Below are positions 1 through 64,000 of a stretch of DNA of 64,000 nt, piece by piece (the stretch's first letter is position 1; each line of letters opens with the position of its first letter). The notes beneath the pieces are model-generated. The model made no database searches, was not told where the DNA came from, and saw nothing but the letters and a program-made list of their open reading frames with translations. This DNA is from Isoptericola halotolerans (lineage in GTDB: Bacteria > Actinomycetota > Actinomycetes > Actinomycetales > Cellulomonadaceae), in the NCBI RefSeq assembly GCF_003003075.1, contig NZ_PVTX01000001.1, positions 620,001 to 684,000 on the forward strand. The letters run 5' to 3'. A program made the position numbers and the translations under genes.

Positions 1-603
1 CTGCCGCAGTCCTCCCCGCTCGTGGACAGCGCCCACCTGCCGTTGCTCGGCCTGCCCGACTCGCCGGCGACGACGGCGGTCGTGCTGGCCCTGGCGGGCG
101 CCGTCGCCGGCTCGCTCGTCCTGCGCCGCACCGCCACCGGTGTCCGGCTCGCCGCCGTCGGGATGTCGCGGCCCGCCGCGCTGCGCCTCGGGCTCCCGGT
201 GGACCGGCTGCGCTTCTCCGCCCTCACCACGGCCGGTGCGGCGTCCGGCGTCGCCGGCGGCGTGCTCGTCGCCTCCGTGCCCTACGTGCTCGACGAAGGG
301 CTCGCCTCCGGCTACGGGTTCTCCGGGCTGGTCGTCGGGCTGCTCGCCCGCGGCTCCTTCACCGCGGCCGTCGGCATCGCCACCGCCCTCGGGTTCCTCG
401 TCTCGGGCGGGATCAACCTCCAGCTCGCGGCGGGCGTCCCGGCGTCGATCACCCAGATCGCCGAGAGCCTCATCATCCTCGGCGTCGCCGGGACCGCGAT
501 CTGGACCGTGCGCCGCACGGCCCGCCCCACCCGCACCCGGCCCTGGCGTCCGTGGCGGCGCCCGGCCACCCCCGACCGCACCGGCACGGAGGCCACCTCA
601 TGA
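1..603 (+). CDS. Nucleoside-type ABC transporter permease, 5'-truncated
   Basis: The reading frame is open from the first base, so only the last 200 residues are in the window. It holds several hydrophobic helices and the loop GFSGLVVGLLARGSFTAAVG, typical of permeases in the BMP-lipoprotein nucleoside importers (YufP/RnsC-like; family knowledge). It would form half of the membrane channel, paired with the next permease. The C-terminus is a short Arg/Pro-rich cytoplasmic tail. Its stop overlaps the start of the next permease (ATGA), so the two are translationally coupled. The substrate-binding lipoprotein and ATPase would lie upstream, outside the window. The substrate is inferred from family and from the nearby deaminase. 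Confidence 0.85.
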   Translation: MPQSSPLVDSAHLPLLGLPDSPATTAVVLALAGAVAGSLVLRRTATGVRLAAVGMSRPAALRLGLPVDRLRFSALTTAGAASGVAGGVLVASVPYVLDEGLASGYGFSGLVVGLLARGSFTAAVGIATALGFLVSGGINLQLAAGVPASITQIAESLIILGVAGTAIWTVRRTARPTRTRPWRPWRRPATPDRTGTEATS

Positions 604-1526
604 TCCCTACCCTCACGGACCTGCTCGTCGCGTCCGTCGCGCTGGCCGTCCCCGTGCTCGTCGCCGCCAGCGGTGAGCTCGTCGGCGAACGCGCCGGTGT
701 CCTGACCATGAGCGTCGAGGGCATGATGCTCACCGGTGCGTTCGCGTCCGTGGTCGGCGCGACCGCCAGCGGGTCGGCCTTCTACGGGGTCCTGTGCGGC
801 GCCGTCGCCGGTCTGCTCGTCGGGGTGCTGCAAGCCGTCCTGAGCGTCCTGCTCCGCGCCGACCAGATCGTCACCGGTCTCGCCGCCAACGCGCTGGCGC
901 TCGCCGGCACCACCTTCGGTGCGCGGCTCCTGCTGGACCGCGGCACCACCGTCCCCGGCTTCGCCCGGATCGAGATCCCGTTGCTGGCGGACATCCCCGT
1001 GCTGGGCCCGGCCCTGTTCCGCCAGACCGGCCTGGCCTACGCGCTCGTCGCCGCCGTCGTCCTGCTGGCGATCGTGACCTCGCGCCGCACCGGCTGGGGC
1101 ATCGCTGTCGACGCCGTCGGGCAGGACGCCGCCAGCGCGGACCGCTCCGGCGTCCCCGTGCTGCGGGTGCGATTCACCGCGGTGCTCGTCGTCGGGCTGC
1201 TGTCCGGCCTGGCCGGGACACAGCTCGCCCTGTCCGAGGTGCACACCTTCACGGACAACATGACGGCCGGGACCGGCTACCTCGCCGTCGTGGCCGTCAT
1301 CGCGGGCAGCTGGCGTCCCGTCGGCGTCGCCGTCGCGGCCGTCGTGTTCGGCCTGGCCCAGGCGCTGCAGTTCACGCTGCCCGCGCTCGGGGTCGACGTG
1401 CCGTTCGCGCTGCTGGTCATGCTCCCGTACGTGCTGGCGCTGCTCGCCGTGGCGGGCTTCGTCAGCCACAGCCGGCCGCCCGCCGGTCTCAACACCGCGT
1501 TCGTGCGGCAGGGGCGGCTGGCGTGA
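600..1526 (+). CDS. Nucleoside-type ABC transporter permease (second subunit)
   Basis: A 308-residue polytopic membrane protein. Near the N-terminus GELVGERAGVLTMSVEGMML matches the conserved segment of YufQ/RnsD-type nucleoside permeases, and GTGYLAVVAVIAGSWRPVGV resembles the later family loop. The ATG at 600 is chosen because it overlaps the previous stop (ATGA). A longer frame opens at 552 but would run inside the upstream gene. It forms the second half of the channel. The following 97 bp are a C-rich low-complexity spacer before the next gene, so co-transcription is likely but not proven. Confidence 0.85.
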   Translation: MIPTLTDLLVASVALAVPVLVAASGELVGERAGVLTMSVEGMMLTGAFASVVGATASGSAFYGVLCGAVAGLLVGVLQAVLSVLLRADQIVTGLAANALALAGTTFGARLLLDRGTTVPGFARIEIPLLADIPVLGPALFRQTGLAYALVAAVVLLAIVTSRRTGWGIAVDAVGQDAASADRSGVPVLRVRFTAVLVVGLLSGLAGTQLALSEVHTFTDNMTAGTGYLAVVAVIAGSWRPVGVAVAAVVFGLAQALQFTLPALGVDVPFALLVMLPYVLALLAVAGFVSHSRPPAGLNTAFVRQGRLA

Positions 1527-1623
1527 CGGCGTCCCGCACCGCGTCGCTCGCTGGTCTTCCCGTCACCGCTCGCACCGCCCGCCCCGCCCGCCCCGCCCGC
1601 ACCGTCCGTCTCCTGGAGGTCCC

Positions 1624-2613
1624 GTGCCCCTCGTCCTGACCCGTTCCGACCTGATCGGGCTGGTGCAGCCCGCGGAGGTGGTCGACGCCGTCGAGCGGGC
1701 CTTCGCCGACCTGTCCGACGGCACGGCCGCGCAGGCCCCGCTCGCCGTCGCAGCGCTCGACGACGCCGCGCACTTCCTGCCGATGACGGCCGTCTCGCGG
1801 CGGGCCGGGCTCGCCGGGTCGAAGCTGCTCGCCGACGTCCCGGGCAACCGTGACCGCGGCCTGCCGGCGCAGCGGTCGGTCCTGGTGCTGGTGGACGCCG
1901 ACGACGGCGGACCCGTGGCGGTGCTCGACGGCGGTCTGCCCACCCGGCTGCGCACCGCGGCGGCGAGCGCGGTCGCGACCCGGTGGCTCGCCCCGCCGTC
2001 GGCCCGGGTGCTCGGCCTGGTCGGCGCGGGTGGCCTCGCGCTGGAGCACGTCAGTGCGCTGGCCACGGTGCGGCCGCTGGAGCAGGTGCTCTTCTGGACG
2101 CGCTCCGACGCCACCGCGGCGACGTTCGCGGAGCGGACGGCGGCCCGTCACCCCGAGATCAAGGTGACGCGCGTGGGGTCGCCCGAGAGCGCCGTCGGGT
2201 CCGCCGACGTCGTGTGCACGCTGACGCCGTCGCGCGAGCCGGTGGTGCACGGGGAGTGGTTCCACCCGGGGATGCACGTCAACGTCGTGGGCGCGCCCCC
2301 GCGCCCGGACCACCGGGAGGTCGACGGCGCGGCGATGGCACGCTCGCGGGTCGTGGTGGACTCGGTGTCCACCGCCCTGGGGGAGTCCGGCGACGTGCTG
2401 CTGGCGATCGCGGACGGCGCCGTCGACGCCGCGGCCTGCCGGACGGAGCTCGGCGACGTGGTCACCGGGCGGGCATCCGGTCGCCGGGCGGCCGCGGAGA
2501 TCACGGTGTTCAACTCGGTCGGCCTCGGGCTGCTGGACGTGGCCGTCGGGCGGTTGCTGCTCGACGCGGCCCGAGCCGCGGGCCGCGGTCTGACCGTCGA
2601 CCTGTCGGCATGA
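1624..2613 (+). CDS. Ornithine cyclodeaminase / mu-crystallin family protein
   Basis: 329 residues, starting at GTG 1624 behind the Shine-Dalgarno sequence CTGGAGGT. The central Rossmann segment VLGLVGAGGLALEHVSALATV is the NAD(P)-binding motif of the ornithine cyclodeaminase/mu-crystallin family, and GLPTRLRTAAASAVATRWLA is the preceding family block. Members reduce imines or cyclise amino acids (ornithine, alanine, ketimines); the substrate cannot be read here. The stop overlaps the start of the deaminase (ATGA), so the two enzymes are made together. The setting behind a nucleoside importer suggests a salvage or catabolic role for nitrogenous compounds (inference). Confidence 0.8.
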   Translation: MPLVLTRSDLIGLVQPAEVVDAVERAFADLSDGTAAQAPLAVAALDDAAHFLPMTAVSRRAGLAGSKLLADVPGNRDRGLPAQRSVLVLVDADDGGPVAVLDGGLPTRLRTAAASAVATRWLAPPSARVLGLVGAGGLALEHVSALATVRPLEQVLFWTRSDATAATFAERTAARHPEIKVTRVGSPESAVGSADVVCTLTPSREPVVHGEWFHPGMHVNVVGAPPRPDHREVDGAAMARSRVVVDSVSTALGESGDVLLAIADGAVDAAACRTELGDVVTGRASGRRAAAEITVFNSVGLGLLDVAVGRLLLDAARAAGRGLTVDLSA

Positions 2614-3086
2614 GCGTGCCGACGTCCGCGGCGGACCGCGAGCACCTGGCCGAGGCCCTGCGGATCGCCCGGGAGACGCTCGCCGACGGCAACAAGCCGT
2701 TCGGCGCGGTGCTCGTGGCGGCCGACGGCCGGGTGCTCGCGACGGGTCGCAACACGGCGGCGCAGACCGGGGACCCGACCTCGCACGCCGAGCTCGACGC
2801 CGTGCGTGCGGTGGCCCCGGCCGATCGCGGGGCCGTCGTCGGCGCGACGATGTTCGCTTCCGGTGAGCCGTGCCCGATGTGCGCCGCGGCGCTCGTGTGG
2901 TCCGGCGTCGCCCGGATCGTCTTCGGCACCGCCGCGGCGGACATCCGTGCCGTGACTCCGGGGCCACCCGGGTTCCGGTTGCGCTGCGCCGAGGTGGTCG
3001 CGTCGTCCGACGCCACGATCGAGGTGGTCGGCCCGGCGCTGGGCGACGAGGGTCTGCAACCCTTTCGCGAGCTCCCCGCGAGGTAG
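2610..3086 (+). CDS. Nucleoside deaminase (cytidine/guanine deaminase fold)
   Basis: 158 residues. The zinc site of the cytidine deaminase superfamily is plain: HAE in TSHAELDAV (His ligand and catalytic Glu) and PCPMCAAAL (two Cys ligands). Size and spacing fit the guanine deaminase/nucleoside deaminase branch better than tRNA adenosine deaminase. It follows an importer and an ornithine-cyclodeaminase-like gene, with which it overlaps by 4 bp. The last codons (gcg agg TAG) are the first unit of a 20-bp repeat array, so the stop codon itself belongs to the array. Confidence 0.85.
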   Translation: MSVPTSAADREHLAEALRIARETLADGNKPFGAVLVAADGRVLATGRNTAAQTGDPTSHAELDAVRAVAPADRGAVVGATMFASGEPCPMCAAALVWSGVARIVFGTAAADIRAVTPGPPGFRLRCAEVVASSDATIEVVGPALGDEGLQPFRELPAR

Positions 3087-3240
3087 TGCACCACCCGCCG
3101 AGGTAGTGCTCCGCGCGCCGAGGTAGTGCACGGCACGCCGAGGTAGTGCACCGCCCGCCGAGGTAGTGCACGGCACGCCGAGGTAGTGCACCACCCGCCG
3201 AGGTAGTCGACTGGTCCGCGAGGTAGTTGAGGCACGCGCG
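3079..3240 (+). repeat. Array 1 of 20-bp GAGGTAG tandem repeats (8 units)
   Basis: Eight head-to-tail units with exact 20-bp period. The core CGAGGTAGT is near-constant and the remaining 11 bp vary (for example gcaccacccgc, gctccgcgcgc). AGGTAG begins at 3081, 3101, 3121, 3141, 3161, 3181, 3201 and 3221. The first unit supplies the TAG stop (3084-3086) of the upstream deaminase. The array fills the space between that gene and a convergent hydrolase gene. It ends at a perfect 14-bp palindrome (3231-3244, GGCACGCGCGTGCC). Orientation is sense with respect to the upstream gene. Confidence 0.95.
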
Positions 3241-3258
3241 TGCCGGCCGTCGACGCCG

Positions 3259-5022
3259 CTACGTCGTCGTGCCGTGCTCCCAGGCATCGAGGCGCACCGT
3301 CCACGGCCAGGGCAGGGCCGCCTGCAGCGCCTCGCGCAGCCGCTCGCCCTCGGCGCGGTGCTCCGTCGCCACGGCGTCGTCGTCCCAGCCGTCGACCGGG
3401 TCGTAGTGCCCCTGGAACGTCGTCGCCCAGGCGTGGAGCCGGTTCCGGAGGTCGGCACCGAGTCCGGCCACGATGCGCGGCGGAACGTCCCACAGCGGCC
3501 GGTCGCAGGCGTACTCGTTCATCAGCCGAGCCTCGTACGGCGGCCGCGGCGCGGGCGTCGCGGCCGGGCCGTCGTCGGAGAACCTGGCGCGGACGGTGGG
3601 CGTACGGTCGACGTCCGCCGACCGCTTGTCGCCCGGGAAGTACAGCTGGCCGGACAGCGGGGCGTAGGCGAACCAGCCGGGTGACCGGTCCGTCTTCTCG
3701 CGCTCGGTGAGCGGACCGCCGCGGGCGTCGAGGCGGTCCAGCAGCGTCGCGAACACGTCGCCGGCGCGCAGGCCGTCGTGCTCGAACTCGTTGGTGACCC
3801 AGGCACGGGCGTTGCCGACGCGGTCGGCGGTGTCGAGGGACAGTCCGGCGTCGACGAACATGTCGTCGTGGTACACCGCCGCCTCGAGCGGGACCTCGTT
3901 CGCGGCCAGCACGTCGAGGTCGTAGAGGTCCCGCCAGTCGTCGCGGGCCGCGAGCGCCTCCGCAGCGGCCCGGAACGGACGCAGCGCGGCGACCTGGTCG
4001 AACATCCAGGGGTAGATCATCTCGCCCGTGAACAGCAACGGCCGGGCGTCGACGGCGAAGTCGGGGTCGCCGTCCCGCACCCGCTGCGCCGCCCACGCCG
4101 TCGGGCCGGTCGCGGCCTGGGCGTAGATCGACTCGTGCAGCACGGCGTACAGCGGGTTGGTCGCGAACCCGGTGGCGGCCTCCACCTCGGCGAGGAAGGT
4201 GTCGGTGAGCGTGTCGTCGGCGCCCGGTGCCGACGGGTCGTCGAACGCCTCGTCGACGATCCAGTGCACCCGCTCGAAACCCGGGCCCATCCCGAACGCC
4301 ATGCCGAGCGTCTGGAAGCGCTCGACGCTCAGCAGGTCCCCGCCCGGCAGGCGCACGTCGCCGACGGCGATCCGGTCGGCGATCCGGGCGATGCGCCCGA
4401 CGTCGTCCGGGTAGCGCTCGCGGTAGAGCGCGTTCTTGGCGACGACGCGCTCCTGCGTGCGTCCGTAGACCTCGTCCGCGCTCGCGGACAGGCCTGCCAG
4501 CCCGCCGGTGACGTACGACGCCGCGACGCCCTCGGGTGCGAGCGACAGGTACGTCAGGGTCAGGAATCCGCCGTAGGACTGCCCCAGCGTGGACCAGCGC
4601 CGCGCGCCGTAGACCTCGTGGCGGACGTGCTCGGCGTCGAGCACGATCGAGTCCGCACGGAAGTGGCTCAGGTACTCGGCCTGGGCCGCGCCGTCGCCGA
4701 GCCGCTGCAGCGCGCCCGCCCGGACCGCCGTCGACCGCCCCGTGCCCCGCTGGTCGAGCAGCACCACCCGGAACCGCTTCAAGGCCTCGCCGAGCCAGCC
4801 GTCCGGGCCGGTGGGCCGCGGGCCCTTGCCGCCCGGTCCGCCCTGGAGGAACACCAGCAGCGGCAGGTCCTCGCCGCGACGCCGGGGTGCGACCACCTCG
4901 CGCACGAACAGCGAGAGCGTGCGGTCGTCGTCGGGCGCGGACCAGTCGAGGGGGACCGTGAGGGTCCGGTCGGTGACGTGCGCGCCGGGGATCGTGTACT
5001 CGGAGGTCGAGGTGAGGCTCAC
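3259..5022 (-). CDS. Alpha/beta hydrolase, proline iminopeptidase-like, with extra C-terminal domain
   Basis: 587 residues from GTG 5022. Residues 1-437 are a prolyl aminopeptidase-type alpha/beta hydrolase: oxyanion motif LQGGPGG (about 59-65), DQRGTGRS (about 90-97), nucleophile elbow GQSYGG with Ser149, and the histidine region FEHDGLR. It probably cleaves N-terminal proline or similar residues in the cytoplasm. Family members of this type usually stop near 430 residues. Here about 150 more follow, from about residue 438 (LTEREKTDRSPGWF onward). They include RLMNEYACDRPLW, which resembles a small stand-alone actinobacterial hypothetical protein. No frameshift is needed; this is a fusion. 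It is convergent with the deaminase. Confidence 0.8.
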   Translation of the reverse strand: MSLTSTSEYTIPGAHVTDRTLTVPLDWSAPDDDRTLSLFVREVVAPRRRGEDLPLLVFLQGGPGGKGPRPTGPDGWLGEALKRFRVVLLDQRGTGRSTAVRAGALQRLGDGAAQAEYLSHFRADSIVLDAEHVRHEVYGARRWSTLGQSYGGFLTLTYLSLAPEGVAASYVTGGLAGLSASADEVYGRTQERVVAKNALYRERYPDDVGRIARIADRIAVGDVRLPGGDLLSVERFQTLGMAFGMGPGFERVHWIVDEAFDDPSAPGADDTLTDTFLAEVEAATGFATNPLYAVLHESIYAQAATGPTAWAAQRVRDGDPDFAVDARPLLFTGEMIYPWMFDQVAALRPFRAAAEALAARDDWRDLYDLDVLAANEVPLEAAVYHDDMFVDAGLSLDTADRVGNARAWVTNEFEHDGLRAGDVFATLLDRLDARGGPLTEREKTDRSPGWFAYAPLSGQLYFPGDKRSADVDRTPTVRARFSDDGPAATPAPRPPYEARLMNEYACDRPLWDVPPRIVAGLGADLRNRLHAWATTFQGHYDPVDGWDDDAVATEHRAEGERLREALQAALPWPWTVRLDAWEHGTTT

Positions 5023-5042
5023 CGCACCACCCTAGGTCGCCG

Positions 5043-6200
5043 TCACGCCGGTGGACGCCATCCGAGGATGCTCTCGAGCCCCTTCGCGGCCCGCGGCATC
5101 GCCCACCGGCCTACCGTGCGCAGGCCAAGGTCGCGCAGGCCCACGGCCACGGGCGAGCGCCACCGGGTGACGGCGCCGACGCGCGCGGAGGTGCGCGCGA
5201 TCCTGCGGGTCCGGTCGCGGCGCTGGTCGGTGTAGGACGCCAGGGCAGCCTCGACCCGGTCGGGTCCCGCGGCGTCCACCGTGGCGGCCAGCACCACCGC
5301 GTCCTCGATCGCCTGGGCGCCGCCCTGCCCCAGGTTCGGGGTCATGGCGTGCGCCGCGTCCCCGACGAACGCCACGCGCCCGACGTCGTAGCGCGGCAGA
5401 GGGGTCCGCAGCCACCGCAGGTCGTGGTGCAGGACCTGCCCCGGCTCCAGGGCGCCGAGCAGCTGGTCGAGCGGGTCGTGCCACCCGGCGAACCGCCGGC
5501 GCAGCTCCGCGGCCTCGTCGTGCGAGCGGGTGCCCGGCGGCGCGGTGGCCGTGAGGTACCCGTAGACCCGCCCGTCGGCGAGCGGCATGAGGCCGACGAC
5601 GGCGCCGCGCCCCCAGGTCTCCGCCAGCTCGACGGGGGCGGGCTCGGCGCTGACGAACCGCCACGCGGTCACGCCGGTGTACGCGGGGCCGGGATGGTCC
5701 GGGAAGAGCACCGCACGCATGGGGGAGTCGATGCCGTCCGCGGCGACGACGAGGTCGGCGTGCCAGGTGTGGTCACGGGTCGTGACCGTCGCGGTCTCGG
5801 TCGGGCCGCCGGCGACCACCCCGGTGACCTCGGCCCCGAGGCGGAGGGCCGCGCCCGGGAGCTCGTCGGTGAGCAGCGACACGAGCTGCGCGCGGTGCAG
5901 GAGCACGGTCGACCCGGCCCCTGCCATGGTGGTGTCACCGCGGACCAGCCAGGCGCCGTCGGGCCGGCGGATGCCGACCGCGCCCTGCAGGGACGCCAGC
6001 CCGTGCACGCGGTCCCCGGCCCCGACGGCCTCGAGCGCCCGCAGGGCGTTGGGGGCGAGCGCGATCCCCGCACCGACCGGCTCGAGCGATGCGGCCCGCT
6101 CGAGCACGCTCACGTCCCAGCCGCGGCGCCGCAGAGCGACCGCGGCGGTGAGGCCACCGATGCCGGCGCCGACGACGACGGCGCTCCTCGTCGTTGTCAT
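5043..6200 (-). CDS. FAD-dependent aromatic monooxygenase family protein
   Basis: 385 residues if started at ATG 6200; an in-frame GTG at 6218 would add six residues and neither has a good Shine-Dalgarno sequence. The dinucleotide-binding motif VVVGAGIGGLTAAVALRRRG opens the protein, and GDAAHAMTPNLGQGGAQAIED is the second FAD motif of the PHBH/salicylate-hydroxylase family. These enzymes hydroxylate aromatic substrates with NAD(P)H and O2; the substrate is not readable. The gene ends 20 bp before the hydrolase starts, so the two may be co-transcribed on the minus strand. Confidence 0.8.
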   Translation of the reverse strand: MTTTRSAVVVGAGIGGLTAAVALRRRGWDVSVLERAASLEPVGAGIALAPNALRALEAVGAGDRVHGLASLQGAVGIRRPDGAWLVRGDTTMAGAGSTVLLHRAQLVSLLTDELPGAALRLGAEVTGVVAGGPTETATVTTRDHTWHADLVVAADGIDSPMRAVLFPDHPGPAYTGVTAWRFVSAEPAPVELAETWGRGAVVGLMPLADGRVYGYLTATAPPGTRSHDEAAELRRRFAGWHDPLDQLLGALEPGQVLHHDLRWLRTPLPRYDVGRVAFVGDAAHAMTPNLGQGGAQAIEDAVVLAATVDAAGPDRVEAALASYTDQRRDRTRRIARTSARVGAVTRWRSPVAVGLRDLGLRTVGRWAMPRAAKGLESILGWRPPA

Positions 6201-6261
6201 GGTCCGATCATCGGGCACGGGCGGCGTGGGGTCGACGCCCGGTCGTGCGACCTTCGTGCCA

Positions 6262-6299
6262 CGGTCGAGGGGACGCCGAGCGCGGCGTCCCCTCGACCG
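6262..6299 (-). terminator. Hairpin terminator after glpK
   Basis: A perfect 17-bp inverted repeat (6262-6278 and 6283-6299) with a 4-nt loop, placed 6 bp past the glpK stop on the minus strand. No U-run follows, as is usual at this GC content. Confidence 0.7.
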
Positions 6300-6305
6300 G
6301 TCGTG

Positions 6306-7823
6306 CTACTCGCCGGAGTCCTCGTCCACCCAGTCGAAGGTCTTCGTGACGGCCTTCTTCCACTGCCGGTAGAGGCGCTCGCGCTCGTCCTCGGGCATGG
6401 ACGGGGTCCAGCGCTTGCCCTCGACCCAGTTCTCGGTGACGTCGGACTCGCCCTGCCAGAACCCGACCGCGATGCCGGCCGCGTAGGCGGCGCCCAGCGC
6501 CGTCGTCTCGGCGACCTCGGGGCGGACGACGTCGACGCCGAGCTGGTCGGCCTGGAACTGCATGAGCAGCTCGTTGGCCACCATGCCGCCGTCGACCTTG
6601 AGCTCGGTGAGGTCCACCCCCGAGTCCGCGTTCATCGCGTCCATGACCTCGCGGGTCTGGTACGCCGTGGCCTCGAGGGCCGCGCGGGCGATGTGGTTGC
6701 GGTCGACGTACCGGGTCAGGCCGACCAGCGCGCCGCGGGCGTCCGGGCGCCAGTACGGGGCGAACAGGCCGGAGAACGCCGGCACGAAGTACGCGCCGCC
6801 GTTGTTCTCGACCTTGCGCGCGTAGTACTCGACGTCCGGAGCGTCGGAGAACAGCCCGAGGTTGTCCCGGAGCCACTGGACCAGGGACCCGGTCACCGCG
6901 ATGGACCCCTCGAGGGCGTAGACGGCGTCGGCGTCACCGATCTTGTAGCAGACCGTGGTGAGCAGCCCGTTCTCCGACGGCACCTTCTCGGTACCGGTGT
7001 TGAGCAGCATGAAGTTGCCGGTGCCGTACGTGTTCTTGGCGGTGCCGACCTCGAAGCACGCCTGCCCGAAGGTGGCGGCCTGCTGGTCGCCGAGGATGCC
7101 GGCGATCGGCACGCCGGGCACCATCCCGCGCGGACGGCCCCGGCCGTACACCTCGGACGAGGAGCGGATCTCGGGCAGCATCGACAGCGGGATGCCCATG
7201 TCGGCAGCGATGTCCTCACGCCAGCTCAGGGTGTCGAGGTCCATGAGCATGGTGCGCGAGGCGTTGGTGACGTCGGTGACGTGCACGCCGCCTTCGGTCC
7301 CGCCCGTCATGTTCCACAGCACCCACGTGTCGGTGTTGCCGAACAGCAGGTCCCCGCGCTCCGCGGCCTCGCGCGCCCCGTCGACGTTGTCGAGGATCCA
7401 CTTGATCTTGGGCCCGGAGAAGTAGGTCGCCAGCGGCAGGCCGACGACCGACTTGTACTTGTCGGGGCCCTCGTCGCCGCCGAGCTCGTCGACGATCGCC
7501 TGGGTGCGGGTGTCCTGCCAGACGATCGCGTTGTACACCGGCTTGCCGGTGTTCTTGTCCCACACGACGGCGGTCTCGCGCTGGTTGGTGATGCCGACGG
7601 CCGCGAGGTCCTCGTGGGAGATGTTGCCGCGGGTCAGGGCCAGGCCCACGACCTCACGGACGTTGTTCCAGATCTGCTCGGCGTTGTGCTCCACCCAGCC
7701 GGCCCGGGGGAAGATCTGGTCGTGCTCGATCTGGCCCGTCGAGACGCTGCGGCCCGAGTGGTCGAAGATGATGGCACGCGAGCTCGTCGTGCCCTGGTCG
7801 ATGGCGAGGACGTAGTCCGCCAT
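6306..7823 (-). CDS. glpK: Glycerol kinase
   Basis: 505 residues, full family length. It phosphorylates glycerol to glycerol-3-phosphate with ATP in the cytoplasm. Family motifs are clear: phosphate-binding DQGTTSSRA at about 9-17, ITNQRET, WQDTRT, and the C-terminal [21 protein letters not shown] 7823 is preceded by AAAGGAG. It is the last gene of a glpD-glpF-glpK unit read on the minus strand, only 49 bp after glpF, and is followed by a strong hairpin. Confidence 0.97.
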
Positions 7824-7872
7824 GGTGTGCTCCTTTGCTTGACGTGTTCAGGGGAAGAGGCTGCGCGGCGGG

Positions 7873-8607
7873 TCAGCCGAAGGCCACCGCGGGGGCGAGC
7901 AGGCCACCGAGGACGCCGCCGACGATCGGGCCGAGGACGGGGACCCAGGAGTACCCCCAGTCGCTGGACCCCTTGCCCTTGATGGGCAGCAGGGCGTGCG
8001 CGATCCGCGGGCCGAGGTCACGTGCCGGGTTGATGGCGTACCCGGTGGGGCCACCGAGGCTGGCGCCGATGCCGACCACGATGAGGGCCACGGCGAGCGG
8101 TCCCATGTCACCCGGCCAGTTGCCGAACGACAGCACGAGGAAGACGAGGAAGAACGTGCCGACCACCTCGGTCACGAAGTTCCACCCGTAGGAGCGGATC
8201 TCCGGCCCGGTCGAGAAGACCGCGAGCTTGGTGGCGGGCGGCGCCTCCTCGTCGAAGTGCTTCTTGTAGGCGAGGAACGCCACGGCGGACCCGACGGCGG
8301 CGCCGGCCATCTGGGCCGAGATGTAGATGAACCCGTTCGCCGCGTTGACCGGGATGCCGGGGCCGAACTCGGAGGCGCCGCTGGCCCAGATCCCGAAGGT
8401 CACCGCCGGGTTGATGTGGGCACCGGAGCTGAAGGCCACGAACACACCGGCGAACACCGCGAGGCCCCAGCCGAAGTTGATCAGCAGCCAGCCACCGTTG
8501 AACCCCTTGGTCTTGGGCAGGATGACGTTGGCGACGACGCCGGCACCACCCAGCAGCAGGATCATCGTGCCGAGGAACTCGGTGATGAAGAGCTCACCTG
8601 ACGACAT
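7873..8607 (-). CDS. glpF: Glycerol facilitator / MIP-family aquaglyceroporin
   Basis: 244 residues from ATG 8607. This start is chosen over the in-frame GTG at 8619 because AGAAGGTGAG lies at the right distance before the ATG. Both NPA boxes are present: GAHINPAVTFG and GYAINPARDLGPR. The Asp after the second NPAR is characteristic of glycerol-conducting GlpF rather than water-only aquaporins. Six membrane helices are visible. It lets glycerol enter for GlpK, encoded directly downstream. Confidence 0.95.
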   Translation of the reverse strand: MSSGELFITEFLGTMILLLGGAGVVANVILPKTKGFNGGWLLINFGWGLAVFAGVFVAFSSGAHINPAVTFGIWASGASEFGPGIPVNAANGFIYISAQMAGAAVGSAVAFLAYKKHFDEEAPPATKLAVFSTGPEIRSYGWNFVTEVVGTFFLVFLVLSFGNWPGDMGPLAVALIVVGIGASLGGPTGYAINPARDLGPRIAHALLPIKGKGSSDWGYSWVPVLGPIVGGVLGGLLAPAVAFG

Positions 8608-8704
8608 TGTCGTACTCACCTTCTGTCGGACTTCGTTGTCGTGGCCCCGGCGGCGCCGGGGCCGTACGAGTGGGTGGAGAGGCCGCGCCGTGGCGGGCGG
8701 CCGG

Positions 8705-10450
8705 TCAGCTGCCGCGCAGCGGCTGCATGGGAGCCACGTCGGGAGCCTGGGCCCGTGCCTGCTCGGCGGACCCGTCGTCCGGCTGCCGCGCGGCGTCGTC
8801 CTCGGCGTCGGCGCGGGCCCGGTACGCCTCGATCTCGGCCTGCTTCTGCTCCTCGTCCCAGCCGAGCAGCGGTGCGACGATCTCGGCGATCTCGTCGAGG
8901 GCGGCCCGGCCCTTGTCGGCCACCTCGTAGACGAGGCGCGTGCGGCGCAGGAGCAGGTCCTCGAGGTGCAGGGCGCCCTCGTGGCTGACGGCGTAGTGGA
9001 TCTCCGCGCGCAGGTACGCCGGGGCGTGCTCCAGCGGCCGGGCGAGCGACAGGTCCTCCTCGCAGAGGGTGACCAGCTCGCGCAGCGCCGAGCCGTAGCG
9101 GTGCAGCAGGTGGTCGAGCATCGCGGGGCTCCAGCGGTAGCGCTGCGACCAGGCCCGCGCCTGCCGTCGCACCGCGGAGAGCCCGACGGCCCCGACCAGG
9201 GGGATCTGGTGCGTGACCGACGGCAGCGCGTGCGCCCGCTGGCCGATCGCGAAGTCGACCGCGTCCTTGGCCATCACCCGGTAGGTGGTGAGCTTGCCGC
9301 CCGCGATGACGGTCAGGCCGGGGGCGGGGGACGCCACCGTGTGCTCACGGGACACCTTGGAGGAGCCGGTGCCCTCCTTGGTCCCGGGCTGCAGCAGGGG
9401 CCGCAGGCCGGCGTACGTGCCGATGATGTCCTCCCGGGTCAGCGGGTGGGCCAGCACGGCGTTCGCGTGGTCCAGCACGTAGTCGATGTCGGCGGCGGTG
9501 GCCACGGGGTGCACGGGGTCCTGCTCCCACGGCGTGTCGGTGGTGCCGATGATCCAGTAGCGCGACCACGGGATGATGAACAGCACCGACTTCTCGGTCT
9601 GCAGGATCAGACCCACCGTGCCCTTGATGCGCTCGCGCGGCACCACGATGTGGATGCCCTTGGAGGCGAGCACCCGCAGGCCGCCCTCGTCGCCGGCGAG
9701 CGCCTCGGTGTCCTCCGTCCACACGCCGGTCGCGTTGATCACGTGCCGGGCGCGGACGCTGATCTCGCGGCCCGTCTCCAGGTCGACGACGACGGCGCCG
9801 TTGACGGCGCCGGTGCCGCTCTTGGTCAGGGCCACCACCTGGGTGCGCGACGCGGCGTGGGCGCCGTAGTCGACGGCGGTGCGCACGAGCGTGCTCACGA
9901 GGCGCGAGTCGTCCACGGACGCGTCCCAGTACTGCACGGCGCCGATGGCGGCCTCGTGCGCCAGGTCGGGGAACTTCTGGGCGATCTGCCGGCGGCCGAG
10001 GTGGCGGTGGAGCGGCATGGCCCGGCGACCGGGCGCGATCGCGGCCAGGGTGTCGTAGAGGGCGATGCCGGCGCCGACGTAGGCCCGCTCCCACACCCGG
10101 TGCTCGAGGGGGTAGAGGAACGGCACGGGCTTGACCAGGTGCGGAGCGATCTGCTTGAGGAGGAGGTCGCGCTCGGTCAGGGCCTCGTGGACCAGCGAGA
10201 AGTCGAGCATCTGGAGGTAGCGCAGGCCGCCGTGGACGAGCTTGCTGGACCAGCTGGAGGTGCCGGCCGACCAGTCCTGCGCCTCGACGATCGCGGTGGA
10301 CAGCCCGCGGGTGACGGCGTCCAGGGCGATGCCGGCGCCGGTGACGCCTCCGCCCACGACGAGCACGTCGAGCTCGGTGGCGGGTTCCTGCGAGCTCTCC
10401 AGGGCTGCCAGGGCCCGGGTGCGTGACTCTGCGGTGAGGCGGGAGGCCAT
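8705..10450 (-). CDS. glpD: Glycerol-3-phosphate dehydrogenase (FAD, respiratory type)
   Basis: 581 residues from ATG 10450, which has GGAG upstream; the frame stays open 27 codons further but without ribosome site. FAD-binding VLVVGGGVTGAGIALDAVTRG lies near the N-terminus, followed by SAGTSSWSSKLVHGGLRYL, characteristic of aerobic GlpD. It oxidises glycerol-3-phosphate to dihydroxyacetone phosphate and passes electrons to membrane menaquinone. The C-terminal about 100 residues are the GlpD_C domain, followed by a variable acidic tail. First gene of glpDFK. Confidence 0.96.
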   Translation of the reverse strand: MASRLTAESRTRALAALESSQEPATELDVLVVGGGVTGAGIALDAVTRGLSTAIVEAQDWSAGTSSWSSKLVHGGLRYLQMLDFSLVHEALTERDLLLKQIAPHLVKPVPFLYPLEHRVWERAYVGAGIALYDTLAAIAPGRRAMPLHRHLGRRQIAQKFPDLAHEAAIGAVQYWDASVDDSRLVSTLVRTAVDYGAHAASRTQVVALTKSGTGAVNGAVVVDLETGREISVRARHVINATGVWTEDTEALAGDEGGLRVLASKGIHIVVPRERIKGTVGLILQTEKSVLFIIPWSRYWIIGTTDTPWEQDPVHPVATAADIDYVLDHANAVLAHPLTREDIIGTYAGLRPLLQPGTKEGTGSSKVSREHTVASPAPGLTVIAGGKLTTYRVMAKDAVDFAIGQRAHALPSVTHQIPLVGAVGLSAVRRQARAWSQRYRWSPAMLDHLLHRYGSALRELVTLCEEDLSLARPLEHAPAYLRAEIHYAVSHEGALHLEDLLLRRTRLVYEVADKGRAALDEIAEIVAPLLGWDEEQKQAEIEAYRARADAEDDAARQPDDGSAEQARAQAPDVAPMQPLRGS

Positions 10451-10492
10451 CGGTCGTGCTCCTCTCGGTGGGGACGACACCAGAGCAGCACT

Positions 10493-10508
10493 GCGGGAAC
10501 GTTCTCGC
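10493..10508. promoter_or_regulatory. Palindromic operator candidate 1 (glp / SorC regulator)
   Basis: GCGGGAACGTTCTCGC is a 16-bp palindrome with one mismatch pair and a perfect GAACGTTC centre. It lies in the divergent region between glpD and the SorC-type regulator. Its centre is 23 bp, about two helical turns, from the next palindrome. Confidence 0.5.
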
Positions 10509-10516
10509 AACCTGGG

Positions 10517-10530
10517 TGCACGAACGTGCA
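10517..10530. promoter_or_regulatory. Palindromic operator candidate 2 (glp / SorC regulator)
   Basis: TGCACGAACGTGCA has perfect 6-bp arms (TGCACG/CGTGCA) about a 2-bp centre and shares the GAACGT core with operator 1. It lies 31 bp before the regulator's likely start, so autoregulation is plausible. Confidence 0.5.
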
Positions 10531-10560
10531 AAAAGAAGGTTCCTGCGTCACCCTGGGAAG

Positions 10561-11520
10561 GTGACGGTCACCCGGGAACGCGACATGGTCATGGCCGCGA
10601 CCATGTACTACCTCCAGGACATGAAGATGGAGTCGATCGCGCGGCACCTGCGCACGTCGCGGTCGACGGTGTCGCGGCTCCTCAAGCGCGCGCGGGACAC
10701 CGGCGTCGTCGAGATCACGCTGCGCCCCGCCCACTCCCGGGCCCCCGGGCTCGGGCGCGAGCTGGTCTCGCGGTACGGCATCGAGGCGTACGTGGTGCCC
10801 GTGGCGGACTCGGCCGACGACGCCGAGCGGCTCGGCCAGGTCGCCCGCACCGCCGCGCGGCTCGTCTCGCGCTGGTACGACTCCGACATGGTGCTCGGCG
10901 TCGCCTGGGGTACGACCCTGGGGGCGGTGGCCCAGCACCTCACGCACAAGGCGACCCGCGGCTCCTCGGTGGTGCAGCTCAACGGCGCGGCCAACACCCG
11001 GACCTCCGGCGTGAGCTACGCGGGCGGCCTGATCGACCAGATCGGAGCGGCTTTCGAGGCCAACGTGCACCACTTCCCGGTACCGGCGTTCTTCGACTAC
11101 GCCGAGACCCGCGCCGCCATGTGGCGCGAGCGGTCCGTGCGTCGCGTCCTCGACTTCCAGTCCCGCACGGACCTGGCCGTGTTCTCGGTCGGGGCGCTCA
11201 CCGGGGTGCCGTCCCACGTGTACTCGGCGGGCTACCTGGACCCCGAGGACGTCGCCACGCTCGACCGCGCCGGGGTGGCCGGGGACGTGTGCACCGTGTT
11301 CCTGCGGCCCGACGGCACCTACCGCGACATCGCGATCAACGCGCGGGCGACCGGGCCGACGCCGGACCAGCTGCGCCGGATCCCGCGCCGGCTCTGCGTC
11401 GTGGCCGGGGACAACAAGGTGGGTCCGCTGCGGGCGGCGCTCGCGGCCGGCGTCGTGACCGACCTGGTGATCGACGAGATGACGGCCGTGCGGCTCGCCG
11501 ACGCCGAGGGCATGCCCTGA
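10561..11520 (+). CDS. SorC-family sugar-binding transcriptional regulator
   Basis: 319 residues from GTG 10561; ATG 10585 is an alternative, and the upstream GGGAAG touches the GTG. The N-terminal helix-turn-helix is MESIARHLRTSRSTVSRLLKRA. The rest is the effector domain of SorC/DeoR-type regulators, with GVAWGTTLGAVAQHL and the C-terminal GDNKVGPLRAAL block that binds phosphorylated sugars in the family. It is divergent from glpDFK with two shared palindromes between them, so it is the probable local regulator of glycerol use, perhaps sensing glycerol-3-phosphate or a related sugar phosphate (inference). Confidence 0.85.
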   Translation: MTVTRERDMVMAATMYYLQDMKMESIARHLRTSRSTVSRLLKRARDTGVVEITLRPAHSRAPGLGRELVSRYGIEAYVVPVADSADDAERLGQVARTAARLVSRWYDSDMVLGVAWGTTLGAVAQHLTHKATRGSSVVQLNGAANTRTSGVSYAGGLIDQIGAAFEANVHHFPVPAFFDYAETRAAMWRERSVRRVLDFQSRTDLAVFSVGALTGVPSHVYSAGYLDPEDVATLDRAGVAGDVCTVFLRPDGTYRDIAINARATGPTPDQLRRIPRRLCVVAGDNKVGPLRAALAAGVVTDLVIDEMTAVRLADAEGMP

Positions 11521-11540
11521 ACATTCGTGCGTGGCGGTCA

Positions 11541-11546
11541 TAGGGT
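11541..11546 (+). promoter_or_regulatory. Leaderless -10 box TAGGGT
   Basis: TAGGGT ends 6 nt before the GTG start at 11553, which has no Shine-Dalgarno sequence. This is the geometry of an actinobacterial leaderless transcript. Confidence 0.5.
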
Positions 11547-11552
11547 GGGCGC

Positions 11553-12062
11553 GTGCCCGAGAGCTTCGCGGTCCGCCCCGCACTGCCCGCCGACGTCCGC
11601 GACGTGCGCCGGCTGGTCGAGCCGTACGCCACCGAGCGGATCCTGCTCGCCAAGGAGATGGTCGGCTACTACGAGGCGGTCCAGGAGTTCGTCGTCGCCG
11701 ACGGCGGGCCCGACCACGGGGTCATCGGCTGCGGCGCGCTGCACGTCATGTGGGAGGACGTCGCCGAGATCCGGACGCTGGCCGTCGACCCGTCCTGGAC
11801 GGGACGCGGGGTCGGGCACGCGCTCGTCACCGAGCTCGTCGGACGGGCCCGCGCGATGGGCCTGCGCCGGCTGTTCTGCCTGACGTTCGAGGTGGGGTTC
11901 TTCGCCGCGCACGGCTTCCAGGAGATCCAGGGGACCCCGGTCTCGCACGAGGTCTACGCCGAGCTGTTGCGCTCCCACGACGACGGCGTCGCCGAGTTCC
12001 TCGACCTGGCCCGCGTGAAGCCGAACACTCTGGGCAACACCCGGATGCTGCTCGAGCTCTAG
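11553..12062 (+). CDS. argA: Amino-acid N-acetyltransferase (short GNAT-type N-acetylglutamate synthase)
   Basis: 169 residues, a single GNAT domain. The acetyl-CoA loop is in LAVDPSWTGRGVGHALV; the C-terminal VKPNTLGNTRMLLEL resembles what I recall of the short mycobacterial ArgA (Rv2747 type). It would acetylate glutamate as the first step of arginine synthesis. The GTG start is inferred to be leaderless. It is convergent with mutY with a gap of only 4 bp. A different small-molecule acetyltransferase cannot be excluded from sequence alone. Confidence 0.75.
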   Translation: MPESFAVRPALPADVRDVRRLVEPYATERILLAKEMVGYYEAVQEFVVADGGPDHGVIGCGALHVMWEDVAEIRTLAVDPSWTGRGVGHALVTELVGRARAMGLRRLFCLTFEVGFFAAHGFQEIQGTPVSHEVYAELLRSHDDGVAEFLDLARVKPNTLGNTRMLLEL

Positions 12063-12066
12063 GGAA

Positions 12067-12945
12067 TCATGCCGGCAGCAGGTAGCGCCCGGCGTCGTCG
12101 GTCTCCGCCAGGCCGTCCTCGACGAGCCCGGCCAGGCAGCGGTCGAGCTGCCCGGCCGGTCCGGCGTCGGCCAGCAGCGCCCGGGGCACGGGAGCGTCAG
12201 CGCCCCGCAGCGCCGCCATGACGCGGCCCCGCACCTGCCGGTCGGTGCCCTCCCAGGCCTGGGTCCGCCGTCGGGCAGCGTGCTCGTCGGCCGGGAACCC
12301 CGCGAGCCGCCAGGCGCACACCGCCCGCAGCGGGCACGCGTCGCAGCGCGGGGACCGCGCGGTGCAGACGAGCGCGCCGAGCTCCATCGAGGCGGCGGCC
12401 CAGGCGGCAGCCGCGGCGTCGTCATCGGGCACCAGGGAGGCCGCGAGGGCGCGCTCGGCCGCCGTGTACGACGGCGCGGGCAGCGCGACGCCGGTGACGG
12501 CCCGGGCCTGGACCCGGCGCACGTTCGTGTCCACGACGACGGACCGCCGCCCGAACGCGAACGCCCGCACCGCGCCGGCGGTGTACTCGCCGACGCCGGG
12601 CAGCGCGCGCAGCGACTCCTCGTCGGCGGGGACCTCGCCGTCGTGCCGCTCGACGACCGCCCGGGCGCAGTCCGCGAGACGCAGCGCACGGCGCGGGTAG
12701 CCGAGCCGGCCCCAGGCGCGCAGCACCTCCGCCGTGGGTGCGGCGGCGAGGTCCGCCGGGGTCGGCCAGCGCTGCATCCACGCGCGCCACACCGGCTCGA
12801 CCCGGACCACGGGCGTCTGCTGCAGCATGACCTCGGAGACCAGCACGCCCCACGGCGTCCGGTCGGCGGCGCGCCACGGGAGGTCCCGGGCGGCGTCCTC
12901 GTACCACGCGGTGACCCGCTCGACCAGCTCCTGCACGGCAGCCAT
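12067..12945 (-). CDS. mutY: A/G-specific adenine DNA glycosylase, short form
   Basis: 292 residues. It removes adenine mispaired with 8-oxoguanine. Seen in order: Glu38 in VSEVMLQQT, helix-hairpin-helix LPGVGEYTAG at 115-124, catalytic Asp139 in VVVDTNVRR, and the [4Fe-4S] ligands C194-x6-C201-x2-C204-x5-C210. The protein stops about 80 residues after the cluster. It therefore lacks the C-terminal NUDIX-like 8-oxoG recognition domain of E. coli MutY (about 350 residues), as is usual in short actinobacterial forms. It starts at ATG 12945, divergent from the next gene. Confidence 0.93.
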   Translation of the reverse strand: MAAVQELVERVTAWYEDAARDLPWRAADRTPWGVLVSEVMLQQTPVVRVEPVWRAWMQRWPTPADLAAAPTAEVLRAWGRLGYPRRALRLADCARAVVERHDGEVPADEESLRALPGVGEYTAGAVRAFAFGRRSVVVDTNVRRVQARAVTGVALPAPSYTAAERALAASLVPDDDAAAAAWAAASMELGALVCTARSPRCDACPLRAVCAWRLAGFPADEHAARRRTQAWEGTDRQVRGRVMAALRGADAPVPRALLADAGPAGQLDRCLAGLVEDGLAETDDAGRYLLPA

Positions 12946-13061
12946 TGTGCCTGGTCCGCACCGGTGCCCGGGCACGCCGCCGACCCGGCGCGGCTGCGTG
13001 TCCCGGTACCCCGGACGACGTACCGTGGCGCCGGGAAGAGATGTCCAGGAGGCGGGGCGCA

Positions 13062-14387
13062 GTGGCGGCAGCGAAGGACCGGGGTCGAGCGGGCTCCTCC
13101 CGCGGGGGAGGGGCGTCGTCCTCGTCGCGGGCTTCGTCGTCGTCGCGTTCCTCGCAGCGCACGACGGCGGCCCGCGGGTCGGCGGGTTCGGCCTCGGCCG
13201 CACGCCAGCAGGGCGCCAGGAAGCCCGCGGCCTCGCAGCCCGCCGCAAAGAAGTCGGCCGCCACCAGCAAGCCCAGCACCAGCAAGACCACCGCCAAGAA
13301 GCCCGCACCGAAGAAGTCCGCGCCCACGAAGCCGGCCCCGAAGAAGTCCGCGCCGAGCAAGCCCGCGGCGAAGAAGCCGGCCCCGAAGGCGTCGTCCGGG
13401 CAGCGGTCGGGAGGCCGGCAGCAGCCCCGGACGTCCACGGGCTCGCGCAAGGCGGCACCGCAGGGGGGTGCGCGGCGGTCGTCGGCCGGTCGCTCGACCG
13501 GAGGTTCCTCCGCCCGCACGGTGACCACGAACGGTCTCGTCGCCCCCGGCTCCACGCCGCGCCCCCGGCAGCGGCCGGCACCTCGCCAGGCACCGCAGCG
13601 GCGGCCGAGGAAGCCGACGGCGGCCCAGCTCCGCCGTCGGCGCTCGCTGCGCAACGGCGCGCTCCTGGTGCTGCTCTGCGCCGGGCTCCTCGTCGGGCTG
13701 GGAACGGCCGCCGGCTACGGCATCGGCCGGGCGGTCGACGGCGTGCGCGACCTGTGGCCCGACCCGCGCCCGGACCTCACCGCGGACAAGGCGGCACCGC
13801 CTGAGCCGCTCAACCTCTCCGGGCCCGCCGACACCTGCACCGCGAGCGCCGTCGCCCTGGACCTCTCCGCGGGGGCGACCACGCTGGCCGACGGGGACGT
13901 CGTGCCGTTGACGCTGCGCGTGACCAACGAGGGCCGCATGCCGTGCCTGCTGGACGGCCGCTCCTCCAGCATGCAGGTGGTGGTGAGCGACGCCGAGGGG
14001 GAGCGGGTGTGGTCCTCCGCCGACTGCGGTGGTGGTGGCGGTGCCGACCTGCTGCTGGGGGTCGGTGACCCCTGGGACACGACGGTCCGCTGGAGCGGCT
14101 CGACGTCCGCTCCCGGGTGCGAGGGCAAGCGCGAGCGCGTGCCGGCCGGCGACTACACGGCCGAGATCGTCCTGGGCGACGTCCCCGAGGCGGCCGGGGA
14201 GCCGGTGACGCTGACGGTGGCGGAGCCGCCCGCGGAGGAACCTGCTCCCGAGGCGTCCGGGAAGGCGGACGAGCAGGCCGACGAGCCGACGGACGAGCAG
14301 GCCGACGGGCCGGCGGACGAGAAGAAGACCGAGAAGAAGGCCGACGAGACGGACCCGGCGGCCGAGGACCACGAGAAGAAGGACTGA
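13062..14387 (+). CDS. Polyampholytic single-pass membrane protein, function unknown
   Basis: 441 residues from GTG 13062, chosen for AGGAGG at ideal distance; ATG 13041 is an upstream in-frame alternative. Residues 1-198 are disordered, basic and Ser/Ala/Lys/Pro-rich, with repeated KKSAP/KKPAP blocks like histone H1 tails. Residues 199-221 are one membrane helix. Residues of about 240-385 form a predicted extracytoplasmic domain with four or more cysteines (DTCTASAV, MPCLLDG, SADCGGG, APGCEGK), likely disulphide-bonded. The last about 45 residues are an acidic Asp/Glu/Lys tail. I do not recognise a function. It is convergent with disA, with a 3-bp gap. Confidence 0.75.
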   Translation: MAAAKDRGRAGSSRGGGASSSSRASSSSRSSQRTTAARGSAGSASAARQQGARKPAASQPAAKKSAATSKPSTSKTTAKKPAPKKSAPTKPAPKKSAPSKPAAKKPAPKASSGQRSGGRQQPRTSTGSRKAAPQGGARRSSAGRSTGGSSARTVTTNGLVAPGSTPRPRQRPAPRQAPQRRPRKPTAAQLRRRRSLRNGALLVLLCAGLLVGLGTAAGYGIGRAVDGVRDLWPDPRPDLTADKAAPPEPLNLSGPADTCTASAVALDLSAGATTLADGDVVPLTLRVTNEGRMPCLLDGRSSSMQVVVSDAEGERVWSSADCGGGGGADLLLGVGDPWDTTVRWSGSTSAPGCEGKRERVPAGDYTAEIVLGDVPEAAGEPVTLTVAEPPAEEPAPEASGKADEQADEPTDEQADGPADEKKTEKKADETDPAAEDHEKKD

Positions 14388-14390
14388 GTC

Positions 14391-15476
14391 CTACACGTAC
14401 CGCTCGAGGATGCTCGACTCCGCGAGGCGGGACAGGCCCTCGCGCACCGCGCGGGCCCGCTGGTCCCCGACGCCGTCGACGCCCATGAGGTCCTCCGCGC
14501 TCGCCGCGAGGAGCTTCTGCAGCCCGCCGAAGTGGGCGACCAGCCGGTCGATGATCGACGTCGGCAGGCGGGGCACCTTGGACAGCAGCCGGTACCCGTG
14601 CGGCGCGACCGCGGCGTCGAGCGCGACACCGCCACCGGGCAGGGCGAGGACGCGGGCGATCTGGGACAGGTCGAGCAGCTGCGCCGAGTCGAGCGCGGCC
14701 AGGTCCGCGTGGACGTCCTGGATGCTGCGGCCCGAGCGGTCCACGTCCACGTAGTCGCGCACGACGAAGTCCCGGTCGGCACCGATGCCGCCGAGCAGCT
14801 CGTCGAGCTGCAGGGCGAGGAGGCGGCCGTCGGTGCCGAGCTCGACGACGTAGCCGTCGATCTCGTCGGAGATCCGGCGGACCATCTCCAGGCGCTGCAC
14901 CACGGCGCAGACGTCGCGGATCGTGACCAGGTCCTCGATCTCCAGCGCGGACAGGGTCCCGGAGACCTCGTCGAGCTGGGAGCGGTACCGCTCCAGCGTG
15001 GCGAGGGCCTGGTTGGCGCGGCCCAGGATCGTGTCCGAGTCCTCGAGGACGTGCCGCATCCCGCCGATGTAGATGGCGACGATGCGCATCGACTGGCTCA
15101 CCGAGACGATCGGCAGGCCGGTCTGCTTGGCCACCCGTTCCGCGGTGCGGTGACGCGTGCCGGACTCGCTGGTCTCGATCGTCGGGTCCGGCAGGAGCTG
15201 CACCGCGGCACGGCGGATGCGGGTGGCGTCACGGTCGAGCACCACGGCGCCGTCCATCTTCGACAGCTCGCGCAGGCGGGTCGCCGAGAACTCGACGTCG
15301 AGCTCGAACCCGCCGGAGCAGATCTCCTCGACCGTCTTGTCCAGCCCGAGGACGATCAGCGCACCGGTGCGGCCCCGCAGGATCCGTTCCAGGCCGTCGC
15401 GCAGCTCGGTGCCGGGGGCGACGGCGGCGAGGGTCTCCCGCAGCAGGGCGTCGGGGTGCGCGTTGGAGGGAGCCAC
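14391..15476 (-). CDS. disA: DNA integrity scanning diadenylate cyclase
   Basis: 361 residues, family length. It makes c-di-AMP from two ATP and scans DNA for branched structures. The active-site motifs are DGA at 75-77 (KMDGAVVL) and RHR at 108-110 ([10 protein letters not shown]). The C-terminal helix-hairpin-helix DNA-binding domain contains [19 protein letters not shown]. It starts with GTG 15476, only 9 bp after radA, the conserved radA-disA pairing of actinobacteria and firmicutes. Confidence 0.97.
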
Positions 15477-15485
15477 CTGGGCATT

Positions 15486-16931
15486 CTACGACGGATGGTC
15501 CCCGCGGCGCGGGGCCGTCCGCGCCGCGTCCCCCTGGGCCGCGAGCTCCACGGCCTCGGCGATGTGCCGGGCCTCGGCCAGGCGGAGCCCGGCCGGCGCC
15601 TTGGCGGCCGTACCGGCGGGGACGACGGCCCGGGTGAACCCGAGGCGTGCGGCCTCGGTGAGGCGGCGCTCCAGCCCGGTGACGGGGCGGATGTCACCGG
15701 CGAGACCGACCTCGCCGAGCGCGACGGTGCCCGCGGGCAGCGCGTCGCCGGTCCGGGCCGAGACGATGGCCAGGGCGGTGGCCAGGTCGGCGGCGGGCTC
15801 GGTGACCCGGGCGCCGCCGATGGTGGAGGCGTACACGTCGGAGTCGGCCAGCCGCAGGCCGGCGTGCCGGTGCAGCACGGCGAGGATCATGGCGAGCCGC
15901 TGCGACTCCACGCCGCTGGTGGCGCGGCGCGGGTTGGCCAGCGGTGAGGGCGCCACGAGCGACTGGATCTCCAGCGCGAGCGGGCGCCGGCCTTCCAACG
16001 TCACCGTGACGCAGGTGCCGGGGACGCCCGCGCCCAGGTGGGACAGGAACAACCCGCTCGGGTCGCTCAGCCCCACGATCCCGGACTCCGAGAGGTCGAA
16101 GCAGCCGACCTCGTCCGTGGGGCCGAACCGGTTCTTCACCGCGCGCACCATCCGGAGCCGCGAGTGCCGGTCGCCCTCGAACTGGCACACCACGTCGACC
16201 AGGTGCTCGAGGGTGCGCGGACCGGCGACGGTGCCGTCCTTCGTGACGTGGCCGACCAGGAGGACGGGCACCTGCCGTGCCTTCGCGGCGGCGATGAGGG
16301 CACCCGCGACCTCGCGCACCTGGCTGACGCCGCCCGGCGCCCCGTCGACCTCCGCGGACGCGATCGTCTGCACCGAGTCGACGACCAGCAGCGCAGGGTC
16401 CGCCGCCTCCAGGTGCCCGAGCACCGTCGCGAGGTCCGTCTCCGCCGCCAGCAGCAGGGTGTCGGCCAGCGCGCCGATCCGCTCGGCGCGCAGCCGCACC
16501 TGACCGGCCGATTCCTCGCCCGTCACGTAGAGCACCGGACGCGCCACGCCGTCCGCCCCCCGAGCCGCGTTCGAGGCGACGGAGAGCAGCAGCGTCGACT
16601 TGCCCACACCGGGCTCCCCGGCGAGCAGCACGACCGCTCCCGGGACGAGCCCGCCGCCGAGGACCCGGTCCAGCTCCTCCACACCCGTCGGGGTGGCACG
16701 GGCCGCGTCGACGTCGATCTCCGCGATCGGCCGGGCGGCCGAGCGCACCGGGTTGACCGCCGTCGTGCGCGGACCCGCCGAGGCCGGGCCCTCCTCGGCG
16801 ACCGTGCCCCACTCCTGGCACTCGCCGCAGCGACCGACCCACTTCGCGGTGGTCCATCCGCACGCGCTGCAGCGGAAGGCCGGACGGGAGGACTTCGAGG
16901 CGCGCGTGCGCGCAGAGGTCGTGGAGCTCAC
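15486..16931 (-). CDS. radA: DNA repair protein RadA
   Basis: 481 residues. A RecA-like ATPase that remodels recombination branches. It has an N-terminal zinc finger C21-x2-C24-x10-C35-x2-C38, Walker A GEPGVGKST at 105-113, the RadA-specific KNRFG motif (AVKNRFGPTDEVG) and a C-terminal Lon-protease-like domain. Start GTG 16931 is chosen because TAGCGT ends 7 nt upstream (leaderless geometry); GTG 16940 is the alternative, and the frame remains open to 17099 without further support. First gene of radA-disA. Confidence 0.96.
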   Translation of the reverse strand: MSSTTSARTRASKSSRPAFRCSACGWTTAKWVGRCGECQEWGTVAEEGPASAGPRTTAVNPVRSAARPIAEIDVDAARATPTGVEELDRVLGGGLVPGAVVLLAGEPGVGKSTLLLSVASNAARGADGVARPVLYVTGEESAGQVRLRAERIGALADTLLLAAETDLATVLGHLEAADPALLVVDSVQTIASAEVDGAPGGVSQVREVAGALIAAAKARQVPVLLVGHVTKDGTVAGPRTLEHLVDVVCQFEGDRHSRLRMVRAVKNRFGPTDEVGCFDLSESGIVGLSDPSGLFLSHLGAGVPGTCVTVTLEGRRPLALEIQSLVAPSPLANPRRATSGVESQRLAMILAVLHRHAGLRLADSDVYASTIGGARVTEPAADLATALAIVSARTGDALPAGTVALGEVGLAGDIRPVTGLERRLTEAARLGFTRAVVPAGTAAKAPAGLRLAEARHIAEAVELAAQGDAARTAPRRGDHPS

Positions 16932-16938
16932 GGACGTC

Positions 16939-16944
16939 ACGCTA
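16939..16944 (-). promoter_or_regulatory. Leaderless -10 box TAGCGT for radA-disA
   Basis: TAGCGT on the minus strand lies 7 nt before GTG 16931. No Shine-Dalgarno sequence is present. Confidence 0.5.
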
Positions 16945-17043
16945 GGCGCCGCTACCGACACCGGGCGGCACCAGGCCGTAGGCTGCTGCGCGACGCCGCC
17001 GTCGGCAGCGCCGGAGGTGGCGGGAGCAACCAGGAGGACGTCG

Positions 17044-17709
17044 ATGGTCGACCAGAGGCCCGGGTACATGTCCCCGGGATTCCGGACCCCGGGGGACAAG
17101 GTGCATCAGAGGAGCTCGCGGGCCGCCGCCGTCCGCCGCCGCAAGATCGGACTGGTCGTCGCGCTGGTGGTGATCGCCGCCGTCGCCGTCGTGACCGCGT
17201 TCGTGTGGCCCGGTTTCGCCCGCCAGGAGGCGGAGCCGCTGCCGGACGTCACCGTCACGGCCGCCCCGCCCACCCCGACGGCCGAGCCCGCCGACCTGCC
17301 CGAGGACGCCACCGAGCTCCTGTCCTCCATGCCGGGCTCCGTGCTGCAGCTCGTGCGTCTCGAGGCCGCCGAGGACACCGGGTTCGAGGAGGACACGGAG
17401 GCGGTCGAGGCGTGGGGCCTCACCTACGGCGACGGGTCCGACGGCGGCGCGGAGGTCGCGTTCCGGGTCGGGCAGTGGGCCGACGCCGACGCCGCCGGCG
17501 AGGTGCACGGTGCGCTCCTGGAGGCCGCGGGGGACACCACCGCCGAGGGCGACGTGACGGTCGGCGGCGAGGTCGTGGGCACGTACGCCGTGACCCCCGG
17601 CGAGCAGCCCGGCACGTCCGTCGTCACCTGGCGCAACGACACGGTCGTCCTCCAGGCGCGCGGTCCGGAGCAGCTCGTCCAGGACTTCTACCAGGCCTTC
17701 CCGCTGTGA
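17044..17709 (+). CDS. Single-pass membrane protein, function unknown
   Basis: 221 residues from ATG 17044 behind AGGAGG. A basic cytoplasmic stretch (RSSRAAAVRRRK) precedes one hydrophobic helix at about residues 35-56. A Thr/Pro-rich linker follows, then a roughly 150-residue extracytoplasmic domain with a high Glu/Asp content and no cysteines. I do not recognise the family. It is divergent from radA and lies 11 bp before proC, so it is probably in one transcript with proC. Confidence 0.75.
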   Translation: MVDQRPGYMSPGFRTPGDKVHQRSSRAAAVRRRKIGLVVALVVIAAVAVVTAFVWPGFARQEAEPLPDVTVTAAPPTPTAEPADLPEDATELLSSMPGSVLQLVRLEAAEDTGFEEDTEAVEAWGLTYGDGSDGGAEVAFRVGQWADADAAGEVHGALLEAAGDTTAEGDVTVGGEVVGTYAVTPGEQPGTSVVTWRNDTVVLQARGPEQLVQDFYQAFPL

Positions 17710-17720
17710 CAGGAGAGCAC

Positions 17721-18548
17721 ATGACCACGCAGATCGCCGGAACCAGGGTCGCGTTCCTCGGCACCGGCACCATGGCCGAGGCCGTCCTCGCGGGAGCCCT
17801 CGGCTCCGGGCTGGCGCCGTCCGACGTCGTCGCCACCGCCCGGCGGCCCGAGCGTGGCGCCGAGCTCGCCGAGCGGTACGGGGTGACCACGACGGCGGAC
17901 AACGCCGAGGCCGTCACCGGGGCGCGCGTCGTCGTGGTCGGCGTCAAGCCGAAGGACGTCGCCGCGATGCTCGACGCCGTGGCGGGAGCCCTGGAGCCGG
18001 ACGCCGTCGTCGTGAGCGTCGCCGTCGGGCTGCCGCTGTCGCTCTACGCGCGTCACCTGCCCGCGGGGCAGCCGGTGGTGCGGACCATGCCGAACACGCC
18101 CGCGCAGGTGGGTGCCGGGGTGACCGCCGTCGTCGCGGGCCCGACGACGGCGGAGGCGGACGTCGCGCTCGTCGAGGCGCTGCTCGCCGGCACCGGCGAG
18201 ACCGTGCGGATCGCCGAGAAGGAGATCGACGCGTTCGGGGCGCTCGCCGGGTCGGGGCCCGCGTACGTGTTCTACGTCGTCGACGCGATGGCCGAGGCCG
18301 GGGTGCTCATGGGCCTGCCGCGCGACGTCGCGCGGCGGCTGGCCGTGCAGACCGTGCTCGGCTCCGGCCGGCTCCTCGCCGAGACGGGTGAGCACCCGGC
18401 GATCCTGCGCGAGAAGGTCTCCTCGCCCGGCGGCACCACCGTCCAGGCGCTCAAGCGGCTGGACGACGGCGGGGTGCGGTCCGCGTTCCTCAACGCCCTG
18501 GAGGCGGCGCGCGACCGGTCCCGCGAGCTGGCCGCCGAGCTCGGCTGA
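17721..18548 (+). CDS. proC: Pyrroline-5-carboxylate reductase
   Basis: 275 residues, family length. It reduces pyrroline-5-carboxylate to proline with NAD(P)H. The N-terminal Rossmann motif is FLGTGTMAEAVLAGAL; the C-terminal catalytic block is ALAGSGPAYVFYVVDAMAEAG and ILREKVSSPGGTTVQAL, the ProC signature. ATG 17721 has AGGAGAG upstream. It is followed after 11 bp by a TetR regulator, probably a separate function. Confidence 0.95.
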   Translation: MTTQIAGTRVAFLGTGTMAEAVLAGALGSGLAPSDVVATARRPERGAELAERYGVTTTADNAEAVTGARVVVVGVKPKDVAAMLDAVAGALEPDAVVVSVAVGLPLSLYARHLPAGQPVVRTMPNTPAQVGAGVTAVVAGPTTAEADVALVEALLAGTGETVRIAEKEIDAFGALAGSGPAYVFYVVDAMAEAGVLMGLPRDVARRLAVQTVLGSGRLLAETGEHPAILREKVSSPGGTTVQALKRLDDGGVRSAFLNALEAARDRSRELAAELG

Positions 18549-18559
18549 GGCGGGTCCCC

Positions 18560-19162
18560 GTGACCGATGACGACGCCCCCCGGCGCGGGCGGCGCCCGGC
18601 CGGTCAGGAGACGCGTGCCCAGGTGCTCGACGCGGCCCGGGCGGAGTTCCTCGAGCGCGGCTACGACGCGGTCTCGGTGCGGGGGGTCGCGCGGCGGGCG
18701 GGCGTGGACCCGGGCACGGTGCGGCACTGGTTCGCCGGCAAGCGGGAGCTGCTGACGGCCACGCTGGGCATCGCGCCCGTCGACCCGGCCGCGATGGTCC
18801 ACCAGGTGCTGGCCGGACCGGTCGAGGGGCTGGGGGAGCGGCTGGTCCGGGGCGTGCTGGGGCTCTGGGACGGCGACGAGGGAGCGACGGTGCGGCTCGT
18901 GCTGCCGGCCGTGATGGCCGACCCGGGGCTGCGCGGCCTGCTGCCGGGCTTCCTGGGGGCGGAGGTCCTGGGCCCCATCGTCGAACGGCTCGGGGTGGCG
19001 GACGCCCGCCGGCGCAGCTCCCTGGTCGCCTCCCAGGTCGCCGGCCTGCTCCTCACGCGCTACCTGGTGCCGATCGACCCGCTCGCGTCGATGCCGGCGG
19101 ACGAGGTCGCGCGCCTGGTCGGGCCGAACGTGCAGCGCTACCTCGCCGGGGATCTGGCCTGA
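18560..19162 (+). CDS. TetR-family transcriptional regulator
   Basis: 200 residues from GTG 18560. The N-terminal TetR helix-turn-helix is complete: AARAEFLERGYDAVSVRGVARRAGVDPGTVRHWFAGKRELL. The C-terminal ligand domain resembles the TetR_C_17/AefR-like group, with LVASQVAGLLLTRYLVPIDPLAS near the end. It lies 40 bp upstream of an ABC exporter pair in the same direction and probably represses it (inference from context). Confidence 0.9.
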   Translation: MTDDDAPRRGRRPAGQETRAQVLDAARAEFLERGYDAVSVRGVARRAGVDPGTVRHWFAGKRELLTATLGIAPVDPAAMVHQVLAGPVEGLGERLVRGVLGLWDGDEGATVRLVLPAVMADPGLRGLLPGFLGAEVLGPIVERLGVADARRRSSLVASQVAGLLLTRYLVPIDPLASMPADEVARLVGPNVQRYLAGDLA

Positions 19163-19202
19163 CCTCTTGCGCCGGCGGGCCGGCAGGAGCAGAATTCACC
19201 AC

Positions 19203-19952
19203 ATGGAGAAAAACTGGACCGGGCCGGCGCTGCGGACGCGCGGACTGGTCGTGGAGCGCGGCGGGCGCACGGTCGTCGACGGCCTCGACCTGGAGGTCCC
19301 CGCCGGGCAGGTGATCGGCCTCCTCGGCCCCTCCGGCTCCGGCAAGACCACGCTCATGCGTGCCCTCGTCGGCGTCCAGGACCACGTCGCGGGCGAGGTG
19401 ACCGTGCTCGGCGAGCCCGCCGGGACCGCGGCGCTGCGACGGCGCGTCGGGTACGTGACGCAGGCCGCGTCCGTCTACACCGACCTCACCGTCGCCCAGA
19501 ACCTGCGGTACTTCGCGCGGTTGTCCGGGCTGCCGCCGTCGGACGCTGAGGCCGCCGTCGCGGGGGCCGTCGCCACCGTGGACCTGGGCGGGCACGAGAG
19601 GCAGGTCGTCGGGACGCTGTCCGGCGGGGAGCGGTCCCGCGTGTCCCTCGCCGCCGCGCTGGTGGGCGACCCCGACGTGCTCGTCCTCGACGAGCCGACC
19701 GTCGGCCTCGACCCCGTGCTGCGCCGCGACCTGTGGGCCACGTTCCGCACGCTCGCCGCCGAGGGCCGCACCCTGCTGGTCTCCAGCCACGTCATGGACG
19801 AGGCCACGCAGTGCGACCGCCTGCTGCTCCTGCGCGACGGTGCGCTCGTCGCCGACACCACGCCGGACGAGCTCCTCGCCACCACGGGGGCACCCGACGC
19901 CGAGCGCGCGTTCCTCGTGCTCATCGACCGTGCGACCCAGGAGGCCCGATGA
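19203..19952 (+). CDS. ABC exporter ATP-binding protein
   Basis: 249 residues from ATG 19203; an upstream ATG at 19167 is in frame but has no ribosome site. Walker A GPSGSGKTTLM, signature LSGGERSRVSLA and Walker B VLVLDEPTVGLD are intact, and SSHVMDEATQCDRLLLLRDG is the H-loop region. It is of the drug/daunorubicin-type exporter class (CcmA/NodI-like). It is coupled by ATGA overlap to the membrane component and preceded by a TetR regulator. Confidence 0.93.
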   Translation: MEKNWTGPALRTRGLVVERGGRTVVDGLDLEVPAGQVIGLLGPSGSGKTTLMRALVGVQDHVAGEVTVLGEPAGTAALRRRVGYVTQAASVYTDLTVAQNLRYFARLSGLPPSDAEAAVAGAVATVDLGGHERQVVGTLSGGERSRVSLAAALVGDPDVLVLDEPTVGLDPVLRRDLWATFRTLAAEGRTLLVSSHVMDEATQCDRLLLLRDGALVADTTPDELLATTGAPDAERAFLVLIDRATQEAR

Positions 19953-20665
19953 TGCTCACCACCGCCGGGCGCGTGCTCGGTCAGCTGCGCGGCGACCGCC
20001 GCACCGTCGCGCTGATCCTCGTGCTGCCGTGCCTCCTGCTCGGGCTGATCGCCTGGATGTTCGAGGGCACGCCCGTGCTCGACCAGTTCGGGCCGCTGCT
20101 CGTCGGGATCTTCCCCCTCATCGTCATGTTCCTGGTCACGAGCGTCGCCACGCTGCGCGAACGGCAGTCCGGCACGCTGGAACGGCTCATGACCACGCCG
20201 GTGCGCAAGGGCGACCTCGTCGGCGGCTACGCGCTGGCGTTCGGCGGCCTCGCGCTCCTGCAGGCGCTCGTCGTGGTCGGCTTCGCGCTGCTCGTCGGGA
20301 TGGACGTCGCCGGACCGCTCTGGCTGGTCGTGGTGGTCGCGCTGCTCAACGCGGTCCTGGGATGCTGCCTCGGCCTCGCCGCGTCCGCGCTCGCCCGCAC
20401 CGAGTTCCAGGCCGTGCAGCTGATGCCCGCGACCATCTTCCCGCAGCTCATCGTGTGCGGGCTGCTCATGCCGCGCGACGAGATGCCCGAGGTGCTCGAG
20501 TGGATCTCGCGAGCCTTCCCGCTGACCTACGCGGTCGACGCCATGCAGCAGATCGCCGTGGGCGCCGAGTGGGCGGACGTCGCCGGGTCCGTCGGGGTGA
20601 CGGCCGCCTTCATCGTGGGCGCCGTCGTGCTGGGCATCGTCACGCTGCGCCGTCGGACGCCGTGA
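19949..20665 (+). CDS. ABC-2 type exporter permease
   Basis: 238 residues with six predicted membrane helices. It shows the ABC-2 permease landmarks: cytoplasmic LRERQSGTLERLMTTPVRKGDLV after the second helix, and the later FPLTYAVDAMQQIAVG, both typical of NodJ/DrrB-like exporters. It forms the channel for the preceding ATPase; the substrate is unknown. ATG 19949 overlaps the ATPase stop. Confidence 0.9.
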   Translation: MMLTTAGRVLGQLRGDRRTVALILVLPCLLLGLIAWMFEGTPVLDQFGPLLVGIFPLIVMFLVTSVATLRERQSGTLERLMTTPVRKGDLVGGYALAFGGLALLQALVVVGFALLVGMDVAGPLWLVVVVALLNAVLGCCLGLAASALARTEFQAVQLMPATIFPQLIVCGLLMPRDEMPEVLEWISRAFPLTYAVDAMQQIAVGAEWADVAGSVGVTAAFIVGAVVLGIVTLRRRTP

Positions 20666-20675
20666 GCCTCCCGCG

Positions 20676-20708
20676 CGGCGCCGCGGCGGGCAGGCCGCCG
20701 CGGCGCCG
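20676..20708. terminator. Bidirectional hairpin between ABC exporter and trkA
   Basis: A perfect 14-bp inverted repeat (20676-20689 with 20695-20708) and 5-nt loop, all G/C, placed between two convergent genes. Confidence 0.7.
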
Positions 20709-20722
20709 CCGGGCCGACGGCG

Positions 20723-21394
20723 TCAGGACCGCGCCGAGAACCGTTCCAGCAGGTCCGCGTGCCCGGAGCAGACCAGCAGGTCGTTGGCGCTGACGCGCGT
20801 CTCCGGGGTCGCGTAGGTGAAGTCGATGCCCGGGGACTTCACGCCGATGACCGTGACGCCGTACTTCTTGCGGATGTCCGACTGCGCCAGCGTGAAGCCC
20901 TGCATCTCGCGCGGGGGGCGCATCTTGACGATCGTGAACCCGTCCTCGACCTCGATGTAGTCGAGCATCTTGCCGCTCACCAGGTGCGCCACGCGCGAGC
21001 CCGCGTCCGACTCCGGGAAGACGACGTGGTGCGCGCCGATGCGCGTCAGGATGCGGCCGTGCTCCGCCGACACCGCCTTGGCCCAGATCTGCGGCGTGCC
21101 GAGGTCCACGAGGTTGCCCGTGATGAGCACCGACGCCTCCAGCTGGGTCCCCACGCCCACCACCACGACGCCGAAGTCCCGTGCGCCGAGCTGCTCGAGG
21201 GCCTCCGGGTTGGAGGCGTCCGCCTCCACGACCGGGAGCCGCCCGGACCACTGGGCCACCAGGCGGTCGTCGCTCTCCACCGCCAGGACGTCCTGGCCGA
21301 GCCGGTCGAGCGTCGTCGCGATGGACGAGCCGAACCGGCCGAGCCCGATGACGAGCACGCCGGCATCTCGCTCCGATGCCTTCTTGTCTGCCAC
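20723..21394 (-). CDS. trkA: Potassium channel regulatory subunit (TrkA/KtrA, RCK)
   Basis: 223 residues from GTG 21394 with GAGAGGA upstream; the frame stays open to 21517 but without support. The RCK_N Rossmann motif VIGLGRFGSSIATTL is at about 15-29, followed by VEADASNPEAL. The C-terminal RCK_C half (residues of about 135-223) is the part that binds c-di-AMP in characterised KtrA proteins. It gates the membrane subunit encoded 130 bp upstream on the same strand. Confidence 0.92.
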   Translation of the reverse strand: MADKKASERDAGVLVIGLGRFGSSIATTLDRLGQDVLAVESDDRLVAQWSGRLPVVEADASNPEALEQLGARDFGVVVVGVGTQLEASVLITGNLVDLGTPQIWAKAVSAEHGRILTRIGAHHVVFPESDAGSRVAHLVSGKMLDYIEVEDGFTIVKMRPPREMQGFTLAQSDIRKKYGVTVIGVKSPGIDFTYATPETRVSANDLLVCSGHADLLERFSARS

Positions 21395-21436
21395 GGTTTC
21401 CTCTCTCGTTCCCGTCACCCGGTCGCCCCGACCGGT

Positions 21437-21462
21437 CTCACCCGATCCTGCTGTCGGGTGAG
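21437..21462 (-). promoter_or_regulatory. Small hairpin between trkH/ktrB and trkA
   Basis: Nine-bp perfect arms CTCACCCGA/TCGGGTGAG with an 8-nt loop. The same TCGGGTGAG string also ends the trkH/ktrB coding sequence (21524-21532), making three related copies in about 100 bp. It could be an attenuator or RNA-processing site; function is not known. Confidence 0.4.
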
Positions 21463-21524
21463 CCTGCGGCTCCGCTGCGGGCGGTGCCTCGTGCCTCGGA
21501 CCCACCCTCCGCTGCACCTCCGTC

Positions 21525-22919
21525 TCACCCGATCACGGGGCGCTCCTCGGGGAAGCGTACGACGCGCCGTCGGTCCCGCAGGGCGATCGCGCCGAGCACG
21601 GAGATCGTCCCCACACGACCGAGGTACATGAGTGCGCACAGGACGTACTTCCCGGCGTCGGGCAGGTCGCCGGTGATCCCGGTGGACAGGCCCACGGTGG
21701 CGAACGCCGAGATCACCTCGAACAGCACCTCCGACAGCGAGAAGTCCGTGATGCGCAGCAGCGCGATGCAGGCGCCCAGCACCATCGTGGCGCCGATGAA
21801 CACCACGGCGATGGACAGCCGGAGCGTGTCGCGCGGGATGCGTCGGCCGAAGACGTCGATGTCCCGGTCGCCGCGGGCCTCGGCGAGGATCGCCAGGAGC
21901 ATGACGGCCAGGGTGGTCACCTTGATGCCGCCGGCCGTCGACGCCGACCCGCCGCCCACGAACATCAGGGCGTCGGTGACCAGCCACGTCTCCGGGTTCA
22001 TCGCGCCGGTGTCGACCGTGCTGAAGCCGCCGGAGCGCGGCATGATCGAGGCGAACGACGCGGACAGCAGCTTGGTCGCCAGGTCCTGGCCGCCGAGGGT
22101 GCGGGGGTTGGCCCACTCCATCGCCCCGATGATCACGAACCCCGCCGCGAACAGGGCGACGCTCGTGGTCACGGTGAGCTTCGTGTGCAGCGTCAGGTGG
22201 CGGTACCAGCGCCGGCCGTACCGGCGAGCCTGCAGGACGTTCGCCATGACCGGGAAGCCCAGCGCCCCGACGAAGACGCCCAGCCCGATCGGCACGACGA
22301 CGAGCCAGTCGGACGTGTACACCGAGAGACCCTCGGTGGTCGGGACGAAGCCCGCGTTGTTGAACGCCGAGATGCCGTAGAAGACCGCGTGCCACAGCGC
22401 CGAGCCGAAGCTCTCGCCCAGCGCGAGGAACCGGGGGAGCAGGACCAGGGCGACCGTCGCCTCGATCGTCACCGACACCACGATGATGAGCCGGATGAGG
22501 TAGCCGACCTCGCCCAGGCTGCTGGTGCGCACCTTCGCCTCGGACGCCGTGAGCAGCTTCTGGGTCAGCCCGATGCGCCGCGAGACCGCCATGCCGAGCA
22601 GCGAGGCGAGCGTCATGACGCCGAGCCCGCCGATCTTGATGCCGACGAGGATCACCGCGTGGCCGTAGTCGGACCAGTAGCTGCCGGTGTCGACGACGAC
22701 CAGCCCGGTGACGCAGACGGCGGACACCGCGGTGAACAGCGCGTCGACGAACCGCGCGCCGTCACCGGACGCCGTGGCCCACGGGGGCAGCAGCAGGATG
22801 GTGAAGAGCGCGATGACGGCACCGAACACGGTCATCGCGAGGCGCGCCGGGTACTCCCGCGCGGTGCGGTCCACCCACTCGCGCACCGTCGCACCGCGAT
22901 CGCGCCACCTCGTCGCCAC
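21525..22919 (-). CDS. Potassium uptake channel subunit (TrkH/KtrB family)
   Basis: 464 residues from GTG 22919, which has GGAGGA 8 nt upstream; TTG 22943 is a weaker alternative. The four pore loops of the family are recognisable: VSAVCVTGLVVVDTG, ISAFNNAGFVPTTEG, GGGSASTAGGIKVTT and ISAFATVGLSTGITG, each with the filter glycine. It transports K+ across the plasma membrane and is partnered by the RCK protein encoded downstream. Length and loop sequence fit KtrB better than TrkH. Confidence 0.93.
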   Translation of the reverse strand: MATRWRDRGATVREWVDRTAREYPARLAMTVFGAVIALFTILLLPPWATASGDGARFVDALFTAVSAVCVTGLVVVDTGSYWSDYGHAVILVGIKIGGLGVMTLASLLGMAVSRRIGLTQKLLTASEAKVRTSSLGEVGYLIRLIIVVSVTIEATVALVLLPRFLALGESFGSALWHAVFYGISAFNNAGFVPTTEGLSVYTSDWLVVVPIGLGVFVGALGFPVMANVLQARRYGRRWYRHLTLHTKLTVTTSVALFAAGFVIIGAMEWANPRTLGGQDLATKLLSASFASIMPRSGGFSTVDTGAMNPETWLVTDALMFVGGGSASTAGGIKVTTLAVMLLAILAEARGDRDIDVFGRRIPRDTLRLSIAVVFIGATMVLGACIALLRITDFSLSEVLFEVISAFATVGLSTGITGDLPDAGKYVLCALMYLGRVGTISVLGAIALRDRRRVVRFPEERPVIG

Positions 22920-22980
22920 CGACCGGATCCTCCGTCGTCTCAACCGCCAGTCGTCGGGCCCAGCCTGCCACGGGTTCCGC

Positions 22981-22986
22981 TACGGT
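22981..22986 (+). promoter_or_regulatory. Leaderless -10 box TACGGT
   Basis: TACGGT ends 6 nt before ATG 22993, with no Shine-Dalgarno sequence, in the divergent trkH/ktrB-acuC region. Confidence 0.5.
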
Positions 22987-22992
22987 GACGGG

Positions 22993-24168
22993 ATGTCCGT
23001 CGCCCGGCTGCTGTGGAGCCCCGAGCTCCTGACCTACGACTTCGGGCCCGGGCACCCGATGGCGCCCGCCCGGCTCGACCTCACCTTCCGGCTCGCCGAC
23101 GCGTTCGGTCTGTTCGACGAACCCTCCCTCGAGGTCGTGCGCATCCCGCCGAGCACCGACGACCTCGTGCGCACGGTGCACGACGGCGACTACGTGGCGG
23201 CGGTCCGGCGTGCGGACCGCACGGGCGAGCCCGACCTGGTGCGCGGGCTCGGCACCGAGGACAACCCGGTCTTCGCCGGTATGCACGAGGCGGCCTCGCG
23301 ACTCGTCAGCGCGTCGGTCGCCGCCGCCGAGGCGACGTGGACGGGTGCGGCGGAGCACGCCGTCAACATCGCGGGCGGGATGCACCACGCACGGCGTGCG
23401 GCCGCCTCCGGCTTCTGCCTCTACAACGACGCCGCGGCCGCGGTGCAGCGGTTGCTCGACCTGGGCGCCCGGCGGGTCGCCTACGTCGACCTGGACGCCC
23501 ATCACGGCGACGGCGTCGAGTCGATCTTCTGGGACGACCCCCGGGTCCTGACGGTCTCCGTGCACCAGGACGGTCGCTCCCTCTTCCCGGGCACGGGCAA
23601 CCCCGCGGACACCGGAGGCACGGCGGCCGACTGCACCGCGGTGAACGTCGCCCTGCCGCCCCGCACCGACTCGGCGCGCTGGCTGCGTGCCGTCGACGCC
23701 ATCCTGCCGCTCGTGCTGCGGGAGTTCCGGCCGGATGCGATCGTGTCCCAGCACGGCACCGACGCCCACGGCAACGACCCGATGGCCGACCTGAACGTGG
23801 GGATCGACGCACAGCTGACGGCGGCGTCGTGGGTGCACGACCTCGCGCACGAGCTCTGCGAGGGGCGGTGGGTCGCACTCGGCGGCGGAGGGTACGCCGT
23901 CGTCGACGTGGTGCCGCTGGTGTGGACCGCGCTGGTGGCCCTGGCCGCCCACGTGCCGCTCGCCCCGGCGACCCCGCTGCCCGAGGTCTGGCGCACGGCG
24001 GCGGAGGAGATGTCAGGGCTGACCCCCGCGAGGGCGCTCGGCAAGGCCCCGGTGGTCTGGCGGCCGTGGAGCGAGGGGTACGACCCGTCCGACGCCGTGG
24101 ACCGCGCCGTCCTGGCGACCCGGCGGCACGTCTTCCCCGGGCTGGGCCTGGACCCGTTCCTCGACTGA
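22993..24168 (+). CDS. Histone-deacetylase-fold protein (AcuC-like)
   Basis: 391 residues. Zinc-dependent deacetylase fold with all family blocks: GGMHHARRAAASGFCLYND (paired catalytic His), YVDLDAHHGDGVESIFW (Asp/His zinc ligands), QHGTDAHGNDPMADLNVG (second Asp ligand) and LGGGGYAVVDVV. In bacteria AcuC deacetylates acetyl-CoA synthetase, but the substrate here is not shown. It is divergent from the potassium channel gene. ATG 22993 fits a leaderless transcript. Confidence 0.9.
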   Translation: MSVARLLWSPELLTYDFGPGHPMAPARLDLTFRLADAFGLFDEPSLEVVRIPPSTDDLVRTVHDGDYVAAVRRADRTGEPDLVRGLGTEDNPVFAGMHEAASRLVSASVAAAEATWTGAAEHAVNIAGGMHHARRAAASGFCLYNDAAAAVQRLLDLGARRVAYVDLDAHHGDGVESIFWDDPRVLTVSVHQDGRSLFPGTGNPADTGGTAADCTAVNVALPPRTDSARWLRAVDAILPLVLREFRPDAIVSQHGTDAHGNDPMADLNVGIDAQLTAASWVHDLAHELCEGRWVALGGGGYAVVDVVPLVWTALVALAAHVPLAPATPLPEVWRTAAEEMSGLTPARALGKAPVVWRPWSEGYDPSDAVDRAVLATRRHVFPGLGLDPFLD

Positions 24169-24217
24169 GCCGGGCGTGCGGCCGCGGCGGCGATTCGGGG
24201 CACGCGTCCGTGTCGGG

Positions 24218-24223
24218 TACTCT
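24218..24223 (+). promoter_or_regulatory. -10 box TACTCT for bS22
   Basis: TACTCT following GTGTCGGG, about 110 nt upstream of the bS22 start, leaves a leader of roughly 105 nt. Confidence 0.4.
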
Positions 24224-24257
24224 GGGAGACGGACTTTTTCGCGTTGGTCGGCAGTGC

Positions 24258-24300
24258 TTGGTCCCGGGAGTCTTCCAGGGAACAGGATCGTCGGGACCAA
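24258..24300 (+). ncRNA. Structured 5' leader of the bS22 mRNA (candidate)
   Basis: A 9-bp stem TTGGTCCCG (24258-24266) / CGGGACCAA (24292-24300) encloses a 25-nt loop containing CCAGGG/CCCGGG elements. It lies inside the leader of the ribosomal-protein gene, where autoregulation would be plausible. No known riboswitch was recognised. Confidence 0.3.
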
Positions 24301-24336
24301 CCGGCCTCCACCACCGATCAGCATTGTGAGGACCTC

Positions 24337-24435
24337 ATGGGCTCCGTCATCAAGAAGCGCCGCAAGCGTATGGCGAAGAAGAAGCACCGCAAGCTGCTTC
24401 GCAAGACGCGTCACCAGCGTCGCAACAAGAAGTGA
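24337..24435 (+). CDS. Small basic ribosomal protein bS22 (AURKAIP1/COX24 domain)
   Basis: 32 residues, MGSVIKKRRKRMAKKKHRKL and onward, almost entirely Lys/Arg/His. This matches the actinobacterial bS22 protein first seen in mycobacterial 30S structures. ATG 24337 has GTGAGGA upstream; the 32-aa frame is the only one giving this conserved sequence. It is followed at once by two hairpins. It would sit in the decoding region of the 30S subunit. Confidence 0.93.
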   Translation: MGSVIKKRRKRMAKKKHRKLLRKTRHQRRNKK

Positions 24436-24439
24436 CGCT

Positions 24440-24461
24440 CGGCCCGTCTGACGACGGGCCG
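24440..24461 (+). terminator. Terminator hairpin 1 after bS22
   Basis: A perfect 9-bp stem CGGCCCGTC/GACGGGCCG with a TGAC tetraloop, starting 5 bp after the stop codon. Confidence 0.75.
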
Positions 24462-24469
24462 CACGCACC

Positions 24470-24500
24470 GAGCCCGGACCTCGCCAGAGGTGCCGGGCTC
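24470..24500 (+). terminator. Terminator hairpin 2 after bS22
   Basis: GAGCCCGG/CCGGGCTC stem extended by ACCT/AGGT across a one-base bulge, followed by CTTGCGTCCT. Tandem with hairpin 1; it may also serve the convergent HAD gene. Confidence 0.6.
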
Positions 24501-24533
24501 CTTGCGTCCTGCGGGCGGTCTCGGCCGGCCGGC

Positions 24534-25349
24534 TCAGTACCGCCGGAGCCGCTTGCGCACGCTGCGCTGGGCGGCGCGCAGCACGAGGCCGAGCACCCAG
24601 GCCGCACCCGCCCGCGACGCCGTGCGCACGCCGCGTCCGGCCGCGCGCTGACCCCGGCCCCGGAACTCACGGATCGGCCAGCCGACCTCCTTCGCGTGCC
24701 GGCGTAGCCGCGCGTCGGGGTTGATGGGGCAGGGGTGGCCCACCGACCGCATCATCGGCAGGTCGTTGAGCGAGTCGCCGTACGCGTAGGAGGACTCCAG
24801 GTCGAGTCCTTCGCGCTCGGCGAGCTCCCGCACGGCCGCCCCCTTGGCCTCGCCGTGCATGAGGTCGCCCACCAGCGCGCCGGTGTAGTAGCCGTCGGAG
24901 TGCTCGGCGATCGTGCCCAGGCAGCCCGTCGCCCCGAGCCGGCGCGCGATGAGTCCGCCGATCTCCACGGGCGTCGCCGTGACCAGCCAGACCTCGTCGC
25001 CTGCCGCCAGGTGCTCGTCCAGGAGGCGCTTGGTCCCGGGGAAGATGCGCAGCTCCAGGACCGTGTCGTACACCTCCTCGCCCACGGCGGTGATCTCCGC
25101 GACGGACCGTCCGGCGATGAGGGACAGCGCCCGCGACCGGACCGTCTCGATCTGGGACCGCGACTCGCCGAACACCAGATACTTCGCCTGGATCCAGGCG
25201 AAGCGCAGCAGGTCGGAGGTGCCGAAGAACTTCCGCTGGTACAAGGCCCTGGCCAGGTGGAACGCGCTGGCGCCGCGGATGATCGTGTTGTCGACGTCGA
25301 AGAACGCTGCCGCCGTCGGTCCGGCCGGGGGTGCAGCATGAGACGACAT
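24534..25349 (-). CDS. HAD-IB family phosphatase (SerB-like)
   Basis: 271 residues from ATG 25349. HAD motif I is FFDVDNTIIRGAS, motif II VWLVTATP, and motif IV YAYGDSLNDLPMM. This is the PSPase-like HAD-IB group found in actinobacteria, distinct from genuine SerB. The substrate is unknown. The last about 50 residues are an Arg/Ala-rich, partly amphipathic tail. TACAGT ends 7 nt before the ATG (leaderless), and the promoter is back-to-back with that of the glutaredoxin-like gene. Confidence 0.87.
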   Translation of the reverse strand: MSSHAAPPAGPTAAAFFDVDNTIIRGASAFHLARALYQRKFFGTSDLLRFAWIQAKYLVFGESRSQIETVRSRALSLIAGRSVAEITAVGEEVYDTVLELRIFPGTKRLLDEHLAAGDEVWLVTATPVEIGGLIARRLGATGCLGTIAEHSDGYYTGALVGDLMHGEAKGAAVRELAEREGLDLESSYAYGDSLNDLPMMRSVGHPCPINPDARLRRHAKEVGWPIREFRGRGQRAAGRGVRTASRAGAAWVLGLVLRAAQRSVRKRLRRY

Positions 25350-25356
25350 GCCGCCC

Positions 25357-25362
25357 ACTGTA
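25357..25362 (-). promoter_or_regulatory. Leaderless -10 box TACAGT (HAD phosphatase)
   Basis: Minus-strand TACAGT lies 7 nt before ATG 25349. The start points of the two divergent genes are only 36 bp apart. Confidence 0.5.
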
Positions 25363-25372
25363 GTAGCGCCGA

Positions 25373-25378
25373 TACGCT
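25373..25378 (+). promoter_or_regulatory. Leaderless -10 box TACGCT (glutaredoxin-rex)
   Basis: TACGCT ends 6 nt before GTG 25385. It decides the start against the in-frame GTG at 25379, which would touch the box. Confidence 0.5.
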
Positions 25379-25384
25379 GTGCTC

Positions 25385-25675
25385 GTGAGCAGGCCTGCGA
25401 TCCGACCAGACGCGACGTCCAGGGTCGTCGTGTACAGCAGGGCGGACTGCCACCTGTGCGACGAGGCACGGGCGGTGGTCGCCGCGGTGTGCGCGGAGGC
25501 GGGGGAGACCTGGCAGGAGATCGACATCGATGCCGAGCCCGCTCTGGTGGAGCGGTACGGCGAGTACGTGCCCGTCGTCGAGGTGGACGGCGTGCAGCAG
25601 GGGTTCTGGCGGGTGGACGCGGCACGGTTGGCGCGTCGGCTCGCACGGCCCCCGGGAGGGAAGAAGAAGACGTGA
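25385..25675 (+). CDS. Glutaredoxin-like thiol protein
   Basis: 96 residues. The thioredoxin-fold start VVVYSRADCHLCDEARAVV carries the redox motif C-H-L-C, and YVPVVEVDG is the cis-proline block. The family (DUF836/glutaredoxin-like) is small and cytoplasmic; its partner is unknown. Its stop overlaps the GTG start of rex (GTGA), so this redox protein is co-translated with the NADH sensor. Confidence 0.85.
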   Translation: MSRPAIRPDATSRVVVYSRADCHLCDEARAVVAAVCAEAGETWQEIDIDAEPALVERYGEYVPVVEVDGVQQGFWRVDAARLARRLARPPGGKKKT

Positions 25676-26352
25676 TCGAGATCGGTGAGGTGACGGTGCC
25701 CGCGGCGACGGTGGCGCGGCTTCCGTTCTACCTGCGTGCACTGCGCGACCTGACGCGCGAGGGTGTGGCGACGACGTCGTCGTCCGACCTGGCGGAACGG
25801 TCCGGCGTCGGCTCCGCGCAGCTCCGCAAGGACCTGTCCTACCTGGGGTCGTTCGGCACCCGGGGCGTGGGGTACGAGGTCGAGTCCCTGTCGTCGTACA
25901 TCGCCGCCGCGCTGGGCCTCGGCTCGGAGCACCGGCTGGCGATCGTGGGCGTCGGGAACCTGGGCCACGCGCTGGCCAACTACTCGGGCTACGCGGCGCG
26001 CGGGTTCCAGGTGGTGGCGCTGCTCGACGCCGACCCCGCCGTCGTCGGCGGCCGGGCGGCCGGGATCGAGGTCGAGCACGTCGACCACCTGGAGCGGATC
26101 ATCGTGGAGCGGCACGTCTCGATGGTGGTGCTGGCGACGCCCGGACCGCCCGCCCAGGGGATCGCCGAGCGGGTCGTGTCGGCGGGCGTGCGCGAGATCC
26201 TGTCGTTCGCCCCGGTGGCGCTGCACCTGCCCGACGACGTGGTGGTGCGCAGCGTGGACGTGGCGGGGGAGCTGCAGATCCTGGCGTTCCACGCGGCGGC
26301 GCGCCACGCCAACGGTGTCGCGGCACCCGGCGCGGACGTCCCGGCGTCCTGA
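25672..26352 (+). CDS. rex: Redox-sensing transcriptional repressor Rex
   Basis: 226 residues. Rex binds DNA when NAD+ is high and is released by NADH. The N-terminal winged helix includes SSDLAERSGVGSAQLRKDLSYLG; the swapped region SFGTRGVGYEV and Rossmann motif VGVGNLGHALANY (about 92-104) are exact family features. A near-consensus Rex site lies at 47742-47759 before menJ-nuo. The gene is followed after 28 bp by array 2. Confidence 0.96.
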   Translation: MIEIGEVTVPAATVARLPFYLRALRDLTREGVATTSSSDLAERSGVGSAQLRKDLSYLGSFGTRGVGYEVESLSSYIAAALGLGSEHRLAIVGVGNLGHALANYSGYAARGFQVVALLDADPAVVGGRAAGIEVEHVDHLERIIVERHVSMVVLATPGPPAQGIAERVVSAGVREILSFAPVALHLPDDVVVRSVDVAGELQILAFHAAARHANGVAAPGADVPAS

Positions 26353-26380
26353 CCCGGCCGCAGGGCCCTATCGCGCACGC

Positions 26381-26500
26381 CGAGGTAGTGCCGCGCACGC
26401 CCAGGTAGTGCCGCGCACGCCGAGGTAGTGCCGCGCACGCCGAGGTAGTAGCTACCAGCGCGAGGTAGTAGCTGCCAGCGCGAGGTAGCAGCGCTCGGGC
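26381..26500 (+). repeat. Array 2 of 20-bp GAGGTAG tandem repeats (6 units)
   Basis: Units begin at 26381, 26401, 26421, 26441, 26461 and 26481, exact 20-bp period, with a decayed seventh (CGCGGTCGTG at 26501). The first three are almost identical over all 20 bp (CGAGGTAGTGCCGCGCACGC, one substitution in the second). The array is sense with rex, 28 bp after its TGA, and is followed by a hairpin. Confidence 0.95.
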
Positions 26501-26519
26501 CGCGGTCGTGGGGACGACG

Positions 26520-26558
26520 GCGCCCCGACGCCGGGCGCACGGCCTGGCGTCGGGGCGC
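26520..26558. terminator. Hairpin between rex array and yceI-like gene
   Basis: A perfect 13-bp inverted repeat GCGCCCCGACGCC/GGCGTCGGGGCGC with a 13-nt loop between convergent genes. Confidence 0.7.
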
Positions 26559-26575
26559 ACCGCCCCACGGCGGGA

Positions 26576-27127
26576 TCAGTTCTGCGAGATCGCCGACACG
26601 TCGAGCGCGATCTTCACCTTGTCGCCCACGAGGAAGCCGCCGGTCTCCAGCGTGGCGTTCCAGGTGAGGTCGAAGTCCCGGCGGGAGATCTCGAGCTCGG
26701 ACTCGAAGCCGGCGCGGTCGTTGCCGAACGGGTCCTTGGCGGTGCCGGCGAACTCGGTGGGCAGGTCGACGGTCTTGGTCACACCGTTGATGGTCAGGTC
26801 ACCGGTGATCACGTAGGCGTCGCCGTCCACGGAGATGTTCTTGGACGCGAAGGACCAGACGGGCTTCTCCTCGGCGTGCCAGAAGTCGGCGCTCTTGAGG
26901 TGGCCGTCGCGGTTCTCGTCGCCGGTGTTCACCGACGCGGCGTCGAGCTCGGCGGACACCGAGGTGGAGTCGAGGTCGTCACCCACGGTGATGGTGCCCG
27001 TGGTGATGCCGATGGTGCCGCGGACCTTCGAGATGCCCGCGTGGCGGACGGTGAAGGACGCGGTGGAGTGCGCGGCGTCGATGACGTAGGTGCCGGTGGT
27101 CAGGCCCGTGGGCAGCGGCGTAGCCAT
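26576..27127 (-). CDS. YceI-family lipid-binding protein
   Basis: 183 residues from ATG 27127 behind GAGGAG. The lipocalin-like YceI fold is recognisable from TYVIDAAHSTASFTVRHAGISKVRG at the N-terminus, then DGHLKSADFWHAEEKPV and LTINGVTKTVDLPTEF. No signal peptide is present, so it should be cytoplasmic. YceI proteins bind isoprenoid or amide lipids; a link to polyisoprenoid quinones is possible but is inference. Confidence 0.9.
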   Translation of the reverse strand: MATPLPTGLTTGTYVIDAAHSTASFTVRHAGISKVRGTIGITTGTITVGDDLDSTSVSAELDAASVNTGDENRDGHLKSADFWHAEEKPVWSFASKNISVDGDAYVITGDLTINGVTKTVDLPTEFAGTAKDPFGNDRAGFESELEISRRDFDLTWNATLETGGFLVGDKVKIALDVSAISQN

Positions 27128-27351
27128 GGAAGTGCTCCTCGTGTTGGCGGTTCCGAACGTGGTGCGGACGCAGGAGGCGGGACCGCCGTCGGCGATCCTG
27201 ACTCCATCGGAATGCATGAACCGGGGTGGTGCGCGGACTATTCCCCGGCCCCGCGGCACGCGTCGACCGGCGGCGTGAGGCTGGTCACGGCATGGCTGTG
27301 GCGCTGCTGGGGAGCACCTGAGGACGCTCCCGATCTGGGACACTGGGGGCC

Positions 27352-27996
27352 ATGGCCACCACCACCGTCCATCTCCTGCGGCACGGCGAGGTCCACAACC
27401 CCGACGGCATCCTGTACGGACGCATCGCCGGGTACCGCCTGTCCGAGCTCGGCCAGCGGATGGCCCGGCGCGTCGCCGACCACCTGTCCGAGGGTGACCG
27501 GGACGTCGTCGCCGTCGTCGCGAGCCCGCTGCAGCGCGCCCAGGAGACGGCCGCGCCCGTGGCCACCGCGTTCGGCCTCGAGCTCGCCACCGACGACCGG
27601 CTCATCGAGGCCGGCAACAGCTTCGAGGGCACCTCGATCGGCAAGCACCCCGGCCAGCTCGCGCACCCGCGGTACTGGACCCGGCTGTGGAACCCGCTGC
27701 GGCCGTCGTGGGGGGAGAGCTACGCCGACCAGGTCGTCCGGATGCGTGCCGCCGTCGACGACGCGCGCCGCGCCCACCTCGGCCACGAGGTCGTGCTCGT
27801 CAGCCACCAGCTGCCCGTCTGGGCGACCCGGCGGTCGTTCGAGGGACGCACCCTGGCGCACGACCCGCGCCGGCGCGAGTGCGCCCTCGCGTCCCTGACC
27901 TCCCTGACCTTCGACGACGACCGGTTCGTCTCGCTGCACTACACCGAGCCCGCCGGCGCCCTGCTGGCCGGTGCCGACCCGGTGCCGGGCGCCTGA
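27352..27996 (+). CDS. Histidine phosphatase family protein
   Basis: 214 residues. The RHG catalytic motif is LLRHGEVHNPDG, with the second His in VVLVSHQLPVWA and VVASPLQRAQET. The fold is that of phosphoglycerate mutases and broad phosphatases. It is the first gene ahead of the cytochrome c maturation set and overlaps the ResA-like gene by ATGA-type coupling, so co-expression is likely. GACACT ends 7 nt before the ATG, a weak leaderless -10. Confidence 0.87.
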   Translation: MATTTVHLLRHGEVHNPDGILYGRIAGYRLSELGQRMARRVADHLSEGDRDVVAVVASPLQRAQETAAPVATAFGLELATDDRLIEAGNSFEGTSIGKHPGQLAHPRYWTRLWNPLRPSWGESYADQVVRMRAAVDDARRAHLGHEVVLVSHQLPVWATRRSFEGRTLAHDPRRRECALASLTSLTFDDDRFVSLHYTEPAGALLAGADPVPGA

Positions 27997-28595
27997 TGGC
28001 ACGCCGTCCCGCCACCCGCCGGGCTGCAGCGACCACCGTCCTGGTCGCCACGGCCGGGCTGCTCGCCGGCTGCGGCGCGGCCGACTCCGGCGCGAGCGAC
28101 GTCGTCGGCCAGGGCTTCGTCTCCGGCGATGGCTCCGTGCAGCAGTGGGAGCCGGGCGAGCGCGGCGACGCCGTCGTGGTCGAGGGCACGTCCTTCGAGG
28201 GCGACGAGGTCTCCACCGCCGACTGGAGCGGCGACGTCGTCGTGCTCAACACCTGGTACGCGGGCTGCGCCCCCTGCCGCGCCGAGGCCCCCGACCTCGT
28301 GGCGCTCGCGAACGACCGCGCGGACGACGGCGTGCACCTGCTCGGCATCAACACCGAGGACGACGCCGGCACCGCCCTGGCGTTCCAGCGCACCTTCGAG
28401 GTGCCGTACCCGTCGATCGAGGACCGCAGCGGCCAGGTCGTGGCCGGGCTCTCCGGCGTCGTGCCGCTGCAGGCCGTGCCGTCCACCGTGGTGCTCGACG
28501 GCGAGGGCAGGGTGGCCGCGCGGGTCGTCGGCCAGGTCGCGGGCTCCACGCTGGAGGGCATCGTCGACGACGTGCTCGCGGACGGGAGCGCCTGA
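27996..28595 (+). CDS. ResA/TlpA-like thioredoxin lipoprotein
   Basis: 199 residues. Lipoprotein signal with lipobox LLAGC at about residue 27, then a TlpA-type thioredoxin domain with redox motif C-A-P-C (WYAGCAPCRAE) and cis-Pro in VPLQAVPSTVVLDG. Outside the membrane it keeps apocytochrome c cysteines reduced for haem attachment. It is the first of four consecutive cytochrome c biogenesis genes with overlapping or touching ends. Confidence 0.9.
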   Translation: MARRPATRRAAATTVLVATAGLLAGCGAADSGASDVVGQGFVSGDGSVQQWEPGERGDAVVVEGTSFEGDEVSTADWSGDVVVLNTWYAGCAPCRAEAPDLVALANDRADDGVHLLGINTEDDAGTALAFQRTFEVPYPSIEDRSGQVVAGLSGVVPLQAVPSTVVLDGEGRVAARVVGQVAGSTLEGIVDDVLADGSA

Positions 28596-28596
28596 G

Positions 28597-29418
28597 GTGG
28601 GTGAGGCCTTCGCCACCACGGCCGTGAGCGGCTCGCTGCTGCTCGCGGTCCTGGTCGCGCTGCTCGCCGGCCTGGTGTCGTTCGCCTCGCCGTGCGTCCT
28701 GCCGCTCGTGCCCGGCTACGTGGGCTACGTCGGAGGCCTGGCCGCGGCCCACGCGGGCCCGGCCGGCACGGCGCCCGGGGGCACGGCGCCCGGGGGCACG
28801 GCGTCCGGGACGACGACGGCGGCGCCGGCGCGCGCACCCGGCCGGGGCCGCGTCGTGGCCGGGGTGGCCCTGTTCGTGCTGGGGTTCACGGTGGTGTTCG
28901 TGGCCCTCATGGCGGCCGCCGGAGCCGTGGGCTCGTACCTGGTGCGGTACGAGGACGTGCTCGTCCGGGTGCTGGGCCTCGTCGTGATCCTCATGGGCGT
29001 GGCGTTCCTGGGCGGTATCGGGTTCCTGCAGCGCGAGCGCCGGCTGCACGTCAGCCCGCGGGCCGGCCTGTGGGGTGCGCCGCTGCTGGGCGTCGTCTTC
29101 GGTCTCGGCTGGACCCCGTGCCTCGGCCCGACGCTGGCCGCGGTGCAGTCCCTCGCGCTCAACGAGGCGTCCGCGGGCCGCGGGGTCGTGCTCGGCATCG
29201 CGTACTGCGTCGGGCTCGGCGTGCCGTTCCTGCTGGTGGCCCTGGGGCTGCAGTCCTCCGAGCGCATGCTCGGGTTCCTGCGCCGGCACCGGCTGGCGAT
29301 CATGCGGTGCGGCGGAGGCCTGCTGGTCCTCATCGGCCTCGCGATGGTCACGGGCGTGTGGGGCACGCTGACCAGCACCTTGCAGAGCTGGATCAGCGGA
29401 TACACGACGGTGGTGTGA
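28597..29418 (+). CDS. ccdA: CcdA-type thiol reductant transporter
   Basis: 273 residues from GTG 28597. Six-helix membrane protein that passes reducing power across the membrane to the ResA-like protein. Its paired cysteines are in FASPCVLPLVPGYVGYVGG and GLGWTPCLGPTLAAV, the diagnostic CcdA/DsbD sites. A loop after helix 1 is enlarged by a Gly/Ala/Thr-rich stretch coded by a 15-bp DNA repeat. The stop overlaps resB (TGATG). Confidence 0.93.
   Translation: MGEAFATTAVSGSLLLAVLVALLAGLVSFASPCVLPLVPGYVGYVGGLAAAHAGPAGTAPGGTAPGGTASGTTTAAPARAPGRGRVVAGVALFVLGFTVVFVALMAAAGAVGSYLVRYEDVLVRVLGLVVILMGVAFLGGIGFLQRERRLHVSPRAGLWGAPLLGVVFGLGWTPCLGPTLAAVQSLALNEASAGRGVVLGIAYCVGLGVPFLLVALGLQSSERMLGFLRRHRLAIMRCGGGLLVLIGLAMVTGVWGTLTSTLQSWISGYTTVV
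28765..28809 (+). repeat. Three 15-bp tandem repeats inside ccdA
   Basis: GGCACGGCGCCCGGG occurs three times head to tail (third with one change), encoding GTAPG-type repeats in a cytoplasmic loop. The unit is a multiple of three, so copy-number change keeps frame. Confidence 0.85.
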
Positions 29419-31193
29419 TGAGCGAACGGACCTACCGTCCCGAGGGCATCGCGGACGAGTTCACCCAGGGCACGCGCGGCGGCGAGAGCGAGGCCGGCGC
29501 GGCGCCGTCGGGCACGCCCAGGGCGCCCCGGATCGGCTGGCGCGGCATGCTGCGCTGGGTCTGGCGCCAGCTCACCAGCATGCGGGTCGCGCTGATGCTG
29601 CTCATGCTGCTCGCCGTCGCGGCCGTACCGGGGTCGATCCTGCCCCAGCGCAGCCAGGACCCCGCCGCGGTGGTGGAGTACCTCGGGGAGCACCCGACCA
29701 CGGGCGAGTGGCTCGACCGGTTCGGGTTCTTCGAGGTCTACTCCTCGCCCTGGTTCTCCGCGATCTACCTGCTGCTGTTCGTCTCGCTGGTGGGCTGCAT
29801 CGTGCCGCGCACCGTGGCGCACGCGCGGGCGGTCCGGCACCGGCCGCCGCGCACGCCGGCCCGGTTCGCGCGCTTCCCCGCCCGGGCGGCCGGGACCACG
29901 TCGGCCACGCCGCAGGAGGTGACCGACGCCGTCGCCGCGCACCTGCGGGGCCGACGGCGGTGGCTGCCCACGTTCCGCGTCGACACCGGCACCGAGGAGG
30001 CGCGCGAGGCGCGCGGCAAGCTCCCCGCCCGACCGGCCGCCGCCACCGTCGCGGCCGAGCGCGGCTACCTGCGCGAGACCGGCAACCTGCTGTTCCACCT
30101 GGCGCTGCTCGGGCTCGTCGTCGCGGTCGGCGTCGGGCAGATGCTGCACTACCGCGGCCAGGCGATCATCACCGAGGGCCGGGGGTTCGCCAACGCGGTC
30201 GTGGACTACGACACGTTCGAGAGCGGGGCCTGGTTCCAGCCGGAGTCGCTGGTGCCGTTCTCGATGACGCTGGACTCGTTCACCTCCGAGTTCGCGACCG
30301 ACACCGTCGCGTTCGCCCAGTCCCGCGACTTCACGGCGGCCGTGACGGTGACCGAGCCGGACGGCTCGACCTCCGCCGAGACCATCAAGGTCAACCACCC
30401 GCTCGTGATCGACGGGTCCAAGGTCTACCTGCAGGGCAACGGGTACGCGCCGGACATCACGGTGCGCGACGCCGAGGGGGAGGTCGCGTTCTCCGGTCGC
30501 GTGCCGTTCCTGCCGGAGGACCAGGTGTACACCTCACGGGGCGTGGTGAAGGTGCCCGACGTCTCCCCGGGGCTCGACCAGGTGGGCCTCATCGGGTACT
30601 TCCTGCCCACGGCCGTCATCGAGGCGGACGGGTCGGCCCGGTCGGTGTTCCCCCTGCCGGAGGACCCGCTGCTGATCCTCGAGGTGTACCGCGGGGACCT
30701 GGGCCTGGACGACGGCGTGCCCCAGAACGTGTACCGGCTCGACACGGCGAACCTCACGCCGTCGGTGGACGACGACGGCGAGCGCGTCCAGCTCCTGCTC
30801 GAGCCGGGCGACACCGTCGAGCTGCCCGACGGGCTGGGGACCGTGTCCCTCGGCGAGGACGTGCCGAGGTTCGTCGCGCTCGACCTGCGGCACGACCCGT
30901 CGCTCGGCTGGGTGCTGGCGTTCGCGCTCACGGCCCTCGTCGGCCTGACCGGTTCGCTGTTCCTGCCGCGCCGCCGCGTCTGGGTGCGATCATGGACGCA
31001 CGACGGCGTCACCCACGTCGAGGTCGCGGGCCTCGCCCGCGGTGACGACCTGGGGCTGCAGCCCGAGGTGGACCGGACGCTGGCGGCCGTCCCCGACCTG
31101 ACCGCCGGGCCCGCTGATCCTGGCTCCGGATCCGGCTCTGACTCCGGTGCCGGCTCCGGTGCCGCACCGACGCACGACCCCGAGAGAGGCTGA
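29418..31193 (+). CDS. resB: Cytochrome c biogenesis protein ResB (system II)
   Basis: 591 residues. It has three N-terminal helices with LTSMRVALMLLMLLAVAAVPGSILPQ, the family opening, then a large extracytoplasmic domain from about residue 235 to 500 and a final helix at about 505-525. Together with CcsB it carries haem to apocytochrome c outside the membrane. The C-terminal tail has Gly/Ser repeats (GSGSGSDSGAGSG). Start ATG 29418 overlaps the ccdA stop. Confidence 0.93.
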   Translation: MSERTYRPEGIADEFTQGTRGGESEAGAAPSGTPRAPRIGWRGMLRWVWRQLTSMRVALMLLMLLAVAAVPGSILPQRSQDPAAVVEYLGEHPTTGEWLDRFGFFEVYSSPWFSAIYLLLFVSLVGCIVPRTVAHARAVRHRPPRTPARFARFPARAAGTTSATPQEVTDAVAAHLRGRRRWLPTFRVDTGTEEAREARGKLPARPAAATVAAERGYLRETGNLLFHLALLGLVVAVGVGQMLHYRGQAIITEGRGFANAVVDYDTFESGAWFQPESLVPFSMTLDSFTSEFATDTVAFAQSRDFTAAVTVTEPDGSTSAETIKVNHPLVIDGSKVYLQGNGYAPDITVRDAEGEVAFSGRVPFLPEDQVYTSRGVVKVPDVSPGLDQVGLIGYFLPTAVIEADGSARSVFPLPEDPLLILEVYRGDLGLDDGVPQNVYRLDTANLTPSVDDDGERVQLLLEPGDTVELPDGLGTVSLGEDVPRFVALDLRHDPSLGWVLAFALTALVGLTGSLFLPRRRVWVRSWTHDGVTHVEVAGLARGDDLGLQPEVDRTLAAVPDLTAGPADPGSGSGSDSGAGSGAAPTHDPERG

Positions 31194-31195
31194 CC

Positions 31196-32179
31196 ATGGA
31201 GATCGCCGAGCTGAGCGACCTGCTCGTCTGGGCTGCCGCGACCGCGCTGACGGTCGCGATGATCGCGTTCGCCGTCGACCTGGGCCGGCGCACCGACGAG
31301 CGCGTCGGCGCCCGCGCCACGGCGGACGTCCCGGCCACCGTGGGTGCCGGGTCGGACGACCCGCGGGTGCCGGCGAGCGGGACCGACGGGCCCGGGCCGC
31401 ACGGCGGGCCGGAGCCGCGCCGTCGGGCCGCCGGCATCGCGATGTCCACGACGTGGCTCGGCACGGCGATGCTGCTGCTGGCGATCGTCATGCGCGGCGT
31501 GGCCGCCGGTCGCACGCCGTGGGCCAACATGTACGAGTTCACGATGGTCGGCTCGTTCATCGCCCTCGTGGTGTTCCTCCTGCTCAACCTGCGCCGCGAC
31601 GCGCGGTTCCTCGGCGCGTTCGTCACCGGGCTGGTCATCCTGTTCCTCGTGGTGGGGCTGAACTCCTTCCACGTCGCGGCGACCGGCGTGCAGCCCGCCC
31701 TGCAGAACTACTGGCTGGTGCTGCACGTCGGGGTGGCGATCGGCGCGACGGGCATCTTCACGGTCTCGTTCGTGATGTCGGCGCTGCAGCTGCTGCGCGA
31801 CTCCCGCGACGCCGGATCGCCGTTCCTGACGCGTCCGGGCTTCCGCTGGCTGGACCGCACCCCGGAGCCGACGACCCTGGAGTCGATGTCGTTCCGCCTC
31901 AACGCGATCGGCTTCGTGGCGTGGACCTTCACCGTCATCGGGGGAGCGATCTGGGCGGAGGACGCCTGGGGCCGCTACTGGGGCTGGGACCCCAAGGAGG
32001 TCTGGAGCTTCGTCATCTGGGTCGTGTACGCGGCCTACCTGCACGCCCGCACCACGCGCGGCTGGTCGGGGCGCCGGGCCGCCTGGTTCGTCGTCGTCGG
32101 CTACGCCTGCGTGCTGTTCAACTTCACCGGCGTGAACCTCATCTTCAACGGCAAGCACTCCTACTCGGGCATCAGCTGA
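31196..32179 (+). CDS. ccsB: Cytochrome c biogenesis protein CcsB/CcsA (haem handling)
   Basis: 327 residues, multi-helix. The haem-handling WWD-type motif is RYWGWDPKEVWSFVIWVVYAAYLHAR, and conserved histidines occur in NSFHVAAT and LVLHVGVAIG. It works with ResB to deliver haem. It starts 2 bp after resB and is the last of the set. Its TGA is directly followed, with no spacer, by array 3. Confidence 0.95.
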   Translation: MEIAELSDLLVWAAATALTVAMIAFAVDLGRRTDERVGARATADVPATVGAGSDDPRVPASGTDGPGPHGGPEPRRRAAGIAMSTTWLGTAMLLLAIVMRGVAAGRTPWANMYEFTMVGSFIALVVFLLLNLRRDARFLGAFVTGLVILFLVVGLNSFHVAATGVQPALQNYWLVLHVGVAIGATGIFTVSFVMSALQLLRDSRDAGSPFLTRPGFRWLDRTPEPTTLESMSFRLNAIGFVAWTFTVIGGAIWAEDAWGRYWGWDPKEVWSFVIWVVYAAYLHARTTRGWSGRRAAWFVVVGYACVLFNFTGVNLIFNGKHSYSGIS

Positions 32180-32180
32180 C

Positions 32181-32400
32181 GCCGAGGTAGTGGCGCCCCC
32201 GCCGAGGTAGTAGCGCTCGTCGCGAGGTAGCGCGCCACCCGCCGAGGTAGTAGCGCGCTCGCCGAGGTAGGGCGACGTTCGGCGAGGTAGTGGGCCAGGC
32301 GCCGAGGTAGTACCGAACGCGCCGCGGTAGTGGCGCTCGCCCCGAGGTAGCAGCGATCGCCCCGAGGTAGTGCCCGACGGCGTGGGGTAGCGCCGGGCGG
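32181..32400 (+). repeat. Array 3 of 20-bp GAGGTAG tandem repeats (11 units)
   Basis: The longest array: units start every 20 bp from 32181 to 32381. GGTAG is present in all eleven; the GAGGTAG core is changed in units 8 (GCGGTAG) and 11 (GGGGTAG). Flanking 11 bp vary freely. It begins 2 bp after the ccsB stop and reads in the ccsB sense direction. It covers half of the 425-bp gene-free region to 32604. Confidence 0.95.
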
Positions 32401-32410
32401 GAACGTCGAA

Positions 32411-32504
32411 GCCGGGTGTCGGGTCCCGTGCACGGTCGTCAGTCCCGAAGTGGAGGGCGCCCTGCGCCCGTGAACGCGACCGTGCACGGGACCCGACACC
32501 CGGC
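32411..32504. terminator. Perfect 28-bp inverted repeat between facing arrays
   Basis: Arms 32411-32438 and 32477-32504 are perfectly complementary over 28 bp with a 38-nt loop, containing CGGGTCCCGTGCACGG. The repeat sits between array 3 (plus) and array 4 (minus), at the centre of a convergent gene pair. It is probably a bidirectional terminator, though the length and perfection of the arms are more than termination needs. Confidence 0.7.
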
Positions 32505-32523
32505 GGAACCCGACCCACCCCGC

Positions 32524-32612
32524 ACTACCTCGACCCGCGAGGTACTACCTCGGCACGAGCGCTACTACCTCGCGCAACCCCGCACTACCTCGGCGAGGCG
32601 CGGACTACTTCG
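32524..32612 (-). repeat. Array 4 of 20-bp GAGGTAG repeats, minus orientation (5 units)
   Basis: ACTACCTCG occurs at 32524, 32544, 32564, 32584 and, as ACTACTTCG, at 32604, an exact 20-bp period. Read on the minus strand the core is CGAGGTAGT. The last unit supplies the TAG stop (32605-32607) of the minus-strand gene, so the array is again sense with the gene it follows. Confidence 0.94.
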
Positions 32613-32943
32613 GGGGGTCGTCGTCGCGCTCGCGGCGCTCCTGACGGCGCTTCTCCTGCTCGAGCCGCCACAGGAAGTCGGGGTCGTCGTCGGGCGCGAC
32701 CGGACCGGACGGGCGGCGCGGGCCGCGACCGGGACGTGCTCCCCGGCCACCGGAACCTCCACGCCGGCGCGACATCTTGGTGGCGATCCAGACGATTGGC
32801 CCGAAGATGGGCAGCAGGACGATGATGACGACCCAGAGCCACGCGGGCAGGCCGCCGCGGTCTTCCTCCTCCGACCCGGCGAGGTCGGCAAGGCTGTAGA
32901 CCAACAGGCCGACGACGACGAGGCCCACCAGTACGCGGAACAT
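32605..32943 (-). CDS. PLDc_N-type two-helix membrane protein
   Basis: 112 residues. Two helices (VLVGLVVVGLLVYSLADL and LPAWLWVVIIVLLPIFGPIVWI) with the GLPAWLWVVIIVLLPIFGPI pattern of the phospholipase D N-terminal (PLDc_N) domain, which occurs alone in many actinobacteria. A charged Arg/Gly/Pro cytoplasmic tail follows. Its role is unknown. The final codons ccg aag TAG are part of array 4. Confidence 0.85.
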   Translation of the reverse strand: MFRVLVGLVVVGLLVYSLADLAGSEEEDRGGLPAWLWVVIIVLLPIFGPIVWIATKMSRRRGGSGGRGARPGRGPRRPSGPVAPDDDPDFLWRLEQEKRRQERRERDDDPPK

Positions 32944-33011
32944 TCCTCCAGCCTAGTTCGCCCTGCGGCCGCAACCGAATCGCGCGGTCCGGGGCCGACG
33001 TCGCGCGGCCG

Positions 33012-33017
33012 TATCCT
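33012..33017 (+). promoter_or_regulatory. Leaderless -10 box TATCCT
   Basis: TATCCT ends 6 nt before GTG 33024, with no Shine-Dalgarno sequence. Confidence 0.55.
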
Positions 33018-33023
33018 GGATCC

Positions 33024-33347
33024 GTGCCTCTCGTGACCTACACCGTGCTGCGCCTCCTGGTCTTCGTCGCCGCCCTCGGCGCCGGGTATCTGGTGGGGCT
33101 GCGCAGCTGGCTGCTGCTGCTCGTGGGGATCGTGGTGGCGTTCGCGGTGTCGTACATCCTGCTGGCGAAGCAGAAGGACGCGGCCGCACGGTGGATGGCG
33201 GAGCGTGCGGAGCGCCGCCGCTCCGGCGAGGAGGGCCTGGGGAAGGTCATCGACGAGGACGCCGCCGCCGAGGACTCCGCGTTCGACACGGACGGGCGCT
33301 CCGGCACCGAGCACCCGGACGTCGACCGGTCCGGCAACGAGCGGTAG
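33024..33347 (+). CDS. DUF4229-type small membrane protein
   Basis: 107 residues. Two adjacent helices (TVLRLLVFVAALGAGYLVGL and WLLLLVGIVVAFAVSYILL), then KQKDAAARWMAERAERRR and an acidic tail. This is the layout of DUF4229 proteins, which often neighbour menaquinone genes in actinobacteria; function unknown. GTG start with leaderless promoter; divergent from the PLDc_N gene and convergent with menA. Confidence 0.82.
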   Translation: MPLVTYTVLRLLVFVAALGAGYLVGLRSWLLLLVGIVVAFAVSYILLAKQKDAAARWMAERAERRRSGEEGLGKVIDEDAAAEDSAFDTDGRSGTEHPDVDRSGNER

Positions 33348-33371
33348 CGCCCGGAGCCCCGCCGGGGACGC

Positions 33372-34241
33372 TCAGAGCGCCAGGCCGAGCCCCAGCAGCA
33401 CCCCGTAGGCGAGCTCGAACATCCCGGTGCCGGCGAGCACCGGCACCAGTGCCCGGCCCCGCGCTCCGGCGATCACCGGGATCACCAGCAGCACGGCCGG
33501 CAGGAGCAGCACCGTCACGAGGAAGGCCCACGGGTTCCAGGCGGCGCACGCCAGGGCGAGCAGCACGGGCACCACGATCCACAGCGCGTAGACCCGCCGC
33601 GCGCGATGGTCGCCGAGCCGCACCGCCAGGGTGCGTTTGCCCGCGACGACGTCGGTCGGGATGTCCCGGATGTTGTTGACCATGAGCAGCGCGCACGCGA
33701 TCAGTCCCACCCCGACGGCGCCGAGCAGCGCGGGCCACGTGATCCGGTCCGCCTGGGTGTAGGTGGTCCCGAGGGTGGCGACGAGCCCGAAGAAGACGAA
33801 CACCCCGACCTCGCCGAGCCCTGCGTACCCGTACGGCCGCTTGCCGCCGGTGTAGTACCAGCCGGCGAGCATCGAGACGGCGCCGACGGCGATCAGCCAC
33901 CAGTGCCCGCTCACGGCGCACAGTGCCAGCCCGAGGACCCCCGCGACCCCGAACGCCCCGAACGCCGCCGCCTTGACCTGCCCCGGCCGGGCGGTCCCGG
34001 AGGCGGTGAGGCGTAGCGGGCCCACCCGGTCCAGGTCGGTGCCCCGCACGCCGTCGGAGTAGTCGTTGGCGTAGTTGACGCCGATCTGCAGCGCGAGCGC
34101 GACGCCGAGGGCGAGCACGGCGGGCAGCCAGGCGAACGCGTCGACCTGCGCGGCGGCGCCGGTGCCGATCGCCACCGGCGCGGCGGCGGCGGGCAGGGTG
34201 CGGGGCCGCGCTCCGGCGACCCACTCGGCCGTGGTGGCCAT
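33372..34241 (-). CDS. menA: 1,4-dihydroxy-2-naphthoate polyprenyltransferase
   Basis: 289 residues, UbiA superfamily, about nine membrane helices. The prenyl-diphosphate motif is NYANDYSDGVRGTD; the second Asp motif region is LLMVNNIRDIPTDVVAGKRTL. It joins the isoprenoid tail to DHNA in the membrane, giving demethylmenaquinone. ATG 34241 has GAGAGGAG upstream and lies 11 bp after menE, so the two form an operon. Confidence 0.95.
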   Translation of the reverse strand: MATTAEWVAGARPRTLPAAAAPVAIGTGAAAQVDAFAWLPAVLALGVALALQIGVNYANDYSDGVRGTDLDRVGPLRLTASGTARPGQVKAAAFGAFGVAGVLGLALCAVSGHWWLIAVGAVSMLAGWYYTGGKRPYGYAGLGEVGVFVFFGLVATLGTTYTQADRITWPALLGAVGVGLIACALLMVNNIRDIPTDVVAGKRTLAVRLGDHRARRVYALWIVVPVLLALACAAWNPWAFLVTVLLLPAVLLVIPVIAGARGRALVPVLAGTGMFELAYGVLLGLGLAL

Positions 34242-34252
34242 GCGTGCTCCTC

Positions 34253-35458
34253 TCAGTCGCGCGCCGCGTGGGCGCGCACCAGGTCGACGACGGCGGCACG
34301 GTCGACCTTCCCGGGCCCGCGCAGCGGCAGGGCCTCCACCCGCAGGATGCGGCGGGGTGCGGCGGCCGGCCCGAGTCTAGCGGCGACCGCGGACCGCACT
34401 CGCGCCAGCTGTGCGCGATCTCCCCACTCCTCAGCCGCTGTGGGTGCACGACGCGCCGTCGAGCCGCTCGGTCCCACGGCGCGTCGTGCACCCACAGCGG
34501 CTGTGAGGACGGCCACCAGCTCCTGGCCCCACTCGTCGTGCGGCACGCCGACGACGCACACCTCGGCGGCCAGCAGCTCGCCGAGCACCGCCTCGACCGC
34601 GGCCGGCGCGACGTTCACCCCGCCCGTGACCACGACGTCGTCCGCGCGGCCGACCACCCGGAGCACGCCGCCGTCGACCGCGCCGAGGTCGCTGGTGCGG
34701 AACCAGCGCCCGTCCGGGCCGTCGACGAACGCCGCTGCCGTGGCGACGTCGTCCCCGAGGTAGCCGGTCGCGAGCACCGGACCGGCGATCTCCACGACGC
34801 CGGCCTCCTCGTCGACGGGAGCGAGGCGGACCCGCACGCCCGGCAGCGGGACGCCGTCGTAGACGCAGCCGCCGGCCGTCTCGGACATGCCGTACGTGCG
34901 CACCACGGGGACGCCGGCGTCGCGGGCGCGCTCCAGCAGCCGGGGCGGGGTCGCGGCACCGCCGAGCAGGACGGCGCCGCACCGGGCGAGCGCGTCGAGC
35001 GCGGCCGGTGCACCGCCGTCGGCCGCCTCGACGACGCGGTGCAGCTGGGTGGGCACGAGCGAGACGTGCACCGGGTCGTCACCGGCCAGCGGTCCGGCGA
35101 GCAGGTCGGCCAGGCCGCCCGGGGTGAACGGGCCGCCGCCCGCGGCGGTCAGCGGCGTGCCGGCCAGCAGCGACCGGGCGATCACCTGCATGCCCGCCAC
35201 GTGCGTGGCCGGCAGCGTGAGGACCCAGCGGCCGGGGGCGCCGAGCCGGTCCGCGGTCGCGGCGGCCGACGCCCGCAGGGCCGCGGCGCTCAGCGCGACC
35301 TCGCGCGGCGTCCCCGTCGAACCGGAGGTCCGCACGACCAGCGCGGTGCCCGACGGCGGCACGTGCGCCGTGAGGCGGGGCAGCGGGGCGACGGGTGGGC
35401 CGCCGTCCAGCGCACGGCGCATGCCGTCCACGAGCGCGGCGAGGTCGGGGGTGCTCAC
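34253..35458 (-). CDS. menE: o-Succinylbenzoate-CoA ligase, with palindrome-coded insert
   Basis: 401 residues. Adenylating enzyme that activates OSB with ATP and CoA. The P-loop is VVRTSGSTGTPREVAL, the A5/A7 region YGMSETAGGCVYDG and WFRTSDLGAVDGG, and the catalytic lysine region LRGPGKVDRAAVV. Short for the family (E. coli about 450), as in actinobacteria. Residues of about 319-342 are coded by a perfect 28-bp inverted repeat inserted in frame. Start GTG 35458 is leaderless (TATCGT 6 nt upstream). Confidence 0.92.
   Translation of the reverse strand: MSTPDLAALVDGMRRALDGGPPVAPLPRLTAHVPPSGTALVVRTSGSTGTPREVALSAAALRASAAATADRLGAPGRWVLTLPATHVAGMQVIARSLLAGTPLTAAGGGPFTPGGLADLLAGPLAGDDPVHVSLVPTQLHRVVEAADGGAPAALDALARCGAVLLGGAATPPRLLERARDAGVPVVRTYGMSETAGGCVYDGVPLPGVRVRLAPVDEEAGVVEIAGPVLATGYLGDDVATAAAFVDGPDGRWFRTSDLGAVDGGVLRVVGRADDVVVTGGVNVAPAAVEAVLGELLAAEVCVVGVPHDEWGQELVAVLTAAVGARRAVGPSGSTARRAPTAAEEWGDRAQLARVRSAVAARLGPAAAPRRILRVEALPLRGPGKVDRAAVVDLVRAHAARD
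34432..34503. repeat. 28-bp perfect palindromic element inside menE
   Basis: Arms 34432-34459 and 34476-34503 are perfectly complementary, with a 16-nt loop; total 72 bp, 24 codons. In the menE frame it reads AAVGARRAV then TARRAPTAA, in a region between the adenylation core and C-terminal lobe where the family has no such segment. Frame is preserved on both sides. Confidence 0.85.
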
Positions 35459-35464
35459 GGCCTC

Positions 35465-35470
35465 ACGATA
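35465..35470 (-). promoter_or_regulatory. Leaderless -10 box TATCGT for menE-menA
   Basis: Minus-strand TATCGT lies 6 nt before GTG 35458. Confidence 0.5.
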
Positions 35471-35510
35471 GGCCGCGTCCGGCGTCGGCCCGCACGGCCG
35501 GTGCGCCGCC

Positions 35511-35556
35511 CCGCTCGCACCCGGCCCCGCTCGCACCCGGCCCTGCTCGCACCCCC
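35511..35556. repeat. Three copies of a 16-bp repeat in the menE/DUF3048 spacer
   Basis: GCTCGCACCCGGCCC-type units are repeated about three times with a 16-bp spacing in the divergent intergenic region (35459-35634). The rest of the region shows a -10 for menE and the ribosome site GACGAGGAGG for the lipoprotein gene. Confidence 0.6.
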
Positions 35557-35634
35557 CGCGCTGGCCGACCCCGCCGGACGGGATACGGGCCTCCCGTGCA
35601 CCCGTGGTGCATCCTGTGGGGACGAGGAGGTGCC

Positions 35635-36717
35635 ATGACGCTCAGGAGAGCAGCGTCCGCGGTGCTGGCGGCGTCGTTGGCGCTCGCCGCCGCCGGGTGC
35701 GCACCAGGGACGGACCCGCAGAGCGCCCCGCGGGTCACGGTGGCCCCGGTCGTGTCGCGGGCGAAGATCGCCCCGCCCGCCGTCGTCGTCCCCGAGCCGG
35801 AGCCGGAGCCCGAACCGCCGCGCTGGCCGTTGACGGGCGTGCGGACGGGCACCACGAAGGTCCCCGAGCGGCCCGCGGTCGCCGTGAAGATCGAGAACTC
35901 CGCCGCGTCGCGGCCGCACACCGGGCTGCACCGCGCGGACGTCGTGTGGGAGCAGGTCGTCGAGGGTGGCATCAGCCGGTTCGTCGCGGTGTACCACTCG
36001 ACCTACCCGCGCCAGGTCGGTCCGGTGCGCTCCGTGCGCCCGATGGACCCCGCGACGGTGGCGCCCCTGCGGGGCATCCTCGCCGCGTCCGGCGGGCAGC
36101 CGCCGTTCCTGCGGGCGGTCGAGAGGTCCGGCACGCAGCTGCTGACCAACGACGACGGCGACCGCGGGTTCTGGCGCAGCAGCTCGCGTGCCGCGCCGCA
36201 CAACGTCTACGGGAACGTCAAGACGTTCGCGCGGGAGGCCGACCGCAAGCGCGCCGAACCGCCGAAGGCCGAGTTCGAGCACGCGACGAAGCGCCGGGAC
36301 GCCACGGCCCGGGCCGAGGGGAAGAAGGGTCGGACGGCGGACGTGCGGCTCTCCCCGGCGCAGCGCACCACGTGGACGTGGGCCGGGGGGGCCTACCGGC
36401 GCAGCGACGACGGCAGGGCGTCGATGTCCTCGGGCAAGCGCGTCACGGCACGCAACGTGCTGCTGCTGAAGGTCGACGTCACCAGCACCGGCTACCGGGA
36501 CCCGAGCGGCGCCTCCGTCCCGAAGGCGGAGCTCGTCGACCGGGGCAGGGGGATGCTCCTGGGCGGGGGCCGGGCCGTGCCGGTCACGTGGTCCAAGAAG
36601 GGGACCAAGGCGCCGCTGCGGCTATCGCTGCGCGGTGGCGGTGACGTGCTGCTCGAACCGGGGAACACGTGGGTCGAGCTGGTGCCGCGGGGCTCCGGCT
36701 CGTGGGACGTGTCGTGA
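35635..36717 (+). CDS. DUF3048 (YerB-like) lipoprotein, copy 1
   Basis: 360 residues from ATG 35635 behind GACGAGGAGG. Lipoprotein signal with lipobox LAAAGC (Cys at about 22), then a Pro/Glu linker. The DUF3048 domain begins at WPLTGV and contains VAVKIENSAASRPHTGL, ADVVWEQVVEGGISRFVAVYHS and VGPVRSVRPMDPATVAPL. It is anchored outside the cell membrane. The fold is known but its function is not established. Tandem with a diverged paralogue 10 bp downstream. Confidence 0.9.
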   Translation: MTLRRAASAVLAASLALAAAGCAPGTDPQSAPRVTVAPVVSRAKIAPPAVVVPEPEPEPEPPRWPLTGVRTGTTKVPERPAVAVKIENSAASRPHTGLHRADVVWEQVVEGGISRFVAVYHSTYPRQVGPVRSVRPMDPATVAPLRGILAASGGQPPFLRAVERSGTQLLTNDDGDRGFWRSSSRAAPHNVYGNVKTFAREADRKRAEPPKAEFEHATKRRDATARAEGKKGRTADVRLSPAQRTTWTWAGGAYRRSDDGRASMSSGKRVTARNVLLLKVDVTSTGYRDPSGASVPKAELVDRGRGMLLGGGRAVPVTWSKKGTKAPLRLSLRGGGDVLLEPGNTWVELVPRGSGSWDVS

Positions 36718-36727
36718 GGGAGCGTCG

Positions 36728-37783
36728 ATGACCGTACGGTTCGCGCGGCGGGCGGCGCCGGGTGCGCTCGCCCTGATCGCGCTGCTCGTGACCGCCTGCG
36801 GTGGTGATCCGGAGCCGGCACCGACGACGACGGTCCCGGCCGCCGTCGAGGCGCAGAAGGCCGCGCCGCCCACGCCTGACGCGCCGATCGTGTGGCCCCT
36901 GACCGGCGTCGAGACGGACGAGGTGGCCGCCCGCCCGGCGCTCGCGGTCAAGATCGAGAACGACCCGGTCGTGCGCCCGCAGACCGGGCTCGACGCCGCC
37001 GACATGGTCTGGGAACAGGTCATCGAGGGCGGCGTCACCCGGTTCGTGGCCGTCTACCACTCGCGGGTGCCGGACGCGGTCGAGCCGGTCCGCTCGGTGC
37101 GCCCGATGGACCCGGCGATCGTGGCGCCGCTGGACGGGATCCTCGCCTACTCCGGCGCGCAGCAGCCGTTCATCGACGACGTCCGCGCCGCGGGCACGCA
37201 GTCGGTGATCATGGACGCCGGCGATCCCGGGTTCCGCCGCGACCCCGGCGCCGCTGCCCCGCACAACGTGATCGGCGACCCGCAGGCGTTCCTGGCGCAG
37301 GCCGACGGCGAGCGCACCGCACCCCCGCCGGCCCAGTTCGCGTTCGCCGCCGAGGGCAGGAGCACGGCCGTGGCCGACGGCGCGGAGCGGTCCTCGCTGG
37401 ACGTCCACCTGTCGCCGCGCCAGACCGCCGGATGGGACTGGGACGCCGACGCCGGTGCCTGGCTGCGCCGCGAGGGTGCCGACCCGTCGATGGCGGCGTC
37501 GGGGGAGCGGCACGCCGCGGCGAACGTGGTGGTGCTGGAGGTGGAGGTGGTGGACACGAGCTTCAAGGACCCGGCGGGCGCGCCGGTGCCGGAGACGCAG
37601 CTCGTCGGCTCGGGAACGGCCTTCGTGGCGAGCGGCGGCAGGGTCCTCGAGGCCGAGTGGTCCAAGGAGTCCGTGCGCGACCCGGTCGAGCTCGTGGCGG
37701 GCGGCGAGCCCGTCGAGCTGGAGCCGGGCGCGACCTGGGTCGAGCTGCTGCCGACGTCCGGCGGGCTGGACGTCAACCCCTGA
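36728..37783 (+). CDS. DUF3048 (YerB-like) lipoprotein, copy 2
   Basis: 351 residues. Lipobox LVTAC (Cys at about 25). Same domain blocks as copy 1: WPLTGV, LAVKIENDPVVRPQTGLDAADMVWEQVIEGGVTRFVAVYHS, VRSVRPMDPAIVAPL, AAPHNVIGD. Similarity is high in the core and low in the linker and C-terminal third, indicating an old tandem duplication. The middle of copy 2 lacks the Lys/Arg-rich insert of copy 1 (TKRRDATARAEGKKGRT). It is convergent with menB, 6 bp apart. Confidence 0.9.
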   Translation: MTVRFARRAAPGALALIALLVTACGGDPEPAPTTTVPAAVEAQKAAPPTPDAPIVWPLTGVETDEVAARPALAVKIENDPVVRPQTGLDAADMVWEQVIEGGVTRFVAVYHSRVPDAVEPVRSVRPMDPAIVAPLDGILAYSGAQQPFIDDVRAAGTQSVIMDAGDPGFRRDPGAAAPHNVIGDPQAFLAQADGERTAPPPAQFAFAAEGRSTAVADGAERSSLDVHLSPRQTAGWDWDADAGAWLRREGADPSMAASGERHAAANVVVLEVEVVDTSFKDPAGAPVPETQLVGSGTAFVASGGRVLEAEWSKESVRDPVELVAGGEPVELEPGATWVELLPTSGGLDVNP

Positions 37784-37789
37784 CGGCGC

Positions 37790-38776
37790 TCAGAAGGCGT
37801 ACGGGAAGCCCGACCAGTCGGGGTCGCGCTTGGCGAGGAACGCGTCCCGACCCTCGACGGCCTCGTCGGTCATGTAGGCGAGCCGCGTCGCCTCCCCGGC
37901 GAACACCTGCTGGCCCATGAGCCCGTCGTCGGCCAGGTTGAACGCGAACTTGAGCATGCGCACCGCCTGCGGGGACTTCCCGGCGATGGTCCGCGCGTAC
38001 TCCACGGCGAGGCCTTCCAGGTCCTCGTGGTCCGCGACCTCGTTGACGGCGCCCCAGCGCTCGGCGTCGTCCGCCGAGTACTCCCGCGCGAGGAAGAAGA
38101 TCTCCCGCGCCCGCTTCTGCCCGACCTGGCGCGCCAGGTAGGCCGAGCCGTACCCGCCGTCGAACGATCCGACGTCGGCGTCGGTCTGCTTGAACTTCCC
38201 GTGCTGGCGGCAGGCGATCGAGAGGTCGGCCACGACGTGCAGCGAGTGCCCGCCCCCGGCGGCCCAGCCGTCGACGACGGCGATCACCACCTTGGGCATG
38301 GTGCGGACGAGGCGCTGGACCTCCAGGATGTGCAGGCGTCCGGCGCGGGCCGGGTCCACGTGGTCGGCCGTGTCGGCGCCGTCGACGGGCCGCCCCGCGC
38401 CGTCGGCCGTCGTGTACTGGTAGCCGGAGCGGCCACGGATGCGCTGGTCCCCGCCGGAGCAGAACGCCCAGCCGCCGTCCTTGGGGGACGGCCCGTTGCC
38501 GGTGAGCAGCACGGTCCCGACGTCGGAGGTCATGCGGGCGTGGTCCAGCACCCGGTACAGCTCGTCGACGGTGTGCGGACGGAACGCGTTGCGCACCTCG
38601 GGCCGGTCGAACGCGACCCGGACGACCGGCAGGTCGCGCACGACGGCGCCCGCTGCGTCGCGTTCCACGCCCCGGTGGTACGTGAGGTCCGTCAGGTCGT
38701 CGAACCCGGCGACGGTGCGCCACCGGGAGGCGTCGAACGTCGCGGAGACGGGTGTGGGAAGGTCGCTGGTGCTCAC
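37790..38776 (-). CDS. menB: 1,4-dihydroxy-2-naphthoyl-CoA synthase
   Basis: 328 residues, crotonase fold. It cyclises OSB-CoA to DHNA-CoA. The oxyanion and active-site segments are VDGWAAGGGHSLHVVADLSIA and KQTDADVGSFDGGYGSAYLARQVG, nearly invariant in MenB, and the C-terminus PDWSGFPYAF is typical. GTG 38776 is placed by a leaderless TACGCT box 7 nt upstream. It is monocistronic here and sits between men genes on both sides. Confidence 0.97.
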   Translation of the reverse strand: MSTSDLPTPVSATFDASRWRTVAGFDDLTDLTYHRGVERDAAGAVVRDLPVVRVAFDRPEVRNAFRPHTVDELYRVLDHARMTSDVGTVLLTGNGPSPKDGGWAFCSGGDQRIRGRSGYQYTTADGAGRPVDGADTADHVDPARAGRLHILEVQRLVRTMPKVVIAVVDGWAAGGGHSLHVVADLSIACRQHGKFKQTDADVGSFDGGYGSAYLARQVGQKRAREIFFLAREYSADDAERWGAVNEVADHEDLEGLAVEYARTIAGKSPQAVRMLKFAFNLADDGLMGQQVFAGEATRLAYMTDEAVEGRDAFLAKRDPDWSGFPYAF

Positions 38777-38783
38777 GCGGGCC

Positions 38784-38789
38784 AGCGTA
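38784..38789 (-). promoter_or_regulatory. Leaderless -10 box TACGCT for menB
   Basis: Minus-strand TACGCT lies 7 nt before GTG 38776. Confidence 0.5.
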
Positions 38790-38826
38790 GTGCGCCCCGT
38801 CGACCGCCGGCCCGGGGTGACTCATT

Positions 38827-38862
38827 CTGCACAGTGCAGTCCAGCCGGGCTGCACAGTGCAG
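38827..38862. promoter_or_regulatory. Two identical 13-bp palindromes (operator pair)
   Basis: CTGCACAGTGCAG occurs at 38827-38839 and 38850-38862. Each is a perfect palindrome about a central A, 23 bp apart start to start. They lie upstream of menB and immediately before a DUF4143 gene remnant, so they may be the operator of the lost gene or act on menB. Confidence 0.55.
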
Positions 38863-38867
38863 CACGG

Positions 38868-39042
38868 ATGGCCTGCGACGCCGATCGGCTCCTCGCAGAC
38901 CTGAACACCTTCGGCCTTCTCTTCGAGTCGTTGGTGGTCCGAGACCTGCGCGCCTACGCCGATGCCCGGGACGCACGGGTCTTCCACTACCGCGACTCCG
39001 ACAACCTCGAGATCGACGCGGTGGCGCGTCTGACGCTCACAG
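38868..39042 (+). pseudogene. Remnant of a DUF4143-domain AAA ATPase
   Basis: The plus frame from ATG 38868 reads about 58 residues (LLADLNTFGLLFESLVVRDL, ARVFHYRDSDNLEIDAVARL). These match the C-terminal DUF4143 part of the AAA-plus-DUF4143 family, normally about 400 residues. The ATPase half is missing, and the fragment runs directly into the 3' end of the convergent SurA_N gene. It is a deletion remnant, probably of a horizontally moving gene. Confidence 0.75.
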
Positions 39043-39798
39043 GTGGATGGTCACGTCGCCCTCGTCGCGCAGGGTGGCCACGATGCCGTCGACGGCCGCG
39101 GCCTGCTGCTCGCCCACGGCCTGCTGCGCGAGCTGGTCGCGGACGTCCTCGAACGGCGGGATCTCGGCCTGCGAGGCACCCTCGCCACCCTGGGACCCCA
39201 TCTGCTCGACGAGGGTGTCGTACTGCTCGCGCAGCTCGTCCTCGCTCGGCTCCTCGATGTCCGCCTCGGCCTCGATGTAGGCGTTGACCTGGAACTGGGC
39301 GGCCGCGTCCTCGCGCACCTCGTCCTCCGAGATGCCCTGCTCGCCGAGGGCGGCGACCACCTCGTCCGCGGACTGCAGCCCGTTCTGCGCCGCGATGCCC
39401 TCGAGCGTGGTCTCGATGTCCTCGTCGGTAGCCTCGATGCCGGCCTCCGTGGCCGCCTGCGTCAGCAGCCGGTTGCCCACCAGCTGCTCGGCGACCTGCT
39501 GCTTGAGGGCGTCCTGGTCGACCTCCTGGCCGGTGGTCTGCTGCGACATCGCCGCCTGCTGCAGCTGGCCCTCGTAGGCGGTGACGAACTCCGCACGCTC
39601 GACGTCCTCGCCGTTGACCTCGGCGACGACGTCGGGCACGTCCTCGAGGTCCGGCTCGGGGGCGCCGGCGCCCGCCTCGGGGGAGGCCTCGGCGCTCGGG
39701 CTGCTCGGGGGGTTCTGGCCGTCGGTCTCGGACGTGCAGCCGGCGAGCGCGACGACCGCGGCCACTGAGAGCGCGACGAGCGGGCGCTTGATCGACAT
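39037..39798 (-). CDS. SurA_N-domain lipoprotein chaperone
   Basis: 253 residues from ATG 39798 with GAGGAG upstream. Lipobox VALAGC (Cys at about 20), then an acidic linker and a helical SurA_N domain: VVAEVNGEDVERAEFVTAYE, LKQQVAEQLVGNRLLTQAA and AQFQVNAYIEAEADI. The parvulin-type isomerase domain of full SurA/PrsA is not recognisable, so it may be chaperone only. TACGGT at 39831-39836 (minus) is a fair -10. Its 3' end abuts the ATPase remnant. Confidence 0.85.
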   Translation of the reverse strand: MSIKRPLVALSVAAVVALAGCTSETDGQNPPSSPSAEASPEAGAGAPEPDLEDVPDVVAEVNGEDVERAEFVTAYEGQLQQAAMSQQTTGQEVDQDALKQQVAEQLVGNRLLTQAATEAGIEATDEDIETTLEGIAAQNGLQSADEVVAALGEQGISEDEVREDAAAQFQVNAYIEAEADIEEPSEDELREQYDTLVEQMGSQGGEGASQAEIPPFEDVRDQLAQQAVGEQQAAAVDGIVATLRDEGDVTIHL

Positions 39799-39997
39799 GG
39801 TCACTCCTCGTGATGGGTGCTGGTTCACCGACCGTATCCACACGAACCTGGGAACGAGTCGACCGGGCGATCAGGTGACGTTCAGGAACGGGTGCAGTGC
39901 GCCTGCCGCCCGGGCGTGCTCGGGCTCTTGCAAGGCGTGCCGAGCATCCGCGCGCGTCGTCCTGAAAATCTGCACACGCGGGAGGCACCATGGACGC

Positions 39998-40183
39998 ATG
40001 GACACGATGCCACCTCGAGACACCGAGGTCGCCGACCCGGACGAGGTCGTCGACGAGCTCATCGCCTACGACGCCGCCGCCCTGCGCCGTGCGACCGCCA
40101 CGACCCAGGCCGTCCCGGTGGTGCCGGCACGATCGCCGGGCCGCTGGGTGCACGGCAGGCTGCCCGACGAGTTCACCGACTGA
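39998..40183 (+). CDS. Small hypothetical protein
   Basis: 61 residues from ATG 39998, with GGGAGG 10 nt upstream. The sequence (MDTMPPRDTEVADPDEVVDE, ending GRWVHGRLPDEFTD) is acidic, with a helix around DEVVDELIAYDAAALRRATA. An overlapping ATG at 39990 opens a different, less protein-like frame. The family is not recognised. It lies 50 bp before menC. Confidence 0.5.
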   Translation: MDTMPPRDTEVADPDEVVDELIAYDAAALRRATATTQAVPVVPARSPGRWVHGRLPDEFTD

Positions 40184-40221
40184 CGCGGTGCCCGCGGCCG
40201 CGCGTCACGGCCCGCTCGTCC

Positions 40222-40227
40222 TACCCT
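40222..40227 (+). promoter_or_regulatory. Leaderless -10 box TACCCT for menC-menD
   Basis: TACCCT ends 6 nt before GTG 40234. Confidence 0.55.
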
Positions 40228-40233
40228 GAGGGC

Positions 40234-41265
40234 GTGCCCGCCATCCTCTCCGCGACGAGGCAGGACCGGTTCGTCTGGTCGTCCCCGCTGCGCACCCGGT
40301 TCCGCCACCTCGACGTCCGCGACGGCGTGCTCCTGCGCGGCGAGGCCGGCTGGGGCGAGCTGAGCCCGTTCTGGGACTACGACGACGGCGAGTCGGCCGC
40401 GTGGCTGCGCGCGGCCCGGGAGGCCGCGGACCACCCGTTCCCCGCGCCGGTCCGCGACCGGGTCCCCGTCAACGTGACCGTGCCGGCCGTCGGTCCGGAG
40501 CGCGCCCGGGAGATCGTCCTGGCCTCCGGTGGGTGCCGCACGGCCAAGGTCAAGGTCGCGCAGCGCACCGTCGGTGCGGGCGGCACCCCAGGACCGGTCG
40601 AGCCGGTCGACGCCGAGATCGCACGCGTGGAGGCGGTCCGCGCCGCGTTCGACGACGCCGGGATGCCCGACGCCGCGATCCGCGTGGACGCCAACGGGGC
40701 CTGGACGCTCGACGAGGCGCTGCGGCGCGTCCCGCTGCTGGACGCCGCAGCCCGCGGCCTGGAGTACGTCGAGCAGCCGTGCGCCACGGTGCCCGAGCTG
40801 GCTGCGGTCCGCCGCGGCACCGACGTGCCCGTCGCCGCCGACGAGTCGATCCGTCGCGCCGCCGACCCGCTGCGGGTGGTGCGCGAGGACGCCGCGGACG
40901 TCGTCGTGCTCAAGGTGCAGCCGCTCGGCGGGGTGCGGGCCTGCCTGGAGCTCGCCGAGCAGGTGGGGCTGCCGGTCGTCGTGTCCTCCGCGCTCGAGTC
41001 GTCCGTGGGGCTGGCGGCCGGTGTGGCGCTCGCGGCGGCGCTGCCCGAGCTGCCGCACGCCTGCGGGCTGGCCACCTCTCAGCTTCTCGTGCACGACGTC
41101 ACCGACCAGCCGCTGCTGCCCGTCGACGGCGCGCTGCCGGTGCGGCGGGTGGCCCCGGACGCGGACGCCCTGGCCGCGGCCACGGCGTCCCCGGAGCTGC
41201 GGGACCGGTGGTTCGCGCGGCACGACCGGTTGGCCGCCCTGCTCGCGACGGGGCGTGCCGCGTGA
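40234..41265 (+). CDS. menC: o-Succinylbenzoate synthase
   Basis: 343 residues, enolase superfamily. It dehydrates SHCHC to o-succinylbenzoate. The first catalytic lysine is in TAKVKVAQ, metal ligands are in IRVDANGAWT, YVEQPC and VAADESIRR, and the second lysine is in VVLKVQPLGGVRACLELAE. GTG 40234 is set by the leaderless box. The stop overlaps the menD start (GTGA). Confidence 0.95.
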   Translation: MPAILSATRQDRFVWSSPLRTRFRHLDVRDGVLLRGEAGWGELSPFWDYDDGESAAWLRAAREAADHPFPAPVRDRVPVNVTVPAVGPERAREIVLASGGCRTAKVKVAQRTVGAGGTPGPVEPVDAEIARVEAVRAAFDDAGMPDAAIRVDANGAWTLDEALRRVPLLDAAARGLEYVEQPCATVPELAAVRRGTDVPVAADESIRRAADPLRVVREDAADVVVLKVQPLGGVRACLELAEQVGLPVVVSSALESSVGLAAGVALAAALPELPHACGLATSQLLVHDVTDQPLLPVDGALPVRRVAPDADALAAATASPELRDRWFARHDRLAALLATGRAA

Positions 41266-43094
41266 CCGGGGTGCCGCCGTCGGGCAGCCCCGCGGTGGAG
41301 GCCGCCCGCGCCCTGGTGGCGGACCTGGTCGCCCAGGGCGTGCGCGACGTGGTGCTGGCCCCCGGGTCCCGCTCGGCCCCGCTCGCCTACGCGCTCGCCG
41401 AGGCCGACGCGCGCGGCGACGTCGTCCTGCACGTCCGGATCGACGAGCGCTCGGCCGGCTTCCTGGCGCTCGGGCTGTCGCGCGGGTCGGCCCTCGGTCC
41501 AAGGTCCGACGGCGGCACCCCGGCGGCGCGACCGGTCGCCGTGGTCACGACGTCGGGCACCGCCGTGGCGAACCTGCACCCCGCGGTGCTCGAGGCGCAC
41601 CACTCCGGCGTGCCCCTCGTGCTCCTGACCGCCGACCGGCCGCACGAGCTGCGCGGCACCGGCGCCTCCCAGACCACCGACCAGGTCGGGATCTTCGGGA
41701 CGGCGGTGCGCGCCGCCGTCGACGTCCCGGCGCCCGACGGCCGGGCCGGGGAGGTGCGTGACCTGCTCGCCGTCGTGCGGCGCACGGTGGCCGCGGCGCG
41801 CGGCGCACGAGACCTGCATCCCGGACCGGTCCACCTCGACCTGGCCTACCGGGACCCGCTGCACCCCGCGGACGACGGGACCGGTCCGGTTGCTGGCTCC
41901 GCCGGGTCCGAGGCCACGCCGGTCGCCGAGTCCCGCCGTACGGTCGAGGTCGTGCCGCCCGTCGCCGGTCCGGGCGCCGACCCGGCGCTGCCCGGCGACC
42001 GGGCGCGCACGCTCGTCGTGGCGGGCGACGGTGCCGGACCCGCCGCGCGGCGGCTGAGCGAGGCGCAGGGCTGGCCGTTGCTCGCCGAACCCTCCTCGGG
42101 CAGCGCCGACGGACCGCTCGGCGTCGTCGCCTACCGGTCGGTGCTCGGAGCCGCCGGTCTCGCGGACGACGTCGAGCACGTCGTGGTCCTCGGGCACCCC
42201 ACGCTCTCGCGGCCCGTGCAGCGCCTGCTGGCCCGCCCCGACGTCGCGGTCACCGTCGTCGCACCGGGCGGCGGCCCGTGGCCCGACGCCGCCCGCAACG
42301 CGACCCGCGTGGTCGGCGCCCTGCACGAGCGATGGTTCGCCCCCACCCGCGACGGCGGGGCCTTCGCCGCGCGGTGGCGGGCGGCGAGCGACGCCGCGGC
42401 CGCCGTCGTGGCGGCCGCCACGACGGACGAGGCCGTGCAGGGCGGTCTGCGCACCGCGCCGCACGCGGCGCTCGCCGTCGCGCGCGCCGTCGTCGCCGTC
42501 AGCGGTGCCGACGACGTCCTCGTGGTGGGTGCGTCGAACCCGGTGCGCGACCTCGACCTCGTGCTCGGCCTCGATTCGGGACCCGCGCCGACCGTGCTCG
42601 CCAACCGCGGCCTGGCCGGGATCGACGGCACGGTGTCCACCGCGACGGGCGTCGCGGTCGAGGCCGGCCGTGCGGGCCGGCGTGCGCGGGCGCTGGTCGG
42701 CGACCTGACGTTCCTGCACGACGTGGGCGGCCTGCTGCGGGGGCCGGGCGAGCCCGCCGTGGACCTCGACGTGATCGTGGTGAACGACGACGGCGGCTCG
42801 ATCTTCGCGACGCTCGAGCACGGGGCGCTCGCGGCGACCGGCCCGGCCGCGGGGGCGACCTTCGAGCGGGTGTTCGGCACCCCGCACGGGGCGCACCTCG
42901 CGCAGCTCTGCGCGGGCTACGGCGTGGACCATCAGCTGGTCGACGACGTCGCGTCGCTGCGGCACGTCCTGGCCGGGCCGTCGCACGGGGTCCGGGTGAT
43001 CGAGGTGCCCGTGGCCCGCGCCGCCCGACTCGAGGAGTCCCGCGACCTCACCGCCCGCATCCACGCCGAGGTAGGGCGAACCCTCGCGAGGTAG
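41262..43094 (+). CDS. menD: SEPHCHC synthase (MenD), C-terminus coded by repeat units
   Basis: 610 residues. A thiamine-diphosphate enzyme that joins 2-oxoglutarate and isochorismate. It has VVLAPGSRSAPLAYAL near the N-terminus, then VVTTSGTAVANLHPAVLEA and LLTADRPHELRGTGASQTTDQ. The C-terminal cofactor region includes ANRGLAGIDGTVSTATG and VNDDGGSIFATLEHG. The last ten codons (AEVGRTLAR and stop) are made of two 20-bp repeat units, so TAG 43092-43094 belongs to array 5. Coupled to menC. Confidence 0.96.
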   Translation: MTGVPPSGSPAVEAARALVADLVAQGVRDVVLAPGSRSAPLAYALAEADARGDVVLHVRIDERSAGFLALGLSRGSALGPRSDGGTPAARPVAVVTTSGTAVANLHPAVLEAHHSGVPLVLLTADRPHELRGTGASQTTDQVGIFGTAVRAAVDVPAPDGRAGEVRDLLAVVRRTVAAARGARDLHPGPVHLDLAYRDPLHPADDGTGPVAGSAGSEATPVAESRRTVEVVPPVAGPGADPALPGDRARTLVVAGDGAGPAARRLSEAQGWPLLAEPSSGSADGPLGVVAYRSVLGAAGLADDVEHVVVLGHPTLSRPVQRLLARPDVAVTVVAPGGGPWPDAARNATRVVGALHERWFAPTRDGGAFAARWRAASDAAAAVVAAATTDEAVQGGLRTAPHAALAVARAVVAVSGADDVLVVGASNPVRDLDLVLGLDSGPAPTVLANRGLAGIDGTVSTATGVAVEAGRAGRRARALVGDLTFLHDVGGLLRGPGEPAVDLDVIVVNDDGGSIFATLEHGALAATGPAAGATFERVFGTPHGAHLAQLCAGYGVDHQLVDDVASLRHVLAGPSHGVRVIEVPVARAARLEESRDLTARIHAEVGRTLAR

Positions 43095-43200
43095 TGCGTC
43101 GCCTCGCGAGGTAGTGCGTCGCCTCGCGAGGTAGTGGCTCGCCCCGCGAGGTAGTGCGTGGCGCCGCGAGGTAGTGCCGAACCCGCCGAGGTAGTAGACG
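43066..43200 (+). repeat. Array 5 of 20-bp GAGGTAG tandem repeats (7 units)
   Basis: CGAGGTAG begins at 43067, 43087, 43107, 43127, 43147, 43167 and 43187, exact 20-bp period. Unit 1 is read as codons of menD (GAG GTA), unit 2 in another frame as GCG AGG TAG stop. Units 2-4 are almost identical. It is sense with menD and lies between menD and a co-directional protease gene. Confidence 0.95.
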
Positions 43201-43257
43201 CCTGACCTGCGGCGATGCGGATTACCAGGGAGTTCACAGGTTCACCCAAGGGGTGCT

Positions 43258-43279
43258 CCAGGAACACGGTGTTCCCTGG
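43258..43279. promoter_or_regulatory. Palindrome upstream of htrA-like gene
   Basis: GGAACAC-G-GTGTTCC (43261-43275) is a perfect 15-bp palindrome, extended by CCA/CTGG on the sides with one extra C. It is 30 bp before the start of the protease gene and may be an operator. Half-site spacing does not fit LexA. Confidence 0.45.
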
Positions 43280-43305
43280 TACCAGGACATCGAGGGAGAG
43301 GGCAC

Positions 43306-44937
43306 ATGAGCACCGACAACACGTCACCGCAGCGGCCGTCCGACGGCGAGCACCCGATCGAGCAGCCCACCGAGCCGCAGCCGCGGTTCCAGCAGTCGCA
43401 CCAGCAGCCGCAGCAGGGTCAGACCGAGCGGCCCCGGTCCGCAGACTTCGCGCACCCGTCCGCGCACCAGCCGCCGTACCGCGCCGCGGACCCCCGGGCG
43501 CCCTACGGCGGCGGCACGCCGTCGTACCAGCCCGGCTCCCAGCAGCCCGGTCCGCACGGTGCGCAGTACCGGCACGCCCCGCAGTACCAGCACCCGGCGC
43601 AGTACCAGCACACCCAGCACCCGCAGGCCGGTCACCCGCAGGGCAACCAGTCCGGGGCGCCGCGCCAGCGGTCGGTGTGGGTCCCCGTGGTGGCCGCGGC
43701 GGCGGGTGCCGCCGTGCTGGCGAGCGGAGCGACGTACGCGCTCACCGGCCCCCTGGCCGACGACACCGCCGCGTCCTCGCTCGCCGAGGTCGGCGCCCCG
43801 GAGCAGTCCGAGGCGGCTCCCGTGGCGAGCTCGAGCGACCAGAACCCCGACTGGCAGGCCGTCACCGCCGCCGTCGCGCCGTCCGTCGTCGCGATCCAGG
43901 TCGCCGGCCAGTCCGGCGGGTCCGAGGGCTCCGGCGTCGTCCTCGACGCCGAGGGGCACGTCCTGACCAACAACCACGTGGTCGCCGGCGGGTCCGAGGG
44001 GACGGTCCAGGTCACGCTCAGCGACGGACGCCTGTACGAGGCGACGATCGTGGGCACCGACCCGACCACCGACCTCGCCGTCGTCCAGCTCGAGGACGCC
44101 CCGGACGACCTGGAGCCCGCCACGTTCGGCGACTCGGACGCCGTGCAGGTGGGCGACTCCGTGCTGGCCGTCGGCAACCCGCTGGGCCTGGCGAACACCG
44201 CCACGACCGGCATCGTCTCGGCCCTCGATCGGCCGGTGGCCGCGTCGGGCGAGGGTGGCAGCGAGGTCGTCGTGACCAACGCGATCCAGATCGACGCCGC
44301 GATCAACCCCGGCAACTCCGGCGGGCCGCTGTTCGACGCGCAGGGCCGCGTCGTCGGCATCACGTCGTCGATCGCCACGCTCTCGGGCGGTGCGAACCAG
44401 TCCGGCTCGATCGGCCTCGGCTTCGCGATCCCGGTCAACCTCGGGACCAGCGTCGCCGACCAGCTCATCGAGGACGGCACCGCGGAGCACGCGTTCCTCG
44501 GTGTGGCGCTCGGCGACGCGACGGCGACGGCCGACGACGTCACCCGCCGCGGGGCCGAGATCGGTGAGGTCACCGAGGGCTCGCCCGCCGCCGAGGCCGG
44601 TCTCCAGGCCGGCGACGTGATCGTCGCGGTGGACGAGGACTCGGTGAACGGCGCGGAGTCGCTCACCGCGTACGTCCGCGAGCGCACGGCCGGCGACCAG
44701 GCCACCATCACCTATGTCCGGGACGGGCAGACGCAGACGGTGGACGTCACGTTCGCCGTGCGCGAGGAGACGACCGGCTCGGGGTCGCAGGGTGGCCAGG
44801 GCGAGCAGCCGGGCGCTCCCGGCCAGGGCCAGGACGGGCAGGGCTCCGGCGACGGCACCGGTCAGGGCGGCGAGTCCTCCGACCCGACGCAGCCCGACAA
44901 CATCCCCGGCTGGCTGCGCGAGATGTTCGGCGACTGA
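43306..44937 (+). CDS. HtrA/DegP-like membrane serine protease with PDZ domain
   Basis: 543 residues. A disordered cytoplasmic N-terminus of about 120 residues rich in Gln, His, Pro and Tyr (QYQHPAQYQHTQHP), a membrane helix at about 124-147, then a trypsin-like protease with His224 (NNHVVAG), Asp256 (PTTDLAVVQL) and Ser338 (NPGNSGGPLF). One PDZ domain of about residues 385-480 ends with TITYVRDGQTQTVDVTF. The tail is a Gly/Gln-rich linker. It degrades or refolds damaged extracytoplasmic proteins. It lies near secretion-related lipoproteins. Confidence 0.94.
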   Translation: MSTDNTSPQRPSDGEHPIEQPTEPQPRFQQSHQQPQQGQTERPRSADFAHPSAHQPPYRAADPRAPYGGGTPSYQPGSQQPGPHGAQYRHAPQYQHPAQYQHTQHPQAGHPQGNQSGAPRQRSVWVPVVAAAAGAAVLASGATYALTGPLADDTAASSLAEVGAPEQSEAAPVASSSDQNPDWQAVTAAVAPSVVAIQVAGQSGGSEGSGVVLDAEGHVLTNNHVVAGGSEGTVQVTLSDGRLYEATIVGTDPTTDLAVVQLEDAPDDLEPATFGDSDAVQVGDSVLAVGNPLGLANTATTGIVSALDRPVAASGEGGSEVVVTNAIQIDAAINPGNSGGPLFDAQGRVVGITSSIATLSGGANQSGSIGLGFAIPVNLGTSVADQLIEDGTAEHAFLGVALGDATATADDVTRRGAEIGEVTEGSPAAEAGLQAGDVIVAVDEDSVNGAESLTAYVRERTAGDQATITYVRDGQTQTVDVTFAVREETTGSGSQGGQGEQPGAPGQGQDGQGSGDGTGQGGESSDPTQPDNIPGWLREMFGD

Positions 44938-44948
44938 CCCGACAGACT

Positions 44949-44999
44949 CCCGCGGCGGTGCGGCGTGCCCCCCCTTCGTCCACGCGACGCCGCCGCGGG
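44949..44999. terminator. Hairpin terminator after htrA-like gene
   Basis: 10-bp perfect outer stem CCCGCGGCGG/CCGCCGCGGG with inner GCGTG/CACGC pairing, starting 11 bp after the stop. Confidence 0.65.
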
Positions 45000-45032
45000 C
45001 ACCGTCGGACGCAGTCGGTCCGTGCGGTCACC

Positions 45033-45071
45033 TGCGGCCGGTCCGGCACCTCGTGTGCCGGGCCGGCCGCA
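45033..45071. terminator. Hairpin terminator between htrA-like gene and menF
   Basis: 17-bp inverted repeat with one mismatch (45033-45049 with 45055-45071), 5-nt loop, in the convergent spacer 44938-45114. Confidence 0.65.
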
Positions 45072-45114
45072 TCGTCGTGCCGGCTCGCTGTGCCGTATCG
45101 CCGTGCCGGGGCCG

Positions 45115-46488
45115 TCAGGCGGCGCCGAGCGCCCAGGACATCGGCACCAGCTTCGCCTCGGACTCGGCCAGCTCCGCCTGCGGGTCGGACGCCGCCACGA
45201 TCCCGCAGCCGGCGAAGAGCCGCACGTGGCGCGGGTCGTCGCCGAGCTCCGCGGACCGCAGCGCGATGCCCCACTCGCCGTCGCCGTCGGCGCCCACCCA
45301 GCCGACCGGACCGGCGTAGCGGGCGCGGTCCATGCCCTCGATCTCCCGGATGAGGTCGCGAGCGGCCACGGTCGGGGTCCCGCACACCGCCGCGGACGGG
45401 TGCAGGGCCGCCGCGAGCGTCAGCGAGCTCGCCCGGGCGCCCGGGTCGAGCACGGCCGTGACGTCGGACGCGAGGTGCATGACGTTCGGCAGGTGGAGCA
45501 CGAACGGCGCGTCCGGCACGTTCATCGAGGAGCAGAACGGCTCGAGGGCGTGCGCCACCGAGCTGACGGCGAACTCGTGCTCCTCCAGGTCCTTCGACGA
45601 GCGGGCGAGCTGGGCGGCGTGCAGCAGGGCGTCGTCGTCGCTCATCCCCGGCTCGCGACGGATGGTGCCGGCCAGCACGCGGGACGTGACGAGCCCCTTC
45701 TCGCTGCGGACGAGCAGCTCGGGCGTGGCCCCCACCATGCCGCCCACGGAGAAGGTCCAGCACGAGGAGTAGCCGTCGGCGAGACGGCGCAGCACCCAGC
45801 GCGGGTCCACGGGCCGTTCCGCGGTGGCGAGCACCTCGCGCGCCAGGACGACCTTCTCGAGCTCGCCGGCCTGGATGCGCTCGACCCCCTCGGCGACGAC
45901 GGCGGGCCAGTCGCGGGCGGCCACGGCGCCGTCGGCGAGGGTCACCCGCCCGGGGTCGGTGACCGGTTCGCGCACGGTCCGGGCCAGCGCCGCGGGACCG
46001 GGGGCGTCCAGCTGGTCCGCGGGAGCGATCGTCGTCATCCACGACACGTCGCCCCGCCGTCCGACGACGACCCGCGGCACGACGAGCGAGCCCTCCGGGC
46101 GGGCGCCGTCGAAGTGGTCGCCCGTGCCGCCGTCGTCGAACGCGAAGGTGCCGAACGCCACGGGACCCGTGCCGGGCAGGCCGACCTCGTCCCGGACGAC
46201 GGCGCGGGCGAGCGTCGCACGCCAGGCGGCCTCGGCGTCGGCGAACCGGCCGGGTCCGAACGTGTCGAGCCTCAGCGCCTCGCCCCAGCCGACCAGGCCG
46301 TCGCCGCGGCGCACCCACGTCAGGGGCCGGGTGTCGGGCAGCAGGTCGACCAGTGCCGTGAGGTCGGCGGGGAGAGGGTCGATGCGCGTGGTGCGCACGA
46401 CCAGCGGCTGGGGCTCGATGGCGTGCGAGCGGCTGCCGGAGGACGCGCCCGACGGCGGTACCGGCGCCGGGTGGGGCGTGGCGGACAT
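45115..46488 (-). CDS. menF: Isochorismate synthase
   Basis: 457 residues from ATG 46488. It converts chorismate to isochorismate, the entry into menaquinone synthesis. The chorismate-binding fold is C-terminal, with [68 protein letters not shown] and [26 protein letters not shown] lies 7 nt before the ATG on the minus strand (leaderless). A longer frame open to 47670 has no coding support. Divergent from menG. Confidence 0.94.
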
Positions 46489-46495
46489 CGGGCCC

Positions 46496-46501
46496 AGGAT
46501 A
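46496..46501 (-). promoter_or_regulatory. Leaderless -10 box TATCCT for menF
   Basis: Minus-strand TATCCT lies 7 nt before ATG 46488. Confidence 0.55.
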
Positions 46502-46578
46502 CGCCGACGCGCGCCCGTGGCACCCGGGTGCCGGGGTCCCGGGCGACCGCGCGGGGCAGACGTGGCACGATGGCCGAC

Positions 46579-47271
46579 GTGTCCCGCGCCAGCCTGGAGA
46601 AGAACCCTGCCGAGGTCGCGTCGATGTTCGACGGGATCGCCCGGCGGTACGACGTGACGAACGACCTGATCTCGCTCGGGCAGGACCGCCGGTGGCGGCG
46701 AGCCACCGTCGCGGCGGTCGGCGCGCACCCCGGTGAGCGCGTGCTCGACCTGGCGGCCGGGACGGGGACCTCCAGCGAGCCGTTCGCGGACGCCGGCGCC
46801 GTCGTCGTCCCCTCGGACTTCTCGTTCGGGATGCTCCAGGTCGGCAAGTCGCGTCGCGGCGACCTGCCGTTCGTGGCCGGGGACGCCACGCGGCTGCCGT
46901 TCGCGGACGCGGCGTTCGACGCGGTGACGATCAGCTTCGGTCTGCGCAACGTCGTCGACACCTCGGCCGCGCTGGCCGAGATGCTGCGGGTGGTGCGGCC
47001 GGGCGGCCGCATCGTCATCTGCGAGTTCTCGCACCCGACGTGGGCGCCGTTCCGGCAGGTCTACCTCGAGTACCTCATGCGGGCGCTGCCGGCCGTGGCG
47101 GCCGCGGTGACGCGGGACAAGGGCTCGTACGAGTACCTGGCGGAGTCGATCCGCGCCTGGCCCGACCAGGAGGCGCTGGGCCGGCTGATGCTGGCCGCCG
47201 GGTGGTCCCGCGTGGGCTACCGGAACCTGTCGGGCGGCATCGTCGCCCTGCACCGCGCCGTCCGTCCCTGA
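46579..47271 (+). CDS. menG: Demethylmenaquinone methyltransferase
   Basis: 230 residues from GTG 46579. This start matches the family opening [23 protein letters not shown] 46570 would add three residues. SAM-binding motif [16 protein letters not shown], followed by [20 protein letters not shown], and the C-terminal [15 protein letters not shown] are UbiE/MenG signatures. It methylates demethylmenaquinone, the last ring step, at the membrane surface. Divergent from menF with a 90-bp spacer. Confidence 0.95.
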
Positions 47272-47294
47272 GGGCCCGCACCCCGACGGTGCGC

Positions 47295-47360
47295 CGAACG
47301 TCGTCGAACGTCGTCGCGCGTCGAACGTCGTCGCGCGTCGAACGTCGTGGCCTGCCGAAC
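47295..47360 (+). repeat. 17-bp CGAACGTCGT repeats after menG
   Basis: CGAAC(G) begins at 47295, 47305, 47322, 47339 and 47356; the last three intervals are exactly 17 bp (CGAACGTCGTCGCGCGT). The last copy forms the outer end of the following hairpin. This is a second class of gene-end tandem repeat, with a different sequence and period. Confidence 0.8.
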
Positions 47361-47415
47361 GTCGAGGTCCGGACCGCTTTGGCCTACCAAAGCGGTCCGG
47401 ACCTCGACGTTCGGC
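47354..47415. terminator. Perfect 29-bp hairpin after menG
   Basis: Arms 47354-47382 and 47387-47415 are perfectly complementary, with a 4-nt loop CCTA. It lies between convergent menG and the small YtxH-like gene. It is probably a bidirectional terminator of unusual length. Confidence 0.8.
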
Positions 47416-47426
47416 GGGTGGTGGCG

Positions 47427-47585
47427 TCAGCTCTTGGTGAACTCGCTGACCTTCTCCTGGACGCGCGGGTCGTTCCACGTCTCGGTGGCCCACCCCTTGG
47501 CCTGGTCGAGGGTCGAGCGACCCTTCTCCGTGCCGAGGAAGTAGCCCAGCGCGGCGCCGATGACGAGTGCGGTCGTTGCCTTCAT
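47427..47585 (-). CDS. YtxH-like small membrane-anchored protein
   Basis: 52 residues from ATG 47585 behind AGGAGG. One short N-terminal helix with glycine pattern (TTALVIGAALGYFLGTEKG), then an amphipathic charged helix (KGWATETWNDPRVQEKVSEF). This layout is that of YtxH/CsbD-like stress proteins; function is unknown. Confidence 0.8.
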   Translation of the reverse strand: MKATTALVIGAALGYFLGTEKGRSTLDQAKGWATETWNDPRVQEKVSEFTKS

Positions 47586-47682
47586 GGTGCGGTGCCTCCT
47601 GGTGGCAGATGCGGGTCGGACGGTGCGCTGATGCGGTTCGACCGTATGCCGCGACCTGCCTCGACGCCACCCTGGGCCCGAG

Positions 47683-47698
47683 GGAAGGTTCACCTTCC
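47683..47698. promoter_or_regulatory. Perfect 16-bp palindrome GGAAGGTTCACCTTCC
   Basis: Seven-bp arms with a 2-bp centre, in the divergent region between the YtxH-like gene and menJ, 59 bp upstream (start to start) of the Rex site. Operator of an unidentified regulator. Confidence 0.5.
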
Positions 47699-47722
47699 TA
47701 CACATCTGCCGAGGATCGTGAC

Positions 47723-47728
47723 TAGAGT
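47723..47728 (+). promoter_or_regulatory. Candidate -10 box TAGAGT for menJ-nuo
   Basis: TAGAGT lies 13 bp before the Rex operator. A start point near 47735 would place the operator just downstream, where Rex would block transcription. TACGTT 47738-47743 is an alternative that overlaps the operator. Confidence 0.4.
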
Positions 47729-47741
47729 GACGCGCAGTACG

Positions 47742-47759
47742 TTGTGACTGAGTTCACAA
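47742..47759. promoter_or_regulatory. Rex operator
   Basis: TTGTGACTGAGTTCACAA is an 18-bp site with perfect TTGTGA/TCACAA arms. It agrees with the actinobacterial Rex consensus TTGTGAANNNNTTCACAA at 13 of 14 defined positions (C instead of A at position 7). It lies 50 bp before the menJ-like gene, which leads into nuo. rex itself is at 25672-26352. Confidence 0.8.
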
Positions 47760-47808
47760 GACGTCCCCGGCAACGGAGTCGGGGTCTCTCGTCCAGGGAG
47801 GTGAGGCA

Positions 47809-49134
47809 GTGCGAGCATCGCATCGCGACGACGCCGACGTGATCGTCGTGGGCGCCGGGCCGGCCGGTGCCTCGACCGCGCACTGGTGCGCCTCCGCCGG
47901 CCTCGACGTGCTCCTCCTGGACAAGGCGTCCTTCCCGCGCGACAAGATCTGCGGCGACGGCCTGACGCCGCGCGCCGTGGCCGAGCTCGCCCGGATGGGC
48001 GTCGACACGCGGCCCGACGACGGCTGGATCCGCAACGAGGGTCTGCGCGTGGTCGCCGGCGGGCGGTCCTGGGAGCTCGCCTGGCCCGAGCTGACCACCT
48101 ACCCCGGCTACGGGATGGCCCGCGCCCGCACGTCGCTCGACCACCGGCTGGTCCAGCACGCGCAGGCCTCCGGCGCCAAGCTCGTCGAGCGCACGCGGGT
48201 CGCCGGCGCGCTGACCGACGAGCGCAGCGACCGCGTCGTGGGCGTGACGGCGCAGCCTCTCGACGGGCGTGGCCGCGCCGACGGCCCCGTGACCACGTAC
48301 CGCGCTCCCGTCGTCGTCGCCGCCGACGGCGTGTCCTCGCGGTTCGCGACCACGCTCGGCATCACGCGCCGTGACGACCGCCCCCTGGGCACCGCCGTGC
48401 GCACCTACTTCCGCACCGAGCACGCGGGCGGGGTCACCTCGCGCCACGAGGACCCCTTCATGGAGTCCCACCTCGAGCTGTGGGACGGCGCGCCGGGGGA
48501 GTCGAACCTCCTGCCCGGCTACGGCTGGATCTTCGCCCTCGGCGACGGCACGGCGAACGTGGGTCTCGGCGCGGTCAGCTCCACCCCGGCCCGCCAGTCC
48601 GCCACCGGGCACGACTACCGCGCGCTGATGGCCGCGTGGATGCGCAACACCCCGAGCGAGTGGGGCTTCACCCCCGACAACCAGGTCGGTCCGGTGCGGG
48701 GTGCCGCACTGCCGATGGGGTTCAACCGGTCGCCGATGTACGCGGACGGCACGCTGCTGGTGGGTGACTCCGCCGGGATGGTCAGCCCGTTCAACGGCGA
48801 AGGCATCGCCTACGCGCTCCAGGCCGGGCGGGTGGCCGCCGACGCGATCGCGCAGGCCCGCACCCGGACCACCGACGACGCGCGCGAGCGCACCCTGGCC
48901 ACCTACACCGACCGCATGCGTGCCGACCTGGGCGGCTACTACACGCTCGGGCGCTGGTTCGTGCGGCTCATCGAGCACCCCGCGGTGATGCGGCTGTGCG
49001 TGCGGTACGGGCTGCCACGGCGGGTCGTCATGCAGTTCGTCCTCAAGCTGCTCTCGGACTGCTACGAGCCCCGCGGCGGTGACTGGGTCGACCGGGTCAT
49101 CGCCGGGCTCACCAGGGTGGTCCCGAATGCGTGA
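47809..49134 (+). CDS. Geranylgeranyl reductase family flavoprotein (MenJ-like)
   Basis: 441 residues from GTG 47809 behind GGAGGTGAGG. FAD motif VIVVGAGPAGASTAHWCASAG, then DKICGDGLTPRAVAELARMG and the second FAD site LLVGDSAGMVSPFNGEGIAYAL are signatures of the geranylgeranyl/menaquinone reductase family. MenJ in mycobacteria saturates one isoprene unit of menaquinone. Placement between men genes and nuo and under a Rex site supports that role (inference). Confidence 0.88.
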   Translation: MRASHRDDADVIVVGAGPAGASTAHWCASAGLDVLLLDKASFPRDKICGDGLTPRAVAELARMGVDTRPDDGWIRNEGLRVVAGGRSWELAWPELTTYPGYGMARARTSLDHRLVQHAQASGAKLVERTRVAGALTDERSDRVVGVTAQPLDGRGRADGPVTTYRAPVVVAADGVSSRFATTLGITRRDDRPLGTAVRTYFRTEHAGGVTSRHEDPFMESHLELWDGAPGESNLLPGYGWIFALGDGTANVGLGAVSSTPARQSATGHDYRALMAAWMRNTPSEWGFTPDNQVGPVRGAALPMGFNRSPMYADGTLLVGDSAGMVSPFNGEGIAYALQAGRVAADAIAQARTRTTDDARERTLATYTDRMRADLGGYYTLGRWFVRLIEHPAVMRLCVRYGLPRRVVMQFVLKLLSDCYEPRGGDWVDRVIAGLTRVVPNA

Positions 49135-49280
49135 GGTCCAGGAGCCCCCGCAGAGGGACGCCGAGGGACGACGTGTGCCGGAGCGCGGCACCGGAGAGCT
49201 CGCGCGGAGGAGCGTGGCATGAGACCCGACGTGGCACGAGGGAGTGACACCGACGTGATCGATCCAGGCGAGGAGATCCG

Positions 49281-49643
49281 ATGAGCAACCCGTACGTCCC
49301 GGTGCTGGTCCTCATGGGGATCGCGGCCGTGCTCGCGCTCGGCGGGGTGGCGGCGAGCGCCGTCATCGGGCCCAAGCGGTACAACCGCGCCAAGCTGGAC
49401 GCGTACGAGTGCGGCATCGAGCCGACCCCGCTCGCGATGGGTGGCGGCCGCCTGCCGATCAAGTACTACCTGGTGGCGATGACGTTCATCGTCTTCGACA
49501 TCGAGGTGGTCTTCCTCTACCCGTGGGCCGTGGACTTCGCCGTCCTGGCCGGGTTCGGGCTGGCGGCGATGCTCGTCTTCCTGGTGCTGATCACCGTGCC
49601 GTTCGTCTACGAGTGGCGGCGCGGCGGGTTCGACTGGGTCTGA
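49281..49643 (+). CDS. nuoA: NADH-quinone oxidoreductase subunit A
   Basis: 120 residues, three membrane helices. The conserved loop [26 protein letters not shown] and the [12 protein letters not shown] segment identify NuoA. It belongs to the membrane arm of complex I, next to the quinone site. ATG 49281 has GGCGAGGAG upstream. The 146 bp before it (from the MenJ-like gene) hold no gene, and no strong promoter is visible, so transcription may come from the Rex-controlled promoter upstream. Confidence 0.96.
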
Positions 49644-49701
49644 CAGGAAGTTCGGCAAGGGTGCCGCTGCGGTGGCACCGACGCTCCGCGAAGGAGGAGA
49701 C

Positions 49702-50253
49702 ATGGGGCTGGAGGAATCGCCGTCGGGCTTCCTGCTCACGACGATCGAGGACCTCGCGGGCTACCTGCGCAAGGCGTCCGTGTGGCCGGTGACGTTCGGT
49801 CTGGCGTGCTGCGCCATCGAGATGATGGCGGCCGGTGCGTCGCGGTTCGACCTGTCCCGGTTCGGCATGGAGGTGTTCCGGGCGTCACCGCGCCAGGCCG
49901 ACCTGATGATCGTGGCCGGGCGCGTCAGCCAGAAGATGGCGCCCGTCGTCCGGCAGGTCTACGACCAGATGAGCGAGCCCAAGTGGGTGCTGTCGATGGG
50001 TGTGTGCGCGTCCAGCGGCGGCATGTTCAACAACTACGCGATCGTGCAGGGCGTCGACCACATCCTGCCCGTCGACATCTACCTGCCGGGCTGCCCGCCG
50101 CGCCCCGAGATGCTGATCAACGCGATCCTGGCGCTGCACCAGCAGATCCAGGACGCGCCGCTCGGCGTGAACCGGGTCGAGGCGGCGAAGGCCGCCGAGG
50201 CGGCGGCGCTCGAGGCGACGCCCACCTCCCGGATGATCGGCCTGCTGCGATGA
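49702..50253 (+). CDS. nuoB: NADH-quinone oxidoreductase subunit B
   Basis: 183 residues. It carries iron-sulphur cluster N2, the last before the quinone; ligands Cys36, Cys37 (LACCAIEMM), Cys102 (MGVCASSGG) and Cys131 (PGCPPRPEM) are all present. ATG 49702 follows AAGGAGGAG. An Ala/Glu-rich tail ([13 protein letters not shown]) extends past the core. The stop overlaps nuoC (ATGA). Confidence 0.97.
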
Positions 50254-51017
50254 CGCCGGACGAGGGGCGCGAGGTCGCCCGCGGCGGTCACGACCTGCCG
50301 GAGCCGACGGCGGAGCTCGTCGCCGAGCGCACGGGCATGTTCGGCGCGCACGGCACGGGCGACACCTCCGGCTACGGCGGGCTGGTGCGCACGGTCACGA
50401 TGCCGCCGGCCGCCGCCCGCCCCTACGGGAGCTGGTTCGACGAGGCCGTCGACGTGCTCGCGGAGGTCCTCGGCGAGCAGGGTGTCACGTTCGGCGACGC
50501 GGTCGAGCGGGTCACGGTCTTCGACCCGCGCCGGCGGGACGACGTCGACCCGGGCACGGACCCGAGCGACGACGCCGAGCTGACCCTGTACGTCGCCCGC
50601 GAGCACCTCGTGCCGGTCTGCCAGGTGCTGCGCGACGACCAGGACCTGCGCTTCGAGCTCTCCCTCGGGGTGTCGGGGGTCCACTACCCCGAGGACGCCG
50701 GGCGCGAGCTGCACGCCGTCTACCACCTGACGTCGGTGACGCACGCGCGCCGGCTGCGCCTCGAGGTCACGTGCCCGGACGCGGACCCGCACATCCCGAC
50801 GACCACCGGCGTCTACCCGACGAACGACTGGCACGAGCGTGAGACGTGGGACTTCTTCGGGATCGTGTTCGACGGCCATCCCGGCCTGGCCCGCATCGAG
50901 ATGCCGGACGACTGGCCGGGTCACCCGCAGCGCAAGGACTACCCGCTCGGCGGGATCCCCGTGGAGTACAAGGGCGCCACGGTGCCGCCGCCGGACACGA
51001 GGAGGCAGTACTCATGA
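50250..51017 (+). CDS. nuoC: NADH-quinone oxidoreductase subunit C
   Basis: 255 residues. 30-kDa subunit of the peripheral arm with the signature [40 protein letters not shown]. The N-terminal about 55 residues are a poorly conserved extension. Coupled to nuoB and nuoD by 4-bp overlaps. Confidence 0.95.
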
Positions 51018-52384
51018 CCGCGCCTGCCCATGACAGCCCGCCCGCCCCGCACGCGGCGCGCTCGACGCGCCCGCCGAGCGAGGACTACGGGCCCAGCGTG
51101 CCGGGCTTCGAGGCGTCCGGCGGCGACTGGGACGAGATCGCGCGGGAGGCGATCGGCGAGGAGCGGATCGTCGTCAACATGGGGCCGCAGCACCCGTCCA
51201 CCCACGGCGTGCTGCGCCTCATGCTCGAGATCGACGGCGAGACGGTGACCGAGGCCCGCTGCGGCATCGGGTACCTGCACACCGGCATCGAGAAGAACAT
51301 GGAGTTCCGCACCTGGACGCAGGGCACCACGTTCTGCACCCGGATGGACTACCTCGCGCCGCTGTTCCAGGAGACCGCCTACTGTCTCGGCACGGAGCGG
51401 CTGCTGGGCATCACCGACGACGTGCCGGAGCGCGCGAGCGTGATCCGGGTGCTCATGATGGAGCTCAACCGCGTCGCCTCCCACCTGGTCTGCCTCGGCA
51501 CGGGCGGCAACGAGATGGGCGCGACGACGGTCATGACGATCGGGTTCACCGCCCGCGAGGAGATCCTGCGGCTCTTCGAGGCGATCACGGGCCTGCGCAT
51601 GAACCACGCGTACGTGCGCCCGGGCGGCGTCGCCACGGACGCGCCGGAGGGCTTCACCGACCAGGTGCGGGCCGCGCTGCCGAAGGTCCGCGGGTACCTG
51701 GGCCAGCTCGGTGACCTGATGCTCGCCAACCCCATCTTCCGGTCGCGCCTCACGGACGTCGGTGTGCTCAACCTGGCCGGCTGCTTCGCCCTCGGCATCA
51801 CGGGGCCGGTGCTGCGCTCGGCCGGGCACCCGTACGACGTGCGCAAGACCTTCCCGTACAGCGGCTACGAGACGTACGACTTCGACGTCCCGACCGACAC
51901 CGCGGCGGACTCGTACTCGCGCGTGGTGCTGCGCCTCGAGGAGTGCTACCAGTCGCTGAAGATCGTCGAGCAGTGCCTGCAGCGCCTGGACGACACGGTG
52001 GGAGCGCCGGTGATGGTCGCGGACAAGAAGGTCGCGTGGCCCGCCCAGCTGTCCGTCGGGTCCGACGGCCAGGGCAACTCGCTGGACCACATCCGCCAGA
52101 TCATGGGCACCTCGATGGAGGCCCTCATCCACCACTTCAAGCTGGTGACCGAGGGGTTCGGGGTCCCGGCCGGGCAGACGTGGCAGACGGTCGAGCACCC
52201 CCGCGGCGAGCTCGGCGTGCACCTCGTGTCCGACGGCGGCACGAGACCCTACCGGGCGCACTTCCGCGACCCGTCGTTCAACAATCTCCAGGCCGTGTCG
52301 GTGCTGTGCGAGGGCGGCCAGGTGGCCGACGTCGTCGTCGCCGTCGCGTCCCTGGACCCGGTGCTGGGAGGGGTGGACCGATGA
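51014..52384 (+). CDS. nuoD: NADH-quinone oxidoreductase subunit D
   Basis: 456 residues. 49-kDa subunit forming the quinone pocket with NuoB; signature [23 protein letters not shown] and [16 protein letters not shown], with the C-terminal ending [10 protein letters not shown]. The His and Tyr of the quinone site are in HPSTHG and [12 protein letters not shown]. The first about 45 residues are a variable, probably unstructured leader. The stop overlaps nuoE. Confidence 0.97.
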
Positions 52385-53229
52385 CGGCCGAACCGGTGGG
52401 CGCGCGGTCGCGCACGGGATACGACGCCGAAACCCTGGCCGCGCTGACGGCCGACGCCGAGCAGATCACGGCGCGCTACCCCGACCCCCGCTCCGGGCTG
52501 CTGCCGATGCTGCACCTGGTGCAGTCGGTGGACGGCTACGTCAGCCGGGACGGGATCCTGTTCTGCGCCGAGCAGCTGGAGATGACGGCGGCCGAGGTCT
52601 CGGCGGTCGCGACGTTCTACACCCAGTACAAGCGGCACCCCAACGGCACGTACACCGTGGGCGTGTGCACCAACACGCTGTGCGCGGTGATGGGCGGCGA
52701 CGCGATCTTCGACCGCTTGTCGGAGCACCTCGACGTCGGGCACGACGAGACCACGCCGGACGGCTCGATCACGCTGGAGCGCGTCGAGTGCAACGCGGCC
52801 TGCGACTACGCCCCCGTGATGATGGTCAACTGGGAGTTCTTCGACAACCAGACCCCGGAGTCGGCCACGGAGATCGCCGACCGGCTGCGCGCGGGCCAGG
52901 ACGTCACGCCGACCCGCGGGGCGGCGAGCGTGTGCTCGTTCAAGCAGACGAGCCGGGTGCTCGCCGGGTTCCCCGACGGACGTGCCGACGAGGGCACGGG
53001 CGCCGGGGGACCCACGCTCGAGGGCCTGCGGATCGCGCGCGAGCGGGGCTGGACGGCCCCGGAGCCGGACGGCGTGGACGCCGCCGGCGAGCCCGCGGCC
53101 GAGGTGCCGCCGGAGACGGGCACGGCGCAGTCCAGCGCGGAGCGCAAGCCGACGACGACGCAGGACGAGAAGCCGGGCATGCCGGACGCCTCGGAGCCGG
53201 GCGAGCGGACGGAGGGTTCCGATGACTGA
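52381..53229 (+). CDS. nuoE: NADH-quinone oxidoreductase subunit E
   Basis: 282 residues; the E. coli subunit has 166. The thioredoxin-like domain binds [2Fe-2S] N1a with Cys96, Cys101, Cys137 and Cys141 ([19 protein letters not shown]). From about residue 195 an added low-complexity tail rich in Pro, Glu, Gly and Thr follows, common in actinobacterial NuoE. It overlaps the nuoF start by 8 bp. Confidence 0.95.
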
Positions 53230-54562
53230 CATGCTCACGCCGGTCCTCACCGACACCTGGGACGCCCAGCGGTCGTGGACGTTGGAGTCCTACCTGGACC
53301 ACGGCGGCTACGAGGGCCTGCGGGCCGCGCTCGCCCAGGACCCCGCCGACGTGGTGCAGGCCGTCAAGGACTCCGGCCTGCGCGGCCGGGGCGGCGCCGG
53401 GTTCCCCACCGGCATGAAGTGGGGCTTCCTCCCCGCGCCCGACGGCGGACCCCGCTACCTGGTGGTCAACGCCGACGAGTCCGAGCCGGGCACCTGCAAG
53501 GACATCCCGCTGATGCTGGCCAGCCCGCAGCACCTGGTCGAGGGCGTCGCGATCACCAGCTACGCCATCGGGTGCCACCACGCGTTCATCTACGTCCGCG
53601 GCGAGGTGCTGCACGTCTACCGCCGCCTCCTGGCGGCCGTCCAGGAGGCCTACGACGCGGGGTACCTCGGCACCGACATCCAGGGGTCGGGGTTCGACCT
53701 CGAGGTCACCGTGCACGCGGGGGCCGGCGCCTACATCTGCGGCGAGGAGACGGCCCTGCTCGACTCCCTCGAGGGCAAGCGCGGCCAGCCGCGGCTCAAG
53801 CCGCCGTTCCCGGCCGTCGCCGGCCTGTACGCGCGGCCCACCGTGGTCAACAACGTCGAGTCGATCGCCTCGGTCCCCGGCATCCTGGCGAAGGGAGCCG
53901 AGTGGTTCGCGTCCATGGGCACGGAGAAGTCCCAGGGCCACGGGCTGTTCTCCCTGTCCGGCCACGTGACCCGGCCAGGGCAGTTCGAGGCGCCCCTGGG
54001 CATCACCCTGCGCGAGCTCCTGGAGCTCGCCGGCGGTGTCCGTGAGGGCCACGAGCTGAAGTTCTGGACCCCCGGCGGGTCCTCGACGCCGTTGTTCACG
54101 GCGGAGCACCTCGACGTGCCCCTCGACTACGAGTCGGTCGGGGCCGCGGGGTCCATGCTCGGCACCAGGGCGCTGCAGATCTTCGACGAGACGACCTGCG
54201 TGGTGCGGGCCGTGAGCCGGTGGACCGACTTCTACGCGCACGAGTCCTGCGGCAAGTGCACGCCCTGCCGCGAGGGCACCTACTGGCTCAAGCAGGTGCT
54301 GCACCGCATCGAGGCGGGCGAGGGCACCGGACCCGACATCGACCTGCTGCTCGACCTGTGCGACAACATCCTCGGCCGCGCGTTCTGCGCGCTGGGGGAC
54401 GGGGCGACGTCGCCCATCACCTCGAGCATCCAGTACTTCCGGGACGAGTACGAGGCGCACCTCGACGGGCGGGGCTGCCCGTTCGACCCGGCCCGGTCCA
54501 CGCTGTTCGACGACACGCCCGAGGCGCCGCCGGCGCTCGCGGGTGCGGGAGGCCACCGATGA
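53222..54562 (+). CDS. nuoF: NADH-quinone oxidoreductase subunit F
   Basis: 446 residues. It binds NADH, FMN and the first [4Fe-4S] cluster. [10 protein letters not shown] at 55-64 and [12 protein letters not shown] are the NADH/FMN segments; Cys343, Cys346, Cys349 ([11 protein letters not shown]) and Cys389 (RAFCALGD) are the cluster ligands. ATG 53222 is used; ATG 53231 is a second possibility. Coupled to nuoE and nuoG. Confidence 0.97.
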
Positions 54563-57192
54563 CCGCCACCACGGACAAGGCGACACCCGGCGGCCCCGCC
54601 GGGGAGGCCGTCGAGACGGTGACCTGCACGATCGACGAGGTCGAGGTCACCGTGCCGAAGGGGACGCTGATCATCCGCGCCGCCGAGCAGGTCGGCATCG
54701 AGATCCCCCGGTTCTGCGACCACCCGCTGCTGGAGCCGGCCGGTGCGTGCCGGCAGTGCCTCGTCGAGGTCGCCATGCCCGACCGCGAGGGCAACGTGCG
54801 GGCGATGCCCAAGCCGCAGGCGTCCTGCACCATGACGGTCACCCCGGGCATGGTCGTCAAGACCCAGCGGACCTCCGCGGTCGCCGACAAGGCGCAGGAG
54901 GGTGTCATGGAGCTGCTGCTCATGAACCACCCCCTCGACTGCCCGGTCTGCGACAAGGGCGGCGAGTGCCCGCTGCAGAACCAGGCCATGAAGAACGGCC
55001 GGGCGACGTCGCGGTTCGCGGACGTCAAGCGCACCTTCCCCAAGCCCATCCACGTCTCCTCCCAGGTGCTCCTCGACCGGGAACGGTGCGTGCTGTGCCA
55101 GCGGTGCACACGCTTCAGCGAGGAGATCGCCGGCGACGAGTTCATCGCGCTGCAGGAGCGCGGGGCGGACCAGCAGATCGGCCGGTTCGACGAGCAGGTG
55201 CTCGACTTCGCGCCGCCGTGCGGCGGTCACGGCGAGGGCGCGCCTGGAGCAGGCCCGGCGGGCCGCTCTGCCGGACCGGTCGACGTCCCGCTCGGCATCG
55301 CGCAGCCCGACACCTCGGGCCAGCCGTTCGCCTCCTACTTCTCGGGCAACACGGTGCAGATCTGCCCGGTGGGCGCGCTGACCAGCGCCGCGTACCGGTT
55401 CCGGTCGCGGCCGTTCGACCTGGTCTCGACCCCGAGCGTCGCCGAGCACGACGCGTGCGGGGCGGCGATCCGCATCGACCACCGCCGCGGCAAGGTGATG
55501 CGCCGGCTGGCCGGTGACGACCCGGCCGTCAACGAGGAGTGGCTCACCGACAAGGACCGCTTCGCGTTCACGTGGCAGTCGGCCCCCGACCGGATCGCGA
55601 CGCCGTTGGTACGCGAGGACGGCGAGCTGCGGCCGGCGTCGTGGGTCGAGGCGCTTGAGATCGCCGCGCAGGGCCTGGCCACGGCGCGCGACGACGGCGG
55701 GGTCGGCGTCCTGCCGGGCGGCCGGCTCACGGTCGAGGACGCCTTCGCCTGGTCCCGGTTCGCCCGGACGGTGCTGCGGACGGACGACGTCGACCAGCGC
55801 GCCCGCGTGCACTCCGTCGAGGAGACCGCGTTCCTGGCGCACGAGGTGGCAGGCACCGGCGTCGGCGTGACGTTCGCCGACCTGGAGGCTGCTCCCGCGG
55901 TCCTGCTCGCCGGTCTGGAGGCCGAGGAGGAGGCGGGCATCACGTTCCTGCGCCTGCGCAAGGCCGTGAAGGCCGGCGCGCGCGTGTTCTCCGTCGCACC
56001 GTTCCGCAGCCGCGGACTGGCCCGGCTGGACGGGACGCTGCTCCCGACGGCGCCCGGCACGGAGGCGGACTGGCTCGGCACCCTGGCCACCCAGGCGTCC
56101 GGCGGCCTGGTGCCCGCCGGCGCGGACCGCGAGACCCTCGAGGACGTGGCCGGCGCGCTCGGCCAGGAGGGCGCCGTCGTGCTCGTGGGCGAACGCCTCG
56201 CCGGCGCACCCGGCGCGTACACCGCGGCGCTGCGGCTCGCGGAGTCGACGGGAGCACGGCTCGCCTGGATCCCGCGGCGCGCCGGTGAGCGCGGCGGGGT
56301 CGAGGCCGGTCTGCTGCCGGGCCTGCTGCCCGGTGGTCGCCCGCTCGTCGACGACGACGCCCGGGCCGAGGCGGCCGCGGCCTGGGGGGTCGACGTCGGC
56401 ACCCTGCCGGACACCCCCGGGCTGGACACCGACGGCATCCTGGACGCCCTGAGCGTCGGGCAGCTCACCGGTGCGCTGGTGGGCGGCCTCGAGCTGGCGG
56501 ACCTGCCCGACCCGGTGCACGCCCGCCGTGCCCTCGGGGCGGCCCGGTTCGTCGTGGCCCTCGAGGTGCGGCACACCGAGGCCACCGCGCTCGCCGACGT
56601 CGTGCTCCCCGTCGCACCGCCCGTCGAGCGGGCGGGCTCCTACTGGAACTGGGAGGGCCGCGTGCGGTCCTTCGGCCAGGCGCTGGAGTCCTCCGCGCTG
56701 CCCGACCACCGGGTGCTCGACGCGCTCGCCGCGCAGCTCGACGTGGACCTCGGCGCGGCCGAGCCCCTCGCGGCGCACCGGGCGATCGCGGCGTTCGGCG
56801 CCTGGCGGGGACAGCGGGCCGACGCCCCGCAGGCCGGCCCGCCGGAGCCTCCCGCGGTGGCGGCCGGCACCGCCGTCCTCGCGAGCTGGCACCTGCTCCT
56901 CGACGACGGCGCCCTGCAGGACGGCGAGGAGCACCTGGCGGGCTCGGCGAAGCGTCCGGTGGCCCGGGTCAGCGCGGTCACGGCGGCCGGGTTCGACGTG
57001 TTCGACGGTGACCTGGTGACGGTCTCCACCGACCGCGGCTCGATCACCGTGCCGGTGGCGATCACGGAGATGGTCGACCACGTGGTCTGGCTGCCGACGG
57101 CGTCACGCGGGTGCCGGGTCCACGACGACCTGGGTGCCGGGCCGGGCGCGCCGGTGCGGATCGCGCCGGCCGAGAAGGGAGACGACGCATGA
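54559..57192 (+). CDS. nuoG: NADH-quinone oxidoreductase subunit G, with Gly/Ala/Pro insertion
   Basis: 877 residues. The N-terminal clusters are complete: Cys53, 64, 67, 90 ([2Fe-2S]); His124, Cys128, 131, 137 (N5); and Cys177, 180, 183, 269 (N4). A molybdopterin-oxidoreductase-like domain fills the rest. Between residues of about 219 and 252 lies a Gly/Ala/Pro-rich insertion ([20 protein letters not shown]) that splits the usual FDEQ[18 protein letters not shown] segment close to cluster N4. It overlaps nuoF and nuoH by 4 bp. Confidence 0.96.
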
Positions 57193-58526
57193 TCCCCGGG
57201 GTCGCCGCCGACTTCAGCGCGGACACGATCGTCACGACGATCGTCAAGGCCGTGCTCATCATCGTGTTCCTGCTCACGAGCGTGCTCTTCGCGATCTGGT
57301 TCGAGCGCAAGGTCGTGGCCCGCATGCAGCTGCGCCCCGGCCCGAACTGGCACGGACCGATCGGACTGCTGCAGTCGCTGGCCGACGCGATGAAGCTGCT
57401 GCTCAAGGAGGACCTGACGGTGACGCGGGCCGACCGTGTCATGTACCTGCTGGCGCCGATGATCTCGGTGTTCTGCGCGCTGCTCGTCTTCGCCGTCATC
57501 CCGTTCGGCCCGAGCGTCACGATCCCCTTCACCGACTACTCCACGCCGGCCCAGCTGACGGACTTCCCCGTGGCGACGCTGTACGTGCTGGCGTGCGCCT
57601 CCATCGGCGTCTACGGCATCGTGCTCGGCGGCTGGTCCTCCGGCTCGACCTACCCGCTGCTGGGCGCCGTGCGGTCCACGGCCCAGGTCATCAGCTACGA
57701 GCTCGCGATGGGGCTGTCCCTGGTGAGCGTCTTCATCATGGCCGGCTCGATGTCGACCTCGTCGATCGTGGAGTCGCAGACGGCCCTGTGGTGGTTCCTG
57801 CCGCTGGCGCCCGCGTTCGTCGTGTACATCATCTCGATGGTGGGCGAGACGAACCGGCTGCCCTTCGACCTGCCCGAGGCGGAGGGCGAGCTGGTCTCCG
57901 GCTACATGACCGAGTACTCGTCGATGAAGTTCGCCTGGTTCTTCCTGGCCGAGTACATCGCGATGATCAACGTCTCCGCCGTCGCCACGACGCTGTTCCT
58001 CGGCGGGTGGCGCGCCCCGTGGCCGCTGTCGATGATCGGCGACGGGGTCCTCAACACCGGCTGGTGGCCGGTGCTGTGGTTCCTGGCCAAGGTCTGGGTG
58101 CTGATGTTCTTCTTCGTGTGGGTGCGCGGCACGCTGCTGCGGCTGCGCTACGACCAGTTCATGGTGTTCGGCTGGAAGGTCCTCATCCCGTTCGCCCTCG
58201 TCTGGCTGGTGGCCCTGGCGTCGTTCCGCTGGGCCGGTCTGTCAGGGGTGACCCGCACGCAGATGATCGTGGCGATCCTGGTGGTGTTCGCCCTGGTGAT
58301 GGTGGTGCTGTGGCTGTGGCCGCAGCGCAAGGCGCCCGACAGAGCGGCGGCCGACGGCGCAGGCCCGGAGGGCGGCGGGTTCGACGCGTTCGCGGGCGGC
58401 TATCCCGTCCCGCCGCTGCCCGGACAGGCGCTGCCGGCCTCGCCGCGCGCCCGTCGCACGGTGCCGCCGGCACCGCAGGACCCCCCGGCTTCCCCGGCCG
58501 ACGTCGACGCGGAGGAGACGCGATGA
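57189..58526 (+). CDS. nuoH: NADH-quinone oxidoreductase subunit H
   Basis: 445 residues, about 100 longer than E. coli. Eight or nine helices; the heel subunit at the quinone entrance. [20 protein letters not shown] and [31 protein letters not shown] are diagnostic. The last about 75 residues are a Pro/Ala-rich cytoplasmic tail without known role. Overlaps nuoG and nuoI. Confidence 0.97.
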
Positions 58527-59347
58527 CCGACAAGCCGTACGAGCCGCTGCGCCCGACCAAGGGACCGGTGGGCGAGCTGTTCGCCCCGGTCGCCGGGTTC
58601 GGCGTGACGTTCTCGTCGATGTTCCGACCGGCCGTCACCGAGGAGTACCCCCGGAAGAAGACGGCCCCCCAGTCCCGCTACCACGGGCGCCACCAGCTCA
58701 ACCGGTACGCCGACGGCCTGGAGAAGTGCATCGGCTGCGAGCTGTGCGCCTGGGCGTGCCCGGCCGACGCGATCTACGTCGAAGGTGCGGACAACGCGGA
58801 CCTGCCGGAGAACGACGGCTCGGCCGAGCCGGTGCACATGTCGCCCGGTGAGCGGTACGGCCGCGTCTACCAGATCAACTACCTGCGCTGCATCTTCTGC
58901 GCGCTGTGCATCGAGGCGTGCCCCACGCGGGCGCTCACGATGAGCAACGACTACGAGATCGCCGGCCCCAGCCGGGAGGGAATGATCTACGAGAAGCAGG
59001 ACATCCTGGCGCCGCTGGCCGAGGGGATGCTCGCCGGTCCGCACCCGATGGTGGAGGGCACCACCGACACGGAGTACTACCGGGGCGAGGTCACGGCACC
59101 CACCGCCGCGCAGGTGGACTGGGTGCGTGAGCGCCGCCCGGACGAGCCCACGCTGGACGCGGCAGCCGCCGTCGTCGCCGGTGACGCCCCGCCACCCACG
59201 CCCGACCAGCACCGGCTGCGGCCCGACCAGGACCGCGCCGTGGCGACGCGGGCCGCGGCCGAGGAGTCCAACATCGACGGCCGCTCCGCGGCGCGCGAGC
59301 GCGAGGCCCGCGGGTCGTCGCGGGTGGGTCAGGGGGGCGCGCGATGA
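58523..59347 (+). CDS. nuoI: NADH-quinone oxidoreductase subunit I
   Basis: 274 residues. Two [4Fe-4S] clusters (N6a/N6b) bound by Cys69, 72, 75, 79 and Cys113, 116, 119, 123 ([12 protein letters not shown] and [12 protein letters not shown]). From about residue 190 an Ala/Arg/Glu-rich tail extends beyond the usual end. Overlaps nuoH and nuoJ by 4 bp. Confidence 0.97.
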
Positions 59348-60141
59348 GCGGCGGCGAGGAGGTCCTCTTCTGGACGCTGGCACCGCTGATGGTGATCGCC
59401 GCCGCCGGGCTGCTCGTGGTCCGCCGTGCCGTGCACGCCGCCGTCTGCGTGGTGTTCGTGATGATCGGCCTGGCGGTGCTCTACGTGGCGCAGGAGGCGC
59501 CGTTCCTCGGGATCGTCCAGGTCGTCGTCTACACCGGCGCCGTGATGATGCTCTTCCTCTTCGTGCTGATGCTCGTGGGGGTCGACGCCGCGGACTCGCT
59601 CACGGAGACGATCCGCGGCCAGCGCTGGATCGGGTTGCTGCTCGGTGCCGGTCTGGCCGCGGTGCTGCTCGGCGTCGTCGCCCAGGCGACCTTCCCGCCG
59701 TCGGTCGGGCTCGCCCAGGCCAACGCCGTCACCAACCCGGTGGCGCTGGCCCGGGTGCTGATGCAGGACTACGTGGTCGCGATGGAGGTCGTCGGGATCC
59801 TGCTGGTCACGGCGGCGCTCGCGGGCCTGGTGCTCACGCACCGGCGCCGGCTCGGCAAGAAGCCGACGCAGCGTGCGCTGGCGGAGGCGAAGGTGGCCCT
59901 GCTGCCCACCGGTCGCCAGCTCACGCCGCTGCCCGCGCCGGGCGTCTACGCCCAGAACAACGCGATGGACACCCCGGCGCTCGACCCGGAGGGTCGCCCG
60001 CTGGAGCACTCCGTGCCGCGCGTGCTGCGCATCCGCGGCCAGCAGCGCTCCGCGACGGAGCTCCTCACCGCGGAGGAGACGCTGGTGCAACGCATCCAGC
60101 TGGACCGGCCCGCGCCGGCCGAGAACGGGGAGGACCGCTGA
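59344..60141 (+). CDS. nuoJ: NADH-quinone oxidoreductase subunit J
   Basis: 265 residues. Five helices of the membrane arm, with [27 protein letters not shown] as the conserved pi-bulge helix region. A hydrophilic C-terminal tail of about 95 residues (from [10 protein letters not shown]) is an actinobacterial extension. Its stop shares one base with the start of nuoK. Confidence 0.95.
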
Positions 60142-60440
60142 TGGACCTCGTCAACTACCTCTATCTCGCGTCGATCCTGTTCGCGCTCGGTGCCACCACG
60201 GTGCTGCTGCGGCGCAACGCGATCGTCGTGTTCATGGGGGTCGAGCTGATGCTGAACGCCACCAACCTGGCGCTCGTGACGTTCGCCCGCCTGCACGGCG
60301 ACATCACCGGACAGGTCCTCGCCTTCTTCGTCATGGTGGTGGCCGCCGCGGAGGTCGTCGTCGGCCTGGCGATCATCGTGACGATCTTCCGTGCCCGCCG
60401 GTCGGCCTCGGTCGACGACGTCAACCTGCTCAAGAGCTAG
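60141..60440 (+). CDS. nuoK: NADH-quinone oxidoreductase subunit K
   Basis: 99 residues, three helices. The proton-path glutamates are in [18 protein letters not shown] and [13 protein letters not shown], both conserved. It starts at ATG 60141 on the last base of the nuoJ stop and is followed by a 17-bp gap. Confidence 0.97.
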
Positions 60441-60457
60441 AGGGGCCGACGACTTCG

Positions 60458-62410
60458 ATGATGCAGACTCTTTCGCTCGCGCCCTGGTTGGTCGCCACGC
60501 CGCTCGTCGGAGCGGCGCTGCTGCTCCTGGTCGGCCGGCTCAGCGACCGCTGGGGGCACTGGCTCGGCGTGCTGGCCTCGACGGCGACGTTCGTGATCGG
60601 CCTCGTGATCCTGCTCGACATGCTCGGCGTGGCCGCCGAGGACCGGGTGGGCGTCCACACCACGGCGAGCTGGATCGACGTCGGCCCGCTGCAGGTGGAC
60701 CTCGGGTTCCAGGTGGACCCGCTGTCGATGACGTTCGTCATGCTGATCACCTTCGTCGGCTCGCTGATCCACCTGTACTCCGTGGCGTACATGTCCCACG
60801 ACCGCGACCGCCGCCGGTTCTTCGCGTACCTCAACCTGTTCGTGGCCGCGATGCTGCTGCTCGTGCTCGCGGACTCCTACCTGCTGCTGTTCGTCGGCTG
60901 GGAGGGCGTGGGCCTGGCCTCGTTCCTGCTCATCGGGTTCTGGGACCACCACCTGCCCAACGCGGTGGCGGGCAAGAAGGCGTTCGTCATGAACCGCGTG
61001 GGGGACATGGGCCTCATCGCGGCGATGATGCTCATGCTCGCGACGTTCGGCGGGGTGGACTTCGCCACGGTGCTCGGCTCGGCCGACGCGGCGGACCAGG
61101 GCACGACGACGGCGATCGGCCTGCTGCTCCTGCTGGCGGCCTGCGGCAAGTCGGCCCAGCTGCCGCTGCAGGCGTGGCTCGGGGACGCGATGGCCGGCCC
61201 GACGCCGGTCTCCGCCCTCATCCACGCCGCCACGATGGTGACCGCGGGCGTCTATCTCCTGGTCCGCTCGGGACCGCTGCTGGAGGCGGCGCCGGACGCC
61301 CAGCTCGTCATCGCGGTCGTGGGTGCTCTGACCCTGCTGTTCGGCGCGATCGTCGGCTGCGCCAAGGACGACATCAAGAAGGCGCTGGCCGCCTCGACGA
61401 TGTCCCAGATCGGCTACATGATGCTCGCCGCGGGCCTCGGCCCCGTCGGGTACGCGTTCGCGATCTTCCACCTGCTGACGCACGGCTTCTTCAAGGCGGG
61501 CCTGTTCCTCGGGGCGGGCTCGGTCATGCACGCGATGGACGACGACGTGAACATGCGCCGGTTCGGCGGCCTGGCCCGGCTGCTGCCGGTCACCGCGATC
61601 ACGATGGGCCTCGGCTGGCTGGCGATCCTCGGCGTCCCGCCGTTCTCCGGCTTCTACTCCAAGGACAAGATCATCGAGGTCGCGTTCGTGGGCGAGGGCT
61701 GGCGGCCGTGGGTGTTCGGGACGGTCGCCCTGGTGGGCGCCGGGATCACCGCCTACTACATGTCGCGGCTGTTCTTCATGACGTTCATGGGCCGACGGCG
61801 GTGGGCCACCGAGCTCGCGGGCGGTGCGGGGCGCGACGGTGCGGACGGCGACGAGGCCCCCGTGCGGCACCCGCACGAGTCCCCGTGGCTCATGACGCTG
61901 CCGATGATCGTGCTCGCGATCGGGTCGGTCGGGCTCGGCTTCGTGCTGAACGCCGGCGACCGGTTCGTGCACTGGCTCGAGCCGGTGACGGGGCACGCCG
62001 AGCACCACGAGCCGGTCCTGCCGATCTGGCTGATCGTGACCCTGACGCTCGTCCTCGTGGTCCTCGGCGCGGCCCTCGCGTTCGTGCAGTACGCCGTGCG
62101 GCGGGTGCCGACGACGCCGCCACCGGCCCCGGCGCTGGTGCGTGCGGCTCGGGTGGACCTGCACCAGGACGACGTCAACGAAGGGCTCGTGATGCTGCCG
62201 GGCAGGGTGCTGACGCGGTCGCTGGTCTTCGCGGACCGCACGGCGGTCGACGCCGGGTGGCTGGGTCTGGCCGGGGGCGTGGGACGCCTGGGCGGGCGGC
62301 TGCGAAGCATGCAGTCCGGGTACGTCCGGCAGTACGCCGCGATGACCCTGGGTGGTCTGGGCGTGATCGTGCTCGTGATCTGGCTGGTCTCCGGCCAGGG
62401 GGCGAGCTGA
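60458..62410 (+). CDS. nuoL: NADH-quinone oxidoreductase subunit L
   Basis: 650 residues. The distal antiporter-like proton pump, with the lateral helix at the C-terminus. Conserved pieces include [20 protein letters not shown] (key Glu), [39 protein letters not shown] (key Lys) and [18 protein letters not shown] 60458 or the adjacent 60461 is the start, with AGAGGGG upstream. Confidence 0.97.
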
Positions 62411-62422
62411 GGCGTGGAAGGG

Positions 62423-64000
62423 ATGATGATGTCCGGCTTTCCCTGGGTGACTGCCCTCGTGGTGTGGCCGCTGGTCGCGGCGGCGGCGACGGTGCTGACC
62501 GGCGTGGGGCGCGGGCGCCCGGCGTCGGGTGCCGCGAGCGGAGGTGGCGCGTTCAGCGCCGGCACGGCCCGCACGGTGGCCCTGGTGGGCGCGCTGGTCG
62601 AGGTGGCGCTGCTGGTGGGGGCGTTCCTCGCCTTCGACACCTCGGCGGCGGGCACCCACCAGCTGACCGAGACGTACGCGTGGATCCCGGCGCTGGGGGC
62701 GAGCTACGCCGTCGGCGTCGACGGGGTGTCCCTGCTGCTCGTGGCGCTCAGCGTGGGGCTCGTGCCGCTGGTGATCCTCGCCGCCTGGCACGAGCAGGGC
62801 GGGGACCACGTCCGGCTGCGGCGCTACCTCGCCACGGTGCTGGTGCTGCTGTCCTTCATGGTCGTGGTGTTCACGGCGCGTGACGTGTTCCTGTTCTACG
62901 TGGTCTTCGAGGCCATGCTGATCCCGGCGTACTTCCTCGTGGGCGGGTTCGGGCAGGGGGCGCAGCGCCGGTACGCGGCGGTGAAGTTCCTGCTGTTCTC
63001 GCTCGCGGGCGGGCTCGTGATGCTGGCCGCCGTGGTCGCGCTGTACCTCCAGGTGCCGGTCGACCCGGCCACGGGGCTGCGCCCCGAGGACGCGTTCCTC
63101 ACGGACAACCTCACCGGTCTGGCGCTCGACCCGACCGCCGAGCGGCTCATGTTCTGCGCCTTCTTCCTGGCGTTCGCGATCAAGGCGCCGATGTTCCCCG
63201 TGCACACCTGGCTGCCGGACGTGACGCAGAACGCCACCCCGGGCACCTCGACGCTGCTCATCTGCGTGCTCGACAAGGTGGGCACCTTCGGGATGCTGAC
63301 GCTCTGCCTGCCGATCTTCCCGGCGGCGAGCCGGTGGGCGGCACCGGCGATCATCGTGCTCGCCGTGATCTCGATCCTGTACGGCGCGATCCTCGCTATC
63401 GGCCAGACCGACGTGCTGCGGCTGATCGGCTACACCTCGGTGTCGCACTTCGGGTTCATCATCCTGGGGATCTTCACCTTCACGTCGCTCGGGATCGCGG
63501 GCTCGAGCTTCATGATGCTCAACCACGGCATCTCCACCGGCGCGCTGTTCCTCCTGGCCGGTTTCGCGATCGCCCGGCACCCGCGGCGCAGCCAGCAGAT
63601 CGCCGACTACGGCGGGATGCGCAAGGTCGCACCCGTGCTGGGCGGGACGTTCCTCGTGGCAGGCCTCTCGGCGCTCGCCCTGCCGGGGCTGGCCACGTTC
63701 GTCTCGGAGATCATGGTCTTCCTCGGCGCGTTCGCCCGGTGGCCCGTCCCGGTGCTGGTGGCCGTCCCTGCCGTCGTGCTCGCCGCCGTCTACGTGCTGC
63801 TGACCTACCAGCGCATGTTCACCGGCGAGGTGGGTGCCGACGTCGTCGGGGCGAAGGACCTGGACGTCCGCGAGAAGACGGTCGCCGGTGTGCTGGTGGC
63901 CGCGCTGGTGGTGCTGGGGCTGATGCCCGGACCGGCGCTGGACTACGTGCGCGAGCCCGCGGGCGTCTCCGTGGAGCACGTGGGTGAGACCGATCCCGAG
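62423..64000 (+). CDS. nuoM: NADH-quinone oxidoreductase subunit M, 3'-truncated by window end
   Basis: 526 codons are visible and the frame is open at the last base, so only the tail is missing. Antiporter-like subunit with FLFYVVFEAMLIPAYFLVGGFG (key Glu), KAPMFPVHTWLPDVTQNATPGTSTLL (key Lys) and YTSVSHFGFIILGIF. Three consecutive in-frame ATGs (62423, 62426, 62429) follow GGAAGGG; the third has the best spacing. nuoN would follow outside the window. Confidence 0.95.
   Translation, partial: MMMSGFPWVTALVVWPLVAAAATVLTGVGRGRPASGAASGGGAFSAGTARTVALVGALVEVALLVGAFLAFDTSAAGTHQLTETYAWIPALGASYAVGVDGVSLLLVALSVGLVPLVILAAWHEQGGDHVRLRRYLATVLVLLSFMVVVFTARDVFLFYVVFEAMLIPAYFLVGGFGQGAQRRYAAVKFLLFSLAGGLVMLAAVVALYLQVPVDPATGLRPEDAFLTDNLTGLALDPTAERLMFCAFFLAFAIKAPMFPVHTWLPDVTQNATPGTSTLLICVLDKVGTFGMLTLCLPIFPAASRWAAPAIIVLAVISILYGAILAIGQTDVLRLIGYTSVSHFGFIILGIFTFTSLGIAGSSFMMLNHGISTGALFLLAGFAIARHPRRSQQIADYGGMRKVAPVLGGTFLVAGLSALALPGLATFVSEIMVFLGAFARWPVPVLVAVPAVVLAAVYVLLTYQRMFTGEVGADVVGAKDLDVREKTVAGVLVAALVVLGLMPGPALDYVREPAGVSVEHVGETDPE

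Follow-up and report, generated by a model that had tools for sequence, protein, structure and literature searches.

A REP-like palindromic repeat of Isoptericola lies in frame in menE and may be kept because a protein reads its paired arms

The palindrome inside the menE gene of Isoptericola is best explained as one copy of a dispersed REP-like repeat of this genus, kept because a putative protein reads its paired arms; we give this reading a probability of roughly 0.5. Whatever reads the arm sequence is probably a protein. That the palindrome is an inserted and translated palindromic element is supported by the comparison of MenE sequences given below. All positions refer to the window, which is the whole 64,000-nt stretch of the genome that was analyzed. 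The features of the menE locus are as follows:

34253..35464, minus strand: menE, o-succinylbenzoate-CoA ligase; the start codon is uncertain, the ORF being open to 35536
33372..34241, minus strand: menA, the next gene, on the same strand as menE
34432..34503, no strand: full perfect 28-bp inverted repeat of the menE copy, encoding about MenE residues 321-345 (core 323-342)
34436..34499, no strand: 64-bp repeat unit CGYTGTGGGTGCACGACRCGCCG-N18-CGGCGYGTCGTGCACCCACARCG, menE copy; boundaries set by aligning 20 copies and 47 copies
34439..34458, plus strand: left 20-nt core arm, 0 mismatches to TGTGGGTGCACGACRCGCCG
34459..34476, no strand: 18-nt loop, varying freely among copies (copy comparison)
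34477..34496, minus strand: right 20-nt core arm, inverted, 0 mismatches

The initial annotation described a perfect 28-bp inverted repeat with a 16-nt loop in frame in menE, and both the sequence and the reading frame bear this out. The 28-nt arms (34432-34459 and 34476-34503) are perfectly complementary and 16 nt apart, and they keep the reading frame of a minus-strand ORF that stays open from 35536 down to 34253; the repeat finder extends the arms to 35 nt at 91%. The family-wide unit is the 64 bp at 34436-34499, the outermost 4 bp on each side of the 28-bp arms of menE not being common to the family. On the menE strand, positions 34427-34508 fold at -74.9 kcal/mol, compared with -36.75 +/- 3.38 in 200 shuffles (z -11.3; none of the 200 as good). 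Within the 64-kb window, the 20-nt core arm matches the menE palindrome only, plus one site elsewhere with three mismatches (0.11 expected by chance). A chance hairpin is ruled out by the fold and by these match statistics. A scan of 30000-50000 against Rfam gave five matches, all under the gathering scores, the best being a microRNA model on the menE palindrome.

The product of menE was assigned as o-succinylbenzoate-CoA ligase by PRK07824 (E 2.2e-87, but at 293.5 bits below the model cut-off of 345) and by the Pfam domains AMP-binding and AMP-binding_C, both above their cut-offs. MenE of relatives was aligned, as the initial annotation had proposed, using 27 sequences drawn from 58 genomes with matches (shorter or lower-scoring ones, including the partial loci L046, L047, and L049, were omitted). 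The element was found at the same place in the own genome (G000) and in the sister species G011, whereas it is absent from 24 of the 27 sequences; in a third species, G008, a stub, GCTGTGGGTG, stands at the position of the arm start. The segment that carries the insert varies in length across the alignment. An earlier suggestion of recent insertion does not hold for menE, because G011 has a copy at the same place, with a diverged loop, and G008 keeps the stub. In the AlphaFold2 model of MenE, proposed earlier as a check of surface exposure, the insert lies between a strand and a helix and is modelled with very low confidence (below 50 for residues 327-342, the insert core being 323-342), as expected if it were a floppy loop. 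An inversion of the loop between the G000 and G011 orthologues was considered and is too weak to claim (11 of 18 bases matching inverted vs. 9 of 18 direct). Elsewhere in menE, a hexamer of the form TAGACT/TAGGCT/TACGCT with unusual codons lies at 34374-34379 on the minus strand, in a VAARLG stretch. This stretch was found in 17 of the 27 relatives searched, 11 of which have TAG and 5 TACGCT. The hexamer may be a -10 promoter box for menA, internal to menE.

In total, the same palindrome was found at 20 places in the genome of this soil bacterium. Nineteen of them have a core of exactly 58 nt, made up of TGTGGGTGCACGACRCGCCG, 18 nt, and an inverted copy of that arm; the remaining core measures 59 nt, its loop being 19 nt long. 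With the outer CGY added, the core becomes the 64-bp unit of two inverted 23-bp arms around the 18-nt loop (19 in the one copy). The loops differ in every copy, and two copies carry one further arm change. By loop similarity, no recent duplicates were recognized among these copies: the best pair was reached by 74 of 300 shuffles, although the mean loop similarity lay above all 300.

A covariance model of the repeat matches 13 of the 18 genomes of the genus at E <= 0.1, strongly in G000, G011, G008, G013, and G016. G011 has 18 typical copies and one with the outer arm only; G008 has six copies; G013 has six, of which one differs in its interior; G016 has one typical and one outer-only copy. In a sample of the order, 25 of 248 genomes match at E <= 0.01, and nine of the 25, outside the genus, at E < 1e-5, these E-values being rough. 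The 16 copies read in three of these nine (G187, G166, and G252) are variants of an inner motif, CACGACACGCC, mostly with shorter loops in G187. The exact inner-motif pattern matches 2 of 394 sampled genomes of the class, a count that omits G011, G187, and G252 although their sequences hold the motif. Two copies at unrelated sites in G013 (L206 and L207, 5001-5068), each immediately flanked by the stop codons of two convergent genes, have the same arm variant and, by eye, 14 of 18 loop bases in common. This pair supports the view that the repeat spread as a discrete unit. A plasmid, phage, or viral source was rejected: only weak matches were found (the best at 34-40 bits, none with E below 0.4; one arm-like 24-nt match in an Arthrobacter plasmid has E 5), and viral contigs do not contain the exact arm. 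No paper was found with any arm string searched, and among literature naming both Isoptericola and "palindromic" no title concerns such a repeat.

The initial annotation also proposed a search for further palindromes inside genes, and one more in-frame copy was found in G000, in a sensor histidine kinase gene (HisKA_3 and HATPase_c). Matches at E <= 1e-40 were found in 14 genomes of the genus, 12 of which cover the site (rows L267 and L268 do not); the insert is present in G000 and G011 and absent from the other 10. Orthology is only assumed here, because the kinases are 53-66% identical to that of G000. The codon offset of the element is 2 in menE and 1 in the kinase, and therefore the encoded peptide cannot be a conserved feature.

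The remaining copies are mostly outside genes. In G000, 18 of the 20 copies lie outside coding sequence, compared with about 8% of the window slots that are noncoding (p 5e-18). Two of the 18, counted as intergenic, overlap a gene end by about 29 nt, one of them supplying the final residues of a predicted membrane protein. Among 49 intergenic copies in five genomes, for which orthologues were counted more than once and gene calls were made in this analysis, 6 lie between divergent genes, vs. 42% of the intergenic slots of the window (p 5e-6); for G000 alone the figure is 4 of 18 and is not significant (p 0.065). A preference for convergent gaps, with 24 of the 49 copies, is likewise not significant (p 0.06).

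The arms are far more constant than their surroundings. The orthologous place is occupied in G011 at 12 of the 20 G000 sites (one site with two candidate G011 copies was paired with the better-flanked one). Across these 12 sites, the arms differ at 8 of 480 positions, the loops at 59 of 207 (gapped), and the near flanks at 157 of 820; without gaps, the loops of the 11 equal-length pairs differ at 78 of 198. Between the same two genomes, third codon positions show 63 differences in 320 for the part of menE that precedes the element and 92 in 431 for the kinase, counting the element. By these counts, the arms change at about one tenth of the rate of the sequence around them, which fits the active maintenance that had been offered as the alternative to recent insertion. 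The loops and flanks at the 12 sites have drifted, and therefore those insertions are not recent.

Pairing alone seems not to account for this constancy. The 74 arms of G000 and G011 (G011_L185 and G011_L182 were left out of the tally) contain 22 deviations, 15 of them at one R position and 4 at one C. At the R-position pair the two arms vary independently (Fisher p = 1), leaving 13 of 37 copies mispaired there; by eye, no consistent orientation gives G.U wobble on the transcribed strand. Off the R position, only 7 deviations were found in the 74 arms. That one pair can be mispaired although the other positions seldom change suggests that the arm sequence is read; judged from these alignments, it is the arm sequence, beyond pairing alone, that seems to be held. 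Between species, 94.4% of cells are paired in an alignment of 47 copies, and two-sided changes occur in 18 of 25 pairs (16 of 23 inside the unit). All five covariation measures lie above all 500 shuffles, which keep sequence kinship, and above slid controls. G011_L185, G011_L182, G011_L180:5001, G016_L213, G008_L191, and the 59-nt G000 copy (L053) were omitted from this alignment. Selection acting solely on the hairpin would account for such two-sided changes as well. Constraint is weaker in G008, since five of its six copies carry arm mutations.

A possible, though doubtful, alternative is a plain bidirectional hairpin terminator, in which a strong stem alone is selected and the arms stay constant through common ancestry and because single changes break the stem. 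The very stable folds and the pairing kept across species agree with it, as does position: the core lies within about 31 nt of the stop codon in 12 of the 14 intergenic G000 copies that adjoin a gene 3' end, so that 12 of the 20 copies place a stable stem shortly after a stop codon. By eye, no T-run follows the hairpins, and the flanks are C/G-rich; terminators of high-GC actinobacteria often lack a T-run. Stem strength alone does not explain why one pair is mispaired in 13 of 37 copies when other deviations are so few (7 in 74 arms), and two copies lie inside genes. The four copies between divergent genes, where a terminator makes little sense, count against a terminator and also against the arm-reading model.

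Empty sites give a divided answer on termination. Six G000 sites were probed in G011 and G008, and both flanks were found in one stretch at only two, the others being rearranged or one-sided and not used. One of the two is empty in both species; the G011 gap has a hairpin of its own (z -3.5), as a terminator would predict, whereas the G008 gap folds little better than shuffles (z -0.8). At the other, which has an apparent remnant in G011, an ordinary hairpin follows the stop codon in both G000 and G011, although only G000 has the element next to it; the element is therefore not needed as a terminator there.

Unlikely, in our judgment, is a selfish MITE whose arms are terminal inverted repeats (core TG...CA), moved by a transposase now absent and without host function. 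The repeat does behave as a discrete unit, with orthologous sites that either carry or lack it, and the ends of its core are indeed TG and CA. Two copies (G011 L185 5001-5078 and G016 L213 5001-5078) share with the family only the outer 14 nt or so of the arm, with interiors that differ from the family and bear some likeness to each other. Against a MITE, old copies should decay in their arms as in their loops, and the arms do not. Moreover, no true lone arms, and hence no full element with such ends, were found in G000, G011, or G008, where arms occur in pairs only: lone matches (4, 5, and 3, respectively) all have 3 mismatches, and the reversed pattern gives 17, 16, and 18. No target duplication was recognized at the empty sites, which are few and much diverged. 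MITEs, including the terminator-like SPRITE, resemble the Isoptericola repeat as non-autonomous inverted-repeat units near genes with terminator-like features, as described in PMC10969869; the repeat differs in that neither a parent transposon nor a target duplication was recognized for it.

Spread of a REP sequence by a RAYT (REP-associated tyrosine transposase), suggested by a short dispersed palindrome mostly 3' of genes, is very improbable because no Y1 transposase (Y1_Tnp, PF01797) was found in any of the 18 genus genomes, and RAYT/IS200 machinery was rejected on that result (the control was detected in 5 of 14 known genomes).

The preferred reading, a REP-like repeat kept for its arms, thus concerns an element that resembles both REP sequences and Rickettsia palindromic elements yet lacks defining features of each. 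Like REP/BIME, it is a short palindrome in many copies, mostly at gene 3' ends, with a conserved stem sequence; unlike them, it has 23-bp arms, an 18-nt variable loop, two in-frame gene copies, and no Y1 (RAYT) in the genus. REP sequences spread by RAYT have a conserved GTAG/GGAG tetranucleotide beside the palindrome, and by eye no conserved bases of this type were found outside the 64-bp unit. The Rickettsia elements are described in PMC10969869 as about 150 bp long, with nearly half of the copies in genes and a conserved encoded peptide. The likeness to them noted in the initial annotation stands as far as in-frame insertion into unrelated protein genes, in variable loops, is concerned. By that description (PMC10969869), the Isoptericola repeat is set apart from the Rickettsia elements by its size (64 bp) and by the lack of a conserved peptide, and also in that only 2 of its 20 copies lie in genes, in different frames. 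The Bor, Ype, and Efa families of Bordetella, Yersinia, and Enterococcus, as described in PMC1590033, are likewise stem-loop repeats near gene 3' ends, in other hosts; the likeness is one of description.

Other repeats were found in the window. Arms at 32411 and 47354 had been listed beside the menE palindrome; they exist and their sequences do differ from it, but they belong to two other repeat families, and the arms at 47351-47418 are 32 nt rather than 28-29. The palindrome at 32411-32504 has 28-nt arms with 38 nt between them and represents a distinct repeat, whose conserved core, CCCGAAGTGGAGGGCGCCC...GTGAACGC, sits within a long covarying outer stem (two-sided changes in 26 of 37 predicted pairs, from 18 hand-picked sequences). 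It is matched in all 18 genus genomes, with no Rfam family above the gathering score and no plasmid or viral match. No paper was found with its core string, and one of its strings occurs in two unrelated papers; the repeat appears to be a structured element of RNA or DNA not yet described. The third family, at 47351-47418, has arms matching at 97%, with arm changes that mostly keep pairing. The own genome carries this family at 12 places and G011 at 6, with single weak matches in G008 and G003. Short-period arrays of GAGGTAGTNGCG-like units lie between genes at 32180-32400, 32520-32620, and 43065-43200, those around the 32411 element running in opposite orientation on its two sides, and an array of GTCGAACGTCGTCGCGC-like units at 47295-47350 adjoins the 47351 palindrome.

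For the menE repeat, the following course of events may be proposed. The unit would once have spread as a whole and would have reached menE before G000, G011, and G008 separated, the insertion being tolerated, presumably, because the frame was kept and the site lay in a flexible loop. It would then have been kept because a putative sequence-specific protein reads the arms as a pair, mainly near the ends of genes, whether in duplex form or in a hairpin that is extruded or transcribed. Candidate roles of such binding are, first of all, termination or insulation, and further protection of mRNA 3' ends, DNA topology, and chromosome organization. A more speculative and rather doubtful version holds that the repeats are paired sites of a putative chromosome-organizing, insulating, or terminating protein of Actinomycetales, the specificity of which drifts from species to species together with all its sites, and that this demand on the DNA overrides codon choice in menE and the kinase.

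On the preferred reading, the repeat would be a case outside Rickettsia of a palindromic repeat in frame in two unrelated proteins, in two frames, and kept as nucleic acid during the divergence of species. The menE and kinase copies separate constraint at the DNA level from constraint at the protein level, and the genome offers about 20 natural sites, some with empty orthologues, for finding the putative reader of the arms.
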